Shown: positions 1 through 64,000 of the stretch, piece by piece
How positions within the stretch are numbered: the stretch's first letter is position 1
How the letters are laid out: each line of letters starts with the position of its first letter
NCBI RefSeq assembly: GCF_003260995.1
Contig: NZ_CP030040.1
Span: 742,578 to 806,577, forward strand
Direction of reading: 5' to 3'
From: Acetobacterium sp. KB-1
GTDB lineage: Bacteria > Bacillota > Clostridia > Eubacteriales > Eubacteriaceae
DNA length: 64,000 bases
Made by a program: the position numbers and the translations under genes
Notes under the pieces: generated by a model
The model's input: the letters and a program-made list of their open reading frames with translations, nothing else
Database searches by the model: none
Told to the model about the DNA's origin: nothing

Positions 1-1701
1 CAGTCCCGATGGTAGCGTCACACTGGATAAATTGCTGCACCCGGAAAAGGCCTGATCAGAAATGGCGGTAATGGTCAACCCGCCAATGGTTTCCGGGATC
101 ACAATGTCCGTGCTGCTGCCGTTCATCCCGGTGATCGTGCCGATGCCATCCGCGGTTTTGGTCACCTTAAATCTGGTCACGGCTACGGTGCAATTAGCCG
201 ACTGCGTCCCATCAGCCGACGTGGCGGTAATGGTAGCCTCCCCTTCGGTGTTGGCACTCCCGGTGACCTTCCCGGTGGCATCCACCGTGGCAATGGTGGT
301 ATCGCTGGTTGTCCAGGTGACCGTTTTATTCGTCGCATCCGCCGGTGCTACCGTGGCCGCCAGGGTTTCAGTATCATTGAAAGACAAGATCAAAGCCGAT
401 TTATTCAGACTTACCGCGGTAACAGCAATCGGCCCCGGGGGTGTTCCCCCACCACTGCCGCCGCCACTATCCGGCGTCGGAAAGACCGGTGGAATCACCA
501 CGCCCGGTTCCACCGTAACGGCACCTGGTTTCTTGTCAAAGACCACTCCGTCGGCTTTAACCTCGGCTTTGACCACATTGCCCTGACCTTTAACCGCCGC
601 TTTGCCATCCAGCACCAGATCACTGACCGTGGTACCGGCCGCGACGGTTACCGTACTACCGGCGGCCCCGGCACTCACCGTCATCGTCCCGATAGTGGTG
701 GTAGCGCCCTGGGTGGTCACGGTCATGTTGGGGGCATTGACTTCCACGCTGTCAAACTTACCTTCCAAAATAATCGTTTCCCCGGTAGCGTCTTCAGCGA
801 TCACGACCGCCAGCCCATCTACATCCGTGGCCACAATCCGCACGGCTCCACTGGCGGTTTTCTCCATGATAATGCGGCTGTACGCACCGCCGTTGATCTT
901 AATGCTGTTAACCCCGCCGCCGTGGACAACGGTATCGCCCTTAACTGTGACGTTGTTCAGGGTGACGTTGCCGTCCCCCACGGCCTCACTAATGGTCAGA
1001 TTACCCTGAATCAGCAGATTCTGGAGAGTTACCCCATCGGCTGCGACAATTACATCACCGGCCACTGTTTCAGTGCCAGTGGTCGGGCCGTAAGTACCGA
1101 CCTTGTCATAAACCGTCGGCTCAATTGGTTCCGGTGGATCAACCGCGGTTTTAACTACCTGTACCAGCAGCGCTTCCAGACGCAGCGAACTCCCGACCGT
1201 GCCTAACTGCGCACCATCGGCCAGCCACTGGGTTTTATCAGCCGGCAAATCGCCAACATTCTGAACATGGCCGCGATACTGAACGCTGTAATCCGTCAAC
1301 GCTTTCCCGGCGCGATCAGTCAAAACAATCTTGACCGCTTCAATTCGCAGGCCGTCCCCCCGAGTACCGGCATAGGCACCGTCTTTGGGCCAATCGGCGG
1401 AATCGTTCTCGTCATACAGCCAGCCCTTATTCTGAACATGGACGTTATAACGCAATTCCATCCCCTCGGGAACGGTTCCCGTCAACTTAATTTCAAAGCC
1501 CTCAATCCGCTTGCTCTGACCAACCGTGCCGATGATTTCGGGACTGTCGACCCAGCTGCCGTCAAGTGGGTAATCGCCCTGATCTTGAATGTGGCCCCGG
1601 TAGGAAACTCCCACGGGATTATCAGCAGCCCAAGCCGTTAGCGGTAACCATAAAAAAAGTATTGTGATCAAAGCACACTGGTAAACAAATTTATTATTCA
1701 T
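1..1701 (-). CDS. ChW-repeat / Big_2 / BspA-like secreted surface protein (3' end outside window)
   Basis: An open minus-strand frame of 567 codons runs from ATG at 1701 (ribosome site GGAGAAAA) off the left edge with no stop. It starts with a signal peptide (MNNKFVYQ... ending about AWAAD). Next come three ChW (clostridial hydrophobic Trp) repeats at about residues 30-170, with motifs such as HVQNKGW and GTRGDGLRIEAVKI. A Thr/Val-rich region of short repeated strands (about 175-390, resembling a beta-helix) follows, then a Gly/Ser/Pro linker, a bacterial Ig-like (Big_2) domain with TWTTSDTTIATVDATGKVTG, and the first BspA-type leucine-rich repeat (ITAISDQAFSGCSNLSSVTL). ChW and BspA repeats are typical of cell-surface adhesins. 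The role is therefore probably binding to a surface or polymer; the ligand is unknown. It lies in tandem downstream of a second ChW protein and shares its upstream repeats. Confidence 0.85.
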   Translation of the reverse strand, partial: MNNKFVYQCALITILFLWLPLTAWAADNPVGVSYRGHIQDQGDYPLDGSWVDSPEIIGTVGQSKRIEGFEIKLTGTVPEGMELRYNVHVQNKGWLYDENDSADWPKDGAYAGTRGDGLRIEAVKIVLTDRAGKALTDYSVQYRGHVQNVGDLPADKTQWLADGAQLGTVGSSLRLEALLVQVVKTAVDPPEPIEPTVYDKVGTYGPTTGTETVAGDVIVAADGVTLQNLLIQGNLTISEAVGDGNVTLNNVTVKGDTVVHGGGVNSIKINGGAYSRIIMEKTASGAVRIVATDVDGLAVVIAEDATGETIILEGKFDSVEVNAPNMTVTTQGATTTIGTMTVSAGAAGSTVTVAAGTTVSDLVLDGKAAVKGQGNVVKAEVKADGVVFDKKPGAVTVEPGVVIPPVFPTPDSGGGSGGGTPPGPIAVTAVSLNKSALILSFNDTETLAATVAPADATNKTVTWTTSDTTIATVDATGKVTGSANTEGEATITATSADGTQSANCTVAVTRFKVTKTADGIGTITGMNGSSTDIVIPETIGGLTITAISDQAFSGCSNLSSVTLPSGL

Positions 1702-1780
1702 TTTTCTCCTGCCATTCTCATCTATTTAAAATATTGTCTTAATTTTACCACTTCTATAAAAACCATTCTATCTTTTAAAT

Positions 1781-1807
1781 GGCGTATTTTTAATGTAAAA
1801 AGGAGTA
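1781..1807 (-). promoter_or_regulatory. Paired direct repeats (TACGCC / TACTCC, 21-bp period) upstream of the surface-protein gene
   Basis: On the minus strand TACTCCTTTTT is followed exactly 21 bp later by TACGCCATTT, about 80-105 bp upstream of the ATG at 1701. The same arrangement lies before the neighbouring ChW gene. Two direct repeats one turn-pair apart is the usual site geometry of LytTR response regulators. That assignment is inference, since the core does not match a known LytTR consensus exactly. Confidence 0.55.
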
Positions 1808-1859
1808 GATTTTTAAAATCAACAGTCAACACTATAACAACCCGTTCTTAACTAGCAAA

Positions 1860-1885
1860 AACCCGCAGTCCAAAAACTACGGGTT
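1860..1885 (-). terminator. Intrinsic terminator after the large ChW gene
   Basis: Read on the minus strand, stem AACCCGTAGT pairs with ACTGCGGGTT (one mismatch) around a short loop and runs into TTTT. It sits about 65 bp past the stop at 1951, so the two ChW genes are probably separate transcription units. Confidence 0.75.
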
Positions 1886-1950
1886 CATGTAATACAACCA
1901 AAGCTGTGTAATTAATTCAACGCTGATCATAAATTAAACAACTATCCGGT

Positions 1951-4900
1951 TTATTCAGTCTTTACCAGCATAATCTTAATCCCTTCCAGTCGCAGCCCCT
2001 GACCCGCCGTTCCGGCGATTTCACCAGATTTAAACCAACTGCTGCTGTCGTCTTCATCCCGCAACCAGCCCTGATTCTGTACATGTACCGTGTAAAGAAG
2101 GATATAGCCGGAGAGATCTTCAAGGGTCAGACAGATATTTTCAAGCCTCAAGCCCTGCCCGCTGGTACCGGCAGCGGTGCCCATGGTAAAGGGACCCAGA
2201 TCCCCCTGATTCTGTACATGTGCTGCGGTTTCTATACTGGCTCCTTCCGGCACATCGCCGATAAGCTCGACCTTCAGTGCCTCCAATCGTTTGGACTGTC
2301 CGGAGGTGCCAGATAAACCCCCTTCAGTAACCCAGTCGGTTTCCCAGCCGATGTCCTGGATATGGGTGAGGTAGCGAATTCCAATTGCTTCCTCTAGCTC
2401 TTTACCAATCATCACTTTCAGGGTCAAATCCTCGTAATTGGCCATTGACACCTTAATTGAAATCGTTGCCCCGGTTGTCATCTGATTATTAGCCATTTCG
2501 GATACATCATAGCGAACGGCTGCTACATCCTGCCGTAACCAATAGCTAAGCTGACCATTCTGATCGACCTCTGGAGTATTCCCCAGTAGCTGATCGGGAT
2601 CAGATACCCCGATGATTTCAAACTGAGTTGCACCCCGGTTTGATGGTAGCCCCTCCGCCAGTAAAGCTACACCACCAGACTGATCGTCGGGCGGGATTAT
2701 GGTTATATCGGCTGGCGGCGTAGTCACTGCCTTGGTAACAGTCACTTGTGCTTGAGTCTGGTAATCTGTGTAACCAGGACAAGTTATCTTTATATATAAA
2801 GGATAGCTGCCAGCTCCGGTCATTACCGGCGGGATCGTCGCATAGGAAAGACCATCGCCGCTGTAATAAACCGTGGCCCCTGGCGGCAATCCGGCGATAT
2901 CAATCGCCAGATGACCTTCGGCATCAAAGGAAAGCGGATGGGTACTTAAACTAACTTCCGGAAGCGTCGGGCTCACCACCCCACCAGTACCGCCACCAGT
3001 GCTGGCCGGATTGACCGTCAGTACACCCGGCTTATAGGTGATCAAGTAGTTTTCATTGCCACCACTGACAACACCTCCGCTGGGGGTAATCGGATAGTTG
3101 CCCGCTATTCCCTTAGCAATATCGTTTTTTAGATAATCACAGGCAAAACTAACCCCTGTCAGGGTATCACCCTCAGCCAGATCAGGGGGACTATACGCAT
3201 CGGCTGGCCGTTCGCTACCGGCTGTGATGGTCTGGTTTTGGGCCTTGACCTCAATCGGTCGCGGTAGAATGTTAAAAGAAATCGGCCCCAAATTCCCAGT
3301 ATAAGTTGGATTCTCAGTTGGCACAAAAATATCCAACTGAAAGCTGCCCGCCTTGGTCGGAGCGATACTGCTGTCGTAACTGTCACCATCTGTGCTATGG
3401 TAACGATAGGTTAGCGGCCCGGGATCGACCGCCTGGCCACCCGCATCACTGATTGTCACACTTCCCGCTGGCAACAGTGGATTACCATCATAGGTTTTAT
3501 TACTAACTGAGATACCGTCAATTATCAGGGTTTGCTTATCAATCAGATTTATTTTCACACTAACTGTAATTGGGTCGTAATTGTTGCTGTCAATAATAAC
3601 TGGAATCGTTGCCGTATCACCAACCGCCCCTCCCTTAATACGATAGTTAATACAGCCATCAACGCCAATACTAGGTGTTCCGTCTAGAATGCCCTGGTTA
3701 TCGCTGAGTGTGCCCAGAACATAGTTACTCGTCCCCCGATTAGCTGGCAACAAGGTTGTTACGTCAATACTCTCGTCGAGATTGGTGATACCATAAGTAT
3801 AATTTTTTTCAACCGGTGCCACTGTGGGGGCACTGGCCTTCGTGACGATGGCAGTCAGCTTTCCACATAAAAAATCATAGTGATAAAAGTCACTGATTTT
3901 AACATAAACATCAACACTGTCAACCTCATTCATCTCTGGCAACGTATCTGAAAAGCTGCCCTCTTGACCGGTTGAGCTGTAGGTTATGGCGGCTCCTTCC
4001 GGGGCACCACTGACAGTTACAAGCGAATGGTTGCTACCGTCAAAGCTTTCGTTATAAGGGGTTACACTTACCCCGCTAAAAGCCTCGCGTTTTATGGCGG
4101 TAAAAGTCACATCGTTGCTGCCGACCTGATAATTACTGTCGGTAAAGGGGGCCCCATCAAGGGTTAAGGCATAATCAACTGACTGGAGGGTGCTGACGCT
4201 ATCGTTCTGATTGTGATAGCTGATCAGATCAGCTGTAGCATCTGAATAATCAAATATTATCCGATAGACCTTTTTATCGGACTGGGTGCTTAAAACCGGT
4301 CGCGGATCAGCACTTCCAGTTAAGGTCTGACCCCAACTAAGGCTTGACTGGCCAGCCTGCAGGTCGTAGCAGACCTCACCATTGGTAAAACTGGTCGTAT
4401 CTTTTCTGGCCGTTTCGGTGTCGATATCAGTACTATTACTACCAATGCCATTACTCGCTGTATTTTTCAGATAATAGCAATTTAAAACCGTTACAGACGA
4501 ACTTTTTTGACCAATAATCGATCCCTGCTTACACTTGGTACCAAAGCTAGCAAAAATAATTGCTCCGCTATTGTAGCAATCACTGGTCGATCCAAAAAAT
4601 GAGTCACCGCTAATCCCGCCAATTTCGATATTATAATCATTAACATCCGAACTGGTACTTTTTACTGTACCAGTGTTAAAGCAGTTAAGCATAATACCTT
4701 GCTGAAATCCGACAATGCCCCCAATACTGCCCTTAACCCCCGTTACTGTTCCACTATTGGAACAGTTTTCCAAGTTGCCCATAAAAGTCCCGGCGATCCC
4801 GCCAACCCGTTGTGTGCCGCTGACGGTGGCGGTATTATGACAATTAATGATCTGACTGCCAGAATTGGCCAACCCGATAATTGCTCCGACATCATATCCA

Positions 4901-5535
4901 CCGCTGATCGTTGAATCTGTAAGTGTCAGATTTTTAATAGTCCCGGTACTCATGCCAAAAAGACCGCTAAAGTCATTGCCGAAGCTCAGGTAAAGCCCGC
5001 GGATGACATGGTTCTGACCATCAAAGACACCCTGATAACGATAGCTGATGTTTTTACCAATCGGCTTCCAGGGATTGGTCTCAGTATTGCTGAGTGCGAT
5101 ATCCGCTGTCAATTTGGCATTGACAACACCATTAGCTGGGACAGCATTGACAAAATCCGAAAAGGCGGTCAAGTCAACCCCATCACTAATAAGTACCGTG
5201 GCATCTGACTCAGTTTCCAAGCAATACAGGCTGGCACTGCTGCTCTCACTCCAGCTGCCGCTCTGGTCTTCCTGAACATAAAGGATATGAGTCCCCCGGG
5301 ACAATGGCCCACTGGGACTAAAGCTGGTTTCCGTCGTCGCCTGCCAGTCTGTTTCATTATCAAGACTATAGCGATAACTGCTAGTCATGCCAGTCCATGA
5401 CCAGGTCGCCGTTTTATCGGTCGTCACCGCCGCTTTCGTACTGACCGTTGGCCCAGCCGCCAACACCGGTCCTCCACCCCACAAAATAACAAGTCCAATT
5501 GCCAATCCTAAAATAAGCTGCTGCAATTGTTTCAT
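1951..5535 (-). CDS. Large secreted GLUG / MBG / ChW-repeat surface protein
   Basis: 1194 residues with an N-terminal signal peptide (LGLAIGLVILWGGGPVLAAG). GLUG-type repeats occupy about residues 180-330 (GAIIGLANSGSQIINCHNTA, GGIAGTFMGNLENCSNSGTV, GGIVGFQQGIMLNCFNTGTV). Several MBG-type beta-sandwich modules follow to about residue 850 (VSNKTYDGNPLLPAGSV; NYPITPSGG...NENYLITY). After a short GGGTGG linker come further Ig-like modules and three C-terminal ChW repeats (HIQDIGWETDW, HVQNQGDLGPF, HVQNQGWLRDE). It has no LPXTG motif, so ChW repeats may provide wall or polymer attachment. The role is probably adhesion or polysaccharide binding, by family analogy only. ATG at 5535 follows GGTGAAAAG. 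The gene has its own terminator and an upstream 21-bp-period repeat. Confidence 0.85.
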   Translation of the reverse strand: MKQLQQLILGLAIGLVILWGGGPVLAAGPTVSTKAAVTTDKTATWSWTGMTSSYRYSLDNETDWQATTETSFSPSGPLSRGTHILYVQEDQSGSWSESSSASLYCLETESDATVLISDGVDLTAFSDFVNAVPANGVVNAKLTADIALSNTETNPWKPIGKNISYRYQGVFDGQNHVIRGLYLSFGNDFSGLFGMSTGTIKNLTLTDSTISGGYDVGAIIGLANSGSQIINCHNTATVSGTQRVGGIAGTFMGNLENCSNSGTVTGVKGSIGGIVGFQQGIMLNCFNTGTVKSTSSDVNDYNIEIGGISGDSFFGSTSDCYNSGAIIFASFGTKCKQGSIIGQKSSSVTVLNCYYLKNTASNGIGSNSTDIDTETARKDTTSFTNGEVCYDLQAGQSSLSWGQTLTGSADPRPVLSTQSDKKVYRIIFDYSDATADLISYHNQNDSVSTLQSVDYALTLDGAPFTDSNYQVGSNDVTFTAIKREAFSGVSVTPYNESFDGSNHSLVTVSGAPEGAAITYSSTGQEGSFSDTLPEMNEVDSVDVYVKISDFYHYDFLCGKLTAIVTKASAPTVAPVEKNYTYGITNLDESIDVTTLLPANRGTSNYVLGTLSDNQGILDGTPSIGVDGCINYRIKGGAVGDTATIPVIIDSNNYDPITVSVKINLIDKQTLIIDGISVSNKTYDGNPLLPAGSVTISDAGGQAVDPGPLTYRYHSTDGDSYDSSIAPTKAGSFQLDIFVPTENPTYTGNLGPISFNILPRPIEVKAQNQTITAGSERPADAYSPPDLAEGDTLTGVSFACDYLKNDIAKGIAGNYPITPSGGVVSGGNENYLITYKPGVLTVNPASTGGGTGGVVSPTLPEVSLSTHPLSFDAEGHLAIDIAGLPPGATVYYSGDGLSYATIPPVMTGAGSYPLYIKITCPGYTDYQTQAQVTVTKAVTTPPADITIIPPDDQSGGVALLAEGLPSNRGATQFEIIGVSDPDQLLGNTPEVDQNGQLSYWLRQDVAAVRYDVSEMANNQMTTGATISIKVSMANYEDLTLKVMIGKELEEAIGIRYLTHIQDIGWETDWVTEGGLSGTSGQSKRLEALKVELIGDVPEGASIETAAHVQNQGDLGPFTMGTAAGTSGQGLRLENICLTLEDLSGYILLYTVHVQNQGWLRDEDDSSSWFKSGEIAGTAGQGLRLEGIKIMLVKTE

Positions 5536-5639
5536 CTTTTCACCTTCCTATTTTATCATTTCGCATCATTTAACTTCTGGATGATTTAAACTTATATTTT
5601 TTTATAAGAATATCCTAACACATAAGTTGCCGATGAAAA

Positions 5640-5666
5640 GGCGTAGTTTTCTACTAAAAAGGCGTA
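5640..5666 (-). promoter_or_regulatory. Paired TACGCC direct repeats (21-bp period) upstream of the large ChW gene
   Basis: On the minus strand TACGCCTTTTTAG and TACGCCTTTTCA are spaced exactly 21 bp, ending about 105 bp before ATG 5535. The spacing and core match the pair at 1781-1807, so one regulator probably controls both surface genes. The rest of the 5536-5957 gap holds the divergent promoter of the next gene and otherwise nothing I recognise. Confidence 0.55.
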
Positions 5667-5799
5667 TTTCCACATTGCTTTTTTAAACCGTTCTTTAACT
5701 GAAAAGAAACCGCTAGCCTCAGGCTGTCATTTTTGGTTGATTTAAACGAACGGCGGCTGTTTTTTTTCGTAGCCAATCAACGTGTACTGATTTCTACCA

Positions 5800-5828
5800 T
5801 TTACACCATCGCCGTAAGCGGTTATACT
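5800..5828 (+). promoter_or_regulatory. Sigma-70-like promoter for the His-tailed protein gene
   Basis: TTTACA, 17-bp spacer, TATACT, giving a 5' leader of about 120 nt before ATG 5958. Confidence 0.6.
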
Positions 5829-5957
5829 AATTCTAAGTAAGCATTTCTTATTATCGATAGGCTGTTGTTCTTATTGGGATAACGGCATCATCGTGCCAGG
5901 TATTTATTTTACCTCAAACTATTTCATTGCTATTTATACACCTAAGGAGGAAACCCT

Positions 5958-6743
5958 ATGTCCGTTATCCAAAACATGATCCAAACATATAATCTCGTTT
6001 ATCAGGTACAAAAAGATTATCCCCTGGAAATCATCGTCACCACCGATCTTTATCATGAGCGGCTAAAACTGGCTAATACCAAATGCGACCAGGCTATTAT
6101 TAAAGCATCCAAACAAGAGCTTGATGACAGCCTAAAACTGCTGGTACTACCCGATGAGCAGGATGATCATTACTATTTACTACTCCATGAAGATCTTTTT
6201 GATGAAACCCAGCAATACGGCCAAGCCATTGCCTACGAATACACCCGATTGATTGACTTTGCTGATATTAAAGAAAAATACGGTGTTGCTAATTTGCGGG
6301 CCGCCCAATTCCCCGATTCCGCCTGTTTTTTATTCTTGGCCGAAGTCCGGGCCTGGTTCCGGGGGTTTTACCTTTACTACAACCTGACCAGCGTTGAAAA
6401 CAAAGCGGTACTTTTTTCTTATCTCTGTGGTACTGTCCCGGAATACGAAAGCCTGCTTTCTTTTGATCTGACTGCCCACATGCAGGCATTAGCCGAATTC
6501 TATGGACAAGCTCTGGCCATCGGGTCCTATGTAAATTTCGATGTGAGCCTCCCGGATTACTTAAAACGCCATCACGTCCATGAGCTGCTTAAAGCTGTCC
6601 AAGACAATATTAACACGATCAGCATCTTTGAGAATTACGATGCGATCCATAAGGCCTATGAGGATTTTATTCAGATCAAATCCAAGGAAACGGCCCCCCA
6701 TGTTCACAGCCACACTTGCAACCATACCCACCACGATCATTAA
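5958..6743 (+). CDS. Uncharacterised 261-aa protein with a degenerate zincin-like motif and His-rich tail
   Basis: I do not recognise a named family. ATG 5958 follows a consensus AAGGAGG. No signal peptide or membrane segment is visible, so it is probably cytoplasmic. The segment AIAYEYTRLIDF (about residues 90-101) has the spacing of a metallopeptidase HExxH...D helix, but Tyr and Arg replace both histidines. If it is related to zincins it is therefore inactive; this is inference. The last 17 residues (HVHSHTCNHTHHDH) are a His/Cys cluster that could bind Zn, Ni or Co. It is a single-gene unit between a surface-protein gene and a c-di-GMP gene, and context gives no function. Confidence 0.75.
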   Translation: MSVIQNMIQTYNLVYQVQKDYPLEIIVTTDLYHERLKLANTKCDQAIIKASKQELDDSLKLLVLPDEQDDHYYLLLHEDLFDETQQYGQAIAYEYTRLIDFADIKEKYGVANLRAAQFPDSACFLFLAEVRAWFRGFYLYYNLTSVENKAVLFSYLCGTVPEYESLLSFDLTAHMQALAEFYGQALAIGSYVNFDVSLPDYLKRHHVHELLKAVQDNINTISIFENYDAIHKAYEDFIQIKSKETAPHVHSHTCNHTHHDH

Positions 6744-6872
6744 ATTTTATCTTCCCATTGTCTGGCGTAAGCCGAAAGCGATGTCTGCTACACTTTTGAA
6801 ACTGCGAAATAGGTTGAATTAATCTGGATAACACAGTACAATTAAGTCATACTGCTGTATCGTTATACTACC

Positions 6873-6914
6873 GTACCGACCAATTGTTAAACGCTTGTTC
6901 GCTGCGGGATCGGA
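6873..6914 (+). repeat. Half copy of the ~99-bp palindromic dispersed element (copy A)
   Basis: Starts GTACCGACCAATTGTTAA and contains TTGTTCGCTGCGGGATCGGA, matching the left half of the full elements at 53953-54051 and (inverted) 52636-52733. The right half is absent. It ends inside the 5' region of the EAL gene and supplies a spurious in-frame TTG at 6884. Confidence 0.7.
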
Positions 6915-6967
6915 TAGTAAAAGCAACTTATCAAAGAGACGAAAATCGCAAAATTCTGGAGAAGAAA

Positions 6968-8239
6968 TTGGAAATAACAACGCACAAAATTATCTGTACA
7001 GAAAAGACATTTAATATCAGTGAAGTCATCCGACAAAAGAGACTAATGGCTTATTTTCAACCCATTATGTCCGTCACTGGGAGAAAAATATTGGGATTGG
7101 AAGGCTTGATCCGGGGGATTATTCCGGGTTCAACCCAAATTATTCCACCAAAGCTGCTTTTTGACGCTGCTGCTAAAGTCGGGCTGACGACCCCACTGGA
7201 TCGGGCTTGCCGGGATGCAGTTCTTACTGCCTTCCGGGATTATCATCAGACAAATCGGGACTTGCTCTTATTTCTCAACCTGGACACGGCCATCATCGAT
7301 AAGGTGGGCGGCTCCAATTACCTTTGGGAACAAGTTAATAGCAGCGGCATCAGTCCTAAAAATATCGTCATCGAAATCAATGAGTCAAAAGCTATGGACG
7401 CCCAAGGCTTGACCCAATTTGTGACCACCTATAAAAACAAGGGCTTTTTGATCGCTCTGGACGATGTCGGTGCCGGTTTTTCCAATATGGACCGTATCGC
7501 CGGCTTAAAACCAGACATCGTCAAAATTGACCGCTCCATTATTGCGGATATCGATCGCATTTATCACAAGCAGGAAGTCTTTAAATCGCTGGTAAATCTG
7601 ACTAATAAGATTGGTGCCCTGATTGTCGCCGAAGGGGTGGAAACCCGGACCGAAGCGATTCAGGTGTTAAAATTGGGCGGTCAGGTAATCCAGGGTTTCT
7701 ATTTTGCCAAACCCAGCGATGATTTTGTTCTCAAAGCTGAACTGATTGCTAAAACCGCTTTGGTGGTAGACAACTATAAAGCCCTGTTGCTCCAGGAGCT
7801 GGAGGATTACAATCAGAAGTGTATGGCTTACACCCAAACCGTTAATGGGATGATCAAAGCTCTGGCGGTGGTGGATCACCCCAATGAATTTGACAACCAG
7901 CTCCTCCAATGCCTGATCCTCACAGAAGCGGTGGATTGTGCCTATGTGCTGGATGAATCCGGAATTCAATGCAGCGACACAATTGGTGCCAAAAACATGG
8001 GTGCCTGCGAAAAACTGGTGTTTCATTCTGCTAAGATGGGGGTCGATCACTCAATTAAAAACTTCTATTATAATCTGATCAAACGCAAACAGGATACCTA
8101 CATTTCCGAACCCTATGTCTCGATGGCTACCGGGAATCTCTGCATCACCTATTCCCGGGTTTTTCGACTGGCAGCCAAAAAATACATCCTCTGCGTCGAT
8201 TTTTTGGAAACCCAGCAACCCCTCCCTGTTAGCCCTTAA
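6968..8239 (+). CDS. EAL-domain c-di-GMP phosphodiesterase
   Basis: I chose TTG 6968 because CTGGAGAAG lies 6 nt upstream. An earlier in-frame TTG at 6884 lies inside a repeat and has no ribosome site. The protein is 424 residues with the EAL domain at about 20-260. Active-site landmarks are present: EGL (for EAL), FLNLD, IVIEINES, ALDDVGAGFS, PDIVKIDRS, AEGVET and QGFYF. It should hydrolyse c-di-GMP to pGpG in the cytoplasm. The C-terminal ~150 residues (about 275-424) form an uncharacterised, probably sensory domain. No transmembrane segment is visible. It is monocistronic and converges on the multidomain phosphodiesterase gene, sharing one bidirectional terminator. Confidence 0.85.
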   Translation: MEITTHKIICTEKTFNISEVIRQKRLMAYFQPIMSVTGRKILGLEGLIRGIIPGSTQIIPPKLLFDAAAKVGLTTPLDRACRDAVLTAFRDYHQTNRDLLLFLNLDTAIIDKVGGSNYLWEQVNSSGISPKNIVIEINESKAMDAQGLTQFVTTYKNKGFLIALDDVGAGFSNMDRIAGLKPDIVKIDRSIIADIDRIYHKQEVFKSLVNLTNKIGALIVAEGVETRTEAIQVLKLGGQVIQGFYFAKPSDDFVLKAELIAKTALVVDNYKALLLQELEDYNQKCMAYTQTVNGMIKALAVVDHPNEFDNQLLQCLILTEAVDCAYVLDESGIQCSDTIGAKNMGACEKLVFHSAKMGVDHSIKNFYYNLIKRKQDTYISEPYVSMATGNLCITYSRVFRLAAKKYILCVDFLETQQPLPVSP

Positions 8240-8246
8240 ACGGCAT

Positions 8247-8279
8247 AAAAAAGATGAACCCGCGGGTTCATCTTTTTTT
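8247..8279. terminator. Bidirectional intrinsic terminator between convergent EAL genes
   Basis: AAAAAAGATGAACCCG pairs perfectly with CGGGTTCATCTTTTTTT, giving A-stem-T in both directions. The minus-strand gene's TGA stop lies inside the stem. Confidence 0.9.
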
Positions 8280-11200
8280 ATATTGGCTGAAATCGACCTT
8301 CGCCGGGATCTGCTGTCCGGTGAGATCGTTAAAATAGTTATAGGCTGTTTTATCGGTAAAGCTGCCGTCTGAAAAAAGAATATTCTTTTTCATTTTTACC
8401 TGAAGCTCATAAAGAATCCGGGTCAGTTCCTCGGCTTCAGCTTCATCCATTATAAACTTAATCCCATACTCAAAGAGATTGCCCTCCGCTTCCTGGCTCC
8501 AAACTGGGGTCCCCAAGGCAATGATTTCTTTTCCTAAAAGAGTCGTGCTAAACTTGAGGGTGAAATCCCGTTCCAGTGGAAACTGGATGTTGGATATAAA
8601 GCAAAGCCCACCGGGACCAATATTTTTAATCAGGGCCTTTGAATTTCCCACGTTCATTTTTTTGTCTTTAATTCTCAAAATTGTCAGATCTGTTCGTAAT
8701 AGATCACGAAAGGCCTGTCTGAAATAGCGTCGCCTTTCAACTCGGGGTTTAAATGTTGTGTTGCTGAGAACCGGTCGGCACTTTCCTTTTTCCAGCAGTT
8801 CATCAATTTTCAAAAAGGGAACGGGTCGTGAGTAAAGGTATCCCTGCCCTGAAAAACAATTATTTTCTCTGAGAAATGAAAGCTGATCCCAATTCTCGAT
8901 ACCTTCGCAAACCAGTTTAATGCGCAACTCCTTGGTCAGATTAATAATCGCCTGGGCAATGATGGCTGTTGTCCTATCTGCCATAATATTCTTTAAAAAG
9001 GACGCATCCATTTTTATGATATCAATATTAAAGTACTGCAAGTAACTTAGCGAAGAATAACCGGTACCAAAATCATCCAGTGCGACTTGAATACCCGCCG
9101 ACTGGAGTTTTTCAATATCATCAATGGCTTTATAAGCATTTTCGATAATCAGGCTTTCAGTCAGTTCGACGATCAGATATTTGGGATCCATCTCATATTC
9201 TGCTAATATAGCGGTAATATTGTTGACAAAATCACGCTCGTAAAACTGGATGCTGGAGAAATTAACCGAAACATAGACTGGTTCGTAGCCCTTCATCATC
9301 CAATAACGATGATCTTCACAAACTTTCCTAAGCACCCATTTCCCCATTTCTACAATGGCGCCGGTTTCTTCGGCCAGGAAAATAAATTCTTCCGGCGAGA
9401 CAATTCCCCAATCCGGATGATTCCATCGAATCAAGGCTTCAACGGCTAAGATCCCATTGTTTTTTATCCGTACCATGGGTTGATAAAAAACCATAAACTG
9501 ATCGCGTTTAACGGCCATCCGTAAATCGTGGCGCAGTTGGAGCTGTTTATAGTTTTGGATGTTGAGCTCTGAGGAATAAAACCGATAGCCGTTTTTGCCT
9601 TCTTTTTTAGACCAAACCAGGGCGATGTTGGCATACTGAACCAACTGTTCAATTTCATCCGGCGCTTGAGTTTCTGTCGTCAACTCGTCCTCTTGCTCCC
9701 CGTCTTTTGCTTGTATTTCGAGCGGATAAACACTGACTCCCACATTCACATTGACATCAAATTCATAGATATCTATTTTAAAGGGACGGTCAAAAAAATT
9801 GATAACTTCCAAAACTCTGGCTTCGTAGGACTCCAGGTTAATTAATTTCTCAATGACAATGGCAAACTGGTCTTCCGAATACCGAGAAATCAGGGTATCT
9901 TTTCCCAAAAGCCCCCGTAGTCGCATGACAATCTGAACAATCAGCTGTTGCCCGACATTAAATCCCATCGAATGATTGATTTCTTTAAACCCTTCAAAAT
10001 CCAGCATTAACACAATCAGGCTTTGCTGGTCAATTGTCGCTTTTAGGCATTTTTCAGCTAGCTCTTTTTTAAACTGATTTTGTTTGGGCAGAGAGGTTGT
10101 TTCATCATAGGATGCCAGCTTTTCTATTTTCCGTTGCATGATGATGCGATCAGTTACATCCCGAAAATCCAGAACTAATCCCTGAATAATGGGATGATCC
10201 AGAAAATTCTGGATATGAACCTCAAGGTAAATTGGCTTCTCGGTTTTTCTACCAAAGGTTATAATCCCCGTTTCCGGGCTCTCTTTATTTTCCATGGCGC
10301 TATGAATCAGGCCCTTTAAATAAGCCGCTTCATCGTGGTCATAATAGTTATAGACACTTTTACCGATCATACTCCCGGGATTGTAATTAATAACTTTTTG
10401 AGAGGTATCACTGATATATTTAATAATGCCATTCTCGTCAATAATCTCAAAAACCATCCCGGACTCCTGAATGAGCATTCTTGTTCGTTGCTGTATTTTG
10501 TCGATCTCCTGCTGTTTGGTTTCGATGGCGCGTTCGAACTCTTTTTTTTCGGTAATATCCTGGATGGTCCCGTAAGCCCGCATCATCTGACCGCTTTCAT
10601 CAAGCTTAAATTCTGCTACTTGAAAAACATCACGAAAGGTCCCATCTTTTCTAATTACCCTAAATTCAAGTTCAAAAGGATCTTCAGTTAACTGACCAGA
10701 CATGGAAGCAATAATGATATCACGATCTTCAGGATGCACCCGGTTCATGAAATCCTCAAAGGTCCCTTCAAATTCCCCGGCTGTGATGCCAAAAATGCGG
10801 AGCGCTTCATTTGACATGAAATTCTCCTCCTTCCTGACATTCATTTCCCAGCTTCCAATTTTTGCCAGTCGCTGCGCTTGCTCAAGATTTTTTTTAATAA
10901 AAATAATTTCATTTTCCAGTTTTTTTATCTCAGTGATGTCCTGGATGGTTCCTACCAGATCTGTATTAAGTCCATCTTTGTTCTTAATGGGTTCCCCTAC
11001 CAGACGCAGGTATTTAATGGTCCCGTTTCTTAATTGAATCCGGTATTGGAGATCAAATTTTTCACGGGCTAACCGTTTTTGGGTTAGCTCTTCTAAAACA
11101 CAACGATCTTCCGGATAGGTGAAGTCAATTAATTCAATAACGGTCCCTCTAAACTCTTGTGGTTTGAGATCATAAATTCGATAGATTTCGTCAGACCAGA

Positions 11201-11732
11201 AGAGTTCATTTTTTACCGCATTGTATTTCCAACTGCCTAAGCCAGCAACCTTTTGGCCTAAATTCAGGTTCTCACCCAGTTCTTTTAAACTGTTTTCAAT
11301 AATTTTTTCACTGGTAATATCCTGAAGCGCACCAATAATTTTTTTGGGCTTACCCATTTCATCCACCAGGGTTCGGGTTTTTTCTTTGACAAATTTTTCA
11401 TTTCCCTGGCCAGTGATAATTTGATACTCCAGTTCCTGATCCTTTCCCAAAAATGCCAGCTCACGTGAATTCTTTACCTTGCTCACATCTTCTTTGCTGA
11501 CATATTGAAAATAAGACTCCGCATTTTCTCCTAATTGATCAGGAGCTGTCTCAAAAATACGATAATACTCATCGGTAAAATAGACCGTATCATTCCCAAT
11601 TTCGTAGGTCCAACTTCCCGTTTTCATCATTTCCTGAGCATGACGACGATTCTCGAGGTACCATTGATCCTTTTCCGGTAAAGTTGACGATTCTTTTAAT
11701 TTTATGCGATTAAATAAGTTATCTAACGCCAT
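8268..11732 (-). CDS. PAS(x4)-degenerate GGDEF-EAL-PilZ c-di-GMP phosphodiesterase
   Basis: ATG 11732 is preferred over the GTG at 11744 because AAGGTGG lies 8 nt upstream; this gives 1154 residues. Order: four PAS domains at about 35-150, 160-285, 295-410 and 420-545 (three carry a GSW signature), GGDEF 550-720, EAL 735-985, PilZ 990-1110. The GGDEF motif reads YSEDQ, so cyclase activity is probably lost. The EAL domain keeps VEALIRW, VNFSS, VELTES, ALDDFGTGYSS, IIKMD and EGIEN, so phosphodiesterase activity is expected. The PilZ domain has RRRYFR and NIGPGG, consistent with c-di-GMP binding. No transmembrane segment is seen. It starts 5 nt after the stop of the binding-protein gene, implying coupled translation. 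Confidence 0.9.
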   Translation of the reverse strand: MALDNLFNRIKLKESSTLPEKDQWYLENRRHAQEMMKTGSWTYEIGNDTVYFTDEYYRIFETAPDQLGENAESYFQYVSKEDVSKVKNSRELAFLGKDQELEYQIITGQGNEKFVKEKTRTLVDEMGKPKKIIGALQDITSEKIIENSLKELGENLNLGQKVAGLGSWKYNAVKNELFWSDEIYRIYDLKPQEFRGTVIELIDFTYPEDRCVLEELTQKRLAREKFDLQYRIQLRNGTIKYLRLVGEPIKNKDGLNTDLVGTIQDITEIKKLENEIIFIKKNLEQAQRLAKIGSWEMNVRKEENFMSNEALRIFGITAGEFEGTFEDFMNRVHPEDRDIIIASMSGQLTEDPFELEFRVIRKDGTFRDVFQVAEFKLDESGQMMRAYGTIQDITEKKEFERAIETKQQEIDKIQQRTRMLIQESGMVFEIIDENGIIKYISDTSQKVINYNPGSMIGKSVYNYYDHDEAAYLKGLIHSAMENKESPETGIITFGRKTEKPIYLEVHIQNFLDHPIIQGLVLDFRDVTDRIIMQRKIEKLASYDETTSLPKQNQFKKELAEKCLKATIDQQSLIVLMLDFEGFKEINHSMGFNVGQQLIVQIVMRLRGLLGKDTLISRYSEDQFAIVIEKLINLESYEARVLEVINFFDRPFKIDIYEFDVNVNVGVSVYPLEIQAKDGEQEDELTTETQAPDEIEQLVQYANIALVWSKKEGKNGYRFYSSELNIQNYKQLQLRHDLRMAVKRDQFMVFYQPMVRIKNNGILAVEALIRWNHPDWGIVSPEEFIFLAEETGAIVEMGKWVLRKVCEDHRYWMMKGYEPVYVSVNFSSIQFYERDFVNNITAILAEYEMDPKYLIVELTESLIIENAYKAIDDIEKLQSAGIQVALDDFGTGYSSLSYLQYFNIDIIKMDASFLKNIMADRTTAIIAQAIINLTKELRIKLVCEGIENWDQLSFLRENNCFSGQGYLYSRPVPFLKIDELLEKGKCRPVLSNTTFKPRVERRRYFRQAFRDLLRTDLTILRIKDKKMNVGNSKALIKNIGPGGLCFISNIQFPLERDFTLKFSTTLLGKEIIALGTPVWSQEAEGNLFEYGIKFIMDEAEAEELTRILYELQVKMKKNILFSDGSFTDKTAYNYFNDLTGQQIPAKVDFSQYKKR

Positions 11733-11737
11733 CCTGC

Positions 11738-14116
11738 TCACCACCTTTCCATAACGCCCGGTTTGAGTATATCCTGACTGTAAATCCCATTATTCTCCCA
11801 TAAATATCCGGCTTCATCTGGTATCAGATGATAGAATTTATAATAGCCAATTTGACGGTCGCCGTTTTTATCCAACCGCAATACCCCGCCAACCCCGCGG
11901 AAGCCGTTATTATCGACATAGGTGTTGATTGTTTCCGGGGTTGCAGCAGTGCCTTCAGATAGATAGGCACAACCCAACAGCCAGATCCCATCAAATGAAC
12001 TGATCAGACTTTCCTTTAGTGGTTCATCGGTTTTCAGTTTGCTATTGATAACATAATAGAGCGGATCAAACTTATCGCCATAGGGGCTAAAGTCGATGGT
12101 GGTATAATCAACCGAAGCCGCATTTTGAGCGGCAGTTTGATCAGCCAGCACTGCCTTGGAAAGGGCTGAGCTGTCAGTTCCGTACCATTTCACCTGCAAC
12201 AGCGGGCTGGCGTCGCCGATACGGCCAAACAAATCGACAATCTCAGCATATGAAACGGTTAATACGGCTGTTCTAGCAGCATCCCCGGTTTCGACAGCCG
12301 CCTCAGCCTGGGCCAGCGTCGCGCTATAATCATCACTAGCCGGATCGTAAGCCACAGCCATCACATCACCGACAAAGGCCTGTTTCATCAGTTCCACCAT
12401 ATCCGTGCCATAACTATCATCCGCATGGATGATAACCAGTTTGTCAATGCTATCCTGTTTCAGCAAGCCCGACAGGGCTTTGGCTTCGATGCTGTCATTT
12501 AAGACCAGCCGATAGATCCGATCGGTCACGCTTAATGAAGCACTGGAGGATAACGGTGAAATCGCCACGATTCCCGCCGCATCGATGATCGGTTTAACCG
12601 CTTCCAGTTCGGTACTGTTAATCGGACCGATGATACTTGTAACGCCCTGATCGACCAGCTTTTGGGCCGCCTGCTTAGCCTGTTCGTTATCACTGCCGGT
12701 GTCTTCCACCACCAGCGCTAATTCCAGATCCGATCCCACCGATGCTGCATAGGTATTGAAACGTGTGATAGCCTGATCCAGAATCATCTGAATATCTTCA
12801 CCGTTTTCCGAGCGGTTACCCGTCAATGGCAGCAATGCCCCAACCTGAACCTTGCCTCCATCGGCGGCCACTTTCCAGTCAATGGTTTGAATAATCGGCT
12901 CACCTTTTCCCAGATCGACAATATGTCCCTTACAGTTCCAGCTATAGCTATCACCATCTTTAATGCAGATATAGCGCAAGTATTTAGAGCCGCGGGTATC
13001 CCCGTTTTCATCCATGGTATTAAAGGAACCAAAGGCATTTCTAAAATTGCCCGCAGCCCTAACCAGATTAGCTTTCAGGGTATCAAAATCGCTCACCTCA
13101 TCCAGTTCCGGCGCCTGAGCGTAGGTATCTGCCAGCAACCACAGGGCGTCCCAGGTGGTGATGGCATAGGGAGAATAATCAGTGGCACCATTGAGCAATT
13201 CGCTGATTATCGGCATTGCATCCAGAGAAACCCCCTTATCTCCAAGGGTCAACCCTTCCATCCCGGTTTTTTCCAGGAAGGCAGCTACCTGAAGATCCGT
13301 TAAAATTGCTGGATTACCGATGATATCAGCGCTGGCGAACCATTTCATAGCCGACAGCTGATCATCAGTCATTACCTTTTTAATGAGATCTGCGCCAGTC
13401 TGACTGGGGGCAATTATCACCACGGCGGTATTGGTCGCATCCGCACCAGCTGCCAGTGATTTCACGCTTTCCGCTACACTGGCAAGATCTGGATTTTCAG
13501 CGGCTATGGCAACCGTTCCGATCACATCCATCCCCTGAGCCGGGGCCATTTGCTGGAGATAGGTATCATATCCCCGGCCATAGGTATCATCCACAAAAAC
13601 GGTGATGAGATGTTTCTTTTTGTAAACCGTATTCATAATCCGGGTCAAACCATCAACCTGACTGGCATCGGTACCCACCATTCGAAAGAAAGTGTCCGGC
13701 TGAGATAATTCGGTAGCAGTTGCCGATGGACTTAGCAACAGCATCTTGTTGTCTTTGGCATACTGTACTACCGCCAGGGCCTCGTCACTGATCATTGGTC
13801 CGATCACCGTGGTAATTCCCGCTGCCTTTAGTGCTTCCAATTCACTTAAGGCCTTATCCGGGTTACTCTGGGTATCCCGAATCTCCAGTACCATCTGCAT
13901 CCCACGGTCAGCCAGATAATCATTGACAAATGGCAGCGCCGCATCTAACGCTGTTTCGCCAGCCGTTCCGGTGGCCTTCCAGGTCCCCGTAATCGGCAAC
14001 AAGACCCCAATTTCAACCGTTCTCTTAGCCTGAACCGATGCTGCTGGCATCATAAAAAAACTAACTCCCAGTGCCAATGCCAAGACAAGGGTTAAAGTAA
14101 TAATAGACTTTTTCAT
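11738..14116 (-). CDS. Secreted double-domain LivK-like (type 1) solute-binding protein
   Basis: 792 residues, ATG after AAAGGAGG. The signal peptide (LALALGVSFFMMPAASVQAK) has no lipobox Cys, so it is secreted or N-terminally anchored. Two tandem branched-chain-amino-acid-type binding domains follow: about 34-415 (VEIGVLLPITGTWKATG) and 425-790 (VQVGALLPLTGNRSENG). Both contain the GPMISDE/GPINSTE-type motif and end near a DKNGDRQIGYYKF-like segment. Normal family members have one such domain and sit beside LivHMGF permeases; here no permease is present. The only operon partner is the PAS-EAL-PilZ enzyme, so a receptor role for an amino acid or amide linked to c-di-GMP is plausible but inferred. 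Confidence 0.85.
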   Translation of the reverse strand: MKKSIITLTLVLALALGVSFFMMPAASVQAKRTVEIGVLLPITGTWKATGTAGETALDAALPFVNDYLADRGMQMVLEIRDTQSNPDKALSELEALKAAGITTVIGPMISDEALAVVQYAKDNKMLLLSPSATATELSQPDTFFRMVGTDASQVDGLTRIMNTVYKKKHLITVFVDDTYGRGYDTYLQQMAPAQGMDVIGTVAIAAENPDLASVAESVKSLAAGADATNTAVVIIAPSQTGADLIKKVMTDDQLSAMKWFASADIIGNPAILTDLQVAAFLEKTGMEGLTLGDKGVSLDAMPIISELLNGATDYSPYAITTWDALWLLADTYAQAPELDEVSDFDTLKANLVRAAGNFRNAFGSFNTMDENGDTRGSKYLRYICIKDGDSYSWNCKGHIVDLGKGEPIIQTIDWKVAADGGKVQVGALLPLTGNRSENGEDIQMILDQAITRFNTYAASVGSDLELALVVEDTGSDNEQAKQAAQKLVDQGVTSIIGPINSTELEAVKPIIDAAGIVAISPLSSSASLSVTDRIYRLVLNDSIEAKALSGLLKQDSIDKLVIIHADDSYGTDMVELMKQAFVGDVMAVAYDPASDDYSATLAQAEAAVETGDAARTAVLTVSYAEIVDLFGRIGDASPLLQVKWYGTDSSALSKAVLADQTAAQNAASVDYTTIDFSPYGDKFDPLYYVINSKLKTDEPLKESLISSFDGIWLLGCAYLSEGTAATPETINTYVDNNGFRGVGGVLRLDKNGDRQIGYYKFYHLIPDEAGYLWENNGIYSQDILKPGVMERW

Positions 14117-14177
14117 TTTTCCTCCTTTAAACTGATATTTTCGATTCCTGACTAATTATTTTAAATGTATTACAATC

Positions 14178-14206
14178 AGTATACGCTCTTATTTTTCGTT
14201 TAGCAA
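14178..14206 (-). promoter_or_regulatory. Sigma-70-like promoter of the binding-protein/PDE operon
   Basis: On the minus strand TTGCTA, 17 bp, TATACT, about 60 bp upstream of ATG 14116. Confidence 0.65.
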
Positions 14207-14277
14207 TCACTTGTTTTATTTCATTTATACTTGCGCAATTTGAATCATTGATGAATACTCTTCACTGCAAATAAAAA

Positions 14278-14312
14278 CAGCACCAGGACTCTGGTTTAAA
14301 GTCCCGGTGCCG
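14278..14312 (-). terminator. Intrinsic terminator after the marR-like gene
   Basis: Minus-strand stem GGCACCGGGACT with AGTCCTGGTGCTG followed by TTTTTA, directly after the stop at 14317. It closes the nitrogenase-like cluster 1 region. Confidence 0.85.
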
Positions 14313-14316
14313 TTTG

Positions 14317-14766
14317 CTAAAAATGATTGTCAATCAGTAAATTTGCCCGTTTTAAAAAAGCGTCAATTACTTCAAGTTCTTCCCTCGCCAGTCCATCAAG
14401 GTAGGAAAAAAGTGGACTGTCATAATGATTATGATACTTTTGATGCGCCCGATAAGCATCTTTTCCTTTCTCTGTCAGATAAAGCCGCATCCTCTTTTTA
14501 TCCGTTTCATCAATTGCCTTATAGACGACATTCTTCGCTTCCAGCTTTTTAATGGTTTTGGAAACCACCGCTCGGGTAATATTAAAGTTTCTCGCCATCT
14601 CCGATACAAAGATTCCCGGAAAATCGCCGATCATCTTGATCATATGAATTTCCCCGCGATAAAAAACCAGATCACCTCCAAAGTCAAGAACGTTAGTCTT
14701 TCCATTGGCAATCTTTTCAACCATTTTTATATATTCACTAATTACAGCATTTACATCTTCTTTCAT
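14317..14766 (-). CDS. MarR-family transcriptional regulator
   Basis: 149 residues from ATG 14766. A longer GTG-started frame to 14829 exists but overlaps the methyltransferase gene. The shorter start lies 6 nt after a TATAAT box, implying a leaderless message. The winged-helix domain shows SEMARNFNITRAVVSKTIKKL (recognition helix) and the wing DKKRMRLYLTEKGKDAY. MarR proteins bind palindromic DNA as dimers and usually respond to small molecules. It is the last gene of the cluster 1 region and can be transcribed with it or alone. The regulated target is not evident; the upstream transporter/reductase operon is the obvious candidate. Confidence 0.85.
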   Translation of the reverse strand: MKEDVNAVISEYIKMVEKIANGKTNVLDFGGDLVFYRGEIHMIKMIGDFPGIFVSEMARNFNITRAVVSKTIKKLEAKNVVYKAIDETDKKRMRLYLTEKGKDAYRAHQKYHNHYDSPLFSYLDGLAREELEVIDAFLKRANLLIDNHF

Positions 14767-14772
14767 GAATAA

Positions 14773-14801
14773 ATTATAACCGATGGTTTGGCATAATTCA
14801 A
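14773..14801 (-). promoter_or_regulatory. Strong promoter for the MarR gene, predicting leaderless mRNA
   Basis: Minus strand TTGAAT, exact 17-bp spacer, TATAAT, then only six bases before ATG 14766. The start site should fall at the ATG. The -35 box overlaps the methyltransferase stop codon. Confidence 0.7.
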
Positions 14802-15457
14802 TTAGTTGACGACATAATTTCCTTTTCACCTTTAATCAGGGCCCAGTGCCTAAAGAGTTTATCACCACATAATTCCGGTAATTCAGTAATGCTGATCTGC
14901 TGATACCCAGTCGTTTTCAGCGTTTGCGCAAACTGTACTGAATTGGCATTACGCAGTGGTAACAGCTTTTCAATCGCTTCGGTATAATGACTTGGCATCC
15001 TTTCTTTTGTATCTTCTGGACAAAAACACAAAATCCTGCCACCTGGTTTTAAAACCCGCCACCACTCCCTCAGGGTTTCTTCCGGCGTGAAAACCGTCCA
15101 CATAATCAGACGATTAACGATCACGTCAATACTATCATTCTCAAAAGGAAGCTCATTCCAGTCTCCCTGAATAAAGTCAATGTCCAGGTTAGTTTCATTA
15201 GCAATTTCTTTTGCCTGTGCCACCATTTTTTCCGCAAAATCAATACCCACACTACGATAACCCGCCTCTGCTGCTAAATGCGCCAAAAAACCAGTGCCGG
15301 TTCCCATATCCAAAACTCTCTGGTTTTTATCTTTACCAATATGTTCCACCAGAATTTGTTTCCAAATATCGCGATCTTCGCGCTGATTATGTTTTTTATC
15401 ATAATGTTTTGCATGCTGATTCCAGACCGTTTTTATTTCTTCATCAAAAGTAGCCAT
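14798..15457 (-). CDS. Class I SAM-dependent methyltransferase
   Basis: 219 residues, ATG after AAAGAGGAAA. The Rossmann motif I reads VLDMGTGTGFLAHLAAEAG, followed by the acidic VGIDFAEKM (SAM ribose), QGDWNELPFENDSIDVIVNR and a post-motif LREWWRVLKPGGRIL. This is a soluble UbiE/Methyltransf_11-type enzyme. The methyl acceptor cannot be read from sequence. It starts 23 nt after the BtuD-like ATPase gene and so belongs to the riboswitch-controlled nitrogenase-like operon. A tetrapyrrole or corrinoid acceptor would fit the context, but this is inference. Confidence 0.85.
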   Translation of the reverse strand: MATFDEEIKTVWNQHAKHYDKKHNQREDRDIWKQILVEHIGKDKNQRVLDMGTGTGFLAHLAAEAGYRSVGIDFAEKMVAQAKEIANETNLDIDFIQGDWNELPFENDSIDVIVNRLIMWTVFTPEETLREWWRVLKPGGRILCFCPEDTKERMPSHYTEAIEKLLPLRNANSVQFAQTLKTTGYQQISITELPELCGDKLFRHWALIKGEKEIMSSTN

Positions 15458-15480
15458 TTTTTTCCTCTTTCATTAATTCT

Positions 15481-16251
15481 CTAATCCACTACCGTAAAGG
15501 CTTTTTTCTGGTTGTTCAGCCCCGGAATGGTATAAATTTTTGCATTTACTTCAAAATAGTCTTTGATATTTGCTTCAGTAATCATTTCGTGACTCGGTCC
15601 AAATCCATACTGACCTTTTCCCAGCAGCAAGGTATCATCTGAAATCCGTAAGGCGTGTTCAGGATAATGGGTATTGATGATACAGGAGATCCCCTGTTCG
15701 TCTTTGAGCCGCTGGATCAGTTTTAAAACCAAAAACTGGTTTTTGAAATCGAGATGGGATTCCGGCTCATCCATAATCAGAATTTTCGGTTCGTTAGCCA
15801 ATGCTCTGGCAATATAAACCAGTTGTAATTGTCCCCCACTTAATTGAGAACAAAGTTGATCTTTGAAATCGATGATGCCGACTATGGACAACGCCTCCAG
15901 TACCTTTTCCCGGTCCAGCTTTGAAGGCATCCCAAAGATCGACACATGACGGCTTCGTCCCATGGTGACCATATCAAAAACCGAAAAAGCGAAAACAGTT
16001 TTATGCGCCTGAGGAACATAGCCAATCCCATCACGATCCAGCATTGAGGTAAACACCTGGCCATCAACCCGGGTTTCGCCTTCCTGCCACTTGAGCAGGC
16101 CCATCATGCATTTCAGCAAGGTAGTTTTGCCAATCCCATTTTGCCCCAGGATAGTCATAATCCGCCCTTGTGCAAGTTCAAAACTAATTTGCGAAAGCAC
16201 CTTATTTTCCGGATGATAGCCATAGCTACCCTTAATTACTGCCAGTTGCAT
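15481..16251 (-). CDS. BtuD/FepC-type ABC transporter ATPase (cluster 1)
   Basis: 256 residues. Walker A GQNGIGKTTLL, signature LSGGQLQLVYIARAL, Walker B ILIMDEPESHLDF and switch His NTHYPEHAL are intact. It is the ATPase of a type II importer for metal chelates (iron-siderophore, haem or cobalamin family), on the cytoplasmic membrane face. It starts 1 nt after the permease stop with GAGGGG as ribosome site. The cobalamin riboswitch upstream of the operon favours a corrinoid or related tetrapyrrole as substrate. Confidence 0.88.
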   Translation of the reverse strand: MQLAVIKGSYGYHPENKVLSQISFELAQGRIMTILGQNGIGKTTLLKCMMGLLKWQEGETRVDGQVFTSMLDRDGIGYVPQAHKTVFAFSVFDMVTMGRSRHVSIFGMPSKLDREKVLEALSIVGIIDFKDQLCSQLSGGQLQLVYIARALANEPKILIMDEPESHLDFKNQFLVLKLIQRLKDEQGISCIINTHYPEHALRISDDTLLLGKGQYGFGPSHEMITEANIKDYFEVNAKIYTIPGLNNQKKAFTVVD

Positions 16252-16252
16252 C

Positions 16253-17263
16253 TCAACACCCCTCTGTTTTCTTGTAAACCAGCGCGAAAAAAGGCGCTCC
16301 GATAATGGCTGTCAGAATTCCAATGGGGATTTCAGAGGGGGTTAAAACCCGGGCAATAAAATCCACTGTCAATAAAAATACCGCGCCACATAAACAGGAT
16401 GCCGGCATCAGATATTTATGGTCTGAGCCAACAATCATTCTGCACAAATTTGGAATAATCAGGCCTACCCAACCGACGATGCCCGCTACCACCACCGACG
16501 ATGCCGTAATAATGGTAGCCGCGGCAATAATGATCATACGTGTTTTTCCGGGGTTGATCCCCAAGGTTTTGGCTTCTTCATCCCCCAATGTTAAAACGTT
16601 TATCCGCCATCGAACAGCGATTAATACCCCAATGCCAACCAAAATCGGTACAATGATTTTACCAAGGTCTTCAAAGGTCGTGTTTGAAAAGCTTCCCATT
16701 AGCCAGAAGGTAATCGCCGGCAACTGAGAATCGGTATCAGCCACAAATTTGACCAGCGAAATCAGGGCGTTAAACACGGCCGAAACAATGATCCCGGATA
16801 AGACCAGCGCTAAAATTGAGGATTCGTTTTTTAACCGCGAAAGAAGTAGGCTTACTACTACACTTAAAAGCCCAAAAGCAAAAGCCATCGCAGCCGTAAC
16901 CCCGGTGGTAACCCCATTAGTCCAAAGAATTCCCAGGGCGGCACCAAAACCGGCCCCGGCACTAACCCCCAATACATCAGGGCTGACCAGAGGATTATGA
17001 AAACAGCCCTGAAAAGCCGCCCCGCTGACAGACAAACCAGCGCCCACCAGAATAACTATAAAAAGCCGCGGTAGCCGAATGTCAAGTACTACCGTTTTAT
17101 CAACACTATCAAGAGGACTGCCTAACAGTCCGGACCAGAGCAGCTTTAAAACATGCTCCGGCTCGACATAATACCGACCTAAAAATAGTGAAGCAAAAGA
17201 AAAAACGATTAGTAACCCCAAAAGCAATACTATAAATGTGTTATTCCTGGTGATTGGTTTCAT
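16253..17263 (-). CDS. BtuC/FecD-type ABC permease (cluster 1)
   Basis: 336 residues with about ten hydrophobic segments and the family signature FHNPLVSPDVLGVSAGAGFGAALGI. Further landmarks are the coupling-loop region LGDEEAKTLGINPGKTR and the C-terminal EIPIGILTAIIGAPFFALVYKK. It is the membrane half of a metal-chelate importer and lies 7 nt after the binding-protein gene. Substrate type (siderophore, haem or corrinoid) is not encoded in an obvious motif; see the riboswitch. Confidence 0.88.
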   Translation of the reverse strand: MKPITRNNTFIVLLLGLLIVFSFASLFLGRYYVEPEHVLKLLWSGLLGSPLDSVDKTVVLDIRLPRLFIVILVGAGLSVSGAAFQGCFHNPLVSPDVLGVSAGAGFGAALGILWTNGVTTGVTAAMAFAFGLLSVVVSLLLSRLKNESSILALVLSGIIVSAVFNALISLVKFVADTDSQLPAITFWLMGSFSNTTFEDLGKIIVPILVGIGVLIAVRWRINVLTLGDEEAKTLGINPGKTRMIIIAAATIITASSVVVAGIVGWVGLIIPNLCRMIVGSDHKYLMPASCLCGAVFLLTVDFIARVLTPSEIPIGILTAIIGAPFFALVYKKTEGC

Positions 17264-17270
17264 TGAAATC

Positions 17271-18371
17271 TTACTTACCGCTACCAGGAATCAAGATAGA
17301 CTGGATCATTTCGTCACTGAGTTTAATTTCATAACGGCGCTCATAAAACTCCTTCAGAATCGTTTGATATTCATTGTCTGACAGTTTTTCGGGAAAGTTT
17401 TTGCTGACCAGCCATTGAATCATCAGCGGTGAGTCAGCACAAGGAGTACCCCAGTTCATAATCCCCACCGGAGTATTATAGATTTTACCGTCTTTGAAAG
17501 CCTGAATCTGAGACCAGTCCTGGCCGGCAATCGAACCTGATAAATACTGATCTGCCGGTAATCCCCGAAAAACATAGACAATATCAGGGTTCCAGGCTAG
17601 CAGTTGTTCCATGGTTACTTCAATGTTTTCACCGCTTAGCTCAGCCGCAGCATTAACCAATCCACTTTTCACTAACCAGTCATCCCCATAAGTACCGGCA
17701 CCACGAACAGTAATCTTATCTCCGGTGTTACTCATAATCATCAGACCTTTTTGTTTTTCGACACTGCCGATTTCAGCAAGAATGGTATCGACCTTTTTAT
17801 TGGCGATATCCCATTCCTGTTGTAGCGAATTGTCATCTTCCAAACCAAAAATTTCCCGCATCAACTGATCAATCTGGACCGACCAGTCTTCGTTAACCTG
17901 ATTCTTTATAAAAAAGTCCACCACGGGGACCTGAATCGTCTCCAGACCTTTTTTTTGGGTATCTCCATAGACTAAAATAATATCCGGATCAAGCTTTAGA
18001 AGTTCTTCGGCATTAGATTCATAGGCAGATGATACAAAGGTCGTGTTGATTTCTTTATTATTGGGAACAAAGTAATCCAATAAAACTTTATTCATTTCGG
18101 TCAGCGCGATCGCACTGACACCAACGATATTGTCGGTACTCAATCCGTTGCTGACATAGGTGGATAACAGCGGTGGCGCAATGATCACCACATTTTTGAT
18201 TTCTGCCACGGCTGGCAGGGTGACTGTTTTTCCAGCCAGATCGGTAATCGTTCGCTCTGATTTTGAAGCCTCACTGGTTTCATCTTTTTTTGTTTCGCCA
18301 CAGCCCGCTAACAGACTGACCATCAGCAAACACATACTGATAATTAAGACACGTTTTAATCTGTTTTTCAT
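17271..18371 (-). CDS. BtuF/FhuD-type substrate-binding lipoprotein (cluster 1)
   Basis: 366 residues with a lipoprotein signal (MVSLLAGCGETKK; lipidated Cys in LLAGC). A Peripla_BP_2 fold follows: RTITDLAGKTVTLPA, then NAEELLKLDPDIILVYG, and a C-lobe with VTMEQLLAWNPDIVYVF. The C-lobe motif GTPCADSPLMIQWL carries Cys311, which is also present in the cluster 2 homologue (APCVETPLMIKWM) and could be an axial metal ligand. It captures a metal complex outside the membrane for the adjacent permease/ATPase. It follows the NifK-like gene by 30 nt. Confidence 0.87.
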   Translation of the reverse strand: MKNRLKRVLIISMCLLMVSLLAGCGETKKDETSEASKSERTITDLAGKTVTLPAVAEIKNVVIIAPPLLSTYVSNGLSTDNIVGVSAIALTEMNKVLLDYFVPNNKEINTTFVSSAYESNAEELLKLDPDIILVYGDTQKKGLETIQVPVVDFFIKNQVNEDWSVQIDQLMREIFGLEDDNSLQQEWDIANKKVDTILAEIGSVEKQKGLMIMSNTGDKITVRGAGTYGDDWLVKSGLVNAAAELSGENIEVTMEQLLAWNPDIVYVFRGLPADQYLSGSIAGQDWSQIQAFKDGKIYNTPVGIMNWGTPCADSPLMIQWLVSKNFPEKLSDNEYQTILKEFYERRYEIKLSDEMIQSILIPGSGK

Positions 18372-18401
18372 TCTTCCTGTCTCCTTTAAGATTTAATCAA
18401 T

Positions 18402-19574
18402 TTATTTAGTTAGTTTGTTCAGCAGATAGGCCGCTCCACGAAAACCCATTAAACCCGGCTGATCTTCAGTGAACCCGGCAATTTTGGGATGGGCAACCTG
18501 AATCCGATCCACGCTCGGCAGGTCTCTGATTTGCAACCCATCTGCCAGAACCAGAACGTCCTGATGACTTCTGAGTTTTTCATAGGCCGACTGACTGATC
18601 ACCGACAACTCGGTGGAACGGGAGCACCAACTGCTCTTTAGAAAATATACTTCAAGATTCAGCTCGTCTTTAAAAAACTCAGCTAAACCCCGGACGCTAT
18701 CTTCATGGCCACAAAGTACGATGGTTTTTCCCGAATTCTTTTGAATGACCTGTTCCTTGGCTATTTTCAGTGCTGTTACGGCCTGATGAACGGCGGCATA
18801 ATCGGCCTTCTGGTTAATAACACGTTCAATCTTCTGCAGCCAGGCCCGGGTTCCTACCAACCCGTAAGGCCGGCCATCAACATAGGGAATCTCGAACCGC
18901 TGCTGCAGATCTTGTGCGAGCGCCAGTCCCTCCTGCCGGAGCACCAGATTTACCACCGCCTGCCCGATATTTCTGCAACTGGCGACACTGGTGTTTCCGG
19001 AAAGGTTGCAATTAAGTTCCATAGCAAAACACTTTGCCATCATGTCTTTAATTTCAGCGGCTTCGGCCAGATGATTGTATTCATCGGCACAGCAGCCGAT
19101 GATGTTAAACCGATTCTTTTTAGGCCGATTTTTAATGGCTATCTGACCCAGTAAACGCAATGCCGTTTCAATCCCCACGGTCCAGTCGTTTTTCAGACCA
19201 CCTCCTTTAATTGTTATCAGTTTGGCGTCAATGTGCGGTTTGATTTCATGGCAGATGCCATCAAGATCCACCCCGATCACCGCGGCCACTGATGAATCCA
19301 GAACCACAATCACTTCGGGGTGAAGGCGCTGATCAATTTCCATCAAGACCTGATTGAGCCGGTCATAGTTACCAAACACCACGACATCCTCATCCATTGT
19401 GGTGGTGTAAAAGCTGGCCTGCGCCGCATTCCCGAATTCTTTTAACGATTCCAGCAAATAGCGGGTCGTGCCCTCCGGCCCGAACTCCACAATCACCAGC
19501 TCCCTGACGCCGCTGAGGGCCCACAGCAAACCCATCCGTTCCGATGGGACGGGATAATTGTTAGAAAGATACAT
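18402..19574 (-). CDS. Nitrogenase-like component 1, NifK/E/BchB-type subunit without cluster cysteines (cluster 1)
   Basis: ATG 19574 is chosen because GGGAGG lies 8-9 nt upstream; it overlaps the preceding gene by 14 nt. It is 390 residues. The fold is recognised from EFGPEGTTRYLLESL (family HGP.GC region), TTTMDEDVVVFGNYDRL, VIVVLDSSVAAVIGVDLDGI (family SxCxxxIIGDD region) and FNIIGCCADEYNHLAEAAEIKDMM. Where nitrogenase beta subunits carry P-cluster Cys, this protein has Thr, Ser and Ser; the first Cys is in GVDLDGIC. It probably forms a heterotetramer with the next-door D-like subunit. The substrate is unknown. Confidence 0.82.
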   Translation of the reverse strand: MYLSNNYPVPSERMGLLWALSGVRELVIVEFGPEGTTRYLLESLKEFGNAAQASFYTTTMDEDVVVFGNYDRLNQVLMEIDQRLHPEVIVVLDSSVAAVIGVDLDGICHEIKPHIDAKLITIKGGGLKNDWTVGIETALRLLGQIAIKNRPKKNRFNIIGCCADEYNHLAEAAEIKDMMAKCFAMELNCNLSGNTSVASCRNIGQAVVNLVLRQEGLALAQDLQQRFEIPYVDGRPYGLVGTRAWLQKIERVINQKADYAAVHQAVTALKIAKEQVIQKNSGKTIVLCGHEDSVRGLAEFFKDELNLEVYFLKSSWCSRSTELSVISQSAYEKLRSHQDVLVLADGLQIRDLPSVDRIQVAHPKIAGFTEDQPGLMGFRGAAYLLNKLTK

Positions 19575-20850
19575 CCGGTGCACCTCCCGCTAAAACTGAT
19601 TTGACCGCCGCCAGTGCCCAGGTGATCGCTTCATAGCCAATTTTTCCCGGTGGCACGAGTCGTTCCAGGTGCAAGATTCCCAATTGTTTTAAATAATCCA
19701 CCGGTCCAAAACCAATGTATAAATCCGGTAAAAGTTCCGGCATCAGACTGACTGCCGCATTGGGATTGGCTACGTAATTCACATAGGGATCCCAACCCTG
19801 ATCGAGAATCCGATCAATCTGCTCCTGACTGTTATCCGTGAGCCGATAGGCGTTAATCAGCAGTGGCACCATTCCCAGGGAGGTCAGAAATGCCGCCGCT
19901 TCAAAGGCATCCGGCGGCCGACCACCATTGACAAAGCTTTTTCCGGCCAGCACCTGCCGCGCCTCTTGCAGCTGCGAAACGGCGTTTTGATGAGCTTTTT
20001 CAATTATTTTTTGAATCGAGATACCCAAATGTCCTGCCAGCTGCTGGTAACCTGATCGGATCTTATCCAGCTCAAAAGAGGGTTCAAAGAAAACGTAGGG
20101 AGTGCCAAACTGGTCTTCCAAGGCCATTGCCAGTTCCCGACCGACCTCGCTGGTGACGATATTCAGGGCCGCCGCCGGGGCGCTCTGAAGGGCTTCAATG
20201 TTACAGGGTTCCGGAATGATCAGATGAAGCGTAATCCCGTTTTGCGTAAGCAGTCCCAGCAGTTCCGAATCCTTCAGAGAGCCTTCGATTCCGGCATGAA
20301 AATTTCGTCCCAACAGATTAACCGTTCCCGGTTTGACCGTTTGCGGTTTCATCAGCCGGACCATTGCTTTCATGGTCTGGGACACCGCCACCCCAAATTC
20401 ATTGCAGTTTCGGTCATAATGGGCCACATGAATGGGCAGAATCGGAATGCCACATTCCTTTTCGGCGGCTTGACTAATGGCTTCCAGATCTTCACCGATA
20501 ATTTCAGGAATGCAGGTGCTGACTAAAAAAATACAACGGATCCGGGGATCTTTGGCGATCTGCAGCAAGGCTGTCAGGATGCCATCGCGACTGCCAAAAA
20601 TAATATCGGTGTCTTCAAAGACACCGGCAAAAAACCGCTCGTAGCCCGGTTCTTCACTGTGGTAGATGCAGCTGTTTCGGGCATACCAGGTGCATTCAGC
20701 CGTTCCGACGACCAGGACAGCCGCTTCTCTGATCAGCGGCGCTGCTACGGCCACCCCGAAGGTTGGACAAAAAACCCCACATGAAATAGCCACCGACGCC
20801 CCATAAATATCCTTATTATGGTTAATTTCTGACAGTCTGTTTAAACGCAT
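19561..20850 (-). CDS. Nitrogenase-like component 1, NifD/N/BchN-type catalytic subunit (cluster 1)
   Basis: 429 residues; ATG 20850 follows GGGAGG and overlaps the NifH-like gene by 10 nt. Conserved Cys occur at 24 and 28 ([12 protein letters not shown]), 53 ([10 protein letters not shown]) and 113 ([17 protein letters not shown]). C28, C53 and C113 fit the positions of the Fe-S ligands of the NifD/BchN family. [16 protein letters not shown] is the usual following block. With the cysteine-free K-like subunit this would give a [4Fe-4S] site carried mainly by one chain, as in protochlorophyllide reductase. It should accept electrons from the NifH-like protein; the substrate is unknown, possibly a tetrapyrrole. 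Confidence 0.83.
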
Positions 20851-21620
20851 GCTGCTGCCCTCCCGGCGGTTTTTTCACAGTCAAACAATTTATCCGCCAG
20901 CGCCGCATAGGATCGCGCCTGAGGGCTTTCCGGAAAGGCCTCAATCACGGTTTGATGTAAGGCTTCGGCCTGTTGCACCAGTGGATCGCGTTCAATCGTG
21001 TGGAGAATTGCGGTGTCAATTTCCCGGGCGGACTGAGCAACAATAGCCGCTTCATTGACAATCCCCTTCTTATTGAGGATCAGCCCCTTCAGACTGGCAT
21101 ATCCCCGGGAACCAAAAGATCGCACCGCAGCAGCAATATTATCGGCGGCATAAAGCGACATGCTTTCTCCCGAAGTCACAATGCAAACGCTGTCGGCATA
21201 GCCATTACGGATCGGCATGGCAAAACCGCCACAGACCACATCTCCCAACACATCGTAAATGACGACATCCGGGTTATAAACATCATTGGCTTTCAATTCA
21301 GCCAGTTTTTCAAAGGCCGCAATAATTCCCCGACCGGCACAGCCGATTCCAGGTTTTGGTCCACCAGCTTCGACACAGAGGACCCCGCCACTGCCAGTAA
21401 ATACAAGATCAGAAAGTCTCGTAGCTATATCCTTATCCCGAATCACTTCCAGCACTGTCGGGATGCGTTTTCCGCCAGTCAGGTTGATGGTTGAATCTGA
21501 TTTAGGATCACACCCGATCTGCATCACTGTTAACCCTTTTTGGGCCAAAGCCGCGGAAAGATTGGACACCGTGGTTGATTTTCCAATTCCCCCTTTACCA
21601 TAAATCGCTATTCTTTCCAA
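20841..21620 (-). CDS. NifH/BchL-like ATP-dependent iron-protein reductase (cluster 1)
   Basis: 259 residues, TTG start after GGAGGTAAATT. P-loop [11 protein letters not shown], the DPKSDST switch I region, and the two Cys that bridge the [4Fe-4S] cluster of the dimer are present ([18 protein letters not shown]). It should be a homodimeric ATPase delivering low-potential electrons to the D/K-like component. No nifE, nifN, nifB or nifV genes occur nearby, so N2 fixation is unlikely. It is the first gene behind the cobalamin riboswitch. Confidence 0.9.
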
Positions 21621-21645
21621 AATTTACCTCCATTTTTTCCTAAAT

Positions 21646-21680
21646 AAAAAAACCGCAGTTATCATAATGACAACTGCAGC
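21646..21680 (-). terminator. Terminator forming the expression platform of riboswitch 1
   Basis: Minus-strand CTGCAGTTGTCAT pairs with ATGATAACTGCGG and is followed by seven T. It lies between the aptamer and the NifH-like gene, so cobalamin binding most likely turns the operon off. Confidence 0.85.
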
Positions 21681-21774
21681 TCCGTATTTATGCTGAATTT
21701 AAAATACAAAGAAATGGCATCGCTACGCCTTTCTTTGTTCTTCACCTATTCTGTAATCACGCAGAATAAAAGAA

Positions 21775-21935
21775 TATCCACACAGGCAGGTTTTCTGACT
21801 CAAGCGTCTTCATTTTTCCTACCTTCCCAAATGATCAGTGGTATTCCTGGAAAAACTCCTCTTATACAGCGGCGGTACCGTACAGGATTTTCACCTGTTT
21901 CCCTATTATGCCGGCATTGCTATGCCAGCCACCTC
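21775..21935 (-). promoter_or_regulatory. Cobalamin (AdoCbl-class) riboswitch, cluster 1
   Basis: On the minus strand the conserved parts appear in order: GGGAAACAGGTGAAAATCC, ACGGTACCGCCGCTGT, CCACTG, GGGAAGG and the B12 box AGTCAGAAAACCTGCCTG. It is followed by a terminator and the NifH-like gene. This is a clear classical cobalamin aptamer. Confidence 0.93.
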
Positions 21936-21959
21936 TATTTCTGATTTAATTGTATGCCT

Positions 21960-21988
21960 AGTATACAACTAACCAGTTACCGCGTCAA
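21960..21988 (-). promoter_or_regulatory. Promoter of nitrogenase-like operon 1
   Basis: Minus strand TTGACG, 17 bp, TATACT, just upstream of the riboswitch aptamer. Together with it this fills the 21621-22058 gap. Confidence 0.8.
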
Positions 21989-22058
21989 GTCTTTTATTTA
22001 GTCTCAACAAACATTTCTGATGCCGATTTTACGACAATATCGCCGATATCTTGCAGGG

Positions 22059-23192
22059 TTAACGTTTATAAAAGGCGACAATTTCTGCGACCACCCGCTC
22101 CAGCTCTGGCTCCGAAAGGCTAAAGTATAATGGCAGCCGCAGCAACCGCAGGCTTTCGTTGCTGGTAAAGCGGTCGGCACCGTGAAAGCGTCCGAATTTC
22201 TGGCCGCCGGGGGTTTCATGGAGGGGGGTATAGTGAAAGGCGGTACAGATCTGATGCTGCTTGAGCCAGTGAATCAGATCGTTCCGTTCCTGCTGACTGG
22301 CGGTTTTGATATAAAACAGATGACCATTATGCTGGCAGTGTTCCGGCACTACCGGCAGCTCAATATAGCCAGCCGCAACCAGCGGTTTTAACCGTTCATA
22401 ATAGTGCTGCCACAGGTTCAGCCGCTGCCGGTTAACCATTTCGGCGGCTTCCAGCTGAGCCAGAAGATGAGCCGCGTTGAGTTCGCTGGGTAAATAGGAG
22501 GAACCCAGATCGACCCAGGAATATTTGTCCACCCGGCCCGCCAGAAAATCATGGCGGTTGGTGCCCTTGTCGCGGATAATTGTGGCCTGCTCGATTAGAT
22601 CCTCGCGATTAATCAGTAGGGCGCCACCTTCCCCCATGGTGTAGTTTTTGGTTTCATGGAAGCTGTAACAGCCCAGATCTCCGATGCTTCCCAGGGCTTT
22701 ATTTCTGTAGCTGGCCATCACACCTTGCGCCGCATCCTCCACCACCAACAGATCGTGGCGTCTGGCAATAGCCATAATCGCATCCATCTCGCAGCCAATG
22801 CCACCGTAATGGACCGGCACCATCACCTTCGTGCGGGACGTGATAGCGGCTTCAATCAGGGTTTCGTCAATGTTTAAGGTATCCGGCCGGATATCAACAA
22901 AGACAATGGTGGCACCGCGCAGGGCAAAGGCATTGGCGGTGGTCACAAAGGTGAAGGCCGGCATGATCACCTCATCTCCGGGCTTGATGCCGGCCAGCAG
23001 GGCCGTCATTTCCAGAGCCGCGGTGCCGGAGTTCGTTAAAAAAGCCCCGGGGATCTGGGCGTTTTGACACAACCAGTCCGAACAGGCTTTCGTAAAAGGG
23101 CCATCCCCACCAATCTGATGATTTTTAGTGATGGCCGCTTTTATATATTTTATTTCGGTTCCCAAATAAAGGGGCATATTAAATGGTATCAT
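22059..23192 (-). CDS. wecE: dTDP-4-amino-4,6-dideoxygalactose transaminase (DegT/DnrJ family)
   Basis: 377 residues from ATG 23192 (MIPFNMPLYLG), with AGAGG 8 nt upstream; the E. coli enzyme starts at the same point with MIPFN. PLP-binding Lys is in SFHETKNYTMGEGG. Other family blocks are TFVTTANAFALRGATIVFVD, PVHYGGIGCEMD, VEDAAQGVMASY, DKGTNRHDF and LRLLRLPLYFSL. It should aminate dTDP-4-keto-6-deoxyglucose to the 4-amino sugar used in surface polysaccharides. It is the last gene of the sulfur/sulfonate operon, 55 nt after the ATPase. That location is unusual, since no other dTDP-sugar gene is in the window. Confidence 0.88.
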   Translation of the reverse strand: MIPFNMPLYLGTEIKYIKAAITKNHQIGGDGPFTKACSDWLCQNAQIPGAFLTNSGTAALEMTALLAGIKPGDEVIMPAFTFVTTANAFALRGATIVFVDIRPDTLNIDETLIEAAITSRTKVMVPVHYGGIGCEMDAIMAIARRHDLLVVEDAAQGVMASYRNKALGSIGDLGCYSFHETKNYTMGEGGALLINREDLIEQATIIRDKGTNRHDFLAGRVDKYSWVDLGSSYLPSELNAAHLLAQLEAAEMVNRQRLNLWQHYYERLKPLVAAGYIELPVVPEHCQHNGHLFYIKTASQQERNDLIHWLKQHQICTAFHYTPLHETPGGQKFGRFHGADRFTSNESLRLLRLPLYFSLSEPELERVVAEIVAFYKR

Positions 23193-23247
23193 GGTCATTT
23201 CCTCTTTTGTCTTAATCTGGTGAATGATTGGGGACTTGACCGGTTCT

Positions 23248-24018
23248 TTAAACGTCAATCAAATCCAGGATTTCTTCTTTCAGGGCCAAATAGCTTGCAT
23301 CCACTTGAACCCGTCCGGTGCGTTTATCAACCCGGTCACAAAAATCGACGGTAAATTCCTGAATAATGGTGCCGGGACTTTTGGACATCACCAGCAGGCG
23401 GGTGCCCAGCGACAGGGCTTCGTCCACATCATGGGTGATCATAAAAATGGTGTTCTGATCATCCTTCCAGATTTTTCGCACCAGTTGCTGCATATGAATC
23501 CGGGTCAGTGCATCCAAAGCGCCAAAGGGTTCATCCAGTAGCAGAATCGCTGGCTCATTGGCCAGTGCCCGGGCCAGCGCCACCCGCTGTTTCATCCCCC
23601 CGGACAGTTGAAAGGGCGGCTGATCGGCCACCTCCAGCAGATGCACCTGGGTCAGATAATGGTTGGCAATCCGGGTGATCTCGTCTTTGGGAAGCCCTTT
23701 TATTTTAGGGCCAAACTCGACATTTTTACGGACACTCATCCAGGGATAAAGAGACGCCGACTGAAAAACCACACCCCGTTGACGGTCCGGCCCTGAAACC
23801 GGCTGACCCTGCATTAAAAAGGTGCCCTCACTCGGCAGGGTAAACCCGGCAATAACATTAAGCAGGGTGCTTTTTCCGCAACCCGAAGGTCCCAAGACAC
23901 AGATGAAATCATGCTGATTGATCTTCAGATTTACCCCATCCAGGGCGCGGACGGGTTCGTTTTCGTTGGGGTAATCCACGGTTAAATTGTCAATTTCGAT
24001 AATCAGCTCGTTTTTCAT
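23248..24018 (-). CDS. Sulfonate/taurine/nitrate-type ABC ATPase (set 1)
   Basis: 256 residues with Walker A GPSGCGKSTLL, Q-loop FQSASLYPWMSV, signature LSGGMKQRVALARAL, Walker B ILLLDEPFGALD and H-loop ITHDVDEAL. It is typical of SsuB/TauB/NrtD ATPases. ATG follows AAGGATGG. It is the third gene of a permease, binding protein, ATPase set in an operon of sulfur-metabolism genes, which favours an organosulfur substrate. Confidence 0.88.
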   Translation of the reverse strand: MKNELIIEIDNLTVDYPNENEPVRALDGVNLKINQHDFICVLGPSGCGKSTLLNVIAGFTLPSEGTFLMQGQPVSGPDRQRGVVFQSASLYPWMSVRKNVEFGPKIKGLPKDEITRIANHYLTQVHLLEVADQPPFQLSGGMKQRVALARALANEPAILLLDEPFGALDALTRIHMQQLVRKIWKDDQNTIFMITHDVDEALSLGTRLLVMSKSPGTIIQEFTVDFCDRVDKRTGRVQVDASYLALKEEILDLIDV

Positions 24019-24030
24019 CTTAATCCATCC

Positions 24031-25074
24031 TTATTCTAATGACATCTCAATATACGTTGAATTAATAAAAGCGTCAAATTCTTCCTGGCTTGGTGAATTG
24101 TCAATGGATTTCTGGCTTTGCAGAAAATCCGCAGTATCTTTCATGATTTTAGAAAAATTCCCGGGCTTACCGACAGACCCCATATAATCTGATCCCAGTT
24201 GTTCCTCCGGCGTCAGCCAGATTGAACCGGTCATCTGCATCAAAGCATTTTCGGCGGTGATACCCAGTTCAGCCGCTACACTTTCGGCCGCTTCCTGCGG
24301 ATTGCTGCGGTAAAGATCTCCACCTTCACTGAGGCCTTTTACAAAACCGGCGACCAGATCCGGATAGTTTTTAGAAAATTCTTTTCGAACCAGACAGACA
24401 TTAGCTGTGACATAGCCTTTTTTTGCCATCTCTGCACTGTTAACCAGGATGCTGCCATTTTTTTCGAGATCACCGAGGGTGGGTTGCCAGGTATAAGCAG
24501 CGTTAATATCACCCCGCTCCCAGGCGGCCACAATTTCCGATGTTTGCATGTCAAGCAGTTGCACCTGATCTTTTATGCCAGCTTCTTTTAAATAATTAAG
24601 CAGACTATAATGAGCGGTACTGGCAAAAGGGGTGGCAATCTTCTGACCGACCAGGTCTTCTGGTTTAGTGATATTAGAGCCATTCTTCACCGCCAGACCT
24701 TCGATTTCCCCCAGCACCTCATGAATCCAGATCAGTTCCACATCAATACCCCTGGACAAAGCAATAATCCCATTGGTGTTTCCCATGGTGGCAAAGTCGA
24801 TACTGCCAGAAGCCAGGGCCTTGTTGGCATCTACGCCAGAGTCAAAAACGATAAACTCATAGGGTACACCCAGTTCATTAAAATAAGCGTCAAAGATATC
24901 GCGTGTCTTACTCACCGTCTCATCATTGGGTACCCGCAGATAACCGATATTCACTTTCTTTGGTAAGGCGCCCCCATCATTCTGACTTTGACAGCCGCTA
25001 AACAGCCCTGCCACTACAACCATAATTACCAGCACTGCCAGCACCCAGACCTTATTCTTTATTACTCTTTTCAT
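24031..25074 (-). CDS. TauA/SsuA-type substrate-binding lipoprotein (set 1)
   Basis: 347 residues; lipobox in VAGLFSGCQSQ; ATG after AGGAGG. The mature domain begins KVNIGYLRVPND and contains DFATMGNTNGIIALSRGIDVELIWI, EGLAVKNGSNITKPEDLVGQ and WERGDINAAYTWQPTLGDLE, as in taurine/sulfonate receptors. It binds a small ligand outside the membrane for the adjacent permease. An aliphatic sulfonate is the likely ligand by family and context; the exact ligand is unknown. Confidence 0.87.
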   Translation of the reverse strand: MKRVIKNKVWVLAVLVIMVVVAGLFSGCQSQNDGGALPKKVNIGYLRVPNDETVSKTRDIFDAYFNELGVPYEFIVFDSGVDANKALASGSIDFATMGNTNGIIALSRGIDVELIWIHEVLGEIEGLAVKNGSNITKPEDLVGQKIATPFASTAHYSLLNYLKEAGIKDQVQLLDMQTSEIVAAWERGDINAAYTWQPTLGDLEKNGSILVNSAEMAKKGYVTANVCLVRKEFSKNYPDLVAGFVKGLSEGGDLYRSNPQEAAESVAAELGITAENALMQMTGSIWLTPEEQLGSDYMGSVGKPGNFSKIMKDTADFLQSQKSIDNSPSQEEFDAFINSTYIEMSLE

Positions 25075-25085
25075 TTCCTAACCTC

Positions 25086-25871
25086 CTATTGATATCCCTT
25101 CCAAAAGACAATTTTCTTTTCCAGGGCCTTCAGCCCTTGATCAATTAGGACTCCTGATATCCCCATAATGATAATGCCAACAAAAATCACGCTACTTTTT
25201 AAATACCGGGAAGCATCAATAACCATCCAGCCCAGACCGGATGTGGCCGCAATCATCTCCGCCGATACCAAGGTGGTATAGGCTACCCCCACCGCCGTCC
25301 GAATGCTGGTGAAAATATCCGGCAAACAGGCCGGAAAAACGATCTGAAAAAACAAATCCTTACCGCTGGCTCCCAGAGACTTGGCACTGAGCAGATACTC
25401 AACCCGGATATTGGACACCGCCGACACACAGGCAATGTAAATAGGCGCAAATGCAGCCAGATATAAAAGCGTAATTTTAGATGACTCATCAATCCCCAAC
25501 CAGAGAATAAGCACTACATAATAAGCCAGTGGCGGCAATGGTCGATAAAACTGTACGACGGAATCCACAATCGCTCCAAACTTACTGAAGTAGCCGCTAA
25601 ATAATCCCAGTGGCACAGCCGTAACAATGGCCAATACTGAAGCAATAAAAAGCCGAAACAGACTGATGCCCAGATGTTCCCATAGACTAATACCATTATA
25701 ACCGTCTTTAATAATCGCAAAAAAGGTCTGGACCACTTCCCCGGGTGATGGCACAATCAGGCTTGAAACGAGATTAAACCGGGTAATGATAAACCAAACC
25801 AGAAAAATAAAGGCCCAGGTCAAAAGCGTCAGCATCCGATGGTTTTTGTCAAAATCCTTCTTGTTCTGCAT
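25086..25871 (-). CDS. SsuC/TauC-type ABC permease (set 1)
   Basis: 261 residues, six hydrophobic segments and the coupling-helix block AKSLGASGKDLFFQIVFPACLPDIFTS shared by sulfonate/taurine/nitrate permeases. GLGWMVIDASRYLKS and the VIFVGIIIMGISG end are also typical. ATG follows CAGGAGG. It lies 51 nt after the persulfide-reductase gene and 11 nt before the binding-protein gene. Confidence 0.88.
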   Translation of the reverse strand: MQNKKDFDKNHRMLTLLTWAFIFLVWFIITRFNLVSSLIVPSPGEVVQTFFAIIKDGYNGISLWEHLGISLFRLFIASVLAIVTAVPLGLFSGYFSKFGAIVDSVVQFYRPLPPLAYYVVLILWLGIDESSKITLLYLAAFAPIYIACVSAVSNIRVEYLLSAKSLGASGKDLFFQIVFPACLPDIFTSIRTAVGVAYTTLVSAEMIAATSGLGWMVIDASRYLKSSVIFVGIIIMGISGVLIDQGLKALEKKIVFWKGYQ

Positions 25872-25922
25872 GCGTCCTCCTGATTTCTGGGCCTTTAGCC
25901 TGTTGTTTATTTAAGTCTTATC

Positions 25923-27620
25923 TTAACAAAAATTATAGTTCGTTACAATGGGTTTGCGATTCTTTATCTGATCATTGAAATATTCATAGGTACAAATTCC
26001 CAGGAAGGAACCTGAAATATTAAAAATATTGTCAAAACCCAGCTGTCCCAGCGCCCGAACCATGTTGTAGCTACGTTGGGCGCTACGGCAATGGATGTAA
26101 ACGGGTTGATCTTTGGGAATCTCAGCCAGTCGCTGACGGAATTGACTTAAGGGGATATTTACTGCATTGATCAGATGACTTTTTTGATATTCATCCGGTT
26201 CTCTGGCATCGATGATAAAGGCATTGCTTTCTACCAATTGTCGAGCCGCGGTCACCGGTACCTGCTTATAATCGCCATTGAGAATATTGAGGGCAACCAT
26301 GGCGGCAAAATTTACTGGATCCTTAGCAGTACTAAAGGCTGGTGCATAGCAGAGCTCCAGTTCTTTAAGATCTTCTAAGGTAGCACCCATGGAAATCATC
26401 CCGGCAACGACATCCACCCGTTTGGTGGCATTACCCCGACTGACAGCCTGGGCCCCGATCACCTTTCCGGTAGGCACTTCATAAACCAGTTTAAAAAAGA
26501 AGGGATTCGCATCAGGCATGATGCCAACAATATCGCTGGGAATCAAGTAAACCATGTCATGGGGAATACCGCATCTTTTTGCCATGGATTCAGTTAAACC
26601 GGTAGAGGCCACGTTCATTTCAAAAATCTTGATGCAGGATGAACCAATAACGCCGTTATTTCGGGTTGGTATCCCATACAGATGATCGGCAGCCGCTCTG
26701 GCCTGTTTCTGAGCTGGGCCAGCGAGCGCCAACTTTGTTTTCTTGTGGGTCAACTGATGATACACTTCAACGGCATCACCTACCGCATAGATGTTTGGGT
26801 TACTGGTCTGATAGTGGTGGTTCACCAGTATCGCTCCAGTTTCACCAATTTCAAGTCCGGCTTGCTGGGCCAGTCGGGTATCTGGAGTGACCCCGATGGC
26901 CATTACCACGGCCTGGGCTTTTAGCGTTTTTCCGGATTCCAAAACGACTGCATCGTCACCAATGGTCGCAATGGCATCTTCTAAAATCAGTTCTACCCCA
27001 TTGTCCATCAGCTCTTTGTGGAGAATCTGGACCATGTCGTAATCGAGGGTACACATGATCTGATCAGCTTTTTCTACCAGGGTAACATTAAAACCAGCCG
27101 CTGCCAGTTTCAGGTTTTCGGCAACCTCTACTCCAATAAAGCCACCACCGACAACAACCACATCTTTGACGCCATTCTGAACAAACTTATTGATCTTATC
27201 AATATCTACCACATTTTTGACCGAAAAAACATGGGCTTTGTCATAACCAGAAATTTTAGGTACGATTGGGTTGGCCCCAGGTGCCATAAACAGGACATCA
27301 TAGCTTTCTTCATATTCTTTCCCGGCCAGCAGATCCTTAACCTGAACGGTCTTCTGCTCAGGCTTGATCCCAACAACTTCCTGGTTAACCCGGGCGGTAA
27401 TATTATATTGTTTTTTAAAGACATCCGGTGTCATCAACACCAGATCTTCACTATTTTCAATCATACCACTGAGGTGATTGGGCAAACAACAATTTGAAAA
27501 GGATACGTTTGGTCCTTTTTCAAACATAATAATCTCTGCGGATTCATCCAGTCTTCGTGTTCGCGCCGCTACTGAAGCACCTCCAGCAACACCACCGATA
27601 ATAACTACTTTTTTACCCAT
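25923..27620 (-). CDS. FAD-dependent CoA-disulfide/persulfide reductase with C-terminal rhodanese domain
   Basis: 565 residues, ATG after AAGGAGAAG. FAD-binding GGVAGGASVAARTRRL is followed by the redox Cys in SFSNCCLPNHLSG (the single active Cys of CoA-disulfide reductases), NAD-binding VVVGGGFIGVEVAE, FAD block IYAVGDAVEV and a dimerisation domain (about 330-450). A rhodanese domain (about 460-555) carries active Cys in IHCRSAQRSYN. The fusion matches NADH-dependent persulfide reductases that act on CoA persulfide, polysulfide or S0. Its neighbours (YeeE, double rhodanese) support a role in sulfane-sulfur use. Confidence 0.9.
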   Translation of the reverse strand: MGKKVVIIGGVAGGASVAARTRRLDESAEIIMFEKGPNVSFSNCCLPNHLSGMIENSEDLVLMTPDVFKKQYNITARVNQEVVGIKPEQKTVQVKDLLAGKEYEESYDVLFMAPGANPIVPKISGYDKAHVFSVKNVVDIDKINKFVQNGVKDVVVVGGGFIGVEVAENLKLAAAGFNVTLVEKADQIMCTLDYDMVQILHKELMDNGVELILEDAIATIGDDAVVLESGKTLKAQAVVMAIGVTPDTRLAQQAGLEIGETGAILVNHHYQTSNPNIYAVGDAVEVYHQLTHKKTKLALAGPAQKQARAAADHLYGIPTRNNGVIGSSCIKIFEMNVASTGLTESMAKRCGIPHDMVYLIPSDIVGIMPDANPFFFKLVYEVPTGKVIGAQAVSRGNATKRVDVVAGMISMGATLEDLKELELCYAPAFSTAKDPVNFAAMVALNILNGDYKQVPVTAARQLVESNAFIIDAREPDEYQKSHLINAVNIPLSQFRQRLAEIPKDQPVYIHCRSAQRSYNMVRALGQLGFDNIFNISGSFLGICTYEYFNDQIKNRKPIVTNYNFC

Positions 27621-27683
27621 TTGTCTTCTCCTTATATGTAGATTTTTTGCATTTACAACGTTCTATGTTTTTCTGCCAAGCTA

Positions 27684-28040
27684 CTATTTCTGATGTCGGT
27701 CCGGGGGAATAATATTAACTTTTCCAGCAAAGACTTTCAGGGCTAAAAATCCACCCAGAGCCAGTGTCACAAAGAATCCCCATCCGGAAAGTGAAAAATT
27801 GCCAATTCCTGAAAACAGGGCACCGATATTACAACCACCAGCCAGTCTGGCACCAAAGCCCATTAAAAAACCACCGATTAAGTAATAAATAACATCTTTT
27901 AATTTAAAGTGTCGGTCAAATGCGAAGCGTCCTGCCAGAAGAAAAGCGATGGCCGCACCTAGAATAATACCGATATTTCGCAAGGAACCGGGATCATTTA
28001 AGTAGAATAATACCGATATTTCGCAAGGAACCGGGATCAT
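27684..28040 (-). pseudogene. 3' portion of a YeeE/YedE (TsuA-like) sulfur transporter gene, split by a repeat frameshift
   Basis: 118-codon frame encoding the C-terminal membrane part, including LAGGCNIGALFSGIGNFSLSGWG with the conserved GGCNIG Cys. Its first ~22 codons come only from the 43-bp repeat. Collapsing the three repeats to one joins LNDPGSLRNIGIIL to GAAIAFLLAGRF and restores one continuous protein. Its ATG overlaps the upstream stop (ATGA), so a low level of coupled translation to a two-chain transporter cannot be excluded. Confidence 0.85.
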
Positions 28041-28088
28041 TTAAGTAGAATAATACCGATATTTCGCAAGGAACCGGGATCATTTAAG
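27960..28088. repeat. Three exact tandem copies of a 43-bp unit inside the YeeE/YedE gene
   Basis: Copies occupy 27960-28002, 28003-28045 and 28046-28088 with no differences. The unit contains TAGAATAATACCGATATTTC. Two extra units add 86 bp, which shifts the frame by two. It has no spacers, so it is not CRISPR. Confidence 0.95.
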
Positions 28089-29059
28089 ATTCCACCATTG
28101 GCAGTTGCTACATAGTCTGCAAAAACCGGTGCCGTAAAATGAATCCCAAACATCTGTAAGAAAGCCACGCCCCAGGTCACAAACGGTCCGGTCACGCCCC
28201 AGCTATGTCCGGTTGAGATTAAGATGAATCCAAACATAATCGCCAACAAAATACCGCCAGTCATAAAGCTCCAACGTTGTACAAAAATTTTGTGAAAAGT
28301 GGCATAACTAAATAGTTTAAACGGTTCTTTATTAGGAATAGGCAATTCCTGATCTTCATAAACGGTCTTTTCATAGTAGCCTTCTTTTTTGCGGAAATTC
28401 TCATACTTACGTACTACCAGATAGAGTATACCCAGAAGTGCGACTGAGAAGATCACCGCTCCCACATAGCCCATCACATCCGGCAGATAAAGCTTCATCC
28501 CAATCTGTCCGATGGCGGAATTGTTTAAGGCATCCTGGGCCATCAGTCCGGGCAGAGAGCCCAGCACAAAAGTCGTCATCGCGATCATCGACCGGCCGGC
28601 TCCTTCGCCTAAGTCACTAAGTGTCCCAGAAGCACAGCCCCCGGCTAACATCATGCCAATACCAAAGAGAAAACCACCCAATAGAACGGAAACATTTAAA
28701 AACTTGACAGAACTAAGTCCCGGGGGATCGATCCCCATCATCGTGGCAGAAAACTGAATTCCAGCGGCCAGCACCATAGAAATAGCAAACATTACCAGCA
28801 GTGCGGTACTGAGACTGCCTTCGCCAGTCACATAAATCCGTTTAAATCCGCCAGCAAAACCGTAGCGGGACCGCGTTAAAATGTAACCCAGTGCTAAACC
28901 AGTGATTAGAAACAAGGTCAGTTTCTGATCCACATTGCTTTTGAGAGCCCCGAAAAGAATAACTGCAATTAATAAAACCAGACCAATATAAGGCTGTACG
29001 CGTTGCTTTTTACTTATATCAATTGTTTTGGGAATGTCGACTCGATTGGAAATATCCAT
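28037..29059 (-). pseudogene. 5' portion of YeeE/YedE (TsuA-like) sulfur transporter gene, truncated by repeat expansion
   Basis: ATG 29059 (MDISNRVDIPK) follows a consensus AGGAGG. The 340-residue product has eight or more hydrophobic segments with RSRYGFAGGF and the conserved thiosulfate-pathway motif LAGGCASGTLSDLGEG. It ends abruptly in IGIILLK after the first repeat unit. YeeE/YedE proteins import thiosulfate or related sulfur species using these Cys motifs. The second motif (GGCNIG) lies in the next frame, so the encoded protein is probably inactive unless the repeat number changes. Confidence 0.85.
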
Positions 29060-29135
29060 AACTTTACCTCCTATTAGGTTAAAACAAACATGAAGTGGCA
29101 AGATGCCACTTCATATTTAGTATCTGAATGATCAA

Positions 29136-30074
29136 TTAATTGGTAACCAGTGGGTAGCCTTTGTTCACCCAACCAGCGGTTCCGGTAGCAGCTGTTCCAG
29201 CGCCAGAATTGAGGGATACGGCATCATAGCCCAGTAATCGTAGTCCCGCTACGGTCTGTCCGGCGGTTTGTCCGGTGTAACAATAGACAATAATGGTTTT
29301 GTCAGTGGGCAGGGTATCAAACTCAGTTTCCATGCCTTTACCAAAAGGAATGTTGGCTGCGCCTTCAATATGGCCTTTGGCAAAATCTTCTGCTTTTCTG
29401 ACATCCAGGAAGGTGATGGTTTCGTCTTTGGCGTCCATCGCGGCTTTCGCATCATCCTCGGTAATTTTGTAGTTGGCATATTTAGTATCCTTCACATCTG
29501 TCAGACCGGCATAATAAGCAACAATGGCTTCTTGAATATCAGGATCAATTACCGTTTTCACAGAATCATCAAAAGCGTTGGGGGTTGTTTCAATCACGGC
29601 ATCAACACCTTCAACCTTGGAAATCCCCAGCTTATAACCAAGATTTACCGATTTTGTCTCAAATCCGGCCAGGTTTAAAAGTAACACCGTCTGTCCTGCG
29701 GTTTGTCCGGTAACACAATAGATCATAACCGGCTTATCAGCAGGAATCTTATTCAGATTTTCAGCCAGGTTGGGACCCCATGGCATACTAAGGGCTCCCT
29801 TTACATGTCCCTCGGCATAAGCATCGGCACTGCGAATATCGATGATAGTCATCTCTTCGCCAGCTTTTACCTTATCGATAAAGGCAACCTGATCAATTTT
29901 ATTGATGTCTTCAGGCATGTTGGCAAAATACTCATTGGTAGCTGTCACCACTGCATTTGGTTCGTTACTGTCACCTGATTGGGTACTTCCGGTTGTTGCC
30001 GGCGTACAGGCACTGACAAACATCATGGTGGCGATTAAGGCCATTAATACAAAAATACGACTTCTCTTTAACAT
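29136..30074 (-). CDS. Double-rhodanese lipoprotein (sulfurtransferase)
   Basis: 312 residues; lipoprotein signal with VSACTPA; ATG after TGGAGG. Two rhodanese domains, about 70-165 and 195-310, each keep an active Cys with the same loop: MIYCVTGQTAGQT and IVYCYTGQTAGQT. It is an extracytoplasmic, membrane-tethered sulfurtransferase and the first gene of the sulfur operon. It would handle thiosulfate or polysulfide outside the cell for the YeeE transporter and the cytoplasmic persulfide reductase. The donor/acceptor pair is inferred from context. Confidence 0.88.
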   Translation of the reverse strand: MLKRSRIFVLMALIATMMFVSACTPATTGSTQSGDSNEPNAVVTATNEYFANMPEDINKIDQVAFIDKVKAGEEMTIIDIRSADAYAEGHVKGALSMPWGPNLAENLNKIPADKPVMIYCVTGQTAGQTVLLLNLAGFETKSVNLGYKLGISKVEGVDAVIETTPNAFDDSVKTVIDPDIQEAIVAYYAGLTDVKDTKYANYKITEDDAKAAMDAKDETITFLDVRKAEDFAKGHIEGAANIPFGKGMETEFDTLPTDKTIIVYCYTGQTAGQTVAGLRLLGYDAVSLNSGAGTAATGTAGWVNKGYPLVTN

Positions 30075-30091
30075 TTCTTTTCCTCCAGATC

Positions 30092-30109
30092 GTTAATTAT
30101 TTAATTAAC
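30092..30109. promoter_or_regulatory. Perfect 18-bp palindrome upstream of the sulfur operon
   Basis: GTTAATTA-TT-TAATTAAC lies 18 bp upstream of ATG 30074, between the ribosome site and a TACAAT box. It is a plausible operator; the AT-richness leaves chance occurrence possible. Confidence 0.4.
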
Positions 30110-30332
30110 AACATTGTAACCGATAATCAAGGGGTTTGGTTCACGGACTTTGTAATGCTGTATTAATGTTATTAATGGCAGTCAACAAAACGTTGCACTC
30201 ATGACTGACCGCACCGTCTAATTGTAGAATTGCTGTTTGTCGCGTGATCCTTTCCCAGCTTTGTGTTATACTCAGTTAAAAGCAACTGGCCGGTTCTGGC
30301 TTGTATCTGCAAATCCATTTGAGGTACCTTTC

Positions 30333-31985
30333 ATGAAAAGCAGCAATAATAAACAAAAAAAAAATGCGCTAAAAATAAAAACAGCGCTTAAACAACTGGC
30401 CCGGCCAAATAAGGCGATCTATTGGTATCTGGGGCTTTATTTTCTTGTCAATCTGGTGTTGCTAACTACTTTTCCCTATGTTCATTCTGACGAGTCGTGG
30501 CTCAGCGGGTTATCCCGACATATCGCAGTAACCGGTGATATCGGTGTCACTGAGCCTTTTTTTAACATTTATGAGCGCTATCCCCATGCCATCCGGCTAC
30601 TGTTTCATCTGCTCCAGGCCGGGTTTATGCAGGTGTTCGGATATCAGATTTTTACCTTCCGACTAATTTCTCTGCTTTTTTCAGTGGGAACCCTTTACTT
30701 TTTTTATCAGCTCAGCCGGCTTTTTTGTCTTTCTGATGGTACAGCACTGCTAGCCACCCTCTTGTTATCTCTGGACATTCAGTATCTTTACGCCTCCCAT
30801 CTGGCCCGGCAGGAAATTATTATTCTATTTATTCTGGTGTTGGCCTTGTATCTTCTGATTAACCGAATCGCTACCCATCACTTAACGGATGATCTGTGGC
30901 TGGGGTTAATTGTCGGTTTAGGGATTGGCGTCCATCCCAACAGTTTTATAGTCGCTTTAACCATCGGACTGTGCTATCTTTACTTTCTCTATCAGAAAAA
31001 AATTACTTTTAAGAATCTAACTCTAGTGGTTCTGGTAATAGCCCTGTCTGCCCTTTTTTTTATCGGCATCAGCCTGATTATGGATCCGGATTATTTGGTA
31101 CACTATCTCCAGCAAGGTAAAAATTTTGGAGTTGGTGATGGATTACCGGGCAAGTTACAGGGTTTTCTGATTTTTTATCGGCACCTGTTTACCCAATTTA
31201 GCATCGAGTATTATATGCCCAATATCCGTTTTCAACTGATCGTCTTTGGGCTGGTGCTGTTACTTAGCCTGCTGCTCTTAGCAAAGCACCGATCTTGCCC
31301 GCGTTATCAAAAACTGAAGCTCCCCCTACTGATCGTTTTTGGGGTTAATCTGGGGATTTTTCTAATCGGCCGATACAATGTCACCAGCATTGTCTTTGTC
31401 TTTCCGCTCATGTACTTACTAACCGTGCTATTACTCGAAATGATTTCTGACCAATGCTATCCCGAACAAATGTTAAGCAAACCCAAGCTACCAGAAAATA
31501 AAAAAAAGCCATTACCCGGACTGTTAGTCCTGATAACCGCTGTGCTGACACTAACTGGGCTGCAACCCACAGCCAGTCCCTATTCTGTCTATCTCAACCA
31601 AATCCAGGCTGCCATTCCCGGACGTCCGAAAATTCTCGGCAATTTAAACGCCGAGTATGCCTTTGCCGATGGCCAACTAATTGACTATCGCAATCTGCAA
31701 TACCTCGATGACCGGGGAATGACCTTTGCCGACTACATTGCCAAACAGCAGATTGAGTACATCATCTATTATGATGAACTGACCTTTATCACCAAAAATC
31801 ATCCCGCCTATGATGTAATGTACGGCGATATCACCCCGATTTTTGCTGAAATGACCACCTTTCTCGCTGAGCACTGCGAAGAAATCACAGTATTTAGTAA
31901 CAGCAGCTACGGCACCAATCTGGCTCCCCTGATTGATACGAAGCCCTGGCAGATCCATATTTTCAGGGTGAAAGCAGGGCCGTAA
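30333..31985 (+). CDS. GT-C family membrane glycosyltransferase (PMT/ArnT-like)
   Basis: ATG 30333 has GAGGT 8 nt upstream; a longer TTG frame from 30237 lacks one. It is 550 residues with about ten or more membrane segments. The first loop carries the acidic motif PYVHSDESWLSGL and ERYPHAIRLLFHLLQAG, as in polyprenyl-phosphate-sugar-dependent transferases. The C-terminal ~130 residues form a soluble domain outside the membrane. It should transfer a sugar from a lipid carrier to a surface glycan, lipid or protein. It is the only plus-strand gene between two minus operons; its end overlaps the convergent ABC ATPase gene by 23 bp. Confidence 0.78.
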   Translation: MKSSNNKQKKNALKIKTALKQLARPNKAIYWYLGLYFLVNLVLLTTFPYVHSDESWLSGLSRHIAVTGDIGVTEPFFNIYERYPHAIRLLFHLLQAGFMQVFGYQIFTFRLISLLFSVGTLYFFYQLSRLFCLSDGTALLATLLLSLDIQYLYASHLARQEIIILFILVLALYLLINRIATHHLTDDLWLGLIVGLGIGVHPNSFIVALTIGLCYLYFLYQKKITFKNLTLVVLVIALSALFFIGISLIMDPDYLVHYLQQGKNFGVGDGLPGKLQGFLIFYRHLFTQFSIEYYMPNIRFQLIVFGLVLLLSLLLLAKHRSCPRYQKLKLPLLIVFGVNLGIFLIGRYNVTSIVFVFPLMYLLTVLLLEMISDQCYPEQMLSKPKLPENKKKPLPGLLVLITAVLTLTGLQPTASPYSVYLNQIQAAIPGRPKILGNLNAEYAFADGQLIDYRNLQYLDDRGMTFADYIAKQQIEYIIYYDELTFITKNHPAYDVMYGDITPIFAEMTTFLAEHCEEITVFSNSSYGTNLAPLIDTKPWQIHIFRVKAGP

Positions 31986-32679
31986 TTTCGGCCACCCGGG
32001 TCTCACTGACATTGCGGGACTGATTTTTTATTACCGCTGCCACGGTACCGGCTCTTAGCACGACAATCCGATCGGCTAAATAAAGAGCTTCCCGGATATC
32101 GTGGGTCACAAAAACTGTGGTGGCCCGGGTTTTCTCTTTAATCTTCAGCAGGGTGTCCTGGAGATCCCGTTTGGTTTGGGCATCCAGACTGCCAAAGGGC
32201 TCATCCATTAACAATAATTGGGGGGATAACGCCAGGGCCCGGGCCAGAGCCGTCCGCTGCTTCATCCCGCCGGAAAGCTGATTGGGATAATAATCACCAA
32301 AATCGGACAGGTTTACCATCGCCAGATAATGGTTCACACGGGTTCGTATTTCCTGATTCGTTAGCCGATCCGGCGCTTTTTTCAGCGGAAATTCAATATT
32401 ATGTCGGACTGTCTGCCAGCTAAACAACTGATCAAACTCCTGAAACACCATAATACATTTGCGACTGGGTTTTTCGACCAACAAACCATTTAGTAGAATC
32501 TCTCCTTGATCACCTTTGACAAATCCACCAATCAGGTTAAGCAACGTGCTTTTGCCGCAGCCGGAAGGGCCAATGACACAGATCAATTCTCCCGGCCAAA
32601 TTTTTAGGCTGAGATTATAAAGGACCTGATAGTCCTCATAAGATTTGTTCAGTGAACGAATTTCAATGATTGGCTTCAT
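31963..32679 (-). CDS. Sulfonate/nitrate-type ABC ATPase (set 2)
   Basis: 238 residues from ATG 32679, which overlaps the permease stop (ATGA) and has GGGGTG as ribosome site. Walker A GPSGCGKSTLL, FQEFDQLFSWQTV, LSGGMKQRTALARAL, LLLMDEPFGSLD and THDIREAL are intact. It belongs to the same ATPase family as set 1 but is encoded behind glycan genes. Confidence 0.88.
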   Translation of the reverse strand: MKPIIEIRSLNKSYEDYQVLYNLSLKIWPGELICVIGPSGCGKSTLLNLIGGFVKGDQGEILLNGLLVEKPSRKCIMVFQEFDQLFSWQTVRHNIEFPLKKAPDRLTNQEIRTRVNHYLAMVNLSDFGDYYPNQLSGGMKQRTALARALALSPQLLLMDEPFGSLDAQTKRDLQDTLLKIKEKTRATTVFVTHDIREALYLADRIVVLRAGTVAAVIKNQSRNVSETRVAEITALLSP

Positions 32680-33458
32680 GCTACACCCCATTTATTGATG
32701 GTATTTTTCTCAATTTTCCCAAAGACAAAATCTTCCACAAAAATTCCCACTGCAATGATTATCAGAAGCCCGGCATATACACCGGCCGTATCCATAAAAA
32801 CCCGTTTATTAAAAATATACCAGCCGATCCCGCCGATACCCCCAGATGCCCCAAAAATCATTTCGGCCGAGATGGCCGCCCGCCAACCCCTGGCCCAACC
32901 AATTTTAAGACCAGCAAGCAAATAAGACAGCGACGCCGGAATAAAGATCCGGAGGATGCTCTGGAAGGTATTAAACTCATAGTTCTGACCGATTTTTTTA
33001 TACACCTCGGGAATGGCCTTAAAGCCGGCAGTCATATTGAGAATCATCGGCCATAAAACCGAATGGACGATGATAAACAAAACGGCCATACTGCCAGTAC
33101 CAATCCAGAGAATGATCAGTGGCAACAGGGCAATTCCCGGTAAGGGATGAAAAATGGAAACGCAGGTGTCGGTAAAACTGGCAAACACCGGACTCACCAC
33201 TGACAGAAATGACATCAGAAAAGCCAAAACCACACCAATCCCAAGGCCGATTACGATCAAGCCCAGGGAAAAAAGCATCTGTAGCAGGATGTCACCATTG
33301 ATGATCGAGTCAATCAATGAAGCAAAAATCAATTCCAGAGATGGAAACGCCAAAGGGCTCACTGGCGAGAGTTTTGCCGTTAATTCCCAGGCCAGCAGCA
33401 TGATCGCAATCCAGATATATTTTGAATAAGGCTTTAAAAAAAGCGCTTTAATCTTCAT
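32676..33458 (-). CDS. SsuC/TauC-type ABC permease (set 2)
   Basis: 260 residues with six hydrophobic segments. The coupling block YEFNTFQSILRIFIPASLSYLLAGLKIGWARGWR and GGIGGIGWYIFNKRVFMDTAG are typical of the family. It overlaps the binding-protein gene by 11 nt and the ATPase gene by 4 nt, giving tight translational coupling. Confidence 0.87.
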   Translation of the reverse strand: MKIKALFLKPYSKYIWIAIMLLAWELTAKLSPVSPLAFPSLELIFASLIDSIINGDILLQMLFSLGLIVIGLGIGVVLAFLMSFLSVVSPVFASFTDTCVSIFHPLPGIALLPLIILWIGTGSMAVLFIIVHSVLWPMILNMTAGFKAIPEVYKKIGQNYEFNTFQSILRIFIPASLSYLLAGLKIGWARGWRAAISAEMIFGASGGIGGIGWYIFNKRVFMDTAGVYAGLLIIIAVGIFVEDFVFGKIEKNTINKWGVA

Positions 33459-34410
33459 AATCGGTATGCTCCCAAACGACCGACTCCGGGCTTTCGTAAC
33501 TTTTTTTCAGATAGCCGGTTTTAAGCATAAAATCCGAAAAGGTCTGAAGACCTTTGACGGTGGTGCTGTATTTTGTATCAGCCGCACTCAGATATGCCAG
33601 CACTTCCGCTTCCGGCAGCTTATAGGCTTCACTGAGAATTACCGCTGCCTCCTGGGGATGGTCATTAATAAAGGTAATCGCCTCAGCGACCGATTGATTA
33701 AAAGCAGCATAAACTTGCGGGTTTTGATCGTGGAGTTTTTTAGTCGTCACGCCCACAATAAATGAAAACTCGTCACCAAAGGCTTCGTTACCGGAGAGGA
33801 TCTGATGGAATCCTTCGGTGCTCAGTTCTTTTTCCAGATACGGGGTGGAGGTAAAATGAGCGGTCACATCACTACCTGAAAGTAAGGCATTCATCCCATC
33901 CGGATGCGACAGGGTTAGCAGATTATTGTCCAGCTTCTGGGGATTGCCAAAGTCCCGATCACAGGCCATAGCCAGCAGAATATGCTGAACGCTGCCCGGT
34001 TGTGGTAGTGCAATGCGGTCATTTTCGCCCAGCTCAGCCAGACCACTGACACTGGTTTTAGTTACCAGCCCGGTGGGCACCGATGAGAGGCCCGTAGCAA
34101 TTTTCCAGTCCATGCCGTTATCCCAGCCAATCAGAAATGGCGGGATGGCCATAAACCCGGCGTCCAGGCGATCGGCTACCATCGCTTCCCGAATGGCCGC
34201 GGTATTACTCATTTGTTCCCATGAAATGTCAATCCCCGGGCAATTTTTTTCCAGTAGTCCCTGTGCTTTCATAATTTGGACTGGTGCATAGGCAATCCCA
34301 TATTGTTCGGCGATGCGGATGGTTTTTTCCCCACCAGCCGTTTCTGTTTTGGCACAGCTAGTTGTCAGTAACAGCGCCATCATAGATAAGATAATTACAA
34401 ACTTTTTCAA
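33448..34410 (-). CDS. Sulfonate/nitrate-type substrate-binding lipoprotein (set 2)
   Basis: 320 residues, TTG start after GGGGGAAAC. The lipoprotein signal LLTTSCAKTE is followed by a binding fold: IRIAEQYGIAYAPVQIMKAQGLLE, then MVADRLDAGFMAIPPFLIGWDNGMDWK and ALPQPGSVQHILLAMA. It resembles NMT1/TauA-type receptors; the ligand is unknown. It follows the ATP-grasp gene by 60 nt. Confidence 0.86.
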   Translation of the reverse strand: MKKFVIILSMMALLLTTSCAKTETAGGEKTIRIAEQYGIAYAPVQIMKAQGLLEKNCPGIDISWEQMSNTAAIREAMVADRLDAGFMAIPPFLIGWDNGMDWKIATGLSSVPTGLVTKTSVSGLAELGENDRIALPQPGSVQHILLAMACDRDFGNPQKLDNNLLTLSHPDGMNALLSGSDVTAHFTSTPYLEKELSTEGFHQILSGNEAFGDEFSFIVGVTTKKLHDQNPQVYAAFNQSVAEAITFINDHPQEAAVILSEAYKLPEAEVLAYLSAADTKYSTTVKGLQTFSDFMLKTGYLKKSYESPESVVWEHTDYED

Positions 34411-34470
34411 TTGTTTCCCCCTTTTTTTATTAGTCAGTACACTAACACTTATTCCTGCCGCTTGCTATGA

Positions 34471-35730
34471 TCACGCAAGATAGTCTTTAGGTTGAATCAC
34501 CAGGTTCTGACCTTGCTCGTTAATAATTTTTAGATCACGAAAGGCTTGATTAATGGAGCTATGCAAAGACTGTTCCGAGGTTCCGGCAATCACCAGATAA
34601 CCAGCTCTAGCGGTGGCGTTAGCAATGGTTTTTAGCGTCTGTCCGGTGCTAACATTGTAGCCCGCGGCAATCACGCCGGGAATCTTTCTCAGGGTCTCCA
34701 GACTGGTGAGACTGGTTATTTTTCCTGGTTTGGCAAAAAACAACTGCACCGACAAATGATCACTCCGACGCTCAATCACAGGCTCTGAGTTTATCAGCGG
34801 CTGATCATCATCAGCCGATAAATCATCGATCCCCAGGGAGAAATTTATGACGCGATCGAGAATATCAAAACCGGTCAAATAGGGAATAAAAATGTCTTCA
34901 TGGGCACCACCAATCCGGCAAGCGACCTCATTGACGACAATCCCCTGCGCCCCCACCAGCAGTTGGATATAAAGAGGGCCAGCGTCAATTGCAAAGGCCC
35001 GGGTGATTTTTAAAACCAGATCGCGGATTTCTGCCGCCCGGTTTTGGTGCCGGCTTGGGTATTCATGGGCATAACAGATCCCGATGTTGCGATCGAAGGA
35101 AAAGCTCTCCCGATCGGTAATGGTAAGAATCTCCGGTACCCCCTTGTCTACCCAGGCGCTGACCGTGATTTCATCACTCTGATAGAAGGACTCCAGCAGC
35201 ACTTTTTCTTCGCGGGAAAAAGAAAGCGTTACCGGCAAATTTTTTAAGACCTCTGCTGGAGAGTAAAGCTTAAAAACCCCGCGCTGACCCTGGCTGTCCA
35301 GGGGTTTGATCACCACTGGAAATGAGGTTTTGCCCAGATCTTCTGCCCGGGCTTCTTTCGTTAGAAAACGATAAGGCACCGTGGGAATCTGGTTGTCGGT
35401 CATAATCTTCTTCATCTTTTCTTTATTGGTAACTGCCCGGGCTGTCGGCACATCGAGGAAAGCGGGCAGCTTCAAGGCCTCGGCCACCCGGGCAACGGTA
35501 TAAACGGGCTGGTCGGTGCCCATCGTCATAACCCCATCAACCCGGTACTTTTTTGCAATCTCTAAGTTCTTTTTTACATCAAAGGTGCTGACTTCCTCAT
35601 TGAAGGCCGCATAGATCCGACCCGGCGGATTTTTTAAATAGTCCACCAGCACCACTTCGTGTCCCAGTTCAGCGGCACGGCGGATGGCTCCCAACTGATT
35701 ATTACCACCACCTAAAATTTGCAGTCGCAT
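34471..35730 (-). CDS. ATP-grasp ligase of unknown substrate
   Basis: 419 residues from ATG 35730 with AAAGGACGG upstream. The pre-ATP-grasp Rossmann part reads LQILGGGNNQLGAIRRAAELGHEVVLVDY. The ATP-grasp core has FPVVIKPLDSQGQRGV, VLLESFYQSDEITVSAWVD and the metal-binding INEVAC-type block VVNEVACRIGGAHEDIF. Such enzymes join a carboxylate (acyl phosphate) to an amine or thiol. It sits between GT2 and ABC transporter genes. An amino-sugar or amino-acid decoration step is possible, but the substrate is not readable. Confidence 0.82.
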   Translation of the reverse strand: MRLQILGGGNNQLGAIRRAAELGHEVVLVDYLKNPPGRIYAAFNEEVSTFDVKKNLEIAKKYRVDGVMTMGTDQPVYTVARVAEALKLPAFLDVPTARAVTNKEKMKKIMTDNQIPTVPYRFLTKEARAEDLGKTSFPVVIKPLDSQGQRGVFKLYSPAEVLKNLPVTLSFSREEKVLLESFYQSDEITVSAWVDKGVPEILTITDRESFSFDRNIGICYAHEYPSRHQNRAAEIRDLVLKITRAFAIDAGPLYIQLLVGAQGIVVNEVACRIGGAHEDIFIPYLTGFDILDRVINFSLGIDDLSADDDQPLINSEPVIERRSDHLSVQLFFAKPGKITSLTSLETLRKIPGVIAAGYNVSTGQTLKTIANATARAGYLVIAGTSEQSLHSSINQAFRDLKIINEQGQNLVIQPKDYLA

Positions 35731-35768
35731 CGTTTTTCCGTCCTTTATTTTTAATTTTATCGATATCA

Positions 35769-36488
35769 TTATTTTCTTCGCTGGTAGTCGCTGTTAAGGC
35801 AACCATAATAATAAAACAATCGCAATAACAACTGGCTTAGCTTTTTAATCGTATAATTTGATTTTCCATAGCGCCGTTGCTTAAAAGCCACCTTGACATT
35901 CCCGATATTTTTGGTAAACCGAAGGGTGATCGCCGTGATGTAAACAAAGGGTGTTTGATCTTTAATTATTTGTTCAACGGTTTCTCGATTGAGCACGCGA
36001 AAACTACCCACCCGGATTCTTTTGGGCTTTTTTAAAATCAGAGTAAAAAAAAGATCCACCAGATTGGATCCCAATTGCCGGTAAAACGGATATCCGGCCC
36101 GGTCCGGAATGCCGTAAACCACGTCAAAGCCTTTCTTTATTTCATCCAGCAACAACATAATGTCTTCCGGCTGCTGTTGCAGATCGTCATCGATGGTGAT
36201 GACCTTACGTCCCCGGGATTGGGCCAGCCCGGTCTTAATGGCTGATTGCTGACCGGAATTCTGATCCAGGGCGATTAAAACAATCCGGGAATCGACCGCT
36301 TCCAGCACCCGGATCACTTCGCGGGAATCATCCTTAGAACAATCATCCACCAGAATGATCTCAAAAGTTGATTCTCTTGCTTCTAGAGTCGTCACCAACC
36401 GACGGATTAATTCTCTGATCGATTGGGCACTGTTATATACCGGAATGACAATGCTAACATCCTGATCTAATTTAACTGCTTTATCCAA
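35769..36488 (-). CDS. GT2 family glycosyltransferase (ArnC/dolichyl-P-mannose synthase-like)
   Basis: 239 residues, TTG start after AAGGAG. The GT-A nucleotide-sugar fold shows VSIVIPVYNSAQSIRELI, EIILVDDCSKDDS, LDQNSGQQSAIKTGLAQSRG and the metal motif ITIDDDLQQQPED. The C-terminal region has KQRRYGKSNYTIKKL, typical of polyprenyl-phosphate glycosyltransferases. The usual C-terminal pair of membrane helices is missing or reduced. It could make the lipid-linked donor used by the GT-C enzyme at 30333; this is inference. Confidence 0.82.
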   Translation of the reverse strand: MDKAVKLDQDVSIVIPVYNSAQSIRELIRRLVTTLEARESTFEIILVDDCSKDDSREVIRVLEAVDSRIVLIALDQNSGQQSAIKTGLAQSRGRKVITIDDDLQQQPEDIMLLLDEIKKGFDVVYGIPDRAGYPFYRQLGSNLVDLFFTLILKKPKRIRVGSFRVLNRETVEQIIKDQTPFVYITAITLRFTKNIGNVKVAFKQRRYGKSNYTIKKLSQLLLRLFYYYGCLNSDYQRRK

Positions 36489-36524
36489 TTTGACTCCTTG
36501 CTGGCTGATAAATAACCCTACCTA

Positions 36525-36553
36525 AAGATATCCTAATATGTTATACTATGCAA
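36525..36553. promoter_or_regulatory. Overlapping divergent promoters of the GT2 operon and tusA
   Basis: Minus strand: TTGCAT, 17 bp, TATCTT for the GT2 operon. Plus strand: an extended -10 TGT-TATACT (36539-36547) for tusA lies inside that spacer. RNA polymerase cannot occupy both at once. Confidence 0.55.
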
Positions 36554-36574
36554 AAAAGAGAAGGCGGTCGATCC

Positions 36575-36787
36575 ATGATAACCATTGATTGTCTGGGAGA
36601 AATGTGTCCCATCCCAGTTCTGAAAGCACAAAAAGAATTTAAAAAACTCAACTCCGGCGAAACCATCAAAATCATTACCGATCACAGTTGCGCACTGGAA
36701 TCCGTAACCAATAAGTTTAAAAAACATCAGGTTAGCTCAGATGAGATCATTGTCGGTGTCTGGGAAATCTTTATCACCAAATCCTAA
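36575..36787 (+). CDS. tusA: TusA-family sulfur carrier protein
   Basis: 70 residues from ATG 36575 (MITIDCLGEMCPIPVLK). An upstream in-frame ATG at 36548 lies at the predicted transcription start and has no ribosome site. The family motif CPxPVLK contains the persulfide-carrying Cys; a second Cys (DCLGEMC) is typical of TusA proteins linked to YeeE/YedE. It moves sulfane sulfur in the cytoplasm. It is convergent with the LysR gene and next to the two-gene YeeE transporter, so it probably receives the imported sulfur. Confidence 0.88.
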   Translation: MITIDCLGEMCPIPVLKAQKEFKKLNSGETIKIITDHSCALESVTNKFKKHQVSSDEIIVGVWEIFITKS

Positions 36788-36829
36788 GCCTCGTCTTTGT
36801 CTTGACTATGCGTTTAATCCTGTTAAAAA

Positions 36830-37723
36830 CTAACACAGACTTTTTCTGGCGATATCCTTAAAATATTTGATAAAATCGATAATTACATGGTTGTTCTCTG
36901 TTTCGTCATAAATCAGATACATTTCATACTCGATGGTCATATCCGTAATCGCGATGGCCTTGATCTGCTTGCGGTATAACTCTTTTTTAATGGCAATATA
37001 GGGCAAAAAGCCAATTCCGAATTCGTTCATCACCGAAGCCTTCACCGATTCGATGGAATCGCTTTTGTAGAGTATATTCAGGGGCGTATCACTATTGCCG
37101 GTCTGCTGCATTTTTTTTAATATCACCCGGGTTAAATCCATGCTGTCATTGAGAATGATCAACGGATAATCAGGCAGATCCTTCAGACTGATGATGTCAG
37201 GAATCTCAAGATCGGCCGGGGCAACCAGTACCAGCTTATCGATACCGATTTTGTAATAAGAAAGCCGTTCATTCTTAGGCTTACCGTAAATAACCCCGAG
37301 ATCACAGATATTATTGATGATATTTTCCTCGATTACCAACGCTTTATTGGAGCGGATTTCGTAATTGTTTTGGGGAAACCGTTTCTTGACCTTGTACATC
37401 ACACAGGGCAATGAATAATTAGCAATGGTCCAGAAGGCTTCAATTTTAATGTCTTTTAAAACTTGATCGCTTTCTTCCAGTTTTGTGCGCATCATGTTTA
37501 GCGTTCGCACAATGTTACCTGCATACTGGTAGACAATCTTCCCTTTTTCTGTTAATTCCACCCCTTTGTTACTGCGAATCAGCAGAGTGCTGTCAAAGTC
37601 TTTTTCCAGCTTGGAAATCTGCTGGCTTAATGCCGATTGAGAGATATGGTTTTCGGTGGCCACCTTTGAAATGCTTTTAGCTTTTGCCACCTGATAAAAA
37701 TTTTCAAGATATTCAATATGCAA
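36830..37723 (-). CDS. LysR-family transcriptional regulator
   Basis: 297 residues, TTG start. The N-terminal winged helix reads MHIEYLENFYQVAKAKSISKVATENHISQSALSQ within the family pattern and is followed by a LysR substrate domain (about 90-295). It is downstream of the YeeE gene pair on the same strand and faces tusA, so control of sulfur uptake is likely but inferred. Ligand unknown. Confidence 0.87.
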   Translation of the reverse strand: MHIEYLENFYQVAKAKSISKVATENHISQSALSQQISKLEKDFDSTLLIRSNKGVELTEKGKIVYQYAGNIVRTLNMMRTKLEESDQVLKDIKIEAFWTIANYSLPCVMYKVKKRFPQNNYEIRSNKALVIEENIINNICDLGVIYGKPKNERLSYYKIGIDKLVLVAPADLEIPDIISLKDLPDYPLIILNDSMDLTRVILKKMQQTGNSDTPLNILYKSDSIESVKASVMNEFGIGFLPYIAIKKELYRKQIKAIAITDMTIEYEMYLIYDETENNHVIIDFIKYFKDIARKSLC

Positions 37724-37830
37724 GAATTATCACTTCCTCATTTTTAGTTCTTTGTTATCATTTTATCACAGTTTGCTTTTCTGAACATTAGCAATTTGTT
37801 CTTTCCGGGGTTTTCTCCTGGTTTTTTTAA

Positions 37831-38364
37831 TTAAATCAAAAATCGGATCAGCAGTTTTCCGCCGATTAGCGCACCAATAAATAAAAAAAGACCGAATACC
37901 CAGCCGGATAAGGACATCGATCCAATCCCACTGAAAAATGCTCCGATATTGCAACCGGATGCGATACTTGAACCATAGCCCATCAACAGACCGCCTAGCG
38001 CTGCTGCCATTGCCTGTTTCCCCGATTTTATTTTCTTGAGTCTAAATTGTGACGCCAGTAAAGCTGATAATGAAGCCCCCAAAATAATTCCCAGATTTCG
38101 TAGCGTTACCAGATTCTCCTCGAACCACAAGGTCTCTGTTGTTCCCATTAACCCCAGAACCGTCCCTAAATGCTCGGGCGTTCCAAAGCCCAAAAACCCT
38201 TGCAAACGCATGGCCCAGTAAGAAAAGGCGCTGGTAATACCCAACGGTTCCTGGGTGACTATCAGGGTAATTATCTGAAGGATCGATAATAACACCGCCC
38301 CGGTCACATAGGACCAGGCTGGCTTAAACCACTTTCTGAATTTTTTCTGATCTTCTGCATTCAT
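37831..38364 (-). CDS. YeeE/YedE half-transporter, C-terminal half (GGCNIG-type)
   Basis: 177 residues from ATG 38364 (MNAEDQKKF), preferred over 38394 because TGGGGA lies upstream. Four to five membrane segments; conserved IASGCNIGAFFSGIGSMSLSGW with the sulfur-handling Cys, and LVTLRNLGIILGASLSALLAS. It aligns with the C-terminal half of the fused transporter at 27684-29059. With the upstream gene it should form a complete thiosulfate-type transporter. Confidence 0.85.
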   Translation of the reverse strand: MNAEDQKKFRKWFKPAWSYVTGAVLLSILQIITLIVTQEPLGITSAFSYWAMRLQGFLGFGTPEHLGTVLGLMGTTETLWFEENLVTLRNLGIILGASLSALLASQFRLKKIKSGKQAMAAALGGLLMGYGSSIASGCNIGAFFSGIGSMSLSGWVFGLFLFIGALIGGKLLIRFLI

Positions 38365-38451
38365 CGTTTTTCCCCATTTTTCAGCCTTTATCATACTCGA
38401 GCAATCCTCTGTATCGGACTTTCAGAAAATACATTTTTGTACAAACTACCA

Positions 38452-39105
38452 CTATAGCTCCTGCTTTTCTTCCCATTTCATGGCTAATCCATACAGCAGA
38501 CCAATCACCAGGAGCTGGATAATCAATGCACCCGCCCACCCGAACACATCCGGTAGAAACACCCCGTCTTCTATCCACATCAAATGAGTTTGCCACCATT
38601 CAAGATGATTATTACCCAACAAGGTGCCGAAAAAAAAGCCGAGCAGGGTGATTAGATGGATTTCAAACCCTTCGCCGATACGCATTAGCATCCCGGAGGC
38701 ACAACCCCCGGCAATCACCATTCCGATGCCAAAAATAGTACCGCCGATAACAGTATGCATACCAATGGACGAAATATAGCTTTGTCCCGGAATCGTCTGG
38801 CCGGTGATATAATAAAAATATTTGATCGCGGTAAACCCGATACTTGTTACTGCCAGCGCCACCAGTACCCCCCGAGTCATGGCGGTGCTTCCTGTCAAAG
38901 CTGGGTCCCGAAGCCCCGCCACAAAACAAAAGCGGGAGCGTTGCAATGTATAACCAAAAGCAATGCCGCTAATCCAGAAAAAAGCAGTCACCATTGAATA
39001 CTGAAATAAAAAAAGGCCCATTAAAAGCAGCATCAACAACAAAATAGAGCCCGCTGAAAACTGCTGGGAAAATTCATCTTTTTTATGATCTGTCGCTTTG
39101 ACCAA
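38452..39105 (-). CDS. YeeE/YedE half-transporter, N-terminal half (GGCASG-type)
   Basis: 217 residues, TTG start after AAGGAGC. Five or more membrane segments with LQRSRFCFVAGLRD and VIAGGCASGMLMRIGEGFE. It corresponds to the N-terminal half of the fused protein. It is first in a two-gene operon with a clear promoter. Confidence 0.86.
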   Translation of the reverse strand: MVKATDHKKDEFSQQFSAGSILLLMLLLMGLFLFQYSMVTAFFWISGIAFGYTLQRSRFCFVAGLRDPALTGSTAMTRGVLVALAVTSIGFTAIKYFYYITGQTIPGQSYISSIGMHTVIGGTIFGIGMVIAGGCASGMLMRIGEGFEIHLITLLGFFFGTLLGNNHLEWWQTHLMWIEDGVFLPDVFGWAGALIIQLLVIGLLYGLAMKWEEKQEL

Positions 39106-39224
39106 ACTATTGCTCCTTGTGTTTTAAAACCGATTTCAAACTAAACCTGACATGTTTTTTTGCTCGTTATAAATCAAGGCCGGATAAATGATAGCATTCT
39201 TAACCAAAATTTTACTTTATGCTT

Positions 39225-39253
39225 ATCTTACACTTATTCCACTGTTTTTGCAA
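39225..39253 (-). promoter_or_regulatory. Promoter of the two-gene YeeE/YedE operon
   Basis: Minus strand TTGCAA, 17 bp, TAAGAT, about 120 bp upstream of the TTG start at 39105. The 39106-39417 gap also holds a palindrome and a terminator. Confidence 0.6.
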
Positions 39254-39341
39254 CGGATTACCGTCACTCTGATTATTTTTAAGTTGTTTGAATAATTCAT
39301 TTAAAATCGAGTGTCTAGATAAATCACAATTGCGCGTTACC

Positions 39342-39358
39342 GAATCGAAATTCGATTC
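39342..39358. promoter_or_regulatory. 17-bp perfect palindrome
   Basis: GAATCGAA-A-TTCGATTC lies about 90 bp upstream of the YeeE promoter -35 box. It is a candidate regulator site (for example for the nearby LysR) with no further support. Confidence 0.35.
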
Positions 39359-39374
39359 TAAATAAAAGGGCATC

Positions 39375-39395
39375 AAAAAAGCCCCATTCGGGGCT
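39375..39395 (-). terminator. Intrinsic terminator after the decayed membrane-protein gene
   Basis: AGCCCC-GAAT-GGGGCT followed by TTTTT on the minus strand, 23 bp past the stop at 39418. Confidence 0.85.
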
Positions 39396-39417
39396 AACTT
39401 TTTAACAGTAATTCTAT

Positions 39418-40092
39418 TTAGATCACAGCAGGATTTACCGAATCGGAATTTTTTGCACTACAGTTTTTACCACTACATAGCAGTTTACGATTGATTTTAA
39501 ACAACACATGAATGGTTTTTAATTGAACCAGTACCAGTGGCAGTATGATGGCAAAATAGGCAATACTGAATTTTGTGATCACATCCGTTTTAACCAGGGC
39601 CCATTCAATAAAGAACATCCCCATGACAAAGGTTGCAACACCCGGACAGATCAGCGCATAACTACCCACACTGTTCTGATCGCCGTTAATAAATGTTTTA
39701 AAATAACCCATTTTGTGTAGCGCTTGATAACCAATCAGTCCAAACAATACCTGAATCGAGACAAAAACGGATAAGAATACTAAAATCACCGCTGGATGGG
39801 GTTCTGTTCCCATCAGATTATGAGAAATACCCGAGATAACCCGGACACTGGTAATCCCCAACAAGGTCATAATCGGGATCAGCATCCAGAGGGTTGGTGC
39901 GCCTTCCAAGGCAATCCCGTCTTTTAAGATCGCTTGAATCCCTAGCGTCAGCATTACCACTAAAACCAGTAGTGCAAAGGTTGAAAACGAAATAGCACCG
40001 ATGATCCCGATTACCGAAACAATTAGATTATGGCTCATAGCTGCCGATGCGGCAAAGCCAACACCAATCATGACAAAGGCAAAACTGCTCAA
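39418..40092 (-). pseudogene. 5'-truncated multi-pass membrane protein (possibly TDT/SLAC1-like)
   Basis: The 224-codon frame from a TTG at 40092 has about six to seven hydrophobic segments and a Cys-containing tail (LLCSGKNCSAKN). Family assignment is weak. There is no ribosome site at the TTG. In-frame codons of similar character continue upstream (GFEKRNDLSPLLSSFAF) to about 40136, then run into the CGGC gene in another frame. I read this as loss of the 5' part by deletion, leaving a relic with its original terminator. Confidence 0.5.
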
Positions 40093-40100
40093 AAGCGGGC

Positions 40101-40385
40101 TTAAGTCATTGCGTTTCTCAAAACCGCCACCAATGATAAGTTGTTCGGATTACCCCGGGTGATACAAGAGCAGAGCACAATAGTATCCGCGCCGCGCTTC
40201 ACCATTTCCGCCGCCCGGGTCACGGCTTTTTTCCCGGGACATCCACCACAGCTGACAAAGCCAACGATCTCAATATCGTCTTCAATTCCCTCAAAGGCCG
40301 CTTTTTTGTTCCGCATCACCTTAAAATCAGTAGTGCCGGGACACATATCTTCAGTTTGTTGACAGCGAATTAATCCAACTTTCGT
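40101..40385 (-). pseudogene. CGGC-domain protein gene, start codon lost and 3' end deleted
   Basis: The frame encodes KVGLIRCQQTEDMCPGTTDF and IVGFVSCGGCPGKKAVTRA, clear signatures of the metal- or sulfur-linked CGGC family. At the normal start position (40385) the codon is ACG instead of ATG, although GGGAGA is correctly placed 4 nt upstream. After RGNP the sequence leaves the family pattern and reads NNLSLVAVLRNAMT in the frame offset from the adjoining membrane-protein relic. Translation could only begin at weak upstream codons. Two independent lesions make this a probable pseudogene. Confidence 0.75.
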
Positions 40386-40541
40386 AAATTCTCCCTTTTT
40401 AAAACGCAGGTAGTGAACAATGATAACCCTATTTATCACTAGCATACATTGATCAAGAAGCGGTGTCAATTGTTTATGCAACGAAATGAATGATCCCGGA
40501 GCAATCCCCTGTGAACCATCGGCTCTGACGCATTGAAGTTA

Positions 40542-41315
40542 CTAAGCACCAGCCGTGCAGATATTGCGATTGAGCTGGTTGGAGTAAAATAGATGGACCG
40601 GTTCATTGTAGAGACGACTTAACAAATCTTCTGATAAATACTGATCCACCACTCCGATTTCAAAGGTTCCCGAGCGATTGAGCACCCCGACTCGTCCGCC
40701 AATAAAAAACACCTGATCCGGATTGTGAGTTGTCATAATAACACCATAACCCTGATCCGACAATTTTTTAACCAGTTTCATGGTTTTAATCTGATTCCCG
40801 AAATCCAGATGGGCGGTGGGTTCATCCAGTAAAATAAAGTCCGGCTCCTGGGCAATGGCTCTGGCAATAGTCACCAGCTGTCGTTCCCCACCGCTTAACT
40901 GCGTATAGGCTTTGTTCCGGAGATCGGTGATCCTGACCAATTCCATGGCTTCTTCAATCATCCGCTGATCCTGCAGACTCAGTTTTTTAAAGGCACTTAA
41001 ATAGGGGGTTCTGCCCATGGCAACAAATTCTTCAACGGTAAAGGCATAGGTCGGCTGGTGAATCTGGGGCACATAGCCAATCCGCATAGCGAATTGGCGC
41101 AGCGACAGATCTTTAATATTGTCTTTTTCTAAAAAGATCCCTCCTTGTGTTGGCTCACTCAGATTGCCGATGCAGTTCAGCAAGGTCGATTTACCGGCAC
41201 CGTTGGGACCCAAAATGGTAAATATTTCACCCTTTTTCAGACTGAAATTGACCTCTGTAAATATCTGATTGCCGTTAGGATAGGCAAACCCCAGTTCAAC
41301 GATCCTTAAATTCAT
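40542..41315 (-). CDS. BtuD/FepC-type ABC ATPase (cluster 2)
   Basis: 257 residues; Walker A GPNGAGKSTLL, signature LSGGERQLVTIARAI, Walker B FILLDEPTAHLDFG, switch TTHNPDQV. Its ATG overlaps the permease stop by 4 nt. It powers the metal-chelate importer of nitrogenase-like cluster 2. Gene order matches cluster 1, but no methyltransferase follows. Confidence 0.88.
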   Translation of the reverse strand: MNLRIVELGFAYPNGNQIFTEVNFSLKKGEIFTILGPNGAGKSTLLNCIGNLSEPTQGGIFLEKDNIKDLSLRQFAMRIGYVPQIHQPTYAFTVEEFVAMGRTPYLSAFKKLSLQDQRMIEEAMELVRITDLRNKAYTQLSGGERQLVTIARAIAQEPDFILLDEPTAHLDFGNQIKTMKLVKKLSDQGYGVIMTTHNPDQVFFIGGRVGVLNRSGTFEIGVVDQYLSEDLLSRLYNEPVHLFYSNQLNRNICTAGA

Positions 41316-42349
41316 GACAGATTCATCCTCTCTTTTTTTAACAGATAAAAATAGAATGGTGCGCCAATCAAACCGGTTAAGATACTCAGCGGTAATTCGG
41401 CGCTGGTGATGGTTCTGGCAATGGTGTCAATCATCAGTAAAAAGATTCCTCCCAAAACGAAAGAAACCGGTAATAATTTCATGTTATTGGGACCGACCAT
41501 CAATCGCCCCAGATGTGGCACCACCAGGCCTACCCAGCCGATTGTTCCACTAATGCAAACAGAACTGGCTGTCAATAAGGTGGCGCAGATAATGACAATC
41601 CGACGGGTGGTTTTCACATTGATCCCCAGGCTTCGGGCTTCCGTCTCACCGAGTGACAGCACATTGATTTTCCAACGCAGTACCATGATAATGATAATTG
41701 CCAGGATCATCGCCGGTGCCACCATCAGGATACTCTTAGGCAATACCTTGGCGATACTGCCCATCTGCCAATAGGTTATTTCAGCCAATTCCGTTTCCGG
41801 ATCGGCAATATATTTAATAATCCCCATAATTGAACTCATCAGTCCCCCAACAATAATCCCTGACATCACCAACATCATATTGGAGCTGTTTTTAATCAGC
41901 TTCGGAGTCGTTGTTGTCAACGCCACCGCCAGAATGCCGCCAGCAAAGGCACCAATCTGAATACCAATGGTTCCGATCCCAATTAAAATTGCAATGGCGG
42001 CTCCAACGCAGGCGCCGGAAGATACCCCCAGCAAATCAGGCGATACCAGAGGGTTTTGAAAAACCCCCTGATACACCGCCCCTGACAAAGCCAATGAACC
42101 ACCCACCAGAATCGCTGCCACCACCCGGGGGAAACGCAACGTCATAACAACGCTCTCCACATTCGCATCCCCGACTTGTGGTAGCGGTAAAATGTTGGCC
42201 GCCAGCACATGGATCACTTCCGGAATTGAAATGGGAAAGCGTCCCATGCATAATGAAACAATCACCAGGGCTCCCAAAATGATAACTAACAGCACCAGCA
42301 AAGCTGAAAAATTCAAGCGCTTTTCTTTAAGATTGATATCTTTTAACAT
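41312..42349 (-). CDS. BtuC/FecD-type ABC permease (cluster 2)
   Basis: 345 residues, about ten membrane segments, with FQNPLVSPDLLGVSSGACVGAAIAI, LGETEARSLGINVKTTR and ELPLSILTGLIGAPFYFYLLKK. It is paralogous to the cluster 1 permease across its whole length. It follows the binding-protein gene by 36 nt. Confidence 0.88.
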   Translation of the reverse strand: MLKDINLKEKRLNFSALLVLLVIILGALVIVSLCMGRFPISIPEVIHVLAANILPLPQVGDANVESVVMTLRFPRVVAAILVGGSLALSGAVYQGVFQNPLVSPDLLGVSSGACVGAAIAILIGIGTIGIQIGAFAGGILAVALTTTTPKLIKNSSNMMLVMSGIIVGGLMSSIMGIIKYIADPETELAEITYWQMGSIAKVLPKSILMVAPAMILAIIIIMVLRWKINVLSLGETEARSLGINVKTTRRIVIICATLLTASSVCISGTIGWVGLVVPHLGRLMVGPNNMKLLPVSFVLGGIFLLMIDTIARTITSAELPLSILTGLIGAPFYFYLLKKERMNLS

Positions 42350-42385
42350 TTACTACAACTTTCTGATTTTGCGGTTGCAGCCGAC

Positions 42386-43474
42386 TTAACTGTTGGCATC
42401 GACTTTCAAAATCGTATCAATATTTTCATCGGTCAGATCGGCAGAAAAGAACGCTTTATAAAAGGCTTTCAGATCTTTACGGATATCATAATCTTTAAAT
42501 AGTTCCGGCTGTTGAATACTGCCCATCCACTTAATCATCAGAGGTGTTTCAACACAAGGGGCATCATAACGATAAATTCCCATCGGGGTTTTGTAAACCC
42601 GATGGTTTTTAACCGCATCGATATTGCTCCAATCCTGACCTTCAATTTTATTCTGATACAGATCTTCCGGTACGATTTCGTCAAAATTTGACAGATAGAT
42701 GATCTCCGGATTCCACTGAAGGATTTGCTCCATATTTACTTCTGACCATTGTTTATCCAGTCCGGCAGCGACATTCGCACCACCGGTTAACTCTAACAGA
42801 TAATTATTGATGTTTTTTGCTCCTGCCACGCTAAGTTTGCTATTACGTAAATACATTACTTTCTTTTTTGAAACACTGTCAAGTTCAGCTTTCTTGTCAA
42901 TAAAATAATTTTCTATCTCGGTGTGATAAGCCGTCAGTTTTTCAGCTTCATCTTCTTTTCCCAAAACCTGACCAACCAGCAGTAAATCCTTTTTTAAGTC
43001 TTCCAGATTTTCCGCATAATTCAGCATTACCGGGGTAATTCCCACCGCTTTTAATTGTTCGGCTTCAGCCGTCTGATCGTTCCAAATAAAGGCAATTTCT
43101 GGCTTTAAATTCATTAACGCTTCCACATTGATGGTAAAGTCTTTGGTAATTTCAGCCGTTGAAATAGTGGCAAAAGCCGGATCAAGGGTGGGCATAAAAC
43201 TGGTTTTGTACGCAGCCATCGCGCTGGGATTAATCGATACAATCCGCTGACTGCCACCATCAATGGCCCACATTGCCGACGCCCAGGGAATCGGGGTAAT
43301 GGCAACCTTGGTGATGGTTTCCGGTAATTGCACCTCATTACCACCCTGATCTACCACCGATGTCAGTTTTTCGGCGGTTTTACTTTCCGACTCCTTTGCC
43401 TGACTGCTGCAACCGGCAATGGCGATACACATAATCAGACCGATACAGATAACTAGTAACATTCTTTTTTTCAT
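42386..43474 (-). CDS. BtuF/FhuD-type substrate-binding lipoprotein (cluster 2)
   Basis: 362 residues; lipobox in CIAIAGCSSQ. The Peripla_BP_2 fold shows TSVVDQGGNEVQLPETITKV, NVEALMNLKPEIAFIW and VNMEQILQWNPEIIYLSNF. Cys307 in YDAPCVETPLMIKWMG matches Cys311 of the cluster 1 protein in sequence context and distance from the C-terminus. It captures the metal complex for the adjacent permease. Confidence 0.87.
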   Translation of the reverse strand: MKKRMLLVICIGLIMCIAIAGCSSQAKESESKTAEKLTSVVDQGGNEVQLPETITKVAITPIPWASAMWAIDGGSQRIVSINPSAMAAYKTSFMPTLDPAFATISTAEITKDFTINVEALMNLKPEIAFIWNDQTAEAEQLKAVGITPVMLNYAENLEDLKKDLLLVGQVLGKEDEAEKLTAYHTEIENYFIDKKAELDSVSKKKVMYLRNSKLSVAGAKNINNYLLELTGGANVAAGLDKQWSEVNMEQILQWNPEIIYLSNFDEIVPEDLYQNKIEGQDWSNIDAVKNHRVYKTPMGIYRYDAPCVETPLMIKWMGSIQQPELFKDYDIRKDLKAFYKAFFSADLTDENIDTILKVDANS

Positions 43475-43508
43475 CTCTTCTACTCCTTGGTATTTTTTTA
43501 TTTTTAAT

Positions 43509-45095
43509 TTAAGCCGTTACTTCATTTGCAAAGAAACGCTTTAAATAAGCGTAGCCTGTTTGTCCCATATATTGATAATCCAGCTCGATAAACGCGTTAC
43601 CGCTAAGGCTGGGATAGGGCATGGGAATAAATTTATATGATATCGTGTTGATTCTATTTTGATAAAGCGGATCCGCAATGACATGGGTAACGGTCATTTG
43701 CGATAATTCCTGATCCGTAATTTTATTTGCCCGGATGGTTATAATCCCAAAATCATTTGGGATCGCTGTCTCAAGCCGATCCAGAATTTCATTTTCGCCC
43801 AGCAGCAGCACCCGGAAAGCCGGGCATGGCTGCGGCTCTTTATTTAAGTAATACGATTCCGGGATCACTGTTTTTAATAACGTACCGACGGCTCTCAGCC
43901 ACTGATTAAAGCCGTCAATGCCGATCGGCATTGCAAAATGATAGGGTATTTCAAACATCTCCGCCATCCATTTTGCCAAACACAGACCGTGTCTGGAAAA
44001 AACAAGATTCAGCTCAGCTTCTGCTGCCGTTTTAAAGGAACCCAGACTCTCATAGCCGAGAAAGTTCACCGCATAACCCAGCGACGTCAGGCAGGTTTCA
44101 ATTTCATCAAAGTGTTGCCTTTTCCCAAACAAAAATGGATTATAGCCAATAATATTGAGCCGTTTTTTTCGGTTTTCAACTTTTTTTAACGTTGCTTTGG
44201 CGATTTTTAACAAGGCCTTTGCTACCCCTTCTTCGGCCGTCTGAAAACCGTTGGTATCTATTGCACAGGTCATTTCAAATAGATCACAGGTCTGTAAAAA
44301 ATGATCATTCATCCCGGTCATAAAGGTAACCGGTGTGCCAATGGATAGAAATAATTTTATATCTTTGGTTTGATGATTCATTTGAAAGCGCTTTGTAATG
44401 GCTTCACCGATCTCATTTGTGCAGCCATTAACCGCCTGCAAGTCATTAAATCGGGAAAAAATAAACGGATTGTGATTCAGTTTATCAATGGAACTAGGAC
44501 AGTTTGCACAGCCGGAGCCCGTCATTAAAAACTGACAAACGGCCTCATCATCGGGGAATAAAGAAAGTACCCCCGTATAATCTGCGGCCAGCGGCGGTAA
44601 TTCACAAACCGCTGCATTTTTTGATAAAACCAGTGGCCGGGTCTTGACAAAGTCCGCAATTTTTGTTGCAATCTTATCCAAACGTTGGGATGGACTGGTT
44701 TTTCGTTTCTCCATGGGACCACGCTTGAAAATCTCGACAGGTATCTGATGGGGATTATCAAGTCCCTCGATCATCGTATCAAAATCGGTTTGGCTGAGCA
44801 AATCGGGACATGAAACATAAAGAATAATACCCTGATAGCAGGCTTTTCGTAACGCCGCTTCAACAACGCCTTTGATTTTTTCCAGATAATCCCCAAAGGT
44901 ATAATCCAATGCACGAATGGGAACGAGTTTGAGCTTGGACAACTGCCCACATTCCAAAGCCCTAAAATATAAAATACGGATACAAGTTGGCGGTCCGACG
45001 GCCACGACTAAGGTTTCCGGTATCGCAAAAATTCGTTTCGCCATTTCCATATCACCTAAATTATAGATCGACGTTTCAATGGTGATGCTACTCAT
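43509..45095 (-). CDS. Fused single-chain nitrogenase-like component 1 (cluster 2)
   Basis: 528 residues; ATG overlaps the NifH-like stop (ATGA). The N-terminal ~130 residues look like a shortened NifD/K front end: VAVGPPTCIRILYFRALECG (C38, C49) and LYVSCPDLLSQTDF (C96). A second, fuller NifD/K-like unit follows from about 155: AAVCELPPLAADYTGVLSLF (C164), FLMTGSGCANCP (C196, C199), NDLQAVNGC (C225) and a Rossmann part KKRLNIIGYNPFLFGK. No separate K gene exists in this cluster. It is probably a dimer accepting electrons from the adjacent NifH-like protein. Domain boundaries are my estimate. Confidence 0.72.
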   Translation of the reverse strand: MSSITIETSIYNLGDMEMAKRIFAIPETLVVAVGPPTCIRILYFRALECGQLSKLKLVPIRALDYTFGDYLEKIKGVVEAALRKACYQGIILYVSCPDLLSQTDFDTMIEGLDNPHQIPVEIFKRGPMEKRKTSPSQRLDKIATKIADFVKTRPLVLSKNAAVCELPPLAADYTGVLSLFPDDEAVCQFLMTGSGCANCPSSIDKLNHNPFIFSRFNDLQAVNGCTNEIGEAITKRFQMNHQTKDIKLFLSIGTPVTFMTGMNDHFLQTCDLFEMTCAIDTNGFQTAEEGVAKALLKIAKATLKKVENRKKRLNIIGYNPFLFGKRQHFDEIETCLTSLGYAVNFLGYESLGSFKTAAEAELNLVFSRHGLCLAKWMAEMFEIPYHFAMPIGIDGFNQWLRAVGTLLKTVIPESYYLNKEPQPCPAFRVLLLGENEILDRLETAIPNDFGIITIRANKITDQELSQMTVTHVIADPLYQNRINTISYKFIPMPYPSLSGNAFIELDYQYMGQTGYAYLKRFFANEVTA

Positions 45096-45934
45096 CTGCT
45101 GATTTCCTGGTTCTTTGCGGAAACAAAATCAAAGAGGGCTTCCATTGCGTCGTCATCAAGGGGACGAGAGTCACTGGCAGGAACTTCGCAAAACAGATCC
45201 TTCCCCAAGGTCTTAATTACCTGTGAAAGGGGGGCCTGGGGATCGGCCTCAATCATGGTATTTCTTTGATACTCGGCCAGCTTGATCGCCTGGTTTTGTT
45301 CAATAGAGGCTATCAGACGGCTTTCGGTCATTTTGATAAAATGATCAACCACATCTTTATCGGTTTGGGACGAGTAGCGATTATGAATAAAGCCGCCAAA
45401 TAGTTTTTTCTTCGGGGTTTCGTAGTGCGCGATACCCTTTAAAATATTATTGGCAGCGTACAACGACATAAATTCTGATGAGGTCACAATATAAACCGCA
45501 TCAACACATTGCTTGCGCATGGGGATGGAAAAACCACCACAGACCACATCACCCAGCACATCATAGACAATCAGATCCCAGTCCATCGCAAAGACTTCCA
45601 GCTTTTCCAGGGTCTCGATCACCGCCGAAATGCCCATCCCGGCACAACCGACCCCCGGTTCCGGGCCGCCAGCTTCAACGCAAGTAACGCCATAAACTCC
45701 TTTATATAAAATATCTGCTTTATTCAGCTGATCTCCTTTTTCCTTGAGTGTTTTCAAGACGGTGGGAATCCGTCGCTTCATCAGAATCCGGGTCGAATCC
45801 GATTTCGGGTCACAGCCGATATGGAGAACCTTTTTCCCAGCTTTTGAAAGCGCTGCCGATACATTGGCGGCAATCGTCGATTTACCAATCCCTCCCTTGC
45901 CATAAAATGCGATCCGTTTTAGTTTTATCTTCAT
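45092..45934 (-). CDS. NifH/BchL-like ATP-dependent iron-protein reductase (cluster 2)
   Basis: 280 residues, ATG after GGAGGAAAA. P-loop [18 protein letters not shown], and cluster-bridging Cys in GVGCAGMG and DVVCGGFSIP are intact. It is clearly paralogous to the cluster 1 protein but has a longer C-terminal tail (DSRPLDDDAMEALFDF). It is the first gene behind the second riboswitch. Confidence 0.9.
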   Translation of the reverse strand: MKIKLKRIAFYGKGGIGKSTIAANVSAALSKAGKKVLHIGCDPKSDSTRILMKRRIPTVLKTLKEKGDQLNKADILYKGVYGVTCVEAGGPEPGVGCAGMGISAVIETLEKLEVFAMDWDLIVYDVLGDVVCGGFSIPMRKQCVDAVYIVTSSEFMSLYAANNILKGIAHYETPKKKLFGGFIHNRYSSQTDKDVVDHFIKMTESRLIASIEQNQAIKLAEYQRNTMIEADPQAPLSQVIKTLGKDLFCEVPASDSRPLDDDAMEALFDFVSAKNQEISR

Positions 45935-45944
45935 TTTTCCTCCA

Positions 45945-45981
45945 ATAAAAAAACTCTTCTGAATTATTAGACAGAAGAGTT
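45945..45981 (-). terminator. Terminator forming the expression platform of riboswitch 2
   Basis: Minus strand AACTCTTCTG and CAGAAGAGTT form a perfect 10-bp stem followed by TTTTTTT, just upstream of the NifH-like start. It is arranged like the one in cluster 1. Confidence 0.9.
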
Positions 45982-46039
45982 TATTATAAAAATAAATCCC
46001 TCACCCAATAATCCGTTAGGCTTGGTTATCACAAAATAT

Positions 46040-46180
46040 AGAAGCATCCTGGCTTAAGATCATCGCCTGCTGTAACAACTTCCCAGAAATTTCTTTCCAG
46101 TGTTGATCAATTTACAGCGGCTCACTTTTACAGTGGCGGTACCGCATCGGACTTTAACCGATTTTCATACTACACTTTGT
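46040..46180 (-). promoter_or_regulatory. Variant cobalamin riboswitch, cluster 2
   Basis: Minus strand carries GAAAATCGGTTAAAGTCC, GCGGTACCGCCACTGT, CACTGGAAAG...CTGGGAAG and TTAAGCCAGGATGC, in the order of a cobalamin aptamer. The B12 box keeps only its first part (AGCCAGGA), and the GTGAAAATCC block reads GGTTAAAGTCC. The altered box may change ligand choice. Confidence 0.8.
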
Positions 46181-46196
46181 TATTCAATTAAGTCGT

Positions 46197-46225
46197 ATTA
46201 TATCACAAGAAAGAGGAGCAAACAA
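46197..46225 (-). promoter_or_regulatory. Promoter of nitrogenase-like operon 2
   Basis: Minus strand TTGTTT, 17 bp, TATAAT, directly before the riboswitch. Confidence 0.75.
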
Positions 46226-46256
46226 TTCAGCGGTTCTTCTAATTTCCAATTGCCAG

Positions 46257-46275
46257 CTATCAATATTTTTGATAG
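46257..46275. promoter_or_regulatory. Inverted repeat in the divergent LysR promoter
   Basis: CTATCAA-N5-TTGATAG lies between a TTGCCA and a TAGTAT box (17 bp apart) that would drive the LysR gene. It is a likely autoregulatory LysR-type site, about 32 bp from the operon 2 promoter -35 box. Confidence 0.5.
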
Positions 46276-46305
46276 TATAGGGCTAAACAAACAAGGAGGA
46301 AACCA

Positions 46306-47247
46306 ATGATTTCACTACAAAATATGAAATATATGATCGAAATTTCAAGGCATCAATCAATTTCGGCGGCGGCTAAGGCCCTCTATATTTCCCAATCCAC
46401 TTTATCCACTGCAATCAAAGAAGTCGAACAGAGTCTCGGAATTCTCCTGTTCAAGCGAAACAGCCGTGGGATTGAATTAACTTATGAAGGACAAGATTAT
46501 CTAAACCATGCCAGAGATATCGTTGAGCAAGCCGACTATCTGGAACGACGTTATCAGCATCAGAAATCGATCCCGATGCGCTTTTCTGTCTCCACCCAGC
46601 GACTGCCCTTTTCGACCATGTCTTTTATCAAAATCGTTGATGAAATCGGCTTGGATCGCTATGATATTGCCATTCGGGAATGTCCAACCCATGAGGTCAT
46701 CCACGACGTGGCCACCCGTCGCAGCGAAATCGGGGTTATGTGCATTAATGATCATTACCTGAATACGATGCAAAAACTTTTAGATACCAGCAATCTCTCC
46801 TTTCATATTCTGGGAAAAATCAAATCCTATGTTTTTATAAGAAAACTACATCCCCTCGCTAAGAAAGAATTGCTAACCCTTGATGACTTAAAACCATACC
46901 CTTTTGTCACCTATGATCAGGGTGATGACAATCTGCTTCATTTTTCTGAAGAAATTTTATTTAATGAAATCCTGGATAAAAACATTCATGTCATTGACCG
47001 TTGCACAAAAATCGCCCTGGTTCGTGGCACTGATTGTTTTAGCATCGGTCCAGATCTGACTAACAGCGATGGCGATAAGATGCACTCAAAACTAAATGAG
47101 ATTCAGACGATCGAGTTTTGCGAAAGTGATCAAATTTTACACGCGGGTTATATTATGCGCAGGGAACATACCTTAAGTGATATTGGAATACGCTATATTA
47201 CGACTTTAAAAGCGAAAATCAATGGACTAGAATGCAATTCTTACTGA
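46306..47247 (+). CDS. LysR-family regulator divergent from nitrogenase-like cluster 2
   Basis: 313 residues, ATG after AAGGAGG. Winged helix: SISAAAKALYISQSTLSTAIKEVEQSLG, with KRNSRGIELTYEG following. The ligand domain (about 90-305) has RFSVSTQRLPFSTMSFIKIV. Divergent placement next to the riboswitch operon suggests a second control layer on cluster 2. Ligand unknown. Confidence 0.88.
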   Translation: MISLQNMKYMIEISRHQSISAAAKALYISQSTLSTAIKEVEQSLGILLFKRNSRGIELTYEGQDYLNHARDIVEQADYLERRYQHQKSIPMRFSVSTQRLPFSTMSFIKIVDEIGLDRYDIAIRECPTHEVIHDVATRRSEIGVMCINDHYLNTMQKLLDTSNLSFHILGKIKSYVFIRKLHPLAKKELLTLDDLKPYPFVTYDQGDDNLLHFSEEILFNEILDKNIHVIDRCTKIALVRGTDCFSIGPDLTNSDGDKMHSKLNEIQTIEFCESDQILHAGYIMRREHTLSDIGIRYITTLKAKINGLECNSY

Positions 47248-47260
47248 TGCAAAATAACTA

Positions 47261-47305
47261 AAAAGATCAAAAGGACAGATACTTGATCCCTTTGATCTTT
47301 TTTTA
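47261..47305. terminator. Bidirectional terminator between lysR and the TIGR04076-like gene
   Basis: AAAGATCAAAAGG pairs with CCCTTTGATCTTT, with A-rich and T-rich flanks on both sides. Confidence 0.85.
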
Positions 47306-47320
47306 TACACTTTGAGTTCT

Positions 47321-47569
47321 TCAGGCTTTTCTAATTCTAAACACCACTTTTTCTCCACAGTCCGGGCATTGGAGCGGGGCATCGGTAATCACACCTTTGC
47401 GAGCCGCATAGACAAAGGGAAACACTGCACTGAGTGCCATCATGCAGAAATTTCCACTCTTGTCCTTATCCAGCTGGGGTCCGTCAAAAATGACTTCATC
47501 CCCCGCCGAATATATCGGGCAACCCGATTCCTCAACTACCAGTTTTATTTTCTGTTCAATTACTTCCAT
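47321..47569 (-). CDS. Small TIGR04076-like cysteine protein
   Basis: 82 residues, ATG. The pattern CPIYSAGDEVIFDGPQL...SGNFCMMALSAVFPFVYAARKGV...CPDC matches the small TIGR04076-type family, which has conserved N-terminal Cys, GD and C-terminal CPD. Function is unknown; the C-terminal CPDC could bind a metal. It is the last gene of the aminotransferase/permease/dehydrogenase operon, 12 nt after the dehydrogenase. Confidence 0.7.
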   Translation of the reverse strand: MEVIEQKIKLVVEESGCPIYSAGDEVIFDGPQLDKDKSGNFCMMALSAVFPFVYAARKGVITDAPLQCPDCGEKVVFRIRKA

Positions 47570-47581
47570 GTTGTCCTTCCT

Positions 47582-48727
47582 CTATAACGCCAGTCGATAC
47601 AGCGCTTCAATCTGTTCCAGGGTTGTACTTCTGGGATTAACCAGAATATTACCACTTTTCATGGCATCTACAGCCATCGCAGGGATCTTATCGACCGTGA
47701 CGCCCACCTCACTTAGGGTTTTGGGAATCCCCAGTGCACAAGTTAAGCTACGGATCTCATCGACCAAAGTCTGAGACGTAAAATCCTCCCATCCTTCACC
47801 GCATTTAATCGCGTCATAAATTTTTTGATAACGTCCGGTATCGGCTAGGGCGTTATATTCCAGCACCGTTGGCAGCAGTATCGCATTGGCAACCCCATGA
47901 GGGACATCAAAATAACCGCCCAGGGGATGGGCCATCGCATGGACATTACCCAGCCGCGCCCAGGCAAAGGCGATCCCGGCAAACATGCTACCATAAAGCA
48001 TATTGGCTGCTGCTTCTGGATTGGTTCGATCTGCCACAAACAAACGGATATTATTACCGATCAATTCCAAGGCTTTTTCAGCCATTGCATCAGAAAAAGG
48101 TGAAGCGGCCTTCGATAGATAAGCCTCAATGGCATGAACCAGAGCATCAATTCCGCAGGCTGCCGCCGTTTTTTCCGGGGTTGTCATAACTAAGGTTGGG
48201 TCCAGTACTGCATAGGCCGGAATCAGTTCATAACTAAAGACCGTCAGCTTATAATTCCGGGAACGGTCCGTGATCACCGCAAAAGCTGTTACCTCAGAAC
48301 CGGTGCCAGCAGTGGTGGGAATGGCAATTAGCGGCACAATCGCACCGGGGACCTTATCAGCCCCTTCATAGGTACCAATTGACCCACCGAACTTCGCCAA
48401 TATCCCCACCGCCTTAGCTACATCCATGGGGGAACCGCCACCCAAAGCAATAATACAGTCTGCCCCACTGTCAACAAACGCCTTGGTGGCCTTATCGACG
48501 GTTTCTACTGAAGGATTGGCCTCCGTTTGGGTAAAACTGTCAAAAGTCAGCCCGGCCCGCTCTAAAATATCCGTAATCTTCTTAACCACCCCCATCTTAT
48601 TCAGATGCGGTCCCGAAATCACCATCGCTTTTTTTAATCCCTGCTTATTTAAAAGCTCCGGTAATTTCTCAATACTATTCACCCCGCAGATTATTTCTTG
48701 CGGTATTTTAAAACTAAAACTATTCAT
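47582..48727 (-). CDS. Iron-containing (group III) alcohol dehydrogenase
   Basis: ATG 48727 (MNSFSFKIP) with AAAGGA upstream is preferred over upstream starts; 381 residues. NAD-binding ALGGGSPMDVAKAVG, PTTAGTGSEVT and Fe2+-ligand region HAMAHPLGGYFDVPHGVANAILLP are intact. It reduces an aldehyde or semialdehyde with NAD(P)H. Operon position after an aminotransferase and permease suggests it reduces the semialdehyde made by that aminotransferase; the exact substrate is unknown. Confidence 0.88.
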   Translation of the reverse strand: MNSFSFKIPQEIICGVNSIEKLPELLNKQGLKKAMVISGPHLNKMGVVKKITDILERAGLTFDSFTQTEANPSVETVDKATKAFVDSGADCIIALGGGSPMDVAKAVGILAKFGGSIGTYEGADKVPGAIVPLIAIPTTAGTGSEVTAFAVITDRSRNYKLTVFSYELIPAYAVLDPTLVMTTPEKTAAACGIDALVHAIEAYLSKAASPFSDAMAEKALELIGNNIRLFVADRTNPEAAANMLYGSMFAGIAFAWARLGNVHAMAHPLGGYFDVPHGVANAILLPTVLEYNALADTGRYQKIYDAIKCGEGWEDFTSQTLVDEIRSLTCALGIPKTLSEVGVTVDKIPAMAVDAMKSGNILVNPRSTTLEQIEALYRLAL

Positions 48728-48756
48728 CTCTTTTCCTTTCATAACTCCCGACAAGA

Positions 48757-50241
48757 CTATTCAGTTACACTGCCAACGCGAGCGGCAAAGGCAGGCTTTT
48801 CATCGACATCGACATACTCTACATCAATATGAGCGCCAAACTCATCACCATATTTGAATTTACAGTAGCCATAGAAGATTACGCCCAATACGGCCCAGCC
48901 ACCAGCCATGATCCATTCTTCTGTTACCAGTGCAGTGGAAGCAAAAGGCAACGGAATCACATATAACAGGGTCATCATACCCGATAAAGCAACTGCCACA
49001 ATTCCCACGAAGGTGCCAAATCGAACCTTGTATGGTCGTTTCATATCCGGTTCTTTTTTTCTTAAAATCAGGAAGGACAAGGATACCATAGCATAGGCCA
49101 GGCAGACCCCGAAACTTCCGGCATCAACAATCCAGACCAGCATTTTTCGTCCAAAGAACGGAGCAATTACCGACAATACGCCAATTAGGCCGATTGCTAA
49201 TACCGGAGTTTTATACTTAGGGTGAAGTTTAGCAAACACTTTTGGAATCATATTGGATTCAGCCATGGAATACATCGCCCGGCTGCCCCCGATTAAAAAG
49301 GAGTTCCAGCTGGTGATAATTCCGGCCATCCCACCAACAATCAGTACCTTGGTCATAATTTCACTGTTAAAAGCCAACCCCATCGCATCAGCCGTTACGA
49401 GGGTTGAATCGGCCATTGCGCTAGCAGGCATCACATAAGCCACAGCCAGAATGATCAGAGCATAAAAAGCGACTGCCATCAGAATCGAAAGAATCATAAT
49501 CCCGCCAATTTTCTTAAATCCGGCATTTATTTCTTCAGCGGCCTGAGGGATTACATCAAAACCAACAAAGAGAAAAGGTGTCATAACTGCTACCGTAAGC
49601 ACACTCCCCAGAGCGGTGGTGCCCAATTCAATACTACCACCAAACATGTTTCCGGCAATATTAGAAGGATCACCATTGATTACTGATCCAGCAATTAAAA
49701 GGAGTCCAGCACCGGCAATTAAAGCGGTAAAAACAGTTTGGAGTTTGGCTGCTGTTTTAGCACCGAGAATATTAATGGCGGTAATAATAATAGCGGTAAT
49801 CACCCCTACGGCCACCCATGAAGCATAAATGTCAAATCCAGCCACAGTATACATATACCCTTGTAAAAAATCAGGACTCAAATATTGGATGACCGTCGGA
49901 AAGGCACAAGCTTCAAAAGCCACAACGCTGACGTACCCCAAAATAATAGCCCAGGTACAGATAAAGGAACCCGTGGGTCCCATGGCCTTATAGCTAAAGA
50001 CATGTTCGCCGCCGCATTGAGGCATCGCAGCTGTAAGTTCTGCATAGGTCAGTCCTACAAAGACGACCATAATCCCCCCGATTAAAAAAGCCAGGGCCGC
50101 TCCCAGAGCGCCAGCGGTTTCTATCCAGATACCGGTATTCACTACCCAGCCCCAGCCAATCATGGCACCAAAGGCCAGCACAAAGATATCTTTGGTACTT
50201 AAAACCTTGTCAAATTTCGACTTGTTTGTTTTTCCACTCAT
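48757..50241 (-). CDS. APC-superfamily amino acid permease
   Basis: 494 residues from ATG 50241 (MSGKTNKSKF). A longer TTG frame would run through a hairpin. About 12 membrane segments; FAFGAMIGWGWVVNTGIW-type TM1, PQCGGEHVFSYKAMGP and FLFVGFDVIPQAAEEI are family blocks. It is a proton- or exchange-driven importer of an amino acid, probably the substrate of the upstream aminotransferase. Confidence 0.87.
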   Translation of the reverse strand: MSGKTNKSKFDKVLSTKDIFVLAFGAMIGWGWVVNTGIWIETAGALGAALAFLIGGIMVVFVGLTYAELTAAMPQCGGEHVFSYKAMGPTGSFICTWAIILGYVSVVAFEACAFPTVIQYLSPDFLQGYMYTVAGFDIYASWVAVGVITAIIITAINILGAKTAAKLQTVFTALIAGAGLLLIAGSVINGDPSNIAGNMFGGSIELGTTALGSVLTVAVMTPFLFVGFDVIPQAAEEINAGFKKIGGIMILSILMAVAFYALIILAVAYVMPASAMADSTLVTADAMGLAFNSEIMTKVLIVGGMAGIITSWNSFLIGGSRAMYSMAESNMIPKVFAKLHPKYKTPVLAIGLIGVLSVIAPFFGRKMLVWIVDAGSFGVCLAYAMVSLSFLILRKKEPDMKRPYKVRFGTFVGIVAVALSGMMTLLYVIPLPFASTALVTEEWIMAGGWAVLGVIFYGYCKFKYGDEFGAHIDVEYVDVDEKPAFAARVGSVTE

Positions 50242-50251
50242 TTTTCTTTTC

Positions 50252-50275
50252 GTATGATCCAATTCTGGATCATAC
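50252..50275 (-). promoter_or_regulatory. 9-bp perfect hairpin just before the permease start
   Basis: GTATGATCC-AGAATT-GGATCATAC ends 11 nt before ATG 50241. It could hide or expose the ribosome site or be a protein-binding palindrome. Confidence 0.45.
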
Positions 50276-50341
50276 ACCCCTTTCAAATTTGATTTGTTAA
50301 GATAATTGCGTGGTTGTCAATAAAAAAATAGGATCTTCACA

Positions 50342-50384
50342 AGCTTTCTGGTGTCGGTCTCATTTAGACCGATACTAGAAAGCT
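50342..50384 (-). promoter_or_regulatory. Long intercistronic stem-loop between aminotransferase and permease genes
   Basis: AGCTTTCT...AGAAAGCT encloses a 3x3 internal loop and a second 8-bp stem (ATCGGTCT with AGACCGAC, minus strand). No T run follows directly; TATTTTTTTATT comes ~14 nt later. It is a weak terminator or mRNA-processing/stabilising element. Confidence 0.5.
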
Positions 50385-50431
50385 GTAAAAACCCCATTGT
50401 TTAAAACTTTATTTAGTTAATTTGATTAAAA

Positions 50432-51649
50432 TTAGTTGACCAATTCCTTGACCGTCGCTTCGATGATGCTGTAAGCCTTGTCACAGTCTTCTTTTGATAC
50501 AATCAGCGGTGGAATCATGCGGATGATGTTTTTTCCAATGGCGGTAATTAGCAGTTTTTTCTCCAGCACGCCATGTTTGATAGCCACGCCCGAAACGCCG
50601 TCTTCAAATTCTACCCCGATTAAAAGACCTTGTCCTCGGACTTCTTTAACCTTTGGCAGTCCCTTTAATTGTTCCATAAAGTAGGACCCCATTTCCCGGG
50701 CATTGCCGGCCAGGTCACGATCGAGTAGTTCGGTGATCTGGGCCAGAGAAGCGGCGGTAGAAACCGGATGTCCACCATAGGTCGTCCCGTGAGAGCCCAT
50801 GGTAAAGGCTTTGGCCACCTCAGCAGTCGCACAGATCGCACCGATTGGCATACCTCCGCCCATGGCTTTTGCCATTGAGACAATGTCAGGCTTAATTCCA
50901 TAATTCATATATGACATAATCGCTCCGGTTCGGCACCAGCCTGTCTGAACCTCATCTAGTAATAAAAGCAAACCTTTTTCATCACAGAGGGCCCGAAGTC
51001 CTTCCATAAACTCCGTTGTTGCCGGATGGACTCCCCCTTCCCCCTGGACCGGTTCAATGAGAATGGCAATGGTATTGTCGTTGACAGCATCTTTAAATGA
51101 CGCTAGATTATTAAATTCAGCATAGCTAAAACCGGGAGTCATATCCCCAAAGCCGATTTGACAAGCGTTGTCCGGCTGCCCGGTGGCACTCATAGCACCG
51201 AAGGTTCGACCATGAAAGGACATCTTGGCGGTAACGATGTTATAGCGCTCTGGGCCATAAGTTTCGACCCCATATTTCCGGGCCATTTTAATCATCGCTT
51301 CATTCGATTCAGCTCCGGAGTTCTGGAAAAAGATCTTATCCATACCAATGCTAGTACAGATTTTTTCGGCCAGCAGCACCTGGGGGATGGTATAAGGATA
51401 GTTGAAGGTGTGAATCACATCAGCCACCTGATCCTGAACCGCTGCAACTACTTTATCATTGCAGTTGCCAGCGCTGTTGACGGCGATACCGGCATAAAAA
51501 TCCAGGTAGGCCTCGCCATTTTCATCATAAATATACATATCTTTTGCTGTTTCGGCGATAAAATCAAACCGTTCATAGGTTTCAATCATATAGGTGTTAA
51601 CTTTTTGCTTTAATTCCTCTTTTGTAAGTCCGGTGTCTTTAAGTTTCAT
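50432..51649 (-). CDS. Class III aminotransferase (acetylornithine/4-aminobutyrate type)
   Basis: 405 residues, ATG. PLP-fold blocks: FFQNSGAESNEAMIKMARKY, SFHGRTFGAMSATGQ, EPVQGEGGVHPA, LLLDEVQTGWCRTG and the Schiff-base Lys in DIVSMAKAMGGGMPIG. It transfers an omega-amino group to an alpha-keto acid. First gene of an operon with an amino acid permease and an Fe-alcohol dehydrogenase, it probably converts an omega-amino acid (beta-alanine, 4-aminobutyrate or similar) to its semialdehyde. Substrate is inferred, not read. Confidence 0.86.
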   Translation of the reverse strand: MKLKDTGLTKEELKQKVNTYMIETYERFDFIAETAKDMYIYDENGEAYLDFYAGIAVNSAGNCNDKVVAAVQDQVADVIHTFNYPYTIPQVLLAEKICTSIGMDKIFFQNSGAESNEAMIKMARKYGVETYGPERYNIVTAKMSFHGRTFGAMSATGQPDNACQIGFGDMTPGFSYAEFNNLASFKDAVNDNTIAILIEPVQGEGGVHPATTEFMEGLRALCDEKGLLLLLDEVQTGWCRTGAIMSYMNYGIKPDIVSMAKAMGGGMPIGAICATAEVAKAFTMGSHGTTYGGHPVSTAASLAQITELLDRDLAGNAREMGSYFMEQLKGLPKVKEVRGQGLLIGVEFEDGVSGVAIKHGVLEKKLLITAIGKNIIRMIPPLIVSKEDCDKAYSIIEATVKELVN

Positions 51650-51700
51650 TCCAATTTTCCTTTCCCTTTTCCATTAACGCTACATAAGTACTTTATTTCT

Positions 51701-51775
51701 GACAAACATCTTCGTTTGTCGGATAAATAAAAAAAAACGCCGGAACATGAACCATCATGTTTCGAACGCCTTCGT
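51701..51775 (-). promoter_or_regulatory. Leader terminator plus second hairpin before the aminotransferase gene
   Basis: Minus strand: a stem containing AACATGA/TCATGTT followed by GCGTTTTTTTTT, within about 50 nt of the promoter. Then GACAAAC-GAAGAT-GTTTGTC (51701-51720). A terminator in a 5' leader suggests attenuation; no known riboswitch aptamer is seen. This and the promoter account for the 51650-51966 gap. Confidence 0.6.
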
Positions 51776-51794
51776 TCTGTCAATTGACAAGTAC

Positions 51795-51823
51795 AATATA
51801 ACATGTGTGCATTATAATGTCAA
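51795..51823 (-). promoter_or_regulatory. Consensus promoter of the aminotransferase operon
   Basis: Minus strand TTGACA, 17 bp, TATATT: a perfect -35 box and near-perfect -10 box. Confidence 0.85.
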
Positions 51824-51966
51824 TACACACAGTGATTTTATTTAAATATTTTTTAAAATCGCTATTTAAAGGGTTATAAGGCATTAAAAGATAATAATTT
51901 GTGCAGTATATTGTACTTTTTTAGTATTGACCCGAAAGTTTTTTGTGATTAAACAGTGAGTTTATT

Positions 51967-52521
51967 CTACTGTTTAAAGACGAATACCGTAATAAATTTC
52001 AGCAGCTCACTTCCCTTATTCCAATAGGTATGTTTCATCGCTGTGCCAAAACAGATAGCATCTTCTTTTTTAATCTGATAAAAGGAATTATCAATTTCTA
52101 AGGTCAATTCACCCACGTGCACGACGATGTACTCGTTGGTTCCCTGCCCATGAGCGCCGCTGACATAACAGGCACCGGGTTCAATTTCAATTTCATAGAT
52201 TTCAAACAATCGGTTCTTTTCATAGGGAAAATAGGTGTAAACTGCGTAGTGACCGGGCACCTCTTTGGAGGGAATCAGTTTTTGTCGGTTGACCTCATAG
52301 ACACCGATCCCCGGAGTTCGGGTCAGATCTGAAAGATCCACCCGGAGTCCGCTGACGATCTTTCCCAGGGTCCCAATGGTAGGATTGGCTTCCCCCCGCT
52401 CAATTTGCCCCAACATACTTTTGCTAACCCCGGTCTGTTCGGCGACCTCATCCATGCTCATGCCTTTTTCGCGGCGTATTGTTTTTAAATTGATTGATAT
52501 ATTTTTATTTAAGTAATCCAT
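51967..52521 (-). CDS. XRE-cupin transcriptional regulator
   Basis: 184 residues, ATG after GAGGCGAAGAGG. N-terminal helix-turn-helix: NLKTIRREKGMSMDEVAEQTGVSKSMLGQIERGEANPT (XRE type). C-terminal cupin (about 75-184): GAHGQGTNEYIVVHVGELTLEI and FGTAMKHTYWN. Such proteins usually sense small molecules of amino-acid or polyamine metabolism. It is last in the gabT/4hbD group and next to the second aminotransferase operon, so it may regulate either or both. Confidence 0.88.
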   Translation of the reverse strand: MDYLNKNISINLKTIRREKGMSMDEVAEQTGVSKSMLGQIERGEANPTIGTLGKIVSGLRVDLSDLTRTPGIGVYEVNRQKLIPSKEVPGHYAVYTYFPYEKNRLFEIYEIEIEPGACYVSGAHGQGTNEYIVVHVGELTLEIDNSFYQIKKEDAICFGTAMKHTYWNKGSELLKFITVFVFKQ

Positions 52522-52635
52522 CCTCTTCGCCTCATCTTTCTTTAAGGCTAAGTTTAACTTAACAGAAAGCTAAAATCAATGGATACCATAAATCTTTGTG
52601 TTGCGGTCATATGAATATAGATCAGCACTGACCCA

Positions 52636-52733
52636 GTACCGACAATTATTACATCATGTTGTACGCATCGGGGCAAACAGTTGATAAACTGTTCGATCCC
52701 GCAGCGAACAACAGATTAATAATTGATCGGTAC
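52636..52733 (-). repeat. ~98-bp palindromic element, copy C (inverted relative to copy B)
   Basis: Termini GTACCGAC/GATCGGTAC; contains the core CGCAGCGAACAACAGATT. It is the reverse complement of copy B at about 75-80% identity, with the differing central stem (AACAGTT/AACTGTT) still paired. It starts 23 bp beyond the 4-hydroxybutyrate dehydrogenase stop and fills most of the gap to the XRE-cupin gene. Confidence 0.8.
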
Positions 52734-52755
52734 AGCTGTATCGCACTAAAGTAAA

Positions 52756-53874
52756 TTAATAAAGTTTCGTATAGATTCCTAGCACCTGTTCTCGGGCGAG
52801 GGGGACATAATTATTGGCCATCAGCCGGGTTTGTTTGGTCATTACTGCTTCGGTAAAAGTTTCCAGATCTACTTTGGTGACGCCGTAGTCCCGGAGTGCT
52901 TTTTTTAACAAAATATGATTAAGCAGCTTCTCAATTTCTTCGTAAACAAAGGCGGGTTCACAACCCAGAATTCCAGCCAGAAAAAGATTGAGTTCTTTGA
53001 TGCTGCCGTTGGGATCAATGGCAGCATAGGTTTTAAAAACCTCGGTAAACATCGCGTAGTTCGCTTCGCCATGAGCGATATGGTAAACTGCCCCCAGGGG
53101 GTAACTCATGGCATGAACCGCAGCACAACCCGCGTTACCAAAGGCGATCCCGGCGAAGGTTGAAGCGATCATAAAGTCTTTCTGCAGGGATTTTCGGGCT
53201 TCTGGTCCCTGTTCTACAATAGTCTGATAGCCGGTGAGAATCATTTCCATGGCCTTTTTCGAATACAGCCGAGTAAAGGCGTTGGCCTTGGGGGAGGTGT
53301 AAGATTCGATGGCATGAATAAAGGCATCAATGGAACTAGTAGCAAAAACGCTCATCGGCAAATCATTAAGCAGTTCCGGCACTAACACGGCGTAGTCAGC
53401 ATAGAGTTCATCCACCGCCAGACCAAATTTTGAAGAAATGGCGGTGAGTTCCAGAATAGAAATATTAGTGACCTCACTACCAGTGCCACAGGTGGTGGGA
53501 ATTAAGATTAATTCCTTGTCTTTGATAATTTCCAGTTCTTTGTTAAACAGGTCCACCACCGGTACAGTATTTTTAAGCGCAAACAGCTTAGCAACATCGA
53601 GGATGGTACCGCCGCCGATACCAAATACCCGGGTATACTGATAGTCTTTTATATCTGCGTAAATCTTTTCCACCATTACATCGGTGGGTTCGCCACTTAC
53701 ATATTTTCGGTAATTGACACGATAAGCTTCATTACTGATGGTATCCTTAAAATAGTGTTCATCGGTTCGATCACTGATAAAAACCAGATCCCCTTTACCG
53801 ATCTGAAAATGCGCCGCCACTTCGTGGCAGTGCTCAAATTCCAATATCTTCGGTGTAATTCCAAATTGTTTCAT
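52756..53874 (-). CDS. 4hbD: NAD-dependent 4-hydroxybutyrate dehydrogenase
   Basis: ATG 53874 (MKQFGITPKIL) with GGAAAGGAGA upstream; 372 residues, almost the length of the Clostridium kluyveri enzyme. It follows that protein closely through blocks such as FGIGGGTILDVAKLFALK, ILIPTTCGTGSEVTNISI, DELYADYAVLVPE, SSIDAFIHAIESYTSP and AGIAFGNAGCAAVHAMSYPLG. It reduces succinate semialdehyde to 4-hydroxybutyrate. With the upstream 4-aminobutyrate aminotransferase it forms the first two steps of 4-aminobutyrate fermentation. It is bracketed by two inverted palindromic elements. Confidence 0.9.
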   Translation of the reverse strand: MKQFGITPKILEFEHCHEVAAHFQIGKGDLVFISDRTDEHYFKDTISNEAYRVNYRKYVSGEPTDVMVEKIYADIKDYQYTRVFGIGGGTILDVAKLFALKNTVPVVDLFNKELEIIKDKELILIPTTCGTGSEVTNISILELTAISSKFGLAVDELYADYAVLVPELLNDLPMSVFATSSIDAFIHAIESYTSPKANAFTRLYSKKAMEMILTGYQTIVEQGPEARKSLQKDFMIASTFAGIAFGNAGCAAVHAMSYPLGAVYHIAHGEANYAMFTEVFKTYAAIDPNGSIKELNLFLAGILGCEPAFVYEEIEKLLNHILLKKALRDYGVTKVDLETFTEAVMTKQTRLMANNYVPLAREQVLGIYTKLY

Positions 53875-53952
53875 TATCTCTCCTTTCCGGCTGGTCGTTA
53901 GTTTAGCTGGCGACAAATGCGTCTTTTCACTACGGGTTTAATGCTGACTACC

Positions 53953-54051
53953 GTACCGACCAATTGTCAATCTGTTGTTCGCTGCGGAATCGGACAGGCT
54001 AGTGCCGTGTCCGCTCCGATGCGTACTACATGATTTAACAATTGTCGGTAC
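53953..54051 (+). repeat. ~99-bp palindromic element, copy B
   Basis: Perfect terminal GTACCGAC/GTCGGTAC, then CAATTGTCAA against TTAACAATTG. A central hairpin is formed by GGACAGGC and GCCGTGTCC. It lies between gabT and the 4-hydroxybutyrate dehydrogenase gene and fills half of that 258-bp gap. It encodes no protein; it looks like a MITE- or REP-type element. Confidence 0.8.
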
Positions 54052-54132
54052 TGGTTTTAGCATTTTACGACAGGTTAACTATAAATTGAGTTACAAAATA
54101 CTCTATTTGTTACATAGCCAGTTGATAAAGTT

Positions 54133-55485
54133 TTACACACATTTTAAGATAGCTTTTTCAAAAATATCTAGGCCGGCCCGAAGTTGATCGTCAGTGATGA
54201 CCAGCGGGGCCAGAAAACGAATTACATTACCGTAGACACCGGCACTTTCGATGATCAGGCCATTTTGGACTGCCTCATTGACAATCGCCGACACCAGTTC
54301 CGGGTAGGGTTCTTTGGTGGTCCGGTCTTTGACAAATTCAATCCCGACCATGGCACCCATGCCGCGGACATCGCCAATCACGTCATAGCTGTCTTTCCAT
54401 TTATTAAAGCATTCAAAAATTGTGTTACTGATTTCGCAAGCCCGTTCATCCAGACGATCCCGTTTCATAACTTCGATGACTTTTAAGGCGGCGGCGCAGG
54501 CCACGGGATTACCACAATAGGTTCCCCCGATAGTGCCACCTTTTACGGATTCCATAATTTCTTTTCTGGCAGTGATGGCACTAAGTGGCAATCCAGCGGC
54601 GATTGATTTAGCCGTCGTAATAATATCCGGTTCCACGCCAACTTCTTGCCAGTACTGTGAAGCAAACATCTTTCCGGTGCGGCAGAATCCAGTTTGCACC
54701 TCATCAGCCATTAATAAGATTCCCTTTTCATCACAGATTTCTCGGACTGCTTTGATCCATTCCAGCGGTGCGGGAATAAATCCACCCTCACCTTGGAGGG
54801 GTTCCACCACAATAGCTGCCACATGTTCGGCAGGTGAAGATTCCTCAAACACCTTATAGATACTTTCGGTATAATAGTCGATGGCGTCCTCTTGCTTCAT
54901 ACCGGCCGGGTTTCGATACAGATAGGGAAACTGAGCCCGGTAAATACCATCAGGAAATGGTCCCAAACCATGGGCATACGCTTTTTTTGATGTCATCGTC
55001 ATGGTCAGCATGGTGCGCCCGTGAAAAGCTCCGGAAAAAACAATAATATTGGGCCGTTTGGTAAAAGCTTTAGCGATTTTTACGGCGTTCTCATCCGCTT
55101 CAGCACCACTGTTAGCAAAAAAAGTCATCTTTTCGTCGCCCCGGACCGGTACAATGGCATTCATGGTTTCAGCCAGCTTGACATACCCTTCATGGGTAAC
55201 GATATTAAACATCCCATGAAAATACTTTTCCGTTTGGGCTTTCACCGCTGCTACTACTTCAGGATGGGAATAACCGATATTTAGCACTCCCACACCGCCA
55301 ACCCAGTCCACAAAGTGATTACCGTCAACGTCTTCGACCATGGCCCCTTCGCCCTTGTCGATAACTAACGGATAAACACATTTGATGGCACCGGGAATGG
55401 CGTCACCTCTTCTGGCAATGATGGCCGCCGCCTTGGGCCCCGGCACCTGTTTGGTAATTATTTCTGGTAATGCGTTTTTTAACAT
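54133..55485 (-). CDS. gabT: 4-aminobutyrate aminotransferase
   Basis: 450 residues, ATG after GAGGAGA. Class III PLP enzyme: FFANSGAEADENAVKIAKAF, FSGAFHGRTMLTMTMTSK, EPLQGEGGFIPAP, LLMADEVQTGFCRTGK, and Lys in DIITTAKSIAAGLPLSA. It converts 4-aminobutyrate and 2-oxoglutarate to succinate semialdehyde and glutamate. The downstream 4-hydroxybutyrate dehydrogenase supports this specificity. It has a ~190-nt leader with hairpins at 55515-55534 and 55635-55667. Confidence 0.88.
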   Translation of the reverse strand: MLKNALPEIITKQVPGPKAAAIIARRGDAIPGAIKCVYPLVIDKGEGAMVEDVDGNHFVDWVGGVGVLNIGYSHPEVVAAVKAQTEKYFHGMFNIVTHEGYVKLAETMNAIVPVRGDEKMTFFANSGAEADENAVKIAKAFTKRPNIIVFSGAFHGRTMLTMTMTSKKAYAHGLGPFPDGIYRAQFPYLYRNPAGMKQEDAIDYYTESIYKVFEESSPAEHVAAIVVEPLQGEGGFIPAPLEWIKAVREICDEKGILLMADEVQTGFCRTGKMFASQYWQEVGVEPDIITTAKSIAAGLPLSAITARKEIMESVKGGTIGGTYCGNPVACAAALKVIEVMKRDRLDERACEISNTIFECFNKWKDSYDVIGDVRGMGAMVGIEFVKDRTTKEPYPELVSAIVNEAVQNGLIIESAGVYGNVIRFLAPLVITDDQLRAGLDIFEKAILKCV

Positions 55486-55634
55486 TTTAATCTCCTCATT
55501 TTTAAACTAATCCATCATCGCGAAAGTGCGATGAACTTTGGGTTCCGTTTTACAAACGCCGATCTAAGTTAACTAAATAACCTTATAGTCAAACCATCAT
55601 TGCTTTGACTGCGGTTTCGAAAGTAAACAAAAAA

Positions 55635-55704
55635 AACAAGACCGGGAATCGACTTCCTTGTCTTGTTATGTCTCTCATTATAGCACAATCAATCTTCTCC
55701 GCAA
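55635..55704 (-). promoter_or_regulatory. gabT promoter with immediate leader hairpin/terminator
   Basis: Minus strand TTGCGG, 16 bp, TATAAT (55677-55704), then AACAAGAC...GTCTTGTT and TTTTTT (55635-55667). A stem-T-run so near the start would act as an early attenuator or a 5'-end stabiliser. The arrangement parallels the other aminotransferase operon. Confidence 0.55.
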
Positions 55705-55741
55705 TGTCCATCTAGCCTAAATTATTTGTCATTATTTGTGC

Positions 55742-55770
55742 TGGACAGACAAAGATATATTTTGTATACT
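55742..55770 (+). promoter_or_regulatory. Promoter of the PucR-type regulator gene
   Basis: TGGACA, 17 bp, TATACT, about 70 bp upstream of ATG 55839; divergent from the gabT promoter. Confidence 0.65.
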
Positions 55771-55838
55771 AAGTAAAACGAGAAAAATTCCAGTTTCTTT
55801 GCTTTATGTTTACACCGATATTAAAAATGAGGTATTTT

Positions 55839-56972
55839 ATGTCGATTATGTTAGCCGATTTATTCCATTCCACCCAAAACACCTATCAGCTCCAGCTAAT
55901 CGCTGGAGAAGCTGGCCTGAACAGGCCCATCCATTGGGTCCAATTTACTGAGGATATTGCCACCACCGATTTTTTAAGAGGTGGTGAGCTAATTATCACC
56001 ACCGGTATGAGCGCCGACAGCAACACCTGGCTCTTTGATTTTATCACCCGACTAATCCATCAGAAAACCTGCGGCCTGATTCTCAATACCGGACGCTATC
56101 ATTTTGCGGATGATATCTCCGAAGCGGTCATCACTTTGTGTACCCAGTGTCAGTTCCCACTGTTAACAATGCCCTGGAAAATCCACCTCGCTACCATTAT
56201 GCAGGATTACTGCAACCGGATTTTTATGCAGTCCTACCAGGAAGACCGGACCACCATGGCGTTTTCCCGGCTGCTGCTGCACCCCGACGAACCGGAATCG
56301 AGCCTTGACACCTTAAATAGTTTGGGCTACGAAACCAATTCCTCCTACCTGGTAATCGTTGGTGAGTCTCCAGAAATTCCACCCCGACTGATTGAGCGGC
56401 TTAGACAAATTGGTACCCGATCCTATTTTTTTTCGCTCCGGGAAGCTTTTGTTCAAATTTTTCAAAATCCCGATGTTACCGCCCTGATGGAGGTGCTATC
56501 AAGCTTTGATGCTTCCCCTCAGTCTCGTCCCGAGGCACCGGTATGTTTTGGCAGTGGTACTCTGACTGACTCCCTGCTAACACTTAACACGAGCTATCAA
56601 CAAAGTCTATTCGCCCTAGGAGTCGCCCAAAAGCAACATCTCCGACAAGTCAGTTTTAATGACCTGGGGTTGTTTAAAGTTTTTTTTGCACTTCCCGGCC
56701 AAGCCATCCTCGCCACCATGGCGGCCGAAAGCTTGAGTCTGCTAGAAGCTCAGGATGCCCGCAGCCAATCCAATCTGAGCGAAACCTTGCGGCTTTACCT
56801 GGAGCACGATGGTAGCATTCAGGCCGTGGCTGATGCGTCCTTCACCCATCGCAATACCATCAACTACCGAATGAAAAAAATCCGTCAGCTTTTAAAAACA
56901 GACCTCCTGACCATGGAAGAAAAGTTCAATCTACTACTTGCTTTTAAAATCAAAGATTATCTGGCACTGTAA
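55839..56972 (+). CDS. PucR-family transcriptional regulator
   Basis: ATG 55839 (MSIMLADLF) with GAGGT 6 nt upstream; 377 residues. N-terminal PucR sensor domain (about 1-125): LIAGEAGLNRPIHWVQFTEDIATTDFLRGGELIITTG. The C-terminal helix-turn-helix reads LRLYLEHDGSIQAVADASFTHRNTINYRMKKIRQLL (PucR_HTH_30). Family members activate purine or amino-acid catabolism. It lies between gabT (divergent) and the diaminopropionate lyase gene (downstream, same strand) and could control either. Confidence 0.87.
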   Translation: MSIMLADLFHSTQNTYQLQLIAGEAGLNRPIHWVQFTEDIATTDFLRGGELIITTGMSADSNTWLFDFITRLIHQKTCGLILNTGRYHFADDISEAVITLCTQCQFPLLTMPWKIHLATIMQDYCNRIFMQSYQEDRTTMAFSRLLLHPDEPESSLDTLNSLGYETNSSYLVIVGESPEIPPRLIERLRQIGTRSYFFSLREAFVQIFQNPDVTALMEVLSSFDASPQSRPEAPVCFGSGTLTDSLLTLNTSYQQSLFALGVAQKQHLRQVSFNDLGLFKVFFALPGQAILATMAAESLSLLEAQDARSQSNLSETLRLYLEHDGSIQAVADASFTHRNTINYRMKKIRQLLKTDLLTMEEKFNLLLAFKIKDYLAL

Positions 56973-57098
56973 CACGATTTAAGGGTTACCGATCGTTTTT
57001 TTAATCTACTGTCTGCTTCGCTGTCAGTCAGTGTGAAGCAATGCCTGTTGATTCTTTTTTACCAACAAATTCTTTTTTTTTATTTAAAGGAGACGCCT

Positions 57099-58313
57099 AT
57101 GAAATCAGCAATCTCAATCATCTCTAATCCGTCCCTGAATCCATCATTAAATCAGACCTTAACCGCATTTTTGACCCCGAAAGCCGTCGCCGAAGTCCGC
57201 CGCTTTCATCAATCGCTGCCCCTGTATCAACCGACTCCGTTGCTTTCCCTGCCTGAACTTGCCGATAAATTGGAGCTGCGCCATGTTTTTGTCAAGGATG
57301 AATCCCGCCGCTTTGGGCTTAACGCCTTCAAAGGCCTGGGGGCCGCCTATGCTATGGCCACCATCATTGCCCGACATATCAAAGCCGACGAAAGCGAGCT
57401 TAATTATCAGTTCCTGACGACCCCGGCAGTGCGTGATCAGATTAAAAATCTGGTTTTTATTACCGCCACCGATGGCAATCACGGCAAGGGCGTGGCGTGG
57501 GCCGCTTCTCTTTTTGGCTGTCGGGCCATTATACTGATGCCCCGAGGTACTCGTGATTGCCGGGCCGAAGCCATCCGGGCCATCAATCATACCAAGGTAG
57601 AAATCACCGACCTAAACTACGATGATGCCGTTCGCCTGGCTGCTCAGTTGGCTGAGAAAAATGGCTATTATCTGATTCAGGACACCGGTTTTGAAGGCTA
57701 TGAAGCGATTCCTAACGCGATTACCCAAGGCTATACGACCATGGCTGGGGAGGCCTTGGAACAATTGTCTAACCTCGGCATTCCAAAACCCAGTCATATC
57801 TTTCTACAGGCCGGAGTAGGCTCTATGGCTGGCGGGGTACTGGGTTATCTGGCCCATTATTACCAACAGCATCCACCGATTACCACCATTGTGGAACCCG
57901 ATACTGTCGCCTGCATTTACAAATCAGTTCAGCTGGGCAATGGCCACCCCTTGGCTGTTGGCGGTAACCCGGAAACAATTATGGCCGGATTAAACTGTGG
58001 GGAACCCAACCCCCTGACCTGGCCAATCCTGAGAGACTTTGCCGCCTTTTATGCCAGCTGCCCGGACTGGGTAACAGAACTGGGGATGCAGACTCTGGCT
58101 CACCCCTGCGGTTTGGACCCTGCTGTTGTTTCTGGTGAATCTGGTGCCGTGGGATTGGGACTACTGGTTTGCTTGTGTCAAGATAAAAATCTGGCAGCGT
58201 TAAAACAGCAGCTTCAGCTCGATCGTGATTCAAGTGTCCTGCTTTTTAGCACCGAAGGCAATACCGATCCGGACGGGTATGATGCCATTGTTAGTCGGCC
58301 CGTATCGATTTAG
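57099..58313 (+). CDS. dpaL: 2,3-diaminopropionate ammonia-lyase
   Basis: ATG 57099 with AAAGGAGA upstream; 404 residues. PLP fold-type II: RRFGLNAFKGLGAAYAM holds the Schiff-base Lys; TATDGNHGKGVAWAASLFGC, MPRGT, QDTGFEGYEAIPNAI, QAGVGSMAGGVLGYL and AGLNCGEPNPLTWPIL match YgeX-type enzymes. It converts 2,3-diaminopropionate to pyruvate and two ammonia. It follows the PucR gene by 126 nt; a short ACGAT/ATCGT stem plus TTTTTT between them is at best a weak terminator. Confidence 0.88.
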   Translation: MKSAISIISNPSLNPSLNQTLTAFLTPKAVAEVRRFHQSLPLYQPTPLLSLPELADKLELRHVFVKDESRRFGLNAFKGLGAAYAMATIIARHIKADESELNYQFLTTPAVRDQIKNLVFITATDGNHGKGVAWAASLFGCRAIILMPRGTRDCRAEAIRAINHTKVEITDLNYDDAVRLAAQLAEKNGYYLIQDTGFEGYEAIPNAITQGYTTMAGEALEQLSNLGIPKPSHIFLQAGVGSMAGGVLGYLAHYYQQHPPITTIVEPDTVACIYKSVQLGNGHPLAVGGNPETIMAGLNCGEPNPLTWPILRDFAAFYASCPDWVTELGMQTLAHPCGLDPAVVSGESGAVGLGLLVCLCQDKNLAALKQQLQLDRDSSVLLFSTEGNTDPDGYDAIVSRPVSI

Positions 58314-58379
58314 CCAGGTAGCGACACTTAGTAGCACGATCATCTGAACTAACTCGTCCGGGATACCCAAAGCGCATGA

Positions 58380-60590
58380 TTAATCAATTTTTAGTAGTTT
58401 TGCATTGATTGCGACAATGACTGTACTTAATGACATTAGCGCAGCCCCTATCGCCGGATTAATAATAATACCTTGATTATAGAGGACACCTGCAGCTAAA
58501 GGTAACGCGATCATATTATAACCTGTAGCCCATATCAAATTTTGGATCATCTTTCGATAGGTCGCTTTTGAAAGCGTTAAAATCGTTATCACATCGAGTG
58601 GATTACTTCGTACCAGAATAACATCCGCCGTTTCAATGGCGACATCTGTTCCAGCTCCAATGGCGATCCCTAAATCTGCCTTTGCCAGCGACGGTGCATC
58701 ATTCACACCGTCACCGGTCATTGCAACAATCTTGCCTTCTTTAATAAGTCCATCAATTTTGGATGCTTTTTCTTGGGGCAATACCTCCGCAATGACGGTA
58801 TCGATGTTCAGTTGATTGCCTACGTAAGCCGCAACTCTTTGATTGTCCCCAGTTAATAGGATGGTTTCTACCTTCATCGACTTTAGTGTATCAACAGCTT
58901 CTCTGGCGGTATCTCTTACAATGTCGGATAGTGCCAGATAGCCCAGGAGGGTGTCGCCATCTAATACAAATATAACTGTTTTTCCCATTTGGGCAAGTTT
59001 TTCATAATGGTTTATATCAAAAGCTATCGCTTCCGATCGCATATAGCCTGGACTCACAACCCTAATGTCACGTCCATCCACTGTCGCTTTTAGTCCTTTA
59101 CCCGTCAGATTCTGATAATCTTTTACTGCCTTAAGCTTAAGGTTTAGTTTTTTTCCTTCGTTAACAATGCCCTGTGCAATGGGGTGTTCTGAGTTTGATT
59201 CAACTGAATAGGCAAGTAAAAGAAGTTCCTCTTGGGATATTCCAATGGCCTTGATATCGGTAATCCCAAAGGTACCTTCGGTCAAGGTTCCGGTCTTGTC
59301 AAAAACGACAGTATTTACCTTTCGGGCGTTTTCAAATGCTGCCCGATCTCTAATTAAGAGACCTTTTTGAGCTCCGATACTGGTCGATACTGCTGTCACC
59401 AGAGGAACTGCCAAACCTAATGCATGGGGACAGGAAATTACGATGACGGTGACTGCCCGTGTGACTGCAAAATTCAGATCTTGTGCTATGAACATCCACG
59501 CTAAGAAAGTCAATATTCCGGCAGTCACAGCGATATAGAATAACCACTTGGCTGCTTTGTCTGCTAATCGATGGGTATTCGATTTTGAATCCTGAGCTTC
59601 GCGAACAAGTTTTAATACTTGTGATAGGAAGGTCTCTTCCCCAACGTGAGTCACCTTGAATTTTAGAATTCCCTCGCCATTGATGGAGCCACCAACGATC
59701 TGATCGCCCTTTTCCTTTTCAACAGGGGCGGATTCTCCGGTAATCATCGCTTCATTAACGGCAGATTTTCCATCGTAAACTAAACCATCAATCGGTATCT
59801 TTTCGCCTGGCTTTACCAGAATGGAATCCCCTGGCTTTAATTGTTTTACTGAAATATCCGTGGTTTCCCCGTTCTCCGTTATCCGGTGTGCTTCTTCTGG
59901 CATGAGCTTGACCAGTTCATCGAGTGCCTTTGATGCTCCCATCACGGATTTCATTTCAATCCAATGACCTAAAAGCATAATGACAATTAATGTAGCGAGC
60001 TCCCAAAAGAAGTCATCCCCGCTAATAAAAAATACGGTGAGTGTACTATAAATATAGGCGACCGTTATGGAGAGGGCAATCAGCGTCATCATTGCTGGCG
60101 TCTTTTTTTTAAGCTCATCCCTGGCACCTGTAAGAAAAGGCTTACCTCCATAAATAAAGAGTATCGTTGAAAGGCCAACCAGTAAATAAGAATCACCGAA
60201 GAATCGCCAGTTTACACCCAGAAACATCTGGATCATGGGTGATAACAATAATATCGGGACCGTAATAATCAAAGAAATAAAAAACCTTTTTCTGAAATCC
60301 GCCACCATCATTGCATGGTGATCATTGTGGTTATCATGTCCTCCATTTGCTGAAACATGCTGGTGCAAATGTTCTTTTTCCGCCCCGGGAACCCGTTCTT
60401 CGTCATGTATCTGATTCATTTCCTCATGACCCTGATGATGCACATGTTCATCTGTTTTTTGTAAAATCGCCTTGTGTTCCTGATGATGTTGATGGTCATT
60501 ATGCTCCTGATGGGTTTTGTGTTTATCACGTATCACTTCTTCGTTTGATAAGTCCTTCTTTGAATTCTTACTTGTATCTTCTTTATCCAT
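58380..60590 (-). CDS. copB: CopB-type heavy-metal P1B ATPase
   Basis: ATG 60590 preferred over GTG 60602 because AAAGTGGTG lies upstream; 736 residues. The first ~95 residues are a His-rich cytosolic tail (runs like HNDHQHHQEH) instead of Cys metal-binding domains. Eight membrane segments; the intramembrane metal motif is CPH (VISCPHALGLA), the CopB signature for Cu or Ag. Actuator TGES, phosphorylation DKTGT, SNSEHPIAQGI and hinge GDGVNDAP are intact. It exports copper or silver from the cytoplasm. It is a single gene, convergent with dpaL. Confidence 0.92.
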   Translation of the reverse strand: MDKEDTSKNSKKDLSNEEVIRDKHKTHQEHNDHQHHQEHKAILQKTDEHVHHQGHEEMNQIHDEERVPGAEKEHLHQHVSANGGHDNHNDHHAMMVADFRKRFFISLIITVPILLLSPMIQMFLGVNWRFFGDSYLLVGLSTILFIYGGKPFLTGARDELKKKTPAMMTLIALSITVAYIYSTLTVFFISGDDFFWELATLIVIMLLGHWIEMKSVMGASKALDELVKLMPEEAHRITENGETTDISVKQLKPGDSILVKPGEKIPIDGLVYDGKSAVNEAMITGESAPVEKEKGDQIVGGSINGEGILKFKVTHVGEETFLSQVLKLVREAQDSKSNTHRLADKAAKWLFYIAVTAGILTFLAWMFIAQDLNFAVTRAVTVIVISCPHALGLAVPLVTAVSTSIGAQKGLLIRDRAAFENARKVNTVVFDKTGTLTEGTFGITDIKAIGISQEELLLLAYSVESNSEHPIAQGIVNEGKKLNLKLKAVKDYQNLTGKGLKATVDGRDIRVVSPGYMRSEAIAFDINHYEKLAQMGKTVIFVLDGDTLLGYLALSDIVRDTAREAVDTLKSMKVETILLTGDNQRVAAYVGNQLNIDTVIAEVLPQEKASKIDGLIKEGKIVAMTGDGVNDAPSLAKADLGIAIGAGTDVAIETADVILVRSNPLDVITILTLSKATYRKMIQNLIWATGYNMIALPLAAGVLYNQGIIINPAIGAALMSLSTVIVAINAKLLKID

Positions 60591-60758
60591 CCTGTTCACC
60601 ACTTTCCTAGCTTTAACTATGTATTTATATTTTTATACCCGAACAAATATACTTAAATCACTTTTGGTGGGGCCAACCGAAAATGAACACCGTGATTGGC
60701 TTCGTATTGTATTTTAAAAATGTTAAGTTTTATGTGATATTTATCTCGATTTTGCATC

Positions 60759-60796
60759 AAAAAAGCCCCATAGAAAAACACTATGAAGACTTTTTT
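60759..60796 (-). terminator. Terminator after the RelA/SpoT-domain gene
   Basis: Minus strand AGTCTTCATAG pairs with CTATGGGGCT (G-U pairs, one bulge) and is followed by TTTTTT. The rest of the 60591-60824 gap should hold the copB promoter, which I could not place. Confidence 0.65.
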
Positions 60797-60824
60797 AATA
60801 ATTGCATTTTATTCTAAAAAAATA

Positions 60825-61814
60825 CTAATCAACAAGATCATACTGGAATCTTGACAGATGCTCATACGGAAGGATCAGTCTTCCGCGGTAGAGGCCACAG
60901 CCATCGTTGATCAGGGAATTATCCATTGCTGAAAACATATTCACGTCTAATTTTGATAATTCAAGTTGCTGTAGGAGAATCCCTCTTTCATAGGCATCAT
61001 CAAAATAAATATTTTCCCCTTTGGGAATTGCATCGCGCCTGGCTCTTTCACTTTCTTGCCGTTTTTCGTAACCTAAATGATTAGCAGGACCAATCTCAGC
61101 AAAATCGTCCATTTCTTTTGTCCGAAGTTGTACTTCCACATAGCAACGGGCAATGTTATCATAAAATGTTATATGCAGTGAGCGATAGCCATTAGGCTCT
61201 GAATTAGCAATATAATCCCGATAATACGGGCTGATGTTCTCTTTTAACAAGGGCGATTTTTTCTGATCTTTTAATGACGACAGCTCTGCGGTAAATCCGC
61301 GTTCCTCCAGAAAACCAGGCAACTGGTTGGCTACATCATAGAGATATTTTATTTCTTCATCCGCACGAATCTCCCCTTCTTTCAGATGACATTTTGGAAG
61401 CGAAATCACAATCCTGTAAGCAATTAGATCCCGAAAACAATTTATTGCGTTCTTTAGCTTCGGAAGCGAAGGGTAATTGCCGTGTTTGATATAATATTCG
61501 TAAATGTATTCCACAATATATCCGTTAAATTTTGCTTCCGCGCGGATCAGGGATTTAATTCGGCCCTTAAAAGTAAATGGAAGAAAAGGATATTCATTTG
61601 CCATCAGTTTATAGAATTCCCGAATCCGCTGAGACTGCGAAGTCAGGAAATCGTTGTGCTGCAAAAGTTCCGCAATTTGAAGCAGAAAATTACAATGCAA
61701 CAGATCAATCTGATTATTCGTTTCTTTCGCTGACTGTTTTAAATCCTCTGAATATCGCTGTAAAATCTTAAGAACGGTATCGCCTGAGTATAAGTAATCA
61801 TTTAATTTTTTCAC
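60825..61814 (-). CDS. RelA/SpoT-domain protein (small alarmone synthetase-like)
   Basis: 329 residues, GTG start with AAAGGAAG 8 nt upstream. RelA_SpoT catalytic-domain features at about 80-260: TFKGRIKSLIRAEAKF, CFRDLIAYRIV, EPNGYRSLHITFYD and VEVQLRTKEMDDFAEIGPANHLGYEK. There is no HD hydrolase, TGS or ACT domain, so it is a stand-alone synthetase-like protein. It would make pppGpp-type alarmones from ATP and GTP/GDP if active; key substrate residues cannot be fully checked here. It is a single gene in the cytoplasm. Confidence 0.83.
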   Translation of the reverse strand: MKKLNDYLYSGDTVLKILQRYSEDLKQSAKETNNQIDLLHCNFLLQIAELLQHNDFLTSQSQRIREFYKLMANEYPFLPFTFKGRIKSLIRAEAKFNGYIVEYIYEYYIKHGNYPSLPKLKNAINCFRDLIAYRIVISLPKCHLKEGEIRADEEIKYLYDVANQLPGFLEERGFTAELSSLKDQKKSPLLKENISPYYRDYIANSEPNGYRSLHITFYDNIARCYVEVQLRTKEMDDFAEIGPANHLGYEKRQESERARRDAIPKGENIYFDDAYERGILLQQLELSKLDVNMFSAMDNSLINDGCGLYRGRLILPYEHLSRFQYDLVD

Positions 61815-61910
61815 AGTTAGTGCTTCCTTTCCAAGTTATACTGATGGTTATGCAATTTCCCCATCAGAGCATCTTGTAATACTCCGGAAAATTTACGCCG
61901 CTTATTCTGG

Positions 61911-62108
61911 TTAAATGCTTAACACTGTACTAATTGCTATCAGTAAACTTAACAGGATTCCAATAAGATAATATTCTGCAAATGATGGATCTTTATCAAT
62001 TCTATCATATCACATCAGTAATTTTGCTGCAAAGATTATTCCAACGGCGGCATATTGATTCAGTATCACCAGTATAACAACAAGTATCGTCTCTAATTTA
62101 CCATTGTC
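61911..62108 (-). pseudogene. Relic of a DUF3307-like membrane protein with an in-frame TGA
   Basis: The minus-strand frame reads GKLETILVVILVILNQYAAV-GIIFAAKLLM, then TGA (62010-62012), then YDRIDKDPSFAEYYLIGI-LLSLLIAISTVLSI and TAA. This strongly resembles the C-terminal end of DUF3307-type proteins (...AAKSLLRF...AEYxLIGTLLS). The stop replaces a codon that would be Arg (CGA). The 5' part is gone, with a TAG just before 62108. Lack of the rest of the gene argues for decay rather than recoding. It occupies most of the 61815-62132 gap. Confidence 0.6.
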
Positions 62109-62132
62109 CTAGGACGATCTTAGCATCAATAG

Positions 62133-64000
62133 TCACTCCTCTAATTTTGTCTTGGTTAATTCGAATTTACTGACCATGTTTTTAAGCATTTCCGACTGGC
62201 TGTAAAGTTCTTCACTGGCGGCGGCGCTTTCTTCGGCGGTGGCTGAGTTGGTCTGAACGACCTGCGATATCCGATCGATACCGATGTTGATCTGGTTGAT
62301 GGAAGTGTTTTGCTCGTTGGAAGCGGTGTCAATTTTACTAACCAGTACGGCAACCCTAGTAACCCCGTCTAGAATTTCTGTGAGCGATTCAGCGGTGTTG
62401 TTGGCAATGACAGTTCCCTCGGAAACCTTGGTAATGGAACCTCCAATCAGTTCGGTGGTTTCTTTGGCAGCTTCGGCACTGCGTCCCGCCAGAGTTCGGA
62501 CCTCTTCGGCCACCACTGCAAAGCCCTTGCCCTGCTGTCCTGCCCGGGCGGCTTCCACCGCTGCATTCAAGGCCAGGATATTGGTCTGGAAGGCGATATC
62601 ATCGATGACCTTGATGATGTTCGAAATCTTAGCCGAGGCGGCATTGATTTCTTCCATTGACCTAAGCATCTGCTGCATCTGGGTGTTGCCGTTTTCGACA
62701 TTTTGCCGGGCGATACGGGTCAGCTGATTGGCCTGGTCGGCATTTTGGGCGTTATCTCTGGTTTGAACGGCAACTTCGGTGATGGAAGCATTGAGTTCTT
62801 CCATGGAACTGGCCTGCTCGGTGGCGCCCTGAGCCAAGGCCTGACTGCCGAAGGATACCTGTTTGGATCCGGAAGCGACCTCATCGGCGGCATTATTGAT
62901 ATTGCCGATAATCTCATTAAATGACCGGATGGTATCATTCAGCGAGTTTTTGATGATCATATAACTGCCCTGATAATCGCCCTTCATGAATTGGGTCAGA
63001 TTACCGGTGGCCATCTGTTCAAGTACGATGACAGCCTCATTGATAGGCTGTTCGATGGAATCCAGGGTCTGGTTGAAGCCCGCGACGATATCCCGATACC
63101 CGCCGGCGAATTTTGTCGCATCACTGCGGATTTCCAGTTTACCGTTAATCCCGGCCTGAGCCAGATTTCGGGATTCTGCAATCAGATTGTCAATGGTGGT
63201 CAGGGTGGCAATGATCGATGGGATCAGCTTATCGTTAGCGGAACGCTTGCCAATGGCAACAAAGTCGTTAAGCCGACTGGCATCGCCTTGGGAAATATCG
63301 ACAAAGGCATCCGAAACATTGAGCAGATTGGCATGAACCCGGTTGATTTCCTCGGCAAACTCGGCCATATTGCCTTTATAGGCGCCGGTCATGGAAATAG
63401 TGTAATCATTGACAGCCATTTTATTCATCACCTGGCGACCCTCATTGATGGGTACCAACAGGGCGCTCAAGGTATTGTTAAAGCCCGCGATGATTTTACG
63501 GAAATCGCCGCTGTGGCGGGTAGCGTCTGCCTTTATTTCCAGTTGGCCGTCGGTAGCTGCCCGGGCCAGCATTTCGGCATCGGACACCAGGGCATTGATA
63601 TTGTCGATACAGGAATTCAGGTTTTCTTTAATGGTATTAAAGTCGCCATGATAGGTGGCGATGATTTTTTCGGGTATATTCCCGCGACTGATTTTATTGA
63701 CGTAGTCTGCCGATGTATTCAGGGGCTCGACCACGGTATTTAACATGTTATTGACGCCAACCACAATATCCCGGTACTTGCCCTGGAATTTGCCGGCATC
63801 GCCGCGGATCGATAAATGGCCATCGGCGGCTGATTGGGTAAGCATCTCCACCTCGGTTTCCAGATTTTTCAGATTTTCCACAACTTTGATTAAACTCCTG
63901 GATTGAACATCCTTATCTGATTTCACGTCCACCTGAACGTTGAGATTTCCCAAGGAGATCTGTTCAAGTGTCATTATATTTTCCTGGATGTTTTCTGATA
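62133..64000 (-). CDS. Methyl-accepting chemotaxis-type receptor with tandem HAMP-like modules (5' end outside window)
   Basis: The frame stays open to the right edge. An internal ATG at 63974 is possible (AGGA upstream), but it would begin in the middle of a HAMP-like helix, so the gene probably extends further. About 620 residues are visible. Repeated units of ~90-95 residues occur ([57 protein letters not shown]), each followed by a FNxTL helix: a poly-HAMP array. The signalling hairpin tip is [39 protein letters not shown]. The visible part has no membrane segment. It should signal to CheA; the ligand is unknown. Confidence 0.9.

Follow-up and report, generated by a model that had tools for sequence, protein, structure and literature searches.

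Cobalamin aptamers precede nitrogenase-like reductase and FecCD-type importer genes in Acetobacterium and suggest a possible module for importing and reducing cobalt complexes

Two operons in the 64,000-nt stretch of Acetobacterium sp. KB-1 DNA that was analysed (the window) each combine a nitrogenase-like reductase and a FecCD-type ABC importer with a cobalamin aptamer and an intrinsic terminator. The best explanation, to which we assign a probability of about 0.47, is that both operons are B12-repressed 'import and reduce' modules for a cobalt complex, the putative substrate being a corrinoid or a smaller chelate.

Cluster 1 lies on the minus strand in the order aptamer, terminator, H-D-K-F-C-A-methyltransferase. 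Its leader contains a full-length cobalamin aptamer (21768-21951; RF00174, 101.4 bits, gathering score 31.5 bits) and a terminator (21649-21683) consisting of a 16-pair stem and then a T-run, and folds with a z of -5.06. H (20841-21620, TTG start) encodes a NifH/CfbC-like ATPase (Pfam Fer4_NifH, 298 bits) with the sequence GKGGIGKST, which we take to be the P-loop, and both of what are presumably the cluster Cys motifs. D (19561-20850) and K (18402-19583, GTG start) encode nitrogenase-component-1 subunits (Oxidored_nitro, 177 and 171 bits); Cys28, Cys53 and Cys113 are conserved in D, and the cluster columns of K are without Cys. H and D overlap by 10 nt and D and K by 23 nt. The substrate-binding lipoprotein F (17271-18371; Peripla_BP_2, 59 bits), the permease C (16253-17263; FecCD, 308 bits), the ABC ATPase A (15481-16251; ABC_tran, 107 bits) and a class I SAM methyltransferase (14798-15457) follow, separated by gaps of 30, 7, 1 and 23 nt from K onwards. 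At the related locus L066, a methyltransferase relative (273 bits) is likewise found 3' of A. A gene for a MarR-type regulator (14317-14829, minus strand) matches the FabT model with 57 bits against a cut-off of 200. The original prediction of this operon is thus confirmed, except that the interval it gave for the whole cluster, 18402-21988, spans only promoter to K, with the importer and methyltransferase at 14798-18371. The sigma-70-like promoter it named, TTGACG-17-TATACT (21960-21988, minus strand, 10/12 matches), is present but is weak evidence, since a scan of both strands of 21400-22100 found 2 such sites against 1.6 expected from shuffles. Elsewhere in the window, taurine/sulfonate-like import genes were seen, with matches below cut-offs. 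Nif cofactor genes, said to be absent, are so within the window; elsewhere in the genome, near 3.23 Mb, four genes match PF00148 strongly, and together with a NifH-like ORF we read them as probable nifH, D, K, E and an N-type gene.

Cluster 2, also on the minus strand, has a cobalamin aptamer (46023-46212; RF00174, 63.4 bits) and a terminator (45946-45982) ahead of H2 (45092-45934), a second NifH/CfbC-like ATPase. The next gene, DK2 (43509-45095), encodes 528 aa, of which the C-terminal part is K-like and the N-terminal part is without a Pfam assignment. The importer genes are F2 (42386-43474; substrate-binding lipoprotein), C2 (41312-42349; FecCD permease) and A2 (40542-41315; ABC ATPase). 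A LysR-type regulator gene (46306-47247, plus strand) is divergent from the cluster, and a similar divergent ORF is found at the other six loci orthologous to cluster 2.

Aptamer and terminator precede H in 2/2 complete cluster-1 loci and 7/7 cluster-2 loci, the window included. A stem matching the cluster 1 terminator precedes H in both L066 and L093; in L066 one pair is changed on both sides and three on one side. The genome has 16 aptamers above the gathering score in 3.99 Mb, and the chance of an aptamer within 400 nt on the correct strand is approximately 0.0008 per gene. Local chance was rejected as the origin of the pairing with H, given that both clusters carry an aptamer and their orthologues keep it. 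The other aptamers of the genome lead FecCD import genes, CbiZ, CobN (Pfam) and ORFs read as cbi/cob, and the two clusters therefore look like part of a corrinoid regulon. These results support the proposed B12-repressible architecture.

The wider group retains the importer more broadly than the switch, and the expected association of the two in relatives held only for the importer. H, C, A, D and K were all present in 46 of 53 complete related Firmicutes loci (27 of 80 were incomplete and excluded); this and the other neighbour counts are lower bounds, since neighbours were recognised by their resemblance to a small set of proteins, and they depend on the score limits chosen. No aptamer leads H in the 76 related branch-A loci that have H and 400 nt before it (15 of the 91 had no H or less than 400 nt), or in the branch-B relatives with the same importer type. 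The 91 loci are not all independent, since three pairs (L067/L098, L069/L113 and L072/L167) each represent one genome twice. The R1 covariance model used for aptamers comprised just 14 base pairs and was calibrated briefly, so weak aptamers may be missed; an Rfam scan of L067-L079 gave tRNAs only. Several matches were not counted: the aptamer in L101 points opposite to the H-D-K operon, that in L176 precedes a separate FecCD set approximately 9 kb from the D-K pair, a match in L094 (16 bits, E 0.6, approximately 750 nt before H) was taken as chance, and those in L183, L219 and L220 were weak (E 0.04-0.5). In L112 an aptamer heads a TonB-receptor/SBP gene set whose end is 165 nt short of H, which is suggestive only; the other two Phascolarctobacterium/Acidaminococcaceae loci, L137 and L139, have no aptamer. 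Among the loci compared, the switch is limited to the genus of the window and one other genus of the same family.

D and K were placed in a tree with Nif, Anf, Mar, Bch and Cfb sequences (103/107 rows, four N-terminal DK2 pieces being omitted; branch A represented by 31 of the 92 loci at hand plus the window). They separated from all of these reference rows, with cluster 1 in branch A and cluster 2, through the K-like part of DK2, in branch B of one nitrogenase-like group. This supports the view that the reductase lies apart from the reference clades tested. The Bch rows did not group with D/K, but they represent a single species on long branches. Three Cys of D fall at the NifD/BchN columns, and the column of the FeMo-cofactor Cys is empty throughout (32/32 branch-A and 9/9 branch-B rows), as in BchN and BchY. 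At the P-cluster Cys columns, K of cluster 1 has S14, T39 and S98. Membership of the nitrogenases (NifDK/VnfDK/AnfDK) was rejected because the FeMo-cofactor Cys is absent and K is without P-cluster Cys. MarHDK, likewise a nitrogenase-like H-D-K of anaerobes, was rejected because D/K fall outside the Mar rows and are without the FeMo-cofactor Cys; the Mar rows (two reference pairs, chosen because they are 78 and 79% identical to part of PDB 9d9u) have that Cys and, in addition, carry Cys in two of the K columns out of three. One Mar pair adjoins an ORF read as cysteine synthase.

The ligand pattern resembles that of DPOR (BchL-BchN-BchB), which also joins a NifH-type ATPase to a two-subunit acceptor with three Cys in the D/N subunit and no FeMo-cofactor Cys. 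In contrast to DPOR, the column of BchB Asp36 is Thr39 in K (Thr in 22 and His in 10 of the 32 branch-A rows), the Cys ligand of COR BchZ is likewise absent, and cluster 1 has an importer and a B12 aptamer, with no chlorophyll genes noticed in the window. In a structure search D matched DPOR chains best (9buo_D, Z 30.4, rmsd 4.2, 388 aligned), tied with nitrogenase-type chains, so that at Z 26-30 the two types were not separated. Searching with D within the genus gave mostly lower-scoring matches of nitrogenase type. The best NCBIfam match of H was CfbC (330.1 bits, below the cut-off of 402), and CfbCD, the Ni-sirohydrochlorin a,c-diamide reductive cyclase, resembles the proposed system in its tetrapyrrole reductase chemistry. 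CfbD, however, is a single subunit, unlike D plus K, which score 23.8 and 37.1 bits with the CfbD model against a cut-off of 268.4. A clostridial NifEN-like group described by Dos Santos et al. 2012 (PMC3464626) is similar by description, rather than by sequence comparison, in having three P-cluster Cys in the E-like and none conserved in the N-like subunit and in adjoining NifH and ABC ATPase genes; a riboswitch and a methyltransferase are absent from the parts of the paper that describe it. Ideas of a related importer and of cobalamin reduction were already in print there.

The importer had been labelled BtuFCD-type and taken as a sign of a corrinoid, a label we have dropped. BtuFCD and HI1470-1472 (MolABC) are both FecCD-type ABC importers like this one, with the HI1471 lineage the closer. 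The cluster 1 permease (C1) scored 266 bits with HI1471, 174 and 165 with hemin permeases and 137 with BtuC; its best two NCBIfam models were BtuC models, yet it missed both cut-offs (230.1 against 461 and 201.5 against 334). In a permease tree that included 13 of the branch-A main-type permeases, C1 grouped with HI1471 (100/97) rather than BtuC, with long branches and only four PDB references, and C2 belongs to the same lineage. F1 had no match to the BtuF model at E 0.001, and F2 gave 51.3 bits, below the cut-off of 234. The F1 model resembles HI1472 (3psa; Z 28.7, rmsd 2.6, 300 aligned) and HP1561 with Ni-His (4ls3; Z 27.5, rmsd 2.6, 294 aligned). For both binding proteins 4ovk is nearer than HI1472 (332 bits for F2), as is 4hn9 for F2, with HI1472 next. 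BtuF is absent among the best 50 structure matches listed for F1, which leaves room for it further down. Collectively, these comparisons suggest that the permease and binding protein are nearer to the MolABC/Ni-binding lineage than to BtuFCD, HI1471 and HI1472 being, we assume, MolB and MolA. An imported corrinoid is one option, and a smaller cobalt chelate, suggested by the importer lineage, is another.

We propose that, when corrinoid is plentiful, the leader RNA would bind it and transcription would stop at the terminator before H. When corrinoid is scarce, the F-C-A importer would take in the cobalt complex. H, with ATP and its 4Fe-4S cluster, would pass single low-potential electrons in turn to D-K, which would hold a single 4Fe-4S cluster on the three D cysteines. 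Since D-K has no FeMo-cofactor ligand, its cofactor cavity is probably empty, and the substrate itself may bind there, by analogy with DPOR, where protochlorophyllide occupies the cofactor cavity. Reduction of Co(III)/Co(II) to a lower state would free the upper ligand, allow adenosylation or labilise the metal, and the cobalt or corrinoid would then enter the B12 pool. The constancy of aptamer and terminator at the cluster-1 and cluster-2 loci, the occurrence of the switch in two branches of one group, the regulon-like neighbours of the other aptamers, the retained importer, the DPOR-like ligands and the hints of tetrapyrroles at some branch-A loci argue for this reading. ATP-driven corrinoid reduction also has a precedent in the O-demethylases of anaerobes, with the corrinoid couple measured at -530 mV, but there the activating enzymes already do the job of producing Co(I) (PMC6739815). 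The importer's place outside the BtuFCD lineage, the many relatives without an aptamer, a branch-B locus beside genes that point to metals and the partial heme link of branch A count against it.

The two parts of this reading differ in what is imported. The importer may carry incomplete, cyano- or alkyl-corrinoids, with H-D-K reducing cobalt or the corrin ring for adenosylation and salvage. Aptamer control, the DPOR-like pattern with its empty cofactor site and the IsdE-like and HugZ-like genes of branch-A relatives are consistent with this, but the HI1471-lineage importer, the missing BtuF match of F1 and its best structural matches (4ovk, 4hn9 and HI1472) make it doubtful when taken alone. 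Rather less probable is import of a small cobalt complex that would feed de novo synthesis of B12, with H-D-K converting substitution-inert Co(III) to labile Co(II). Aptamer control suits cobalt supply, and both permeases and the likeness of the F1 model to HI1472/MolA and HP1561 point this way. No chelate or chelator gene was identified, however, and most Co(III) chelates should be within reach of ordinary reductases.

Branch A suggests a third substrate, heme or another iron complex, which would be used under B12 control for tetrapyrrole economy. D and K of cluster 1 share this branch with loci in which F is IsdE-like (L096; 269 bits, cut-off 298.65) or which carry HugZ-like genes (131 and 137 bits, cut-off 240) or BilS-like flavodoxins (78 and 90 bits, cut-off 155). 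These genes hint at tetrapyrroles, but the link is partial, with flavodoxin in 21/53, HugZ-like in 3/53 and either in 24/53 loci, and none of the named matches reaches its curated cut-off. Cluster 1 itself is without such neighbours, an HI1471-lineage importer replaces the branch-A type, and a B12 aptamer would be a strange choice for sensing iron, all of which makes heme use unlikely here. In branch B, L205 adjoins MoeA and DUF364, which points to metals rather than corrinoids, and L178 and L180 lie beside ORFs read as HypF/D/E-like. H-D-K might leave the imported compound unreduced and instead serve as a scaffold or metallochaperone while a molybdenum, tungsten or other cofactor is assembled, which would fit the MolABC lineage and the coupling of metal transport to cofactor assembly suggested in 2012 (PMC3464626). 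This too is unlikely, and slightly the more so, as it leaves cobalamin control in two separate branches unexplained. A B12-independent substitute enzyme, such as a thioether or sulfonate reductase like MarHDK, is improbable: cobalamin riboswitches also precede the B12-independent metE (PMC9600662) and sulfonate-like import genes occur in the window, but D/K stand apart from the Mar rows, are without their FeMo-cofactor Cys, and a FecCD importer would be unexpected as a thioether carrier.

Operon-2 of Dehalobacter, one of the B12-riboswitch operons for corrinoid salvage, similarly has a cobalamin riboswitch and terminator before a fepB-type importer gene, with syntenic genes in A. woodii, but has no nitrogenase-like enzyme ('nif' has 0 occurrences in the text; PMC4285132). 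Among the top-listed open-licence PubMed Central papers, we found none that links a riboswitch to a nitrogenase-like reductase. More tentatively than for the two operons themselves, we suggest that they may represent a functional class new to the nitrogenase superfamily, in which ATP would drive the reduction of cobalt complexes, either corrinoids or inert chelates, after their import. Members of two branches would have been drawn into the B12-riboswitch regulon, and the wider group may provide a general anaerobic import-then-reduce route for metal complexes, including heme.

With these operons, a large uncharacterised nitrogenase-like group gains its first clear physiological signal, B12 status. 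One copy seems to belong to A. woodii, an acetogen amenable to experiment, which brings a test of function within reach, with the supply of a single vitamin as the variable. Should the substrate prove to be cobalt complexes, cofactor salvage would join the known uses of nitrogenase-type chemistry, and the relatives linked to heme would be relevant to the ways in which gut Clostridia might obtain iron from heme without oxygen.

Cluster 1, on the minus strand, opens with a full-length cobalamin aptamer (21951-21768, minus strand, 101.4 bits), downstream of which a terminator of 16 pairs and a T-run (21683-21649, minus strand) lies ahead of H. The genes H, D, K, F, C, A and a methyltransferase gene follow, overlapping or separated by at most 30 nt; the Pfam families are Fer4_NifH for H and Oxidored_nitro for both D and K, and F-C-A match a FecCD-type importer. 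The original prediction had described this arrangement accurately. The promoter that it placed upstream is a plausible match, yet no better than expected by chance, and its interval, 18402-21988, excludes the importer and methyltransferase. It also called nif cofactor genes absent here; nif-type genes do exist elsewhere in the genome. A second aptamer-led set in the window, cluster 2 (40542-46212, aptamer through A2), comprises an aptamer of 63.4 bits, a terminator, H2, DK2 (a 528-aa protein with a K-like C-terminal part) and F2-C2-A2, with a LysR-type gene (46306-47247) divergent from it. Between both clusters, 23248-39105 looks like a sulfur-type island, with taurine/sulfonate-type ABC importers (SBP 214 bits to a taurine model whose cut-off is 304), YedE/TsuA-like membrane proteins that score below cut-offs, and ORFs read as rhodanese-like.

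Copies of the clusters were searched for in 61 genomes, the window's own counted. Cluster 1 had a close copy in one further genome, G010 (locus L066, 65% D identity), with the aptamer and a terminator whose stem differs at one pair on both sides and at three pairs on a single side. L093, a third copy at 55% identity, comes from a contig of 3.2 kb that leaves 82 nt ahead of the H reading frame; the conserved terminator is within this stretch and the aptamer position is beyond the contig's reach. Despite this identity to cluster-1 D, the contig is filed under a Bacteroidales MAG and is possibly misbinned. Cluster 2 was found in seven genomes, four of the window's genus (own included) and three of another genus of the same family, and all seven loci carried the aptamer ahead of H2 and a terminator. 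The chance expectation for an aptamer at most 400 nt away on the right strand is ~0.0008 per gene. The proposed survey of relatives upheld the riboswitch for L066 and cluster 2, but not more widely: no aptamer headed H in any of 76 related loci (those of 91 with H plus at least 400 nt upstream).

Sixteen aptamers exceeded the gathering score in the source genome, some of them preceding FecCD genes, CbiZ, CobN and ORFs read as cbi/cob. L200:1599-19501 has two cobalamin aptamers, the second heading FecCD-type genes, CbiZ, a 1249-aa CobN-type protein and ORFs read as SBP and chelatase-type ATPases. At L192:1600-5692 an aptamer leads a SAM methyltransferase and a FecCD importer; with cluster 1, this makes two cases in the genome of a methyltransferase accompanying B12-switched importers.

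A 103-row tree built by a quick method (SH-aLRT support) joined cluster-1 D to L066 and L093 (100), next to the 32-row branch A (98) and next to branch B (100), the two branches of one nitrogenase-like group. It kept D separate from the Nif, Anf, Mar, Bch and Cfb rows, the Bch and Cfb branches being long. For K the picture was parallel: its 32-row branch had support of 98, and the grouping of that branch with branch B and DK2 had 95. The K-like C-terminal end of DK2 clustered with branch-B K (100). Among the reference rows included, the tree agrees, for both D and K, with the expectation that the reductase falls outside characterised clades. Most of the H-D-K sets that make up branch B were detected via DK2, and several are ordered H-D-K-F-C-A as in the window. 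At L178:3-10068 and L180:1176-10998, branch-B H-D-K adjoins ORFs read as HypF/HypD/HypE-like, with further D- or K-like ORFs alongside; a link of this kind is mentioned by Dos Santos 2012 (PMC3464626). L205:119-19099, of the window's genus, holds three HI1471-lineage importers, three DUF364/DUF4213 proteins, MoeA, a radical SAM protein and H-D-K; an aptamer search of this locus found none.

Cys28, Cys53 and Cys113 of D occupy NifD/BchN cluster-cysteine columns and are kept in 32/32 A rows. Thr39 of K aligns with BchB Asp36 and with a NifK Cys; at this column 22 A rows have Thr, 10 have His, and 9/9 B rows have Cys. No A or B row carries the FeMo-cofactor Cys. The predicted D model (mean pLDDT 86.7) matched DPOR and nitrogenase chains about equally. 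The cysteine pattern and model fit a reductase that would carry one 4Fe-4S cluster without a metal cofactor. By analogy with DPOR, the substrate would sit in a cavity of D-K.

The importer had been labelled BtuFCD-type. BtuC models gave C1 its two highest NCBIfam scores, yet BtuC and BtuF cut-offs were missed, and in the permease tree C1 and C2 clustered with H. influenzae HI1471 (MolB) and branch-B permeases (100/97), apart from BtuC, hemin permeases and branch-A importers. The label is not supported. Since cluster-1 D-K lies in branch A, the pairing is mixed, branch-A D-K with a branch-B-type importer. The predicted F1 model (pLDDT 81.5) matched 4ovk (Z 33.5, rmsd 3.0, 317 aligned), then 4hn9, HI1472 (3psa) and HP1561 with nickel-histidine, all ahead of any heme protein.

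Within the class, D matched 13/391 genomes at E 1e-20, own included. A one-genome-per-species scan with D yielded 152 relatives; the top 80, judged by title nearly all Firmicutes, were kept, and 53 of these loci had a complete stretch around D. Among these 53, H and K were present in all, C in 49, F in 48 and A in 46; H, C, A, D and K occurred jointly in 46, which supports an importer alongside related reductases. The commonest order was H-F-C-A-D-K, whereas the window has H-D-K-F-C-A. Of the same 53 loci, 28 had an AraC-type gene nearby, 21 a BilS-like flavodoxin gene, three a HugZ-like gene and 24 one or other of the latter two. Against IsdE, a heme receptor model with a cut-off of 298.65, F of L096 scored 269 bits, and PMC10404700 describes a heme-binding flavodoxin reducing a heme breakdown product in Fusobacterium. 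The branch of H-F-C-A-D-K relatives may therefore lean towards heme. Two Clostridioides difficile assemblies (L095, L097) carry the operon of branch A, H-F-C-A-D-K, together with an AraC-type gene. At L112:1918-15510 (Phascolarctobacterium faecium), a cobalamin aptamer heads a TonB receptor, an ORF read as TIM-barrel and an SBP gene, a set ending 165 nt before H of H-F-C-A-D-K; an ORF read as ChaN-like and a second TonB receptor follow, and receptor scores are mixed heme/B12.

The predicted B12 control of two separate reductase-importer sets in the window points most readily to a role in supplying cobalt, in one form or another. We favour cobalt as a corrinoid or a small cobalt chelate, jointly at a probability of a little under one half (about 0.47); the corrinoid version by itself is doubtful, and the small-chelate version somewhat less likely again. 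Heme-like, B12-sparing and metal-scaffold roles are less probable alternatives. For cobalt supply, an ATP-driven electron pump would be chemically apt, as PMC6739815 reports a potential of -530 mV, measured for Co(II)/Co(I) in a corrinoid protein, with ATP required for the reduction. Related ideas on an importer and on cobalamin reduction were published in 2012 (Dos Santos et al., PMC3464626). Searches of open PubMed Central turned up no paper that connects cobalamin riboswitches with nitrogenase-like genes. If a cobalt substrate were proven, H-D-K would be a new enzyme class.
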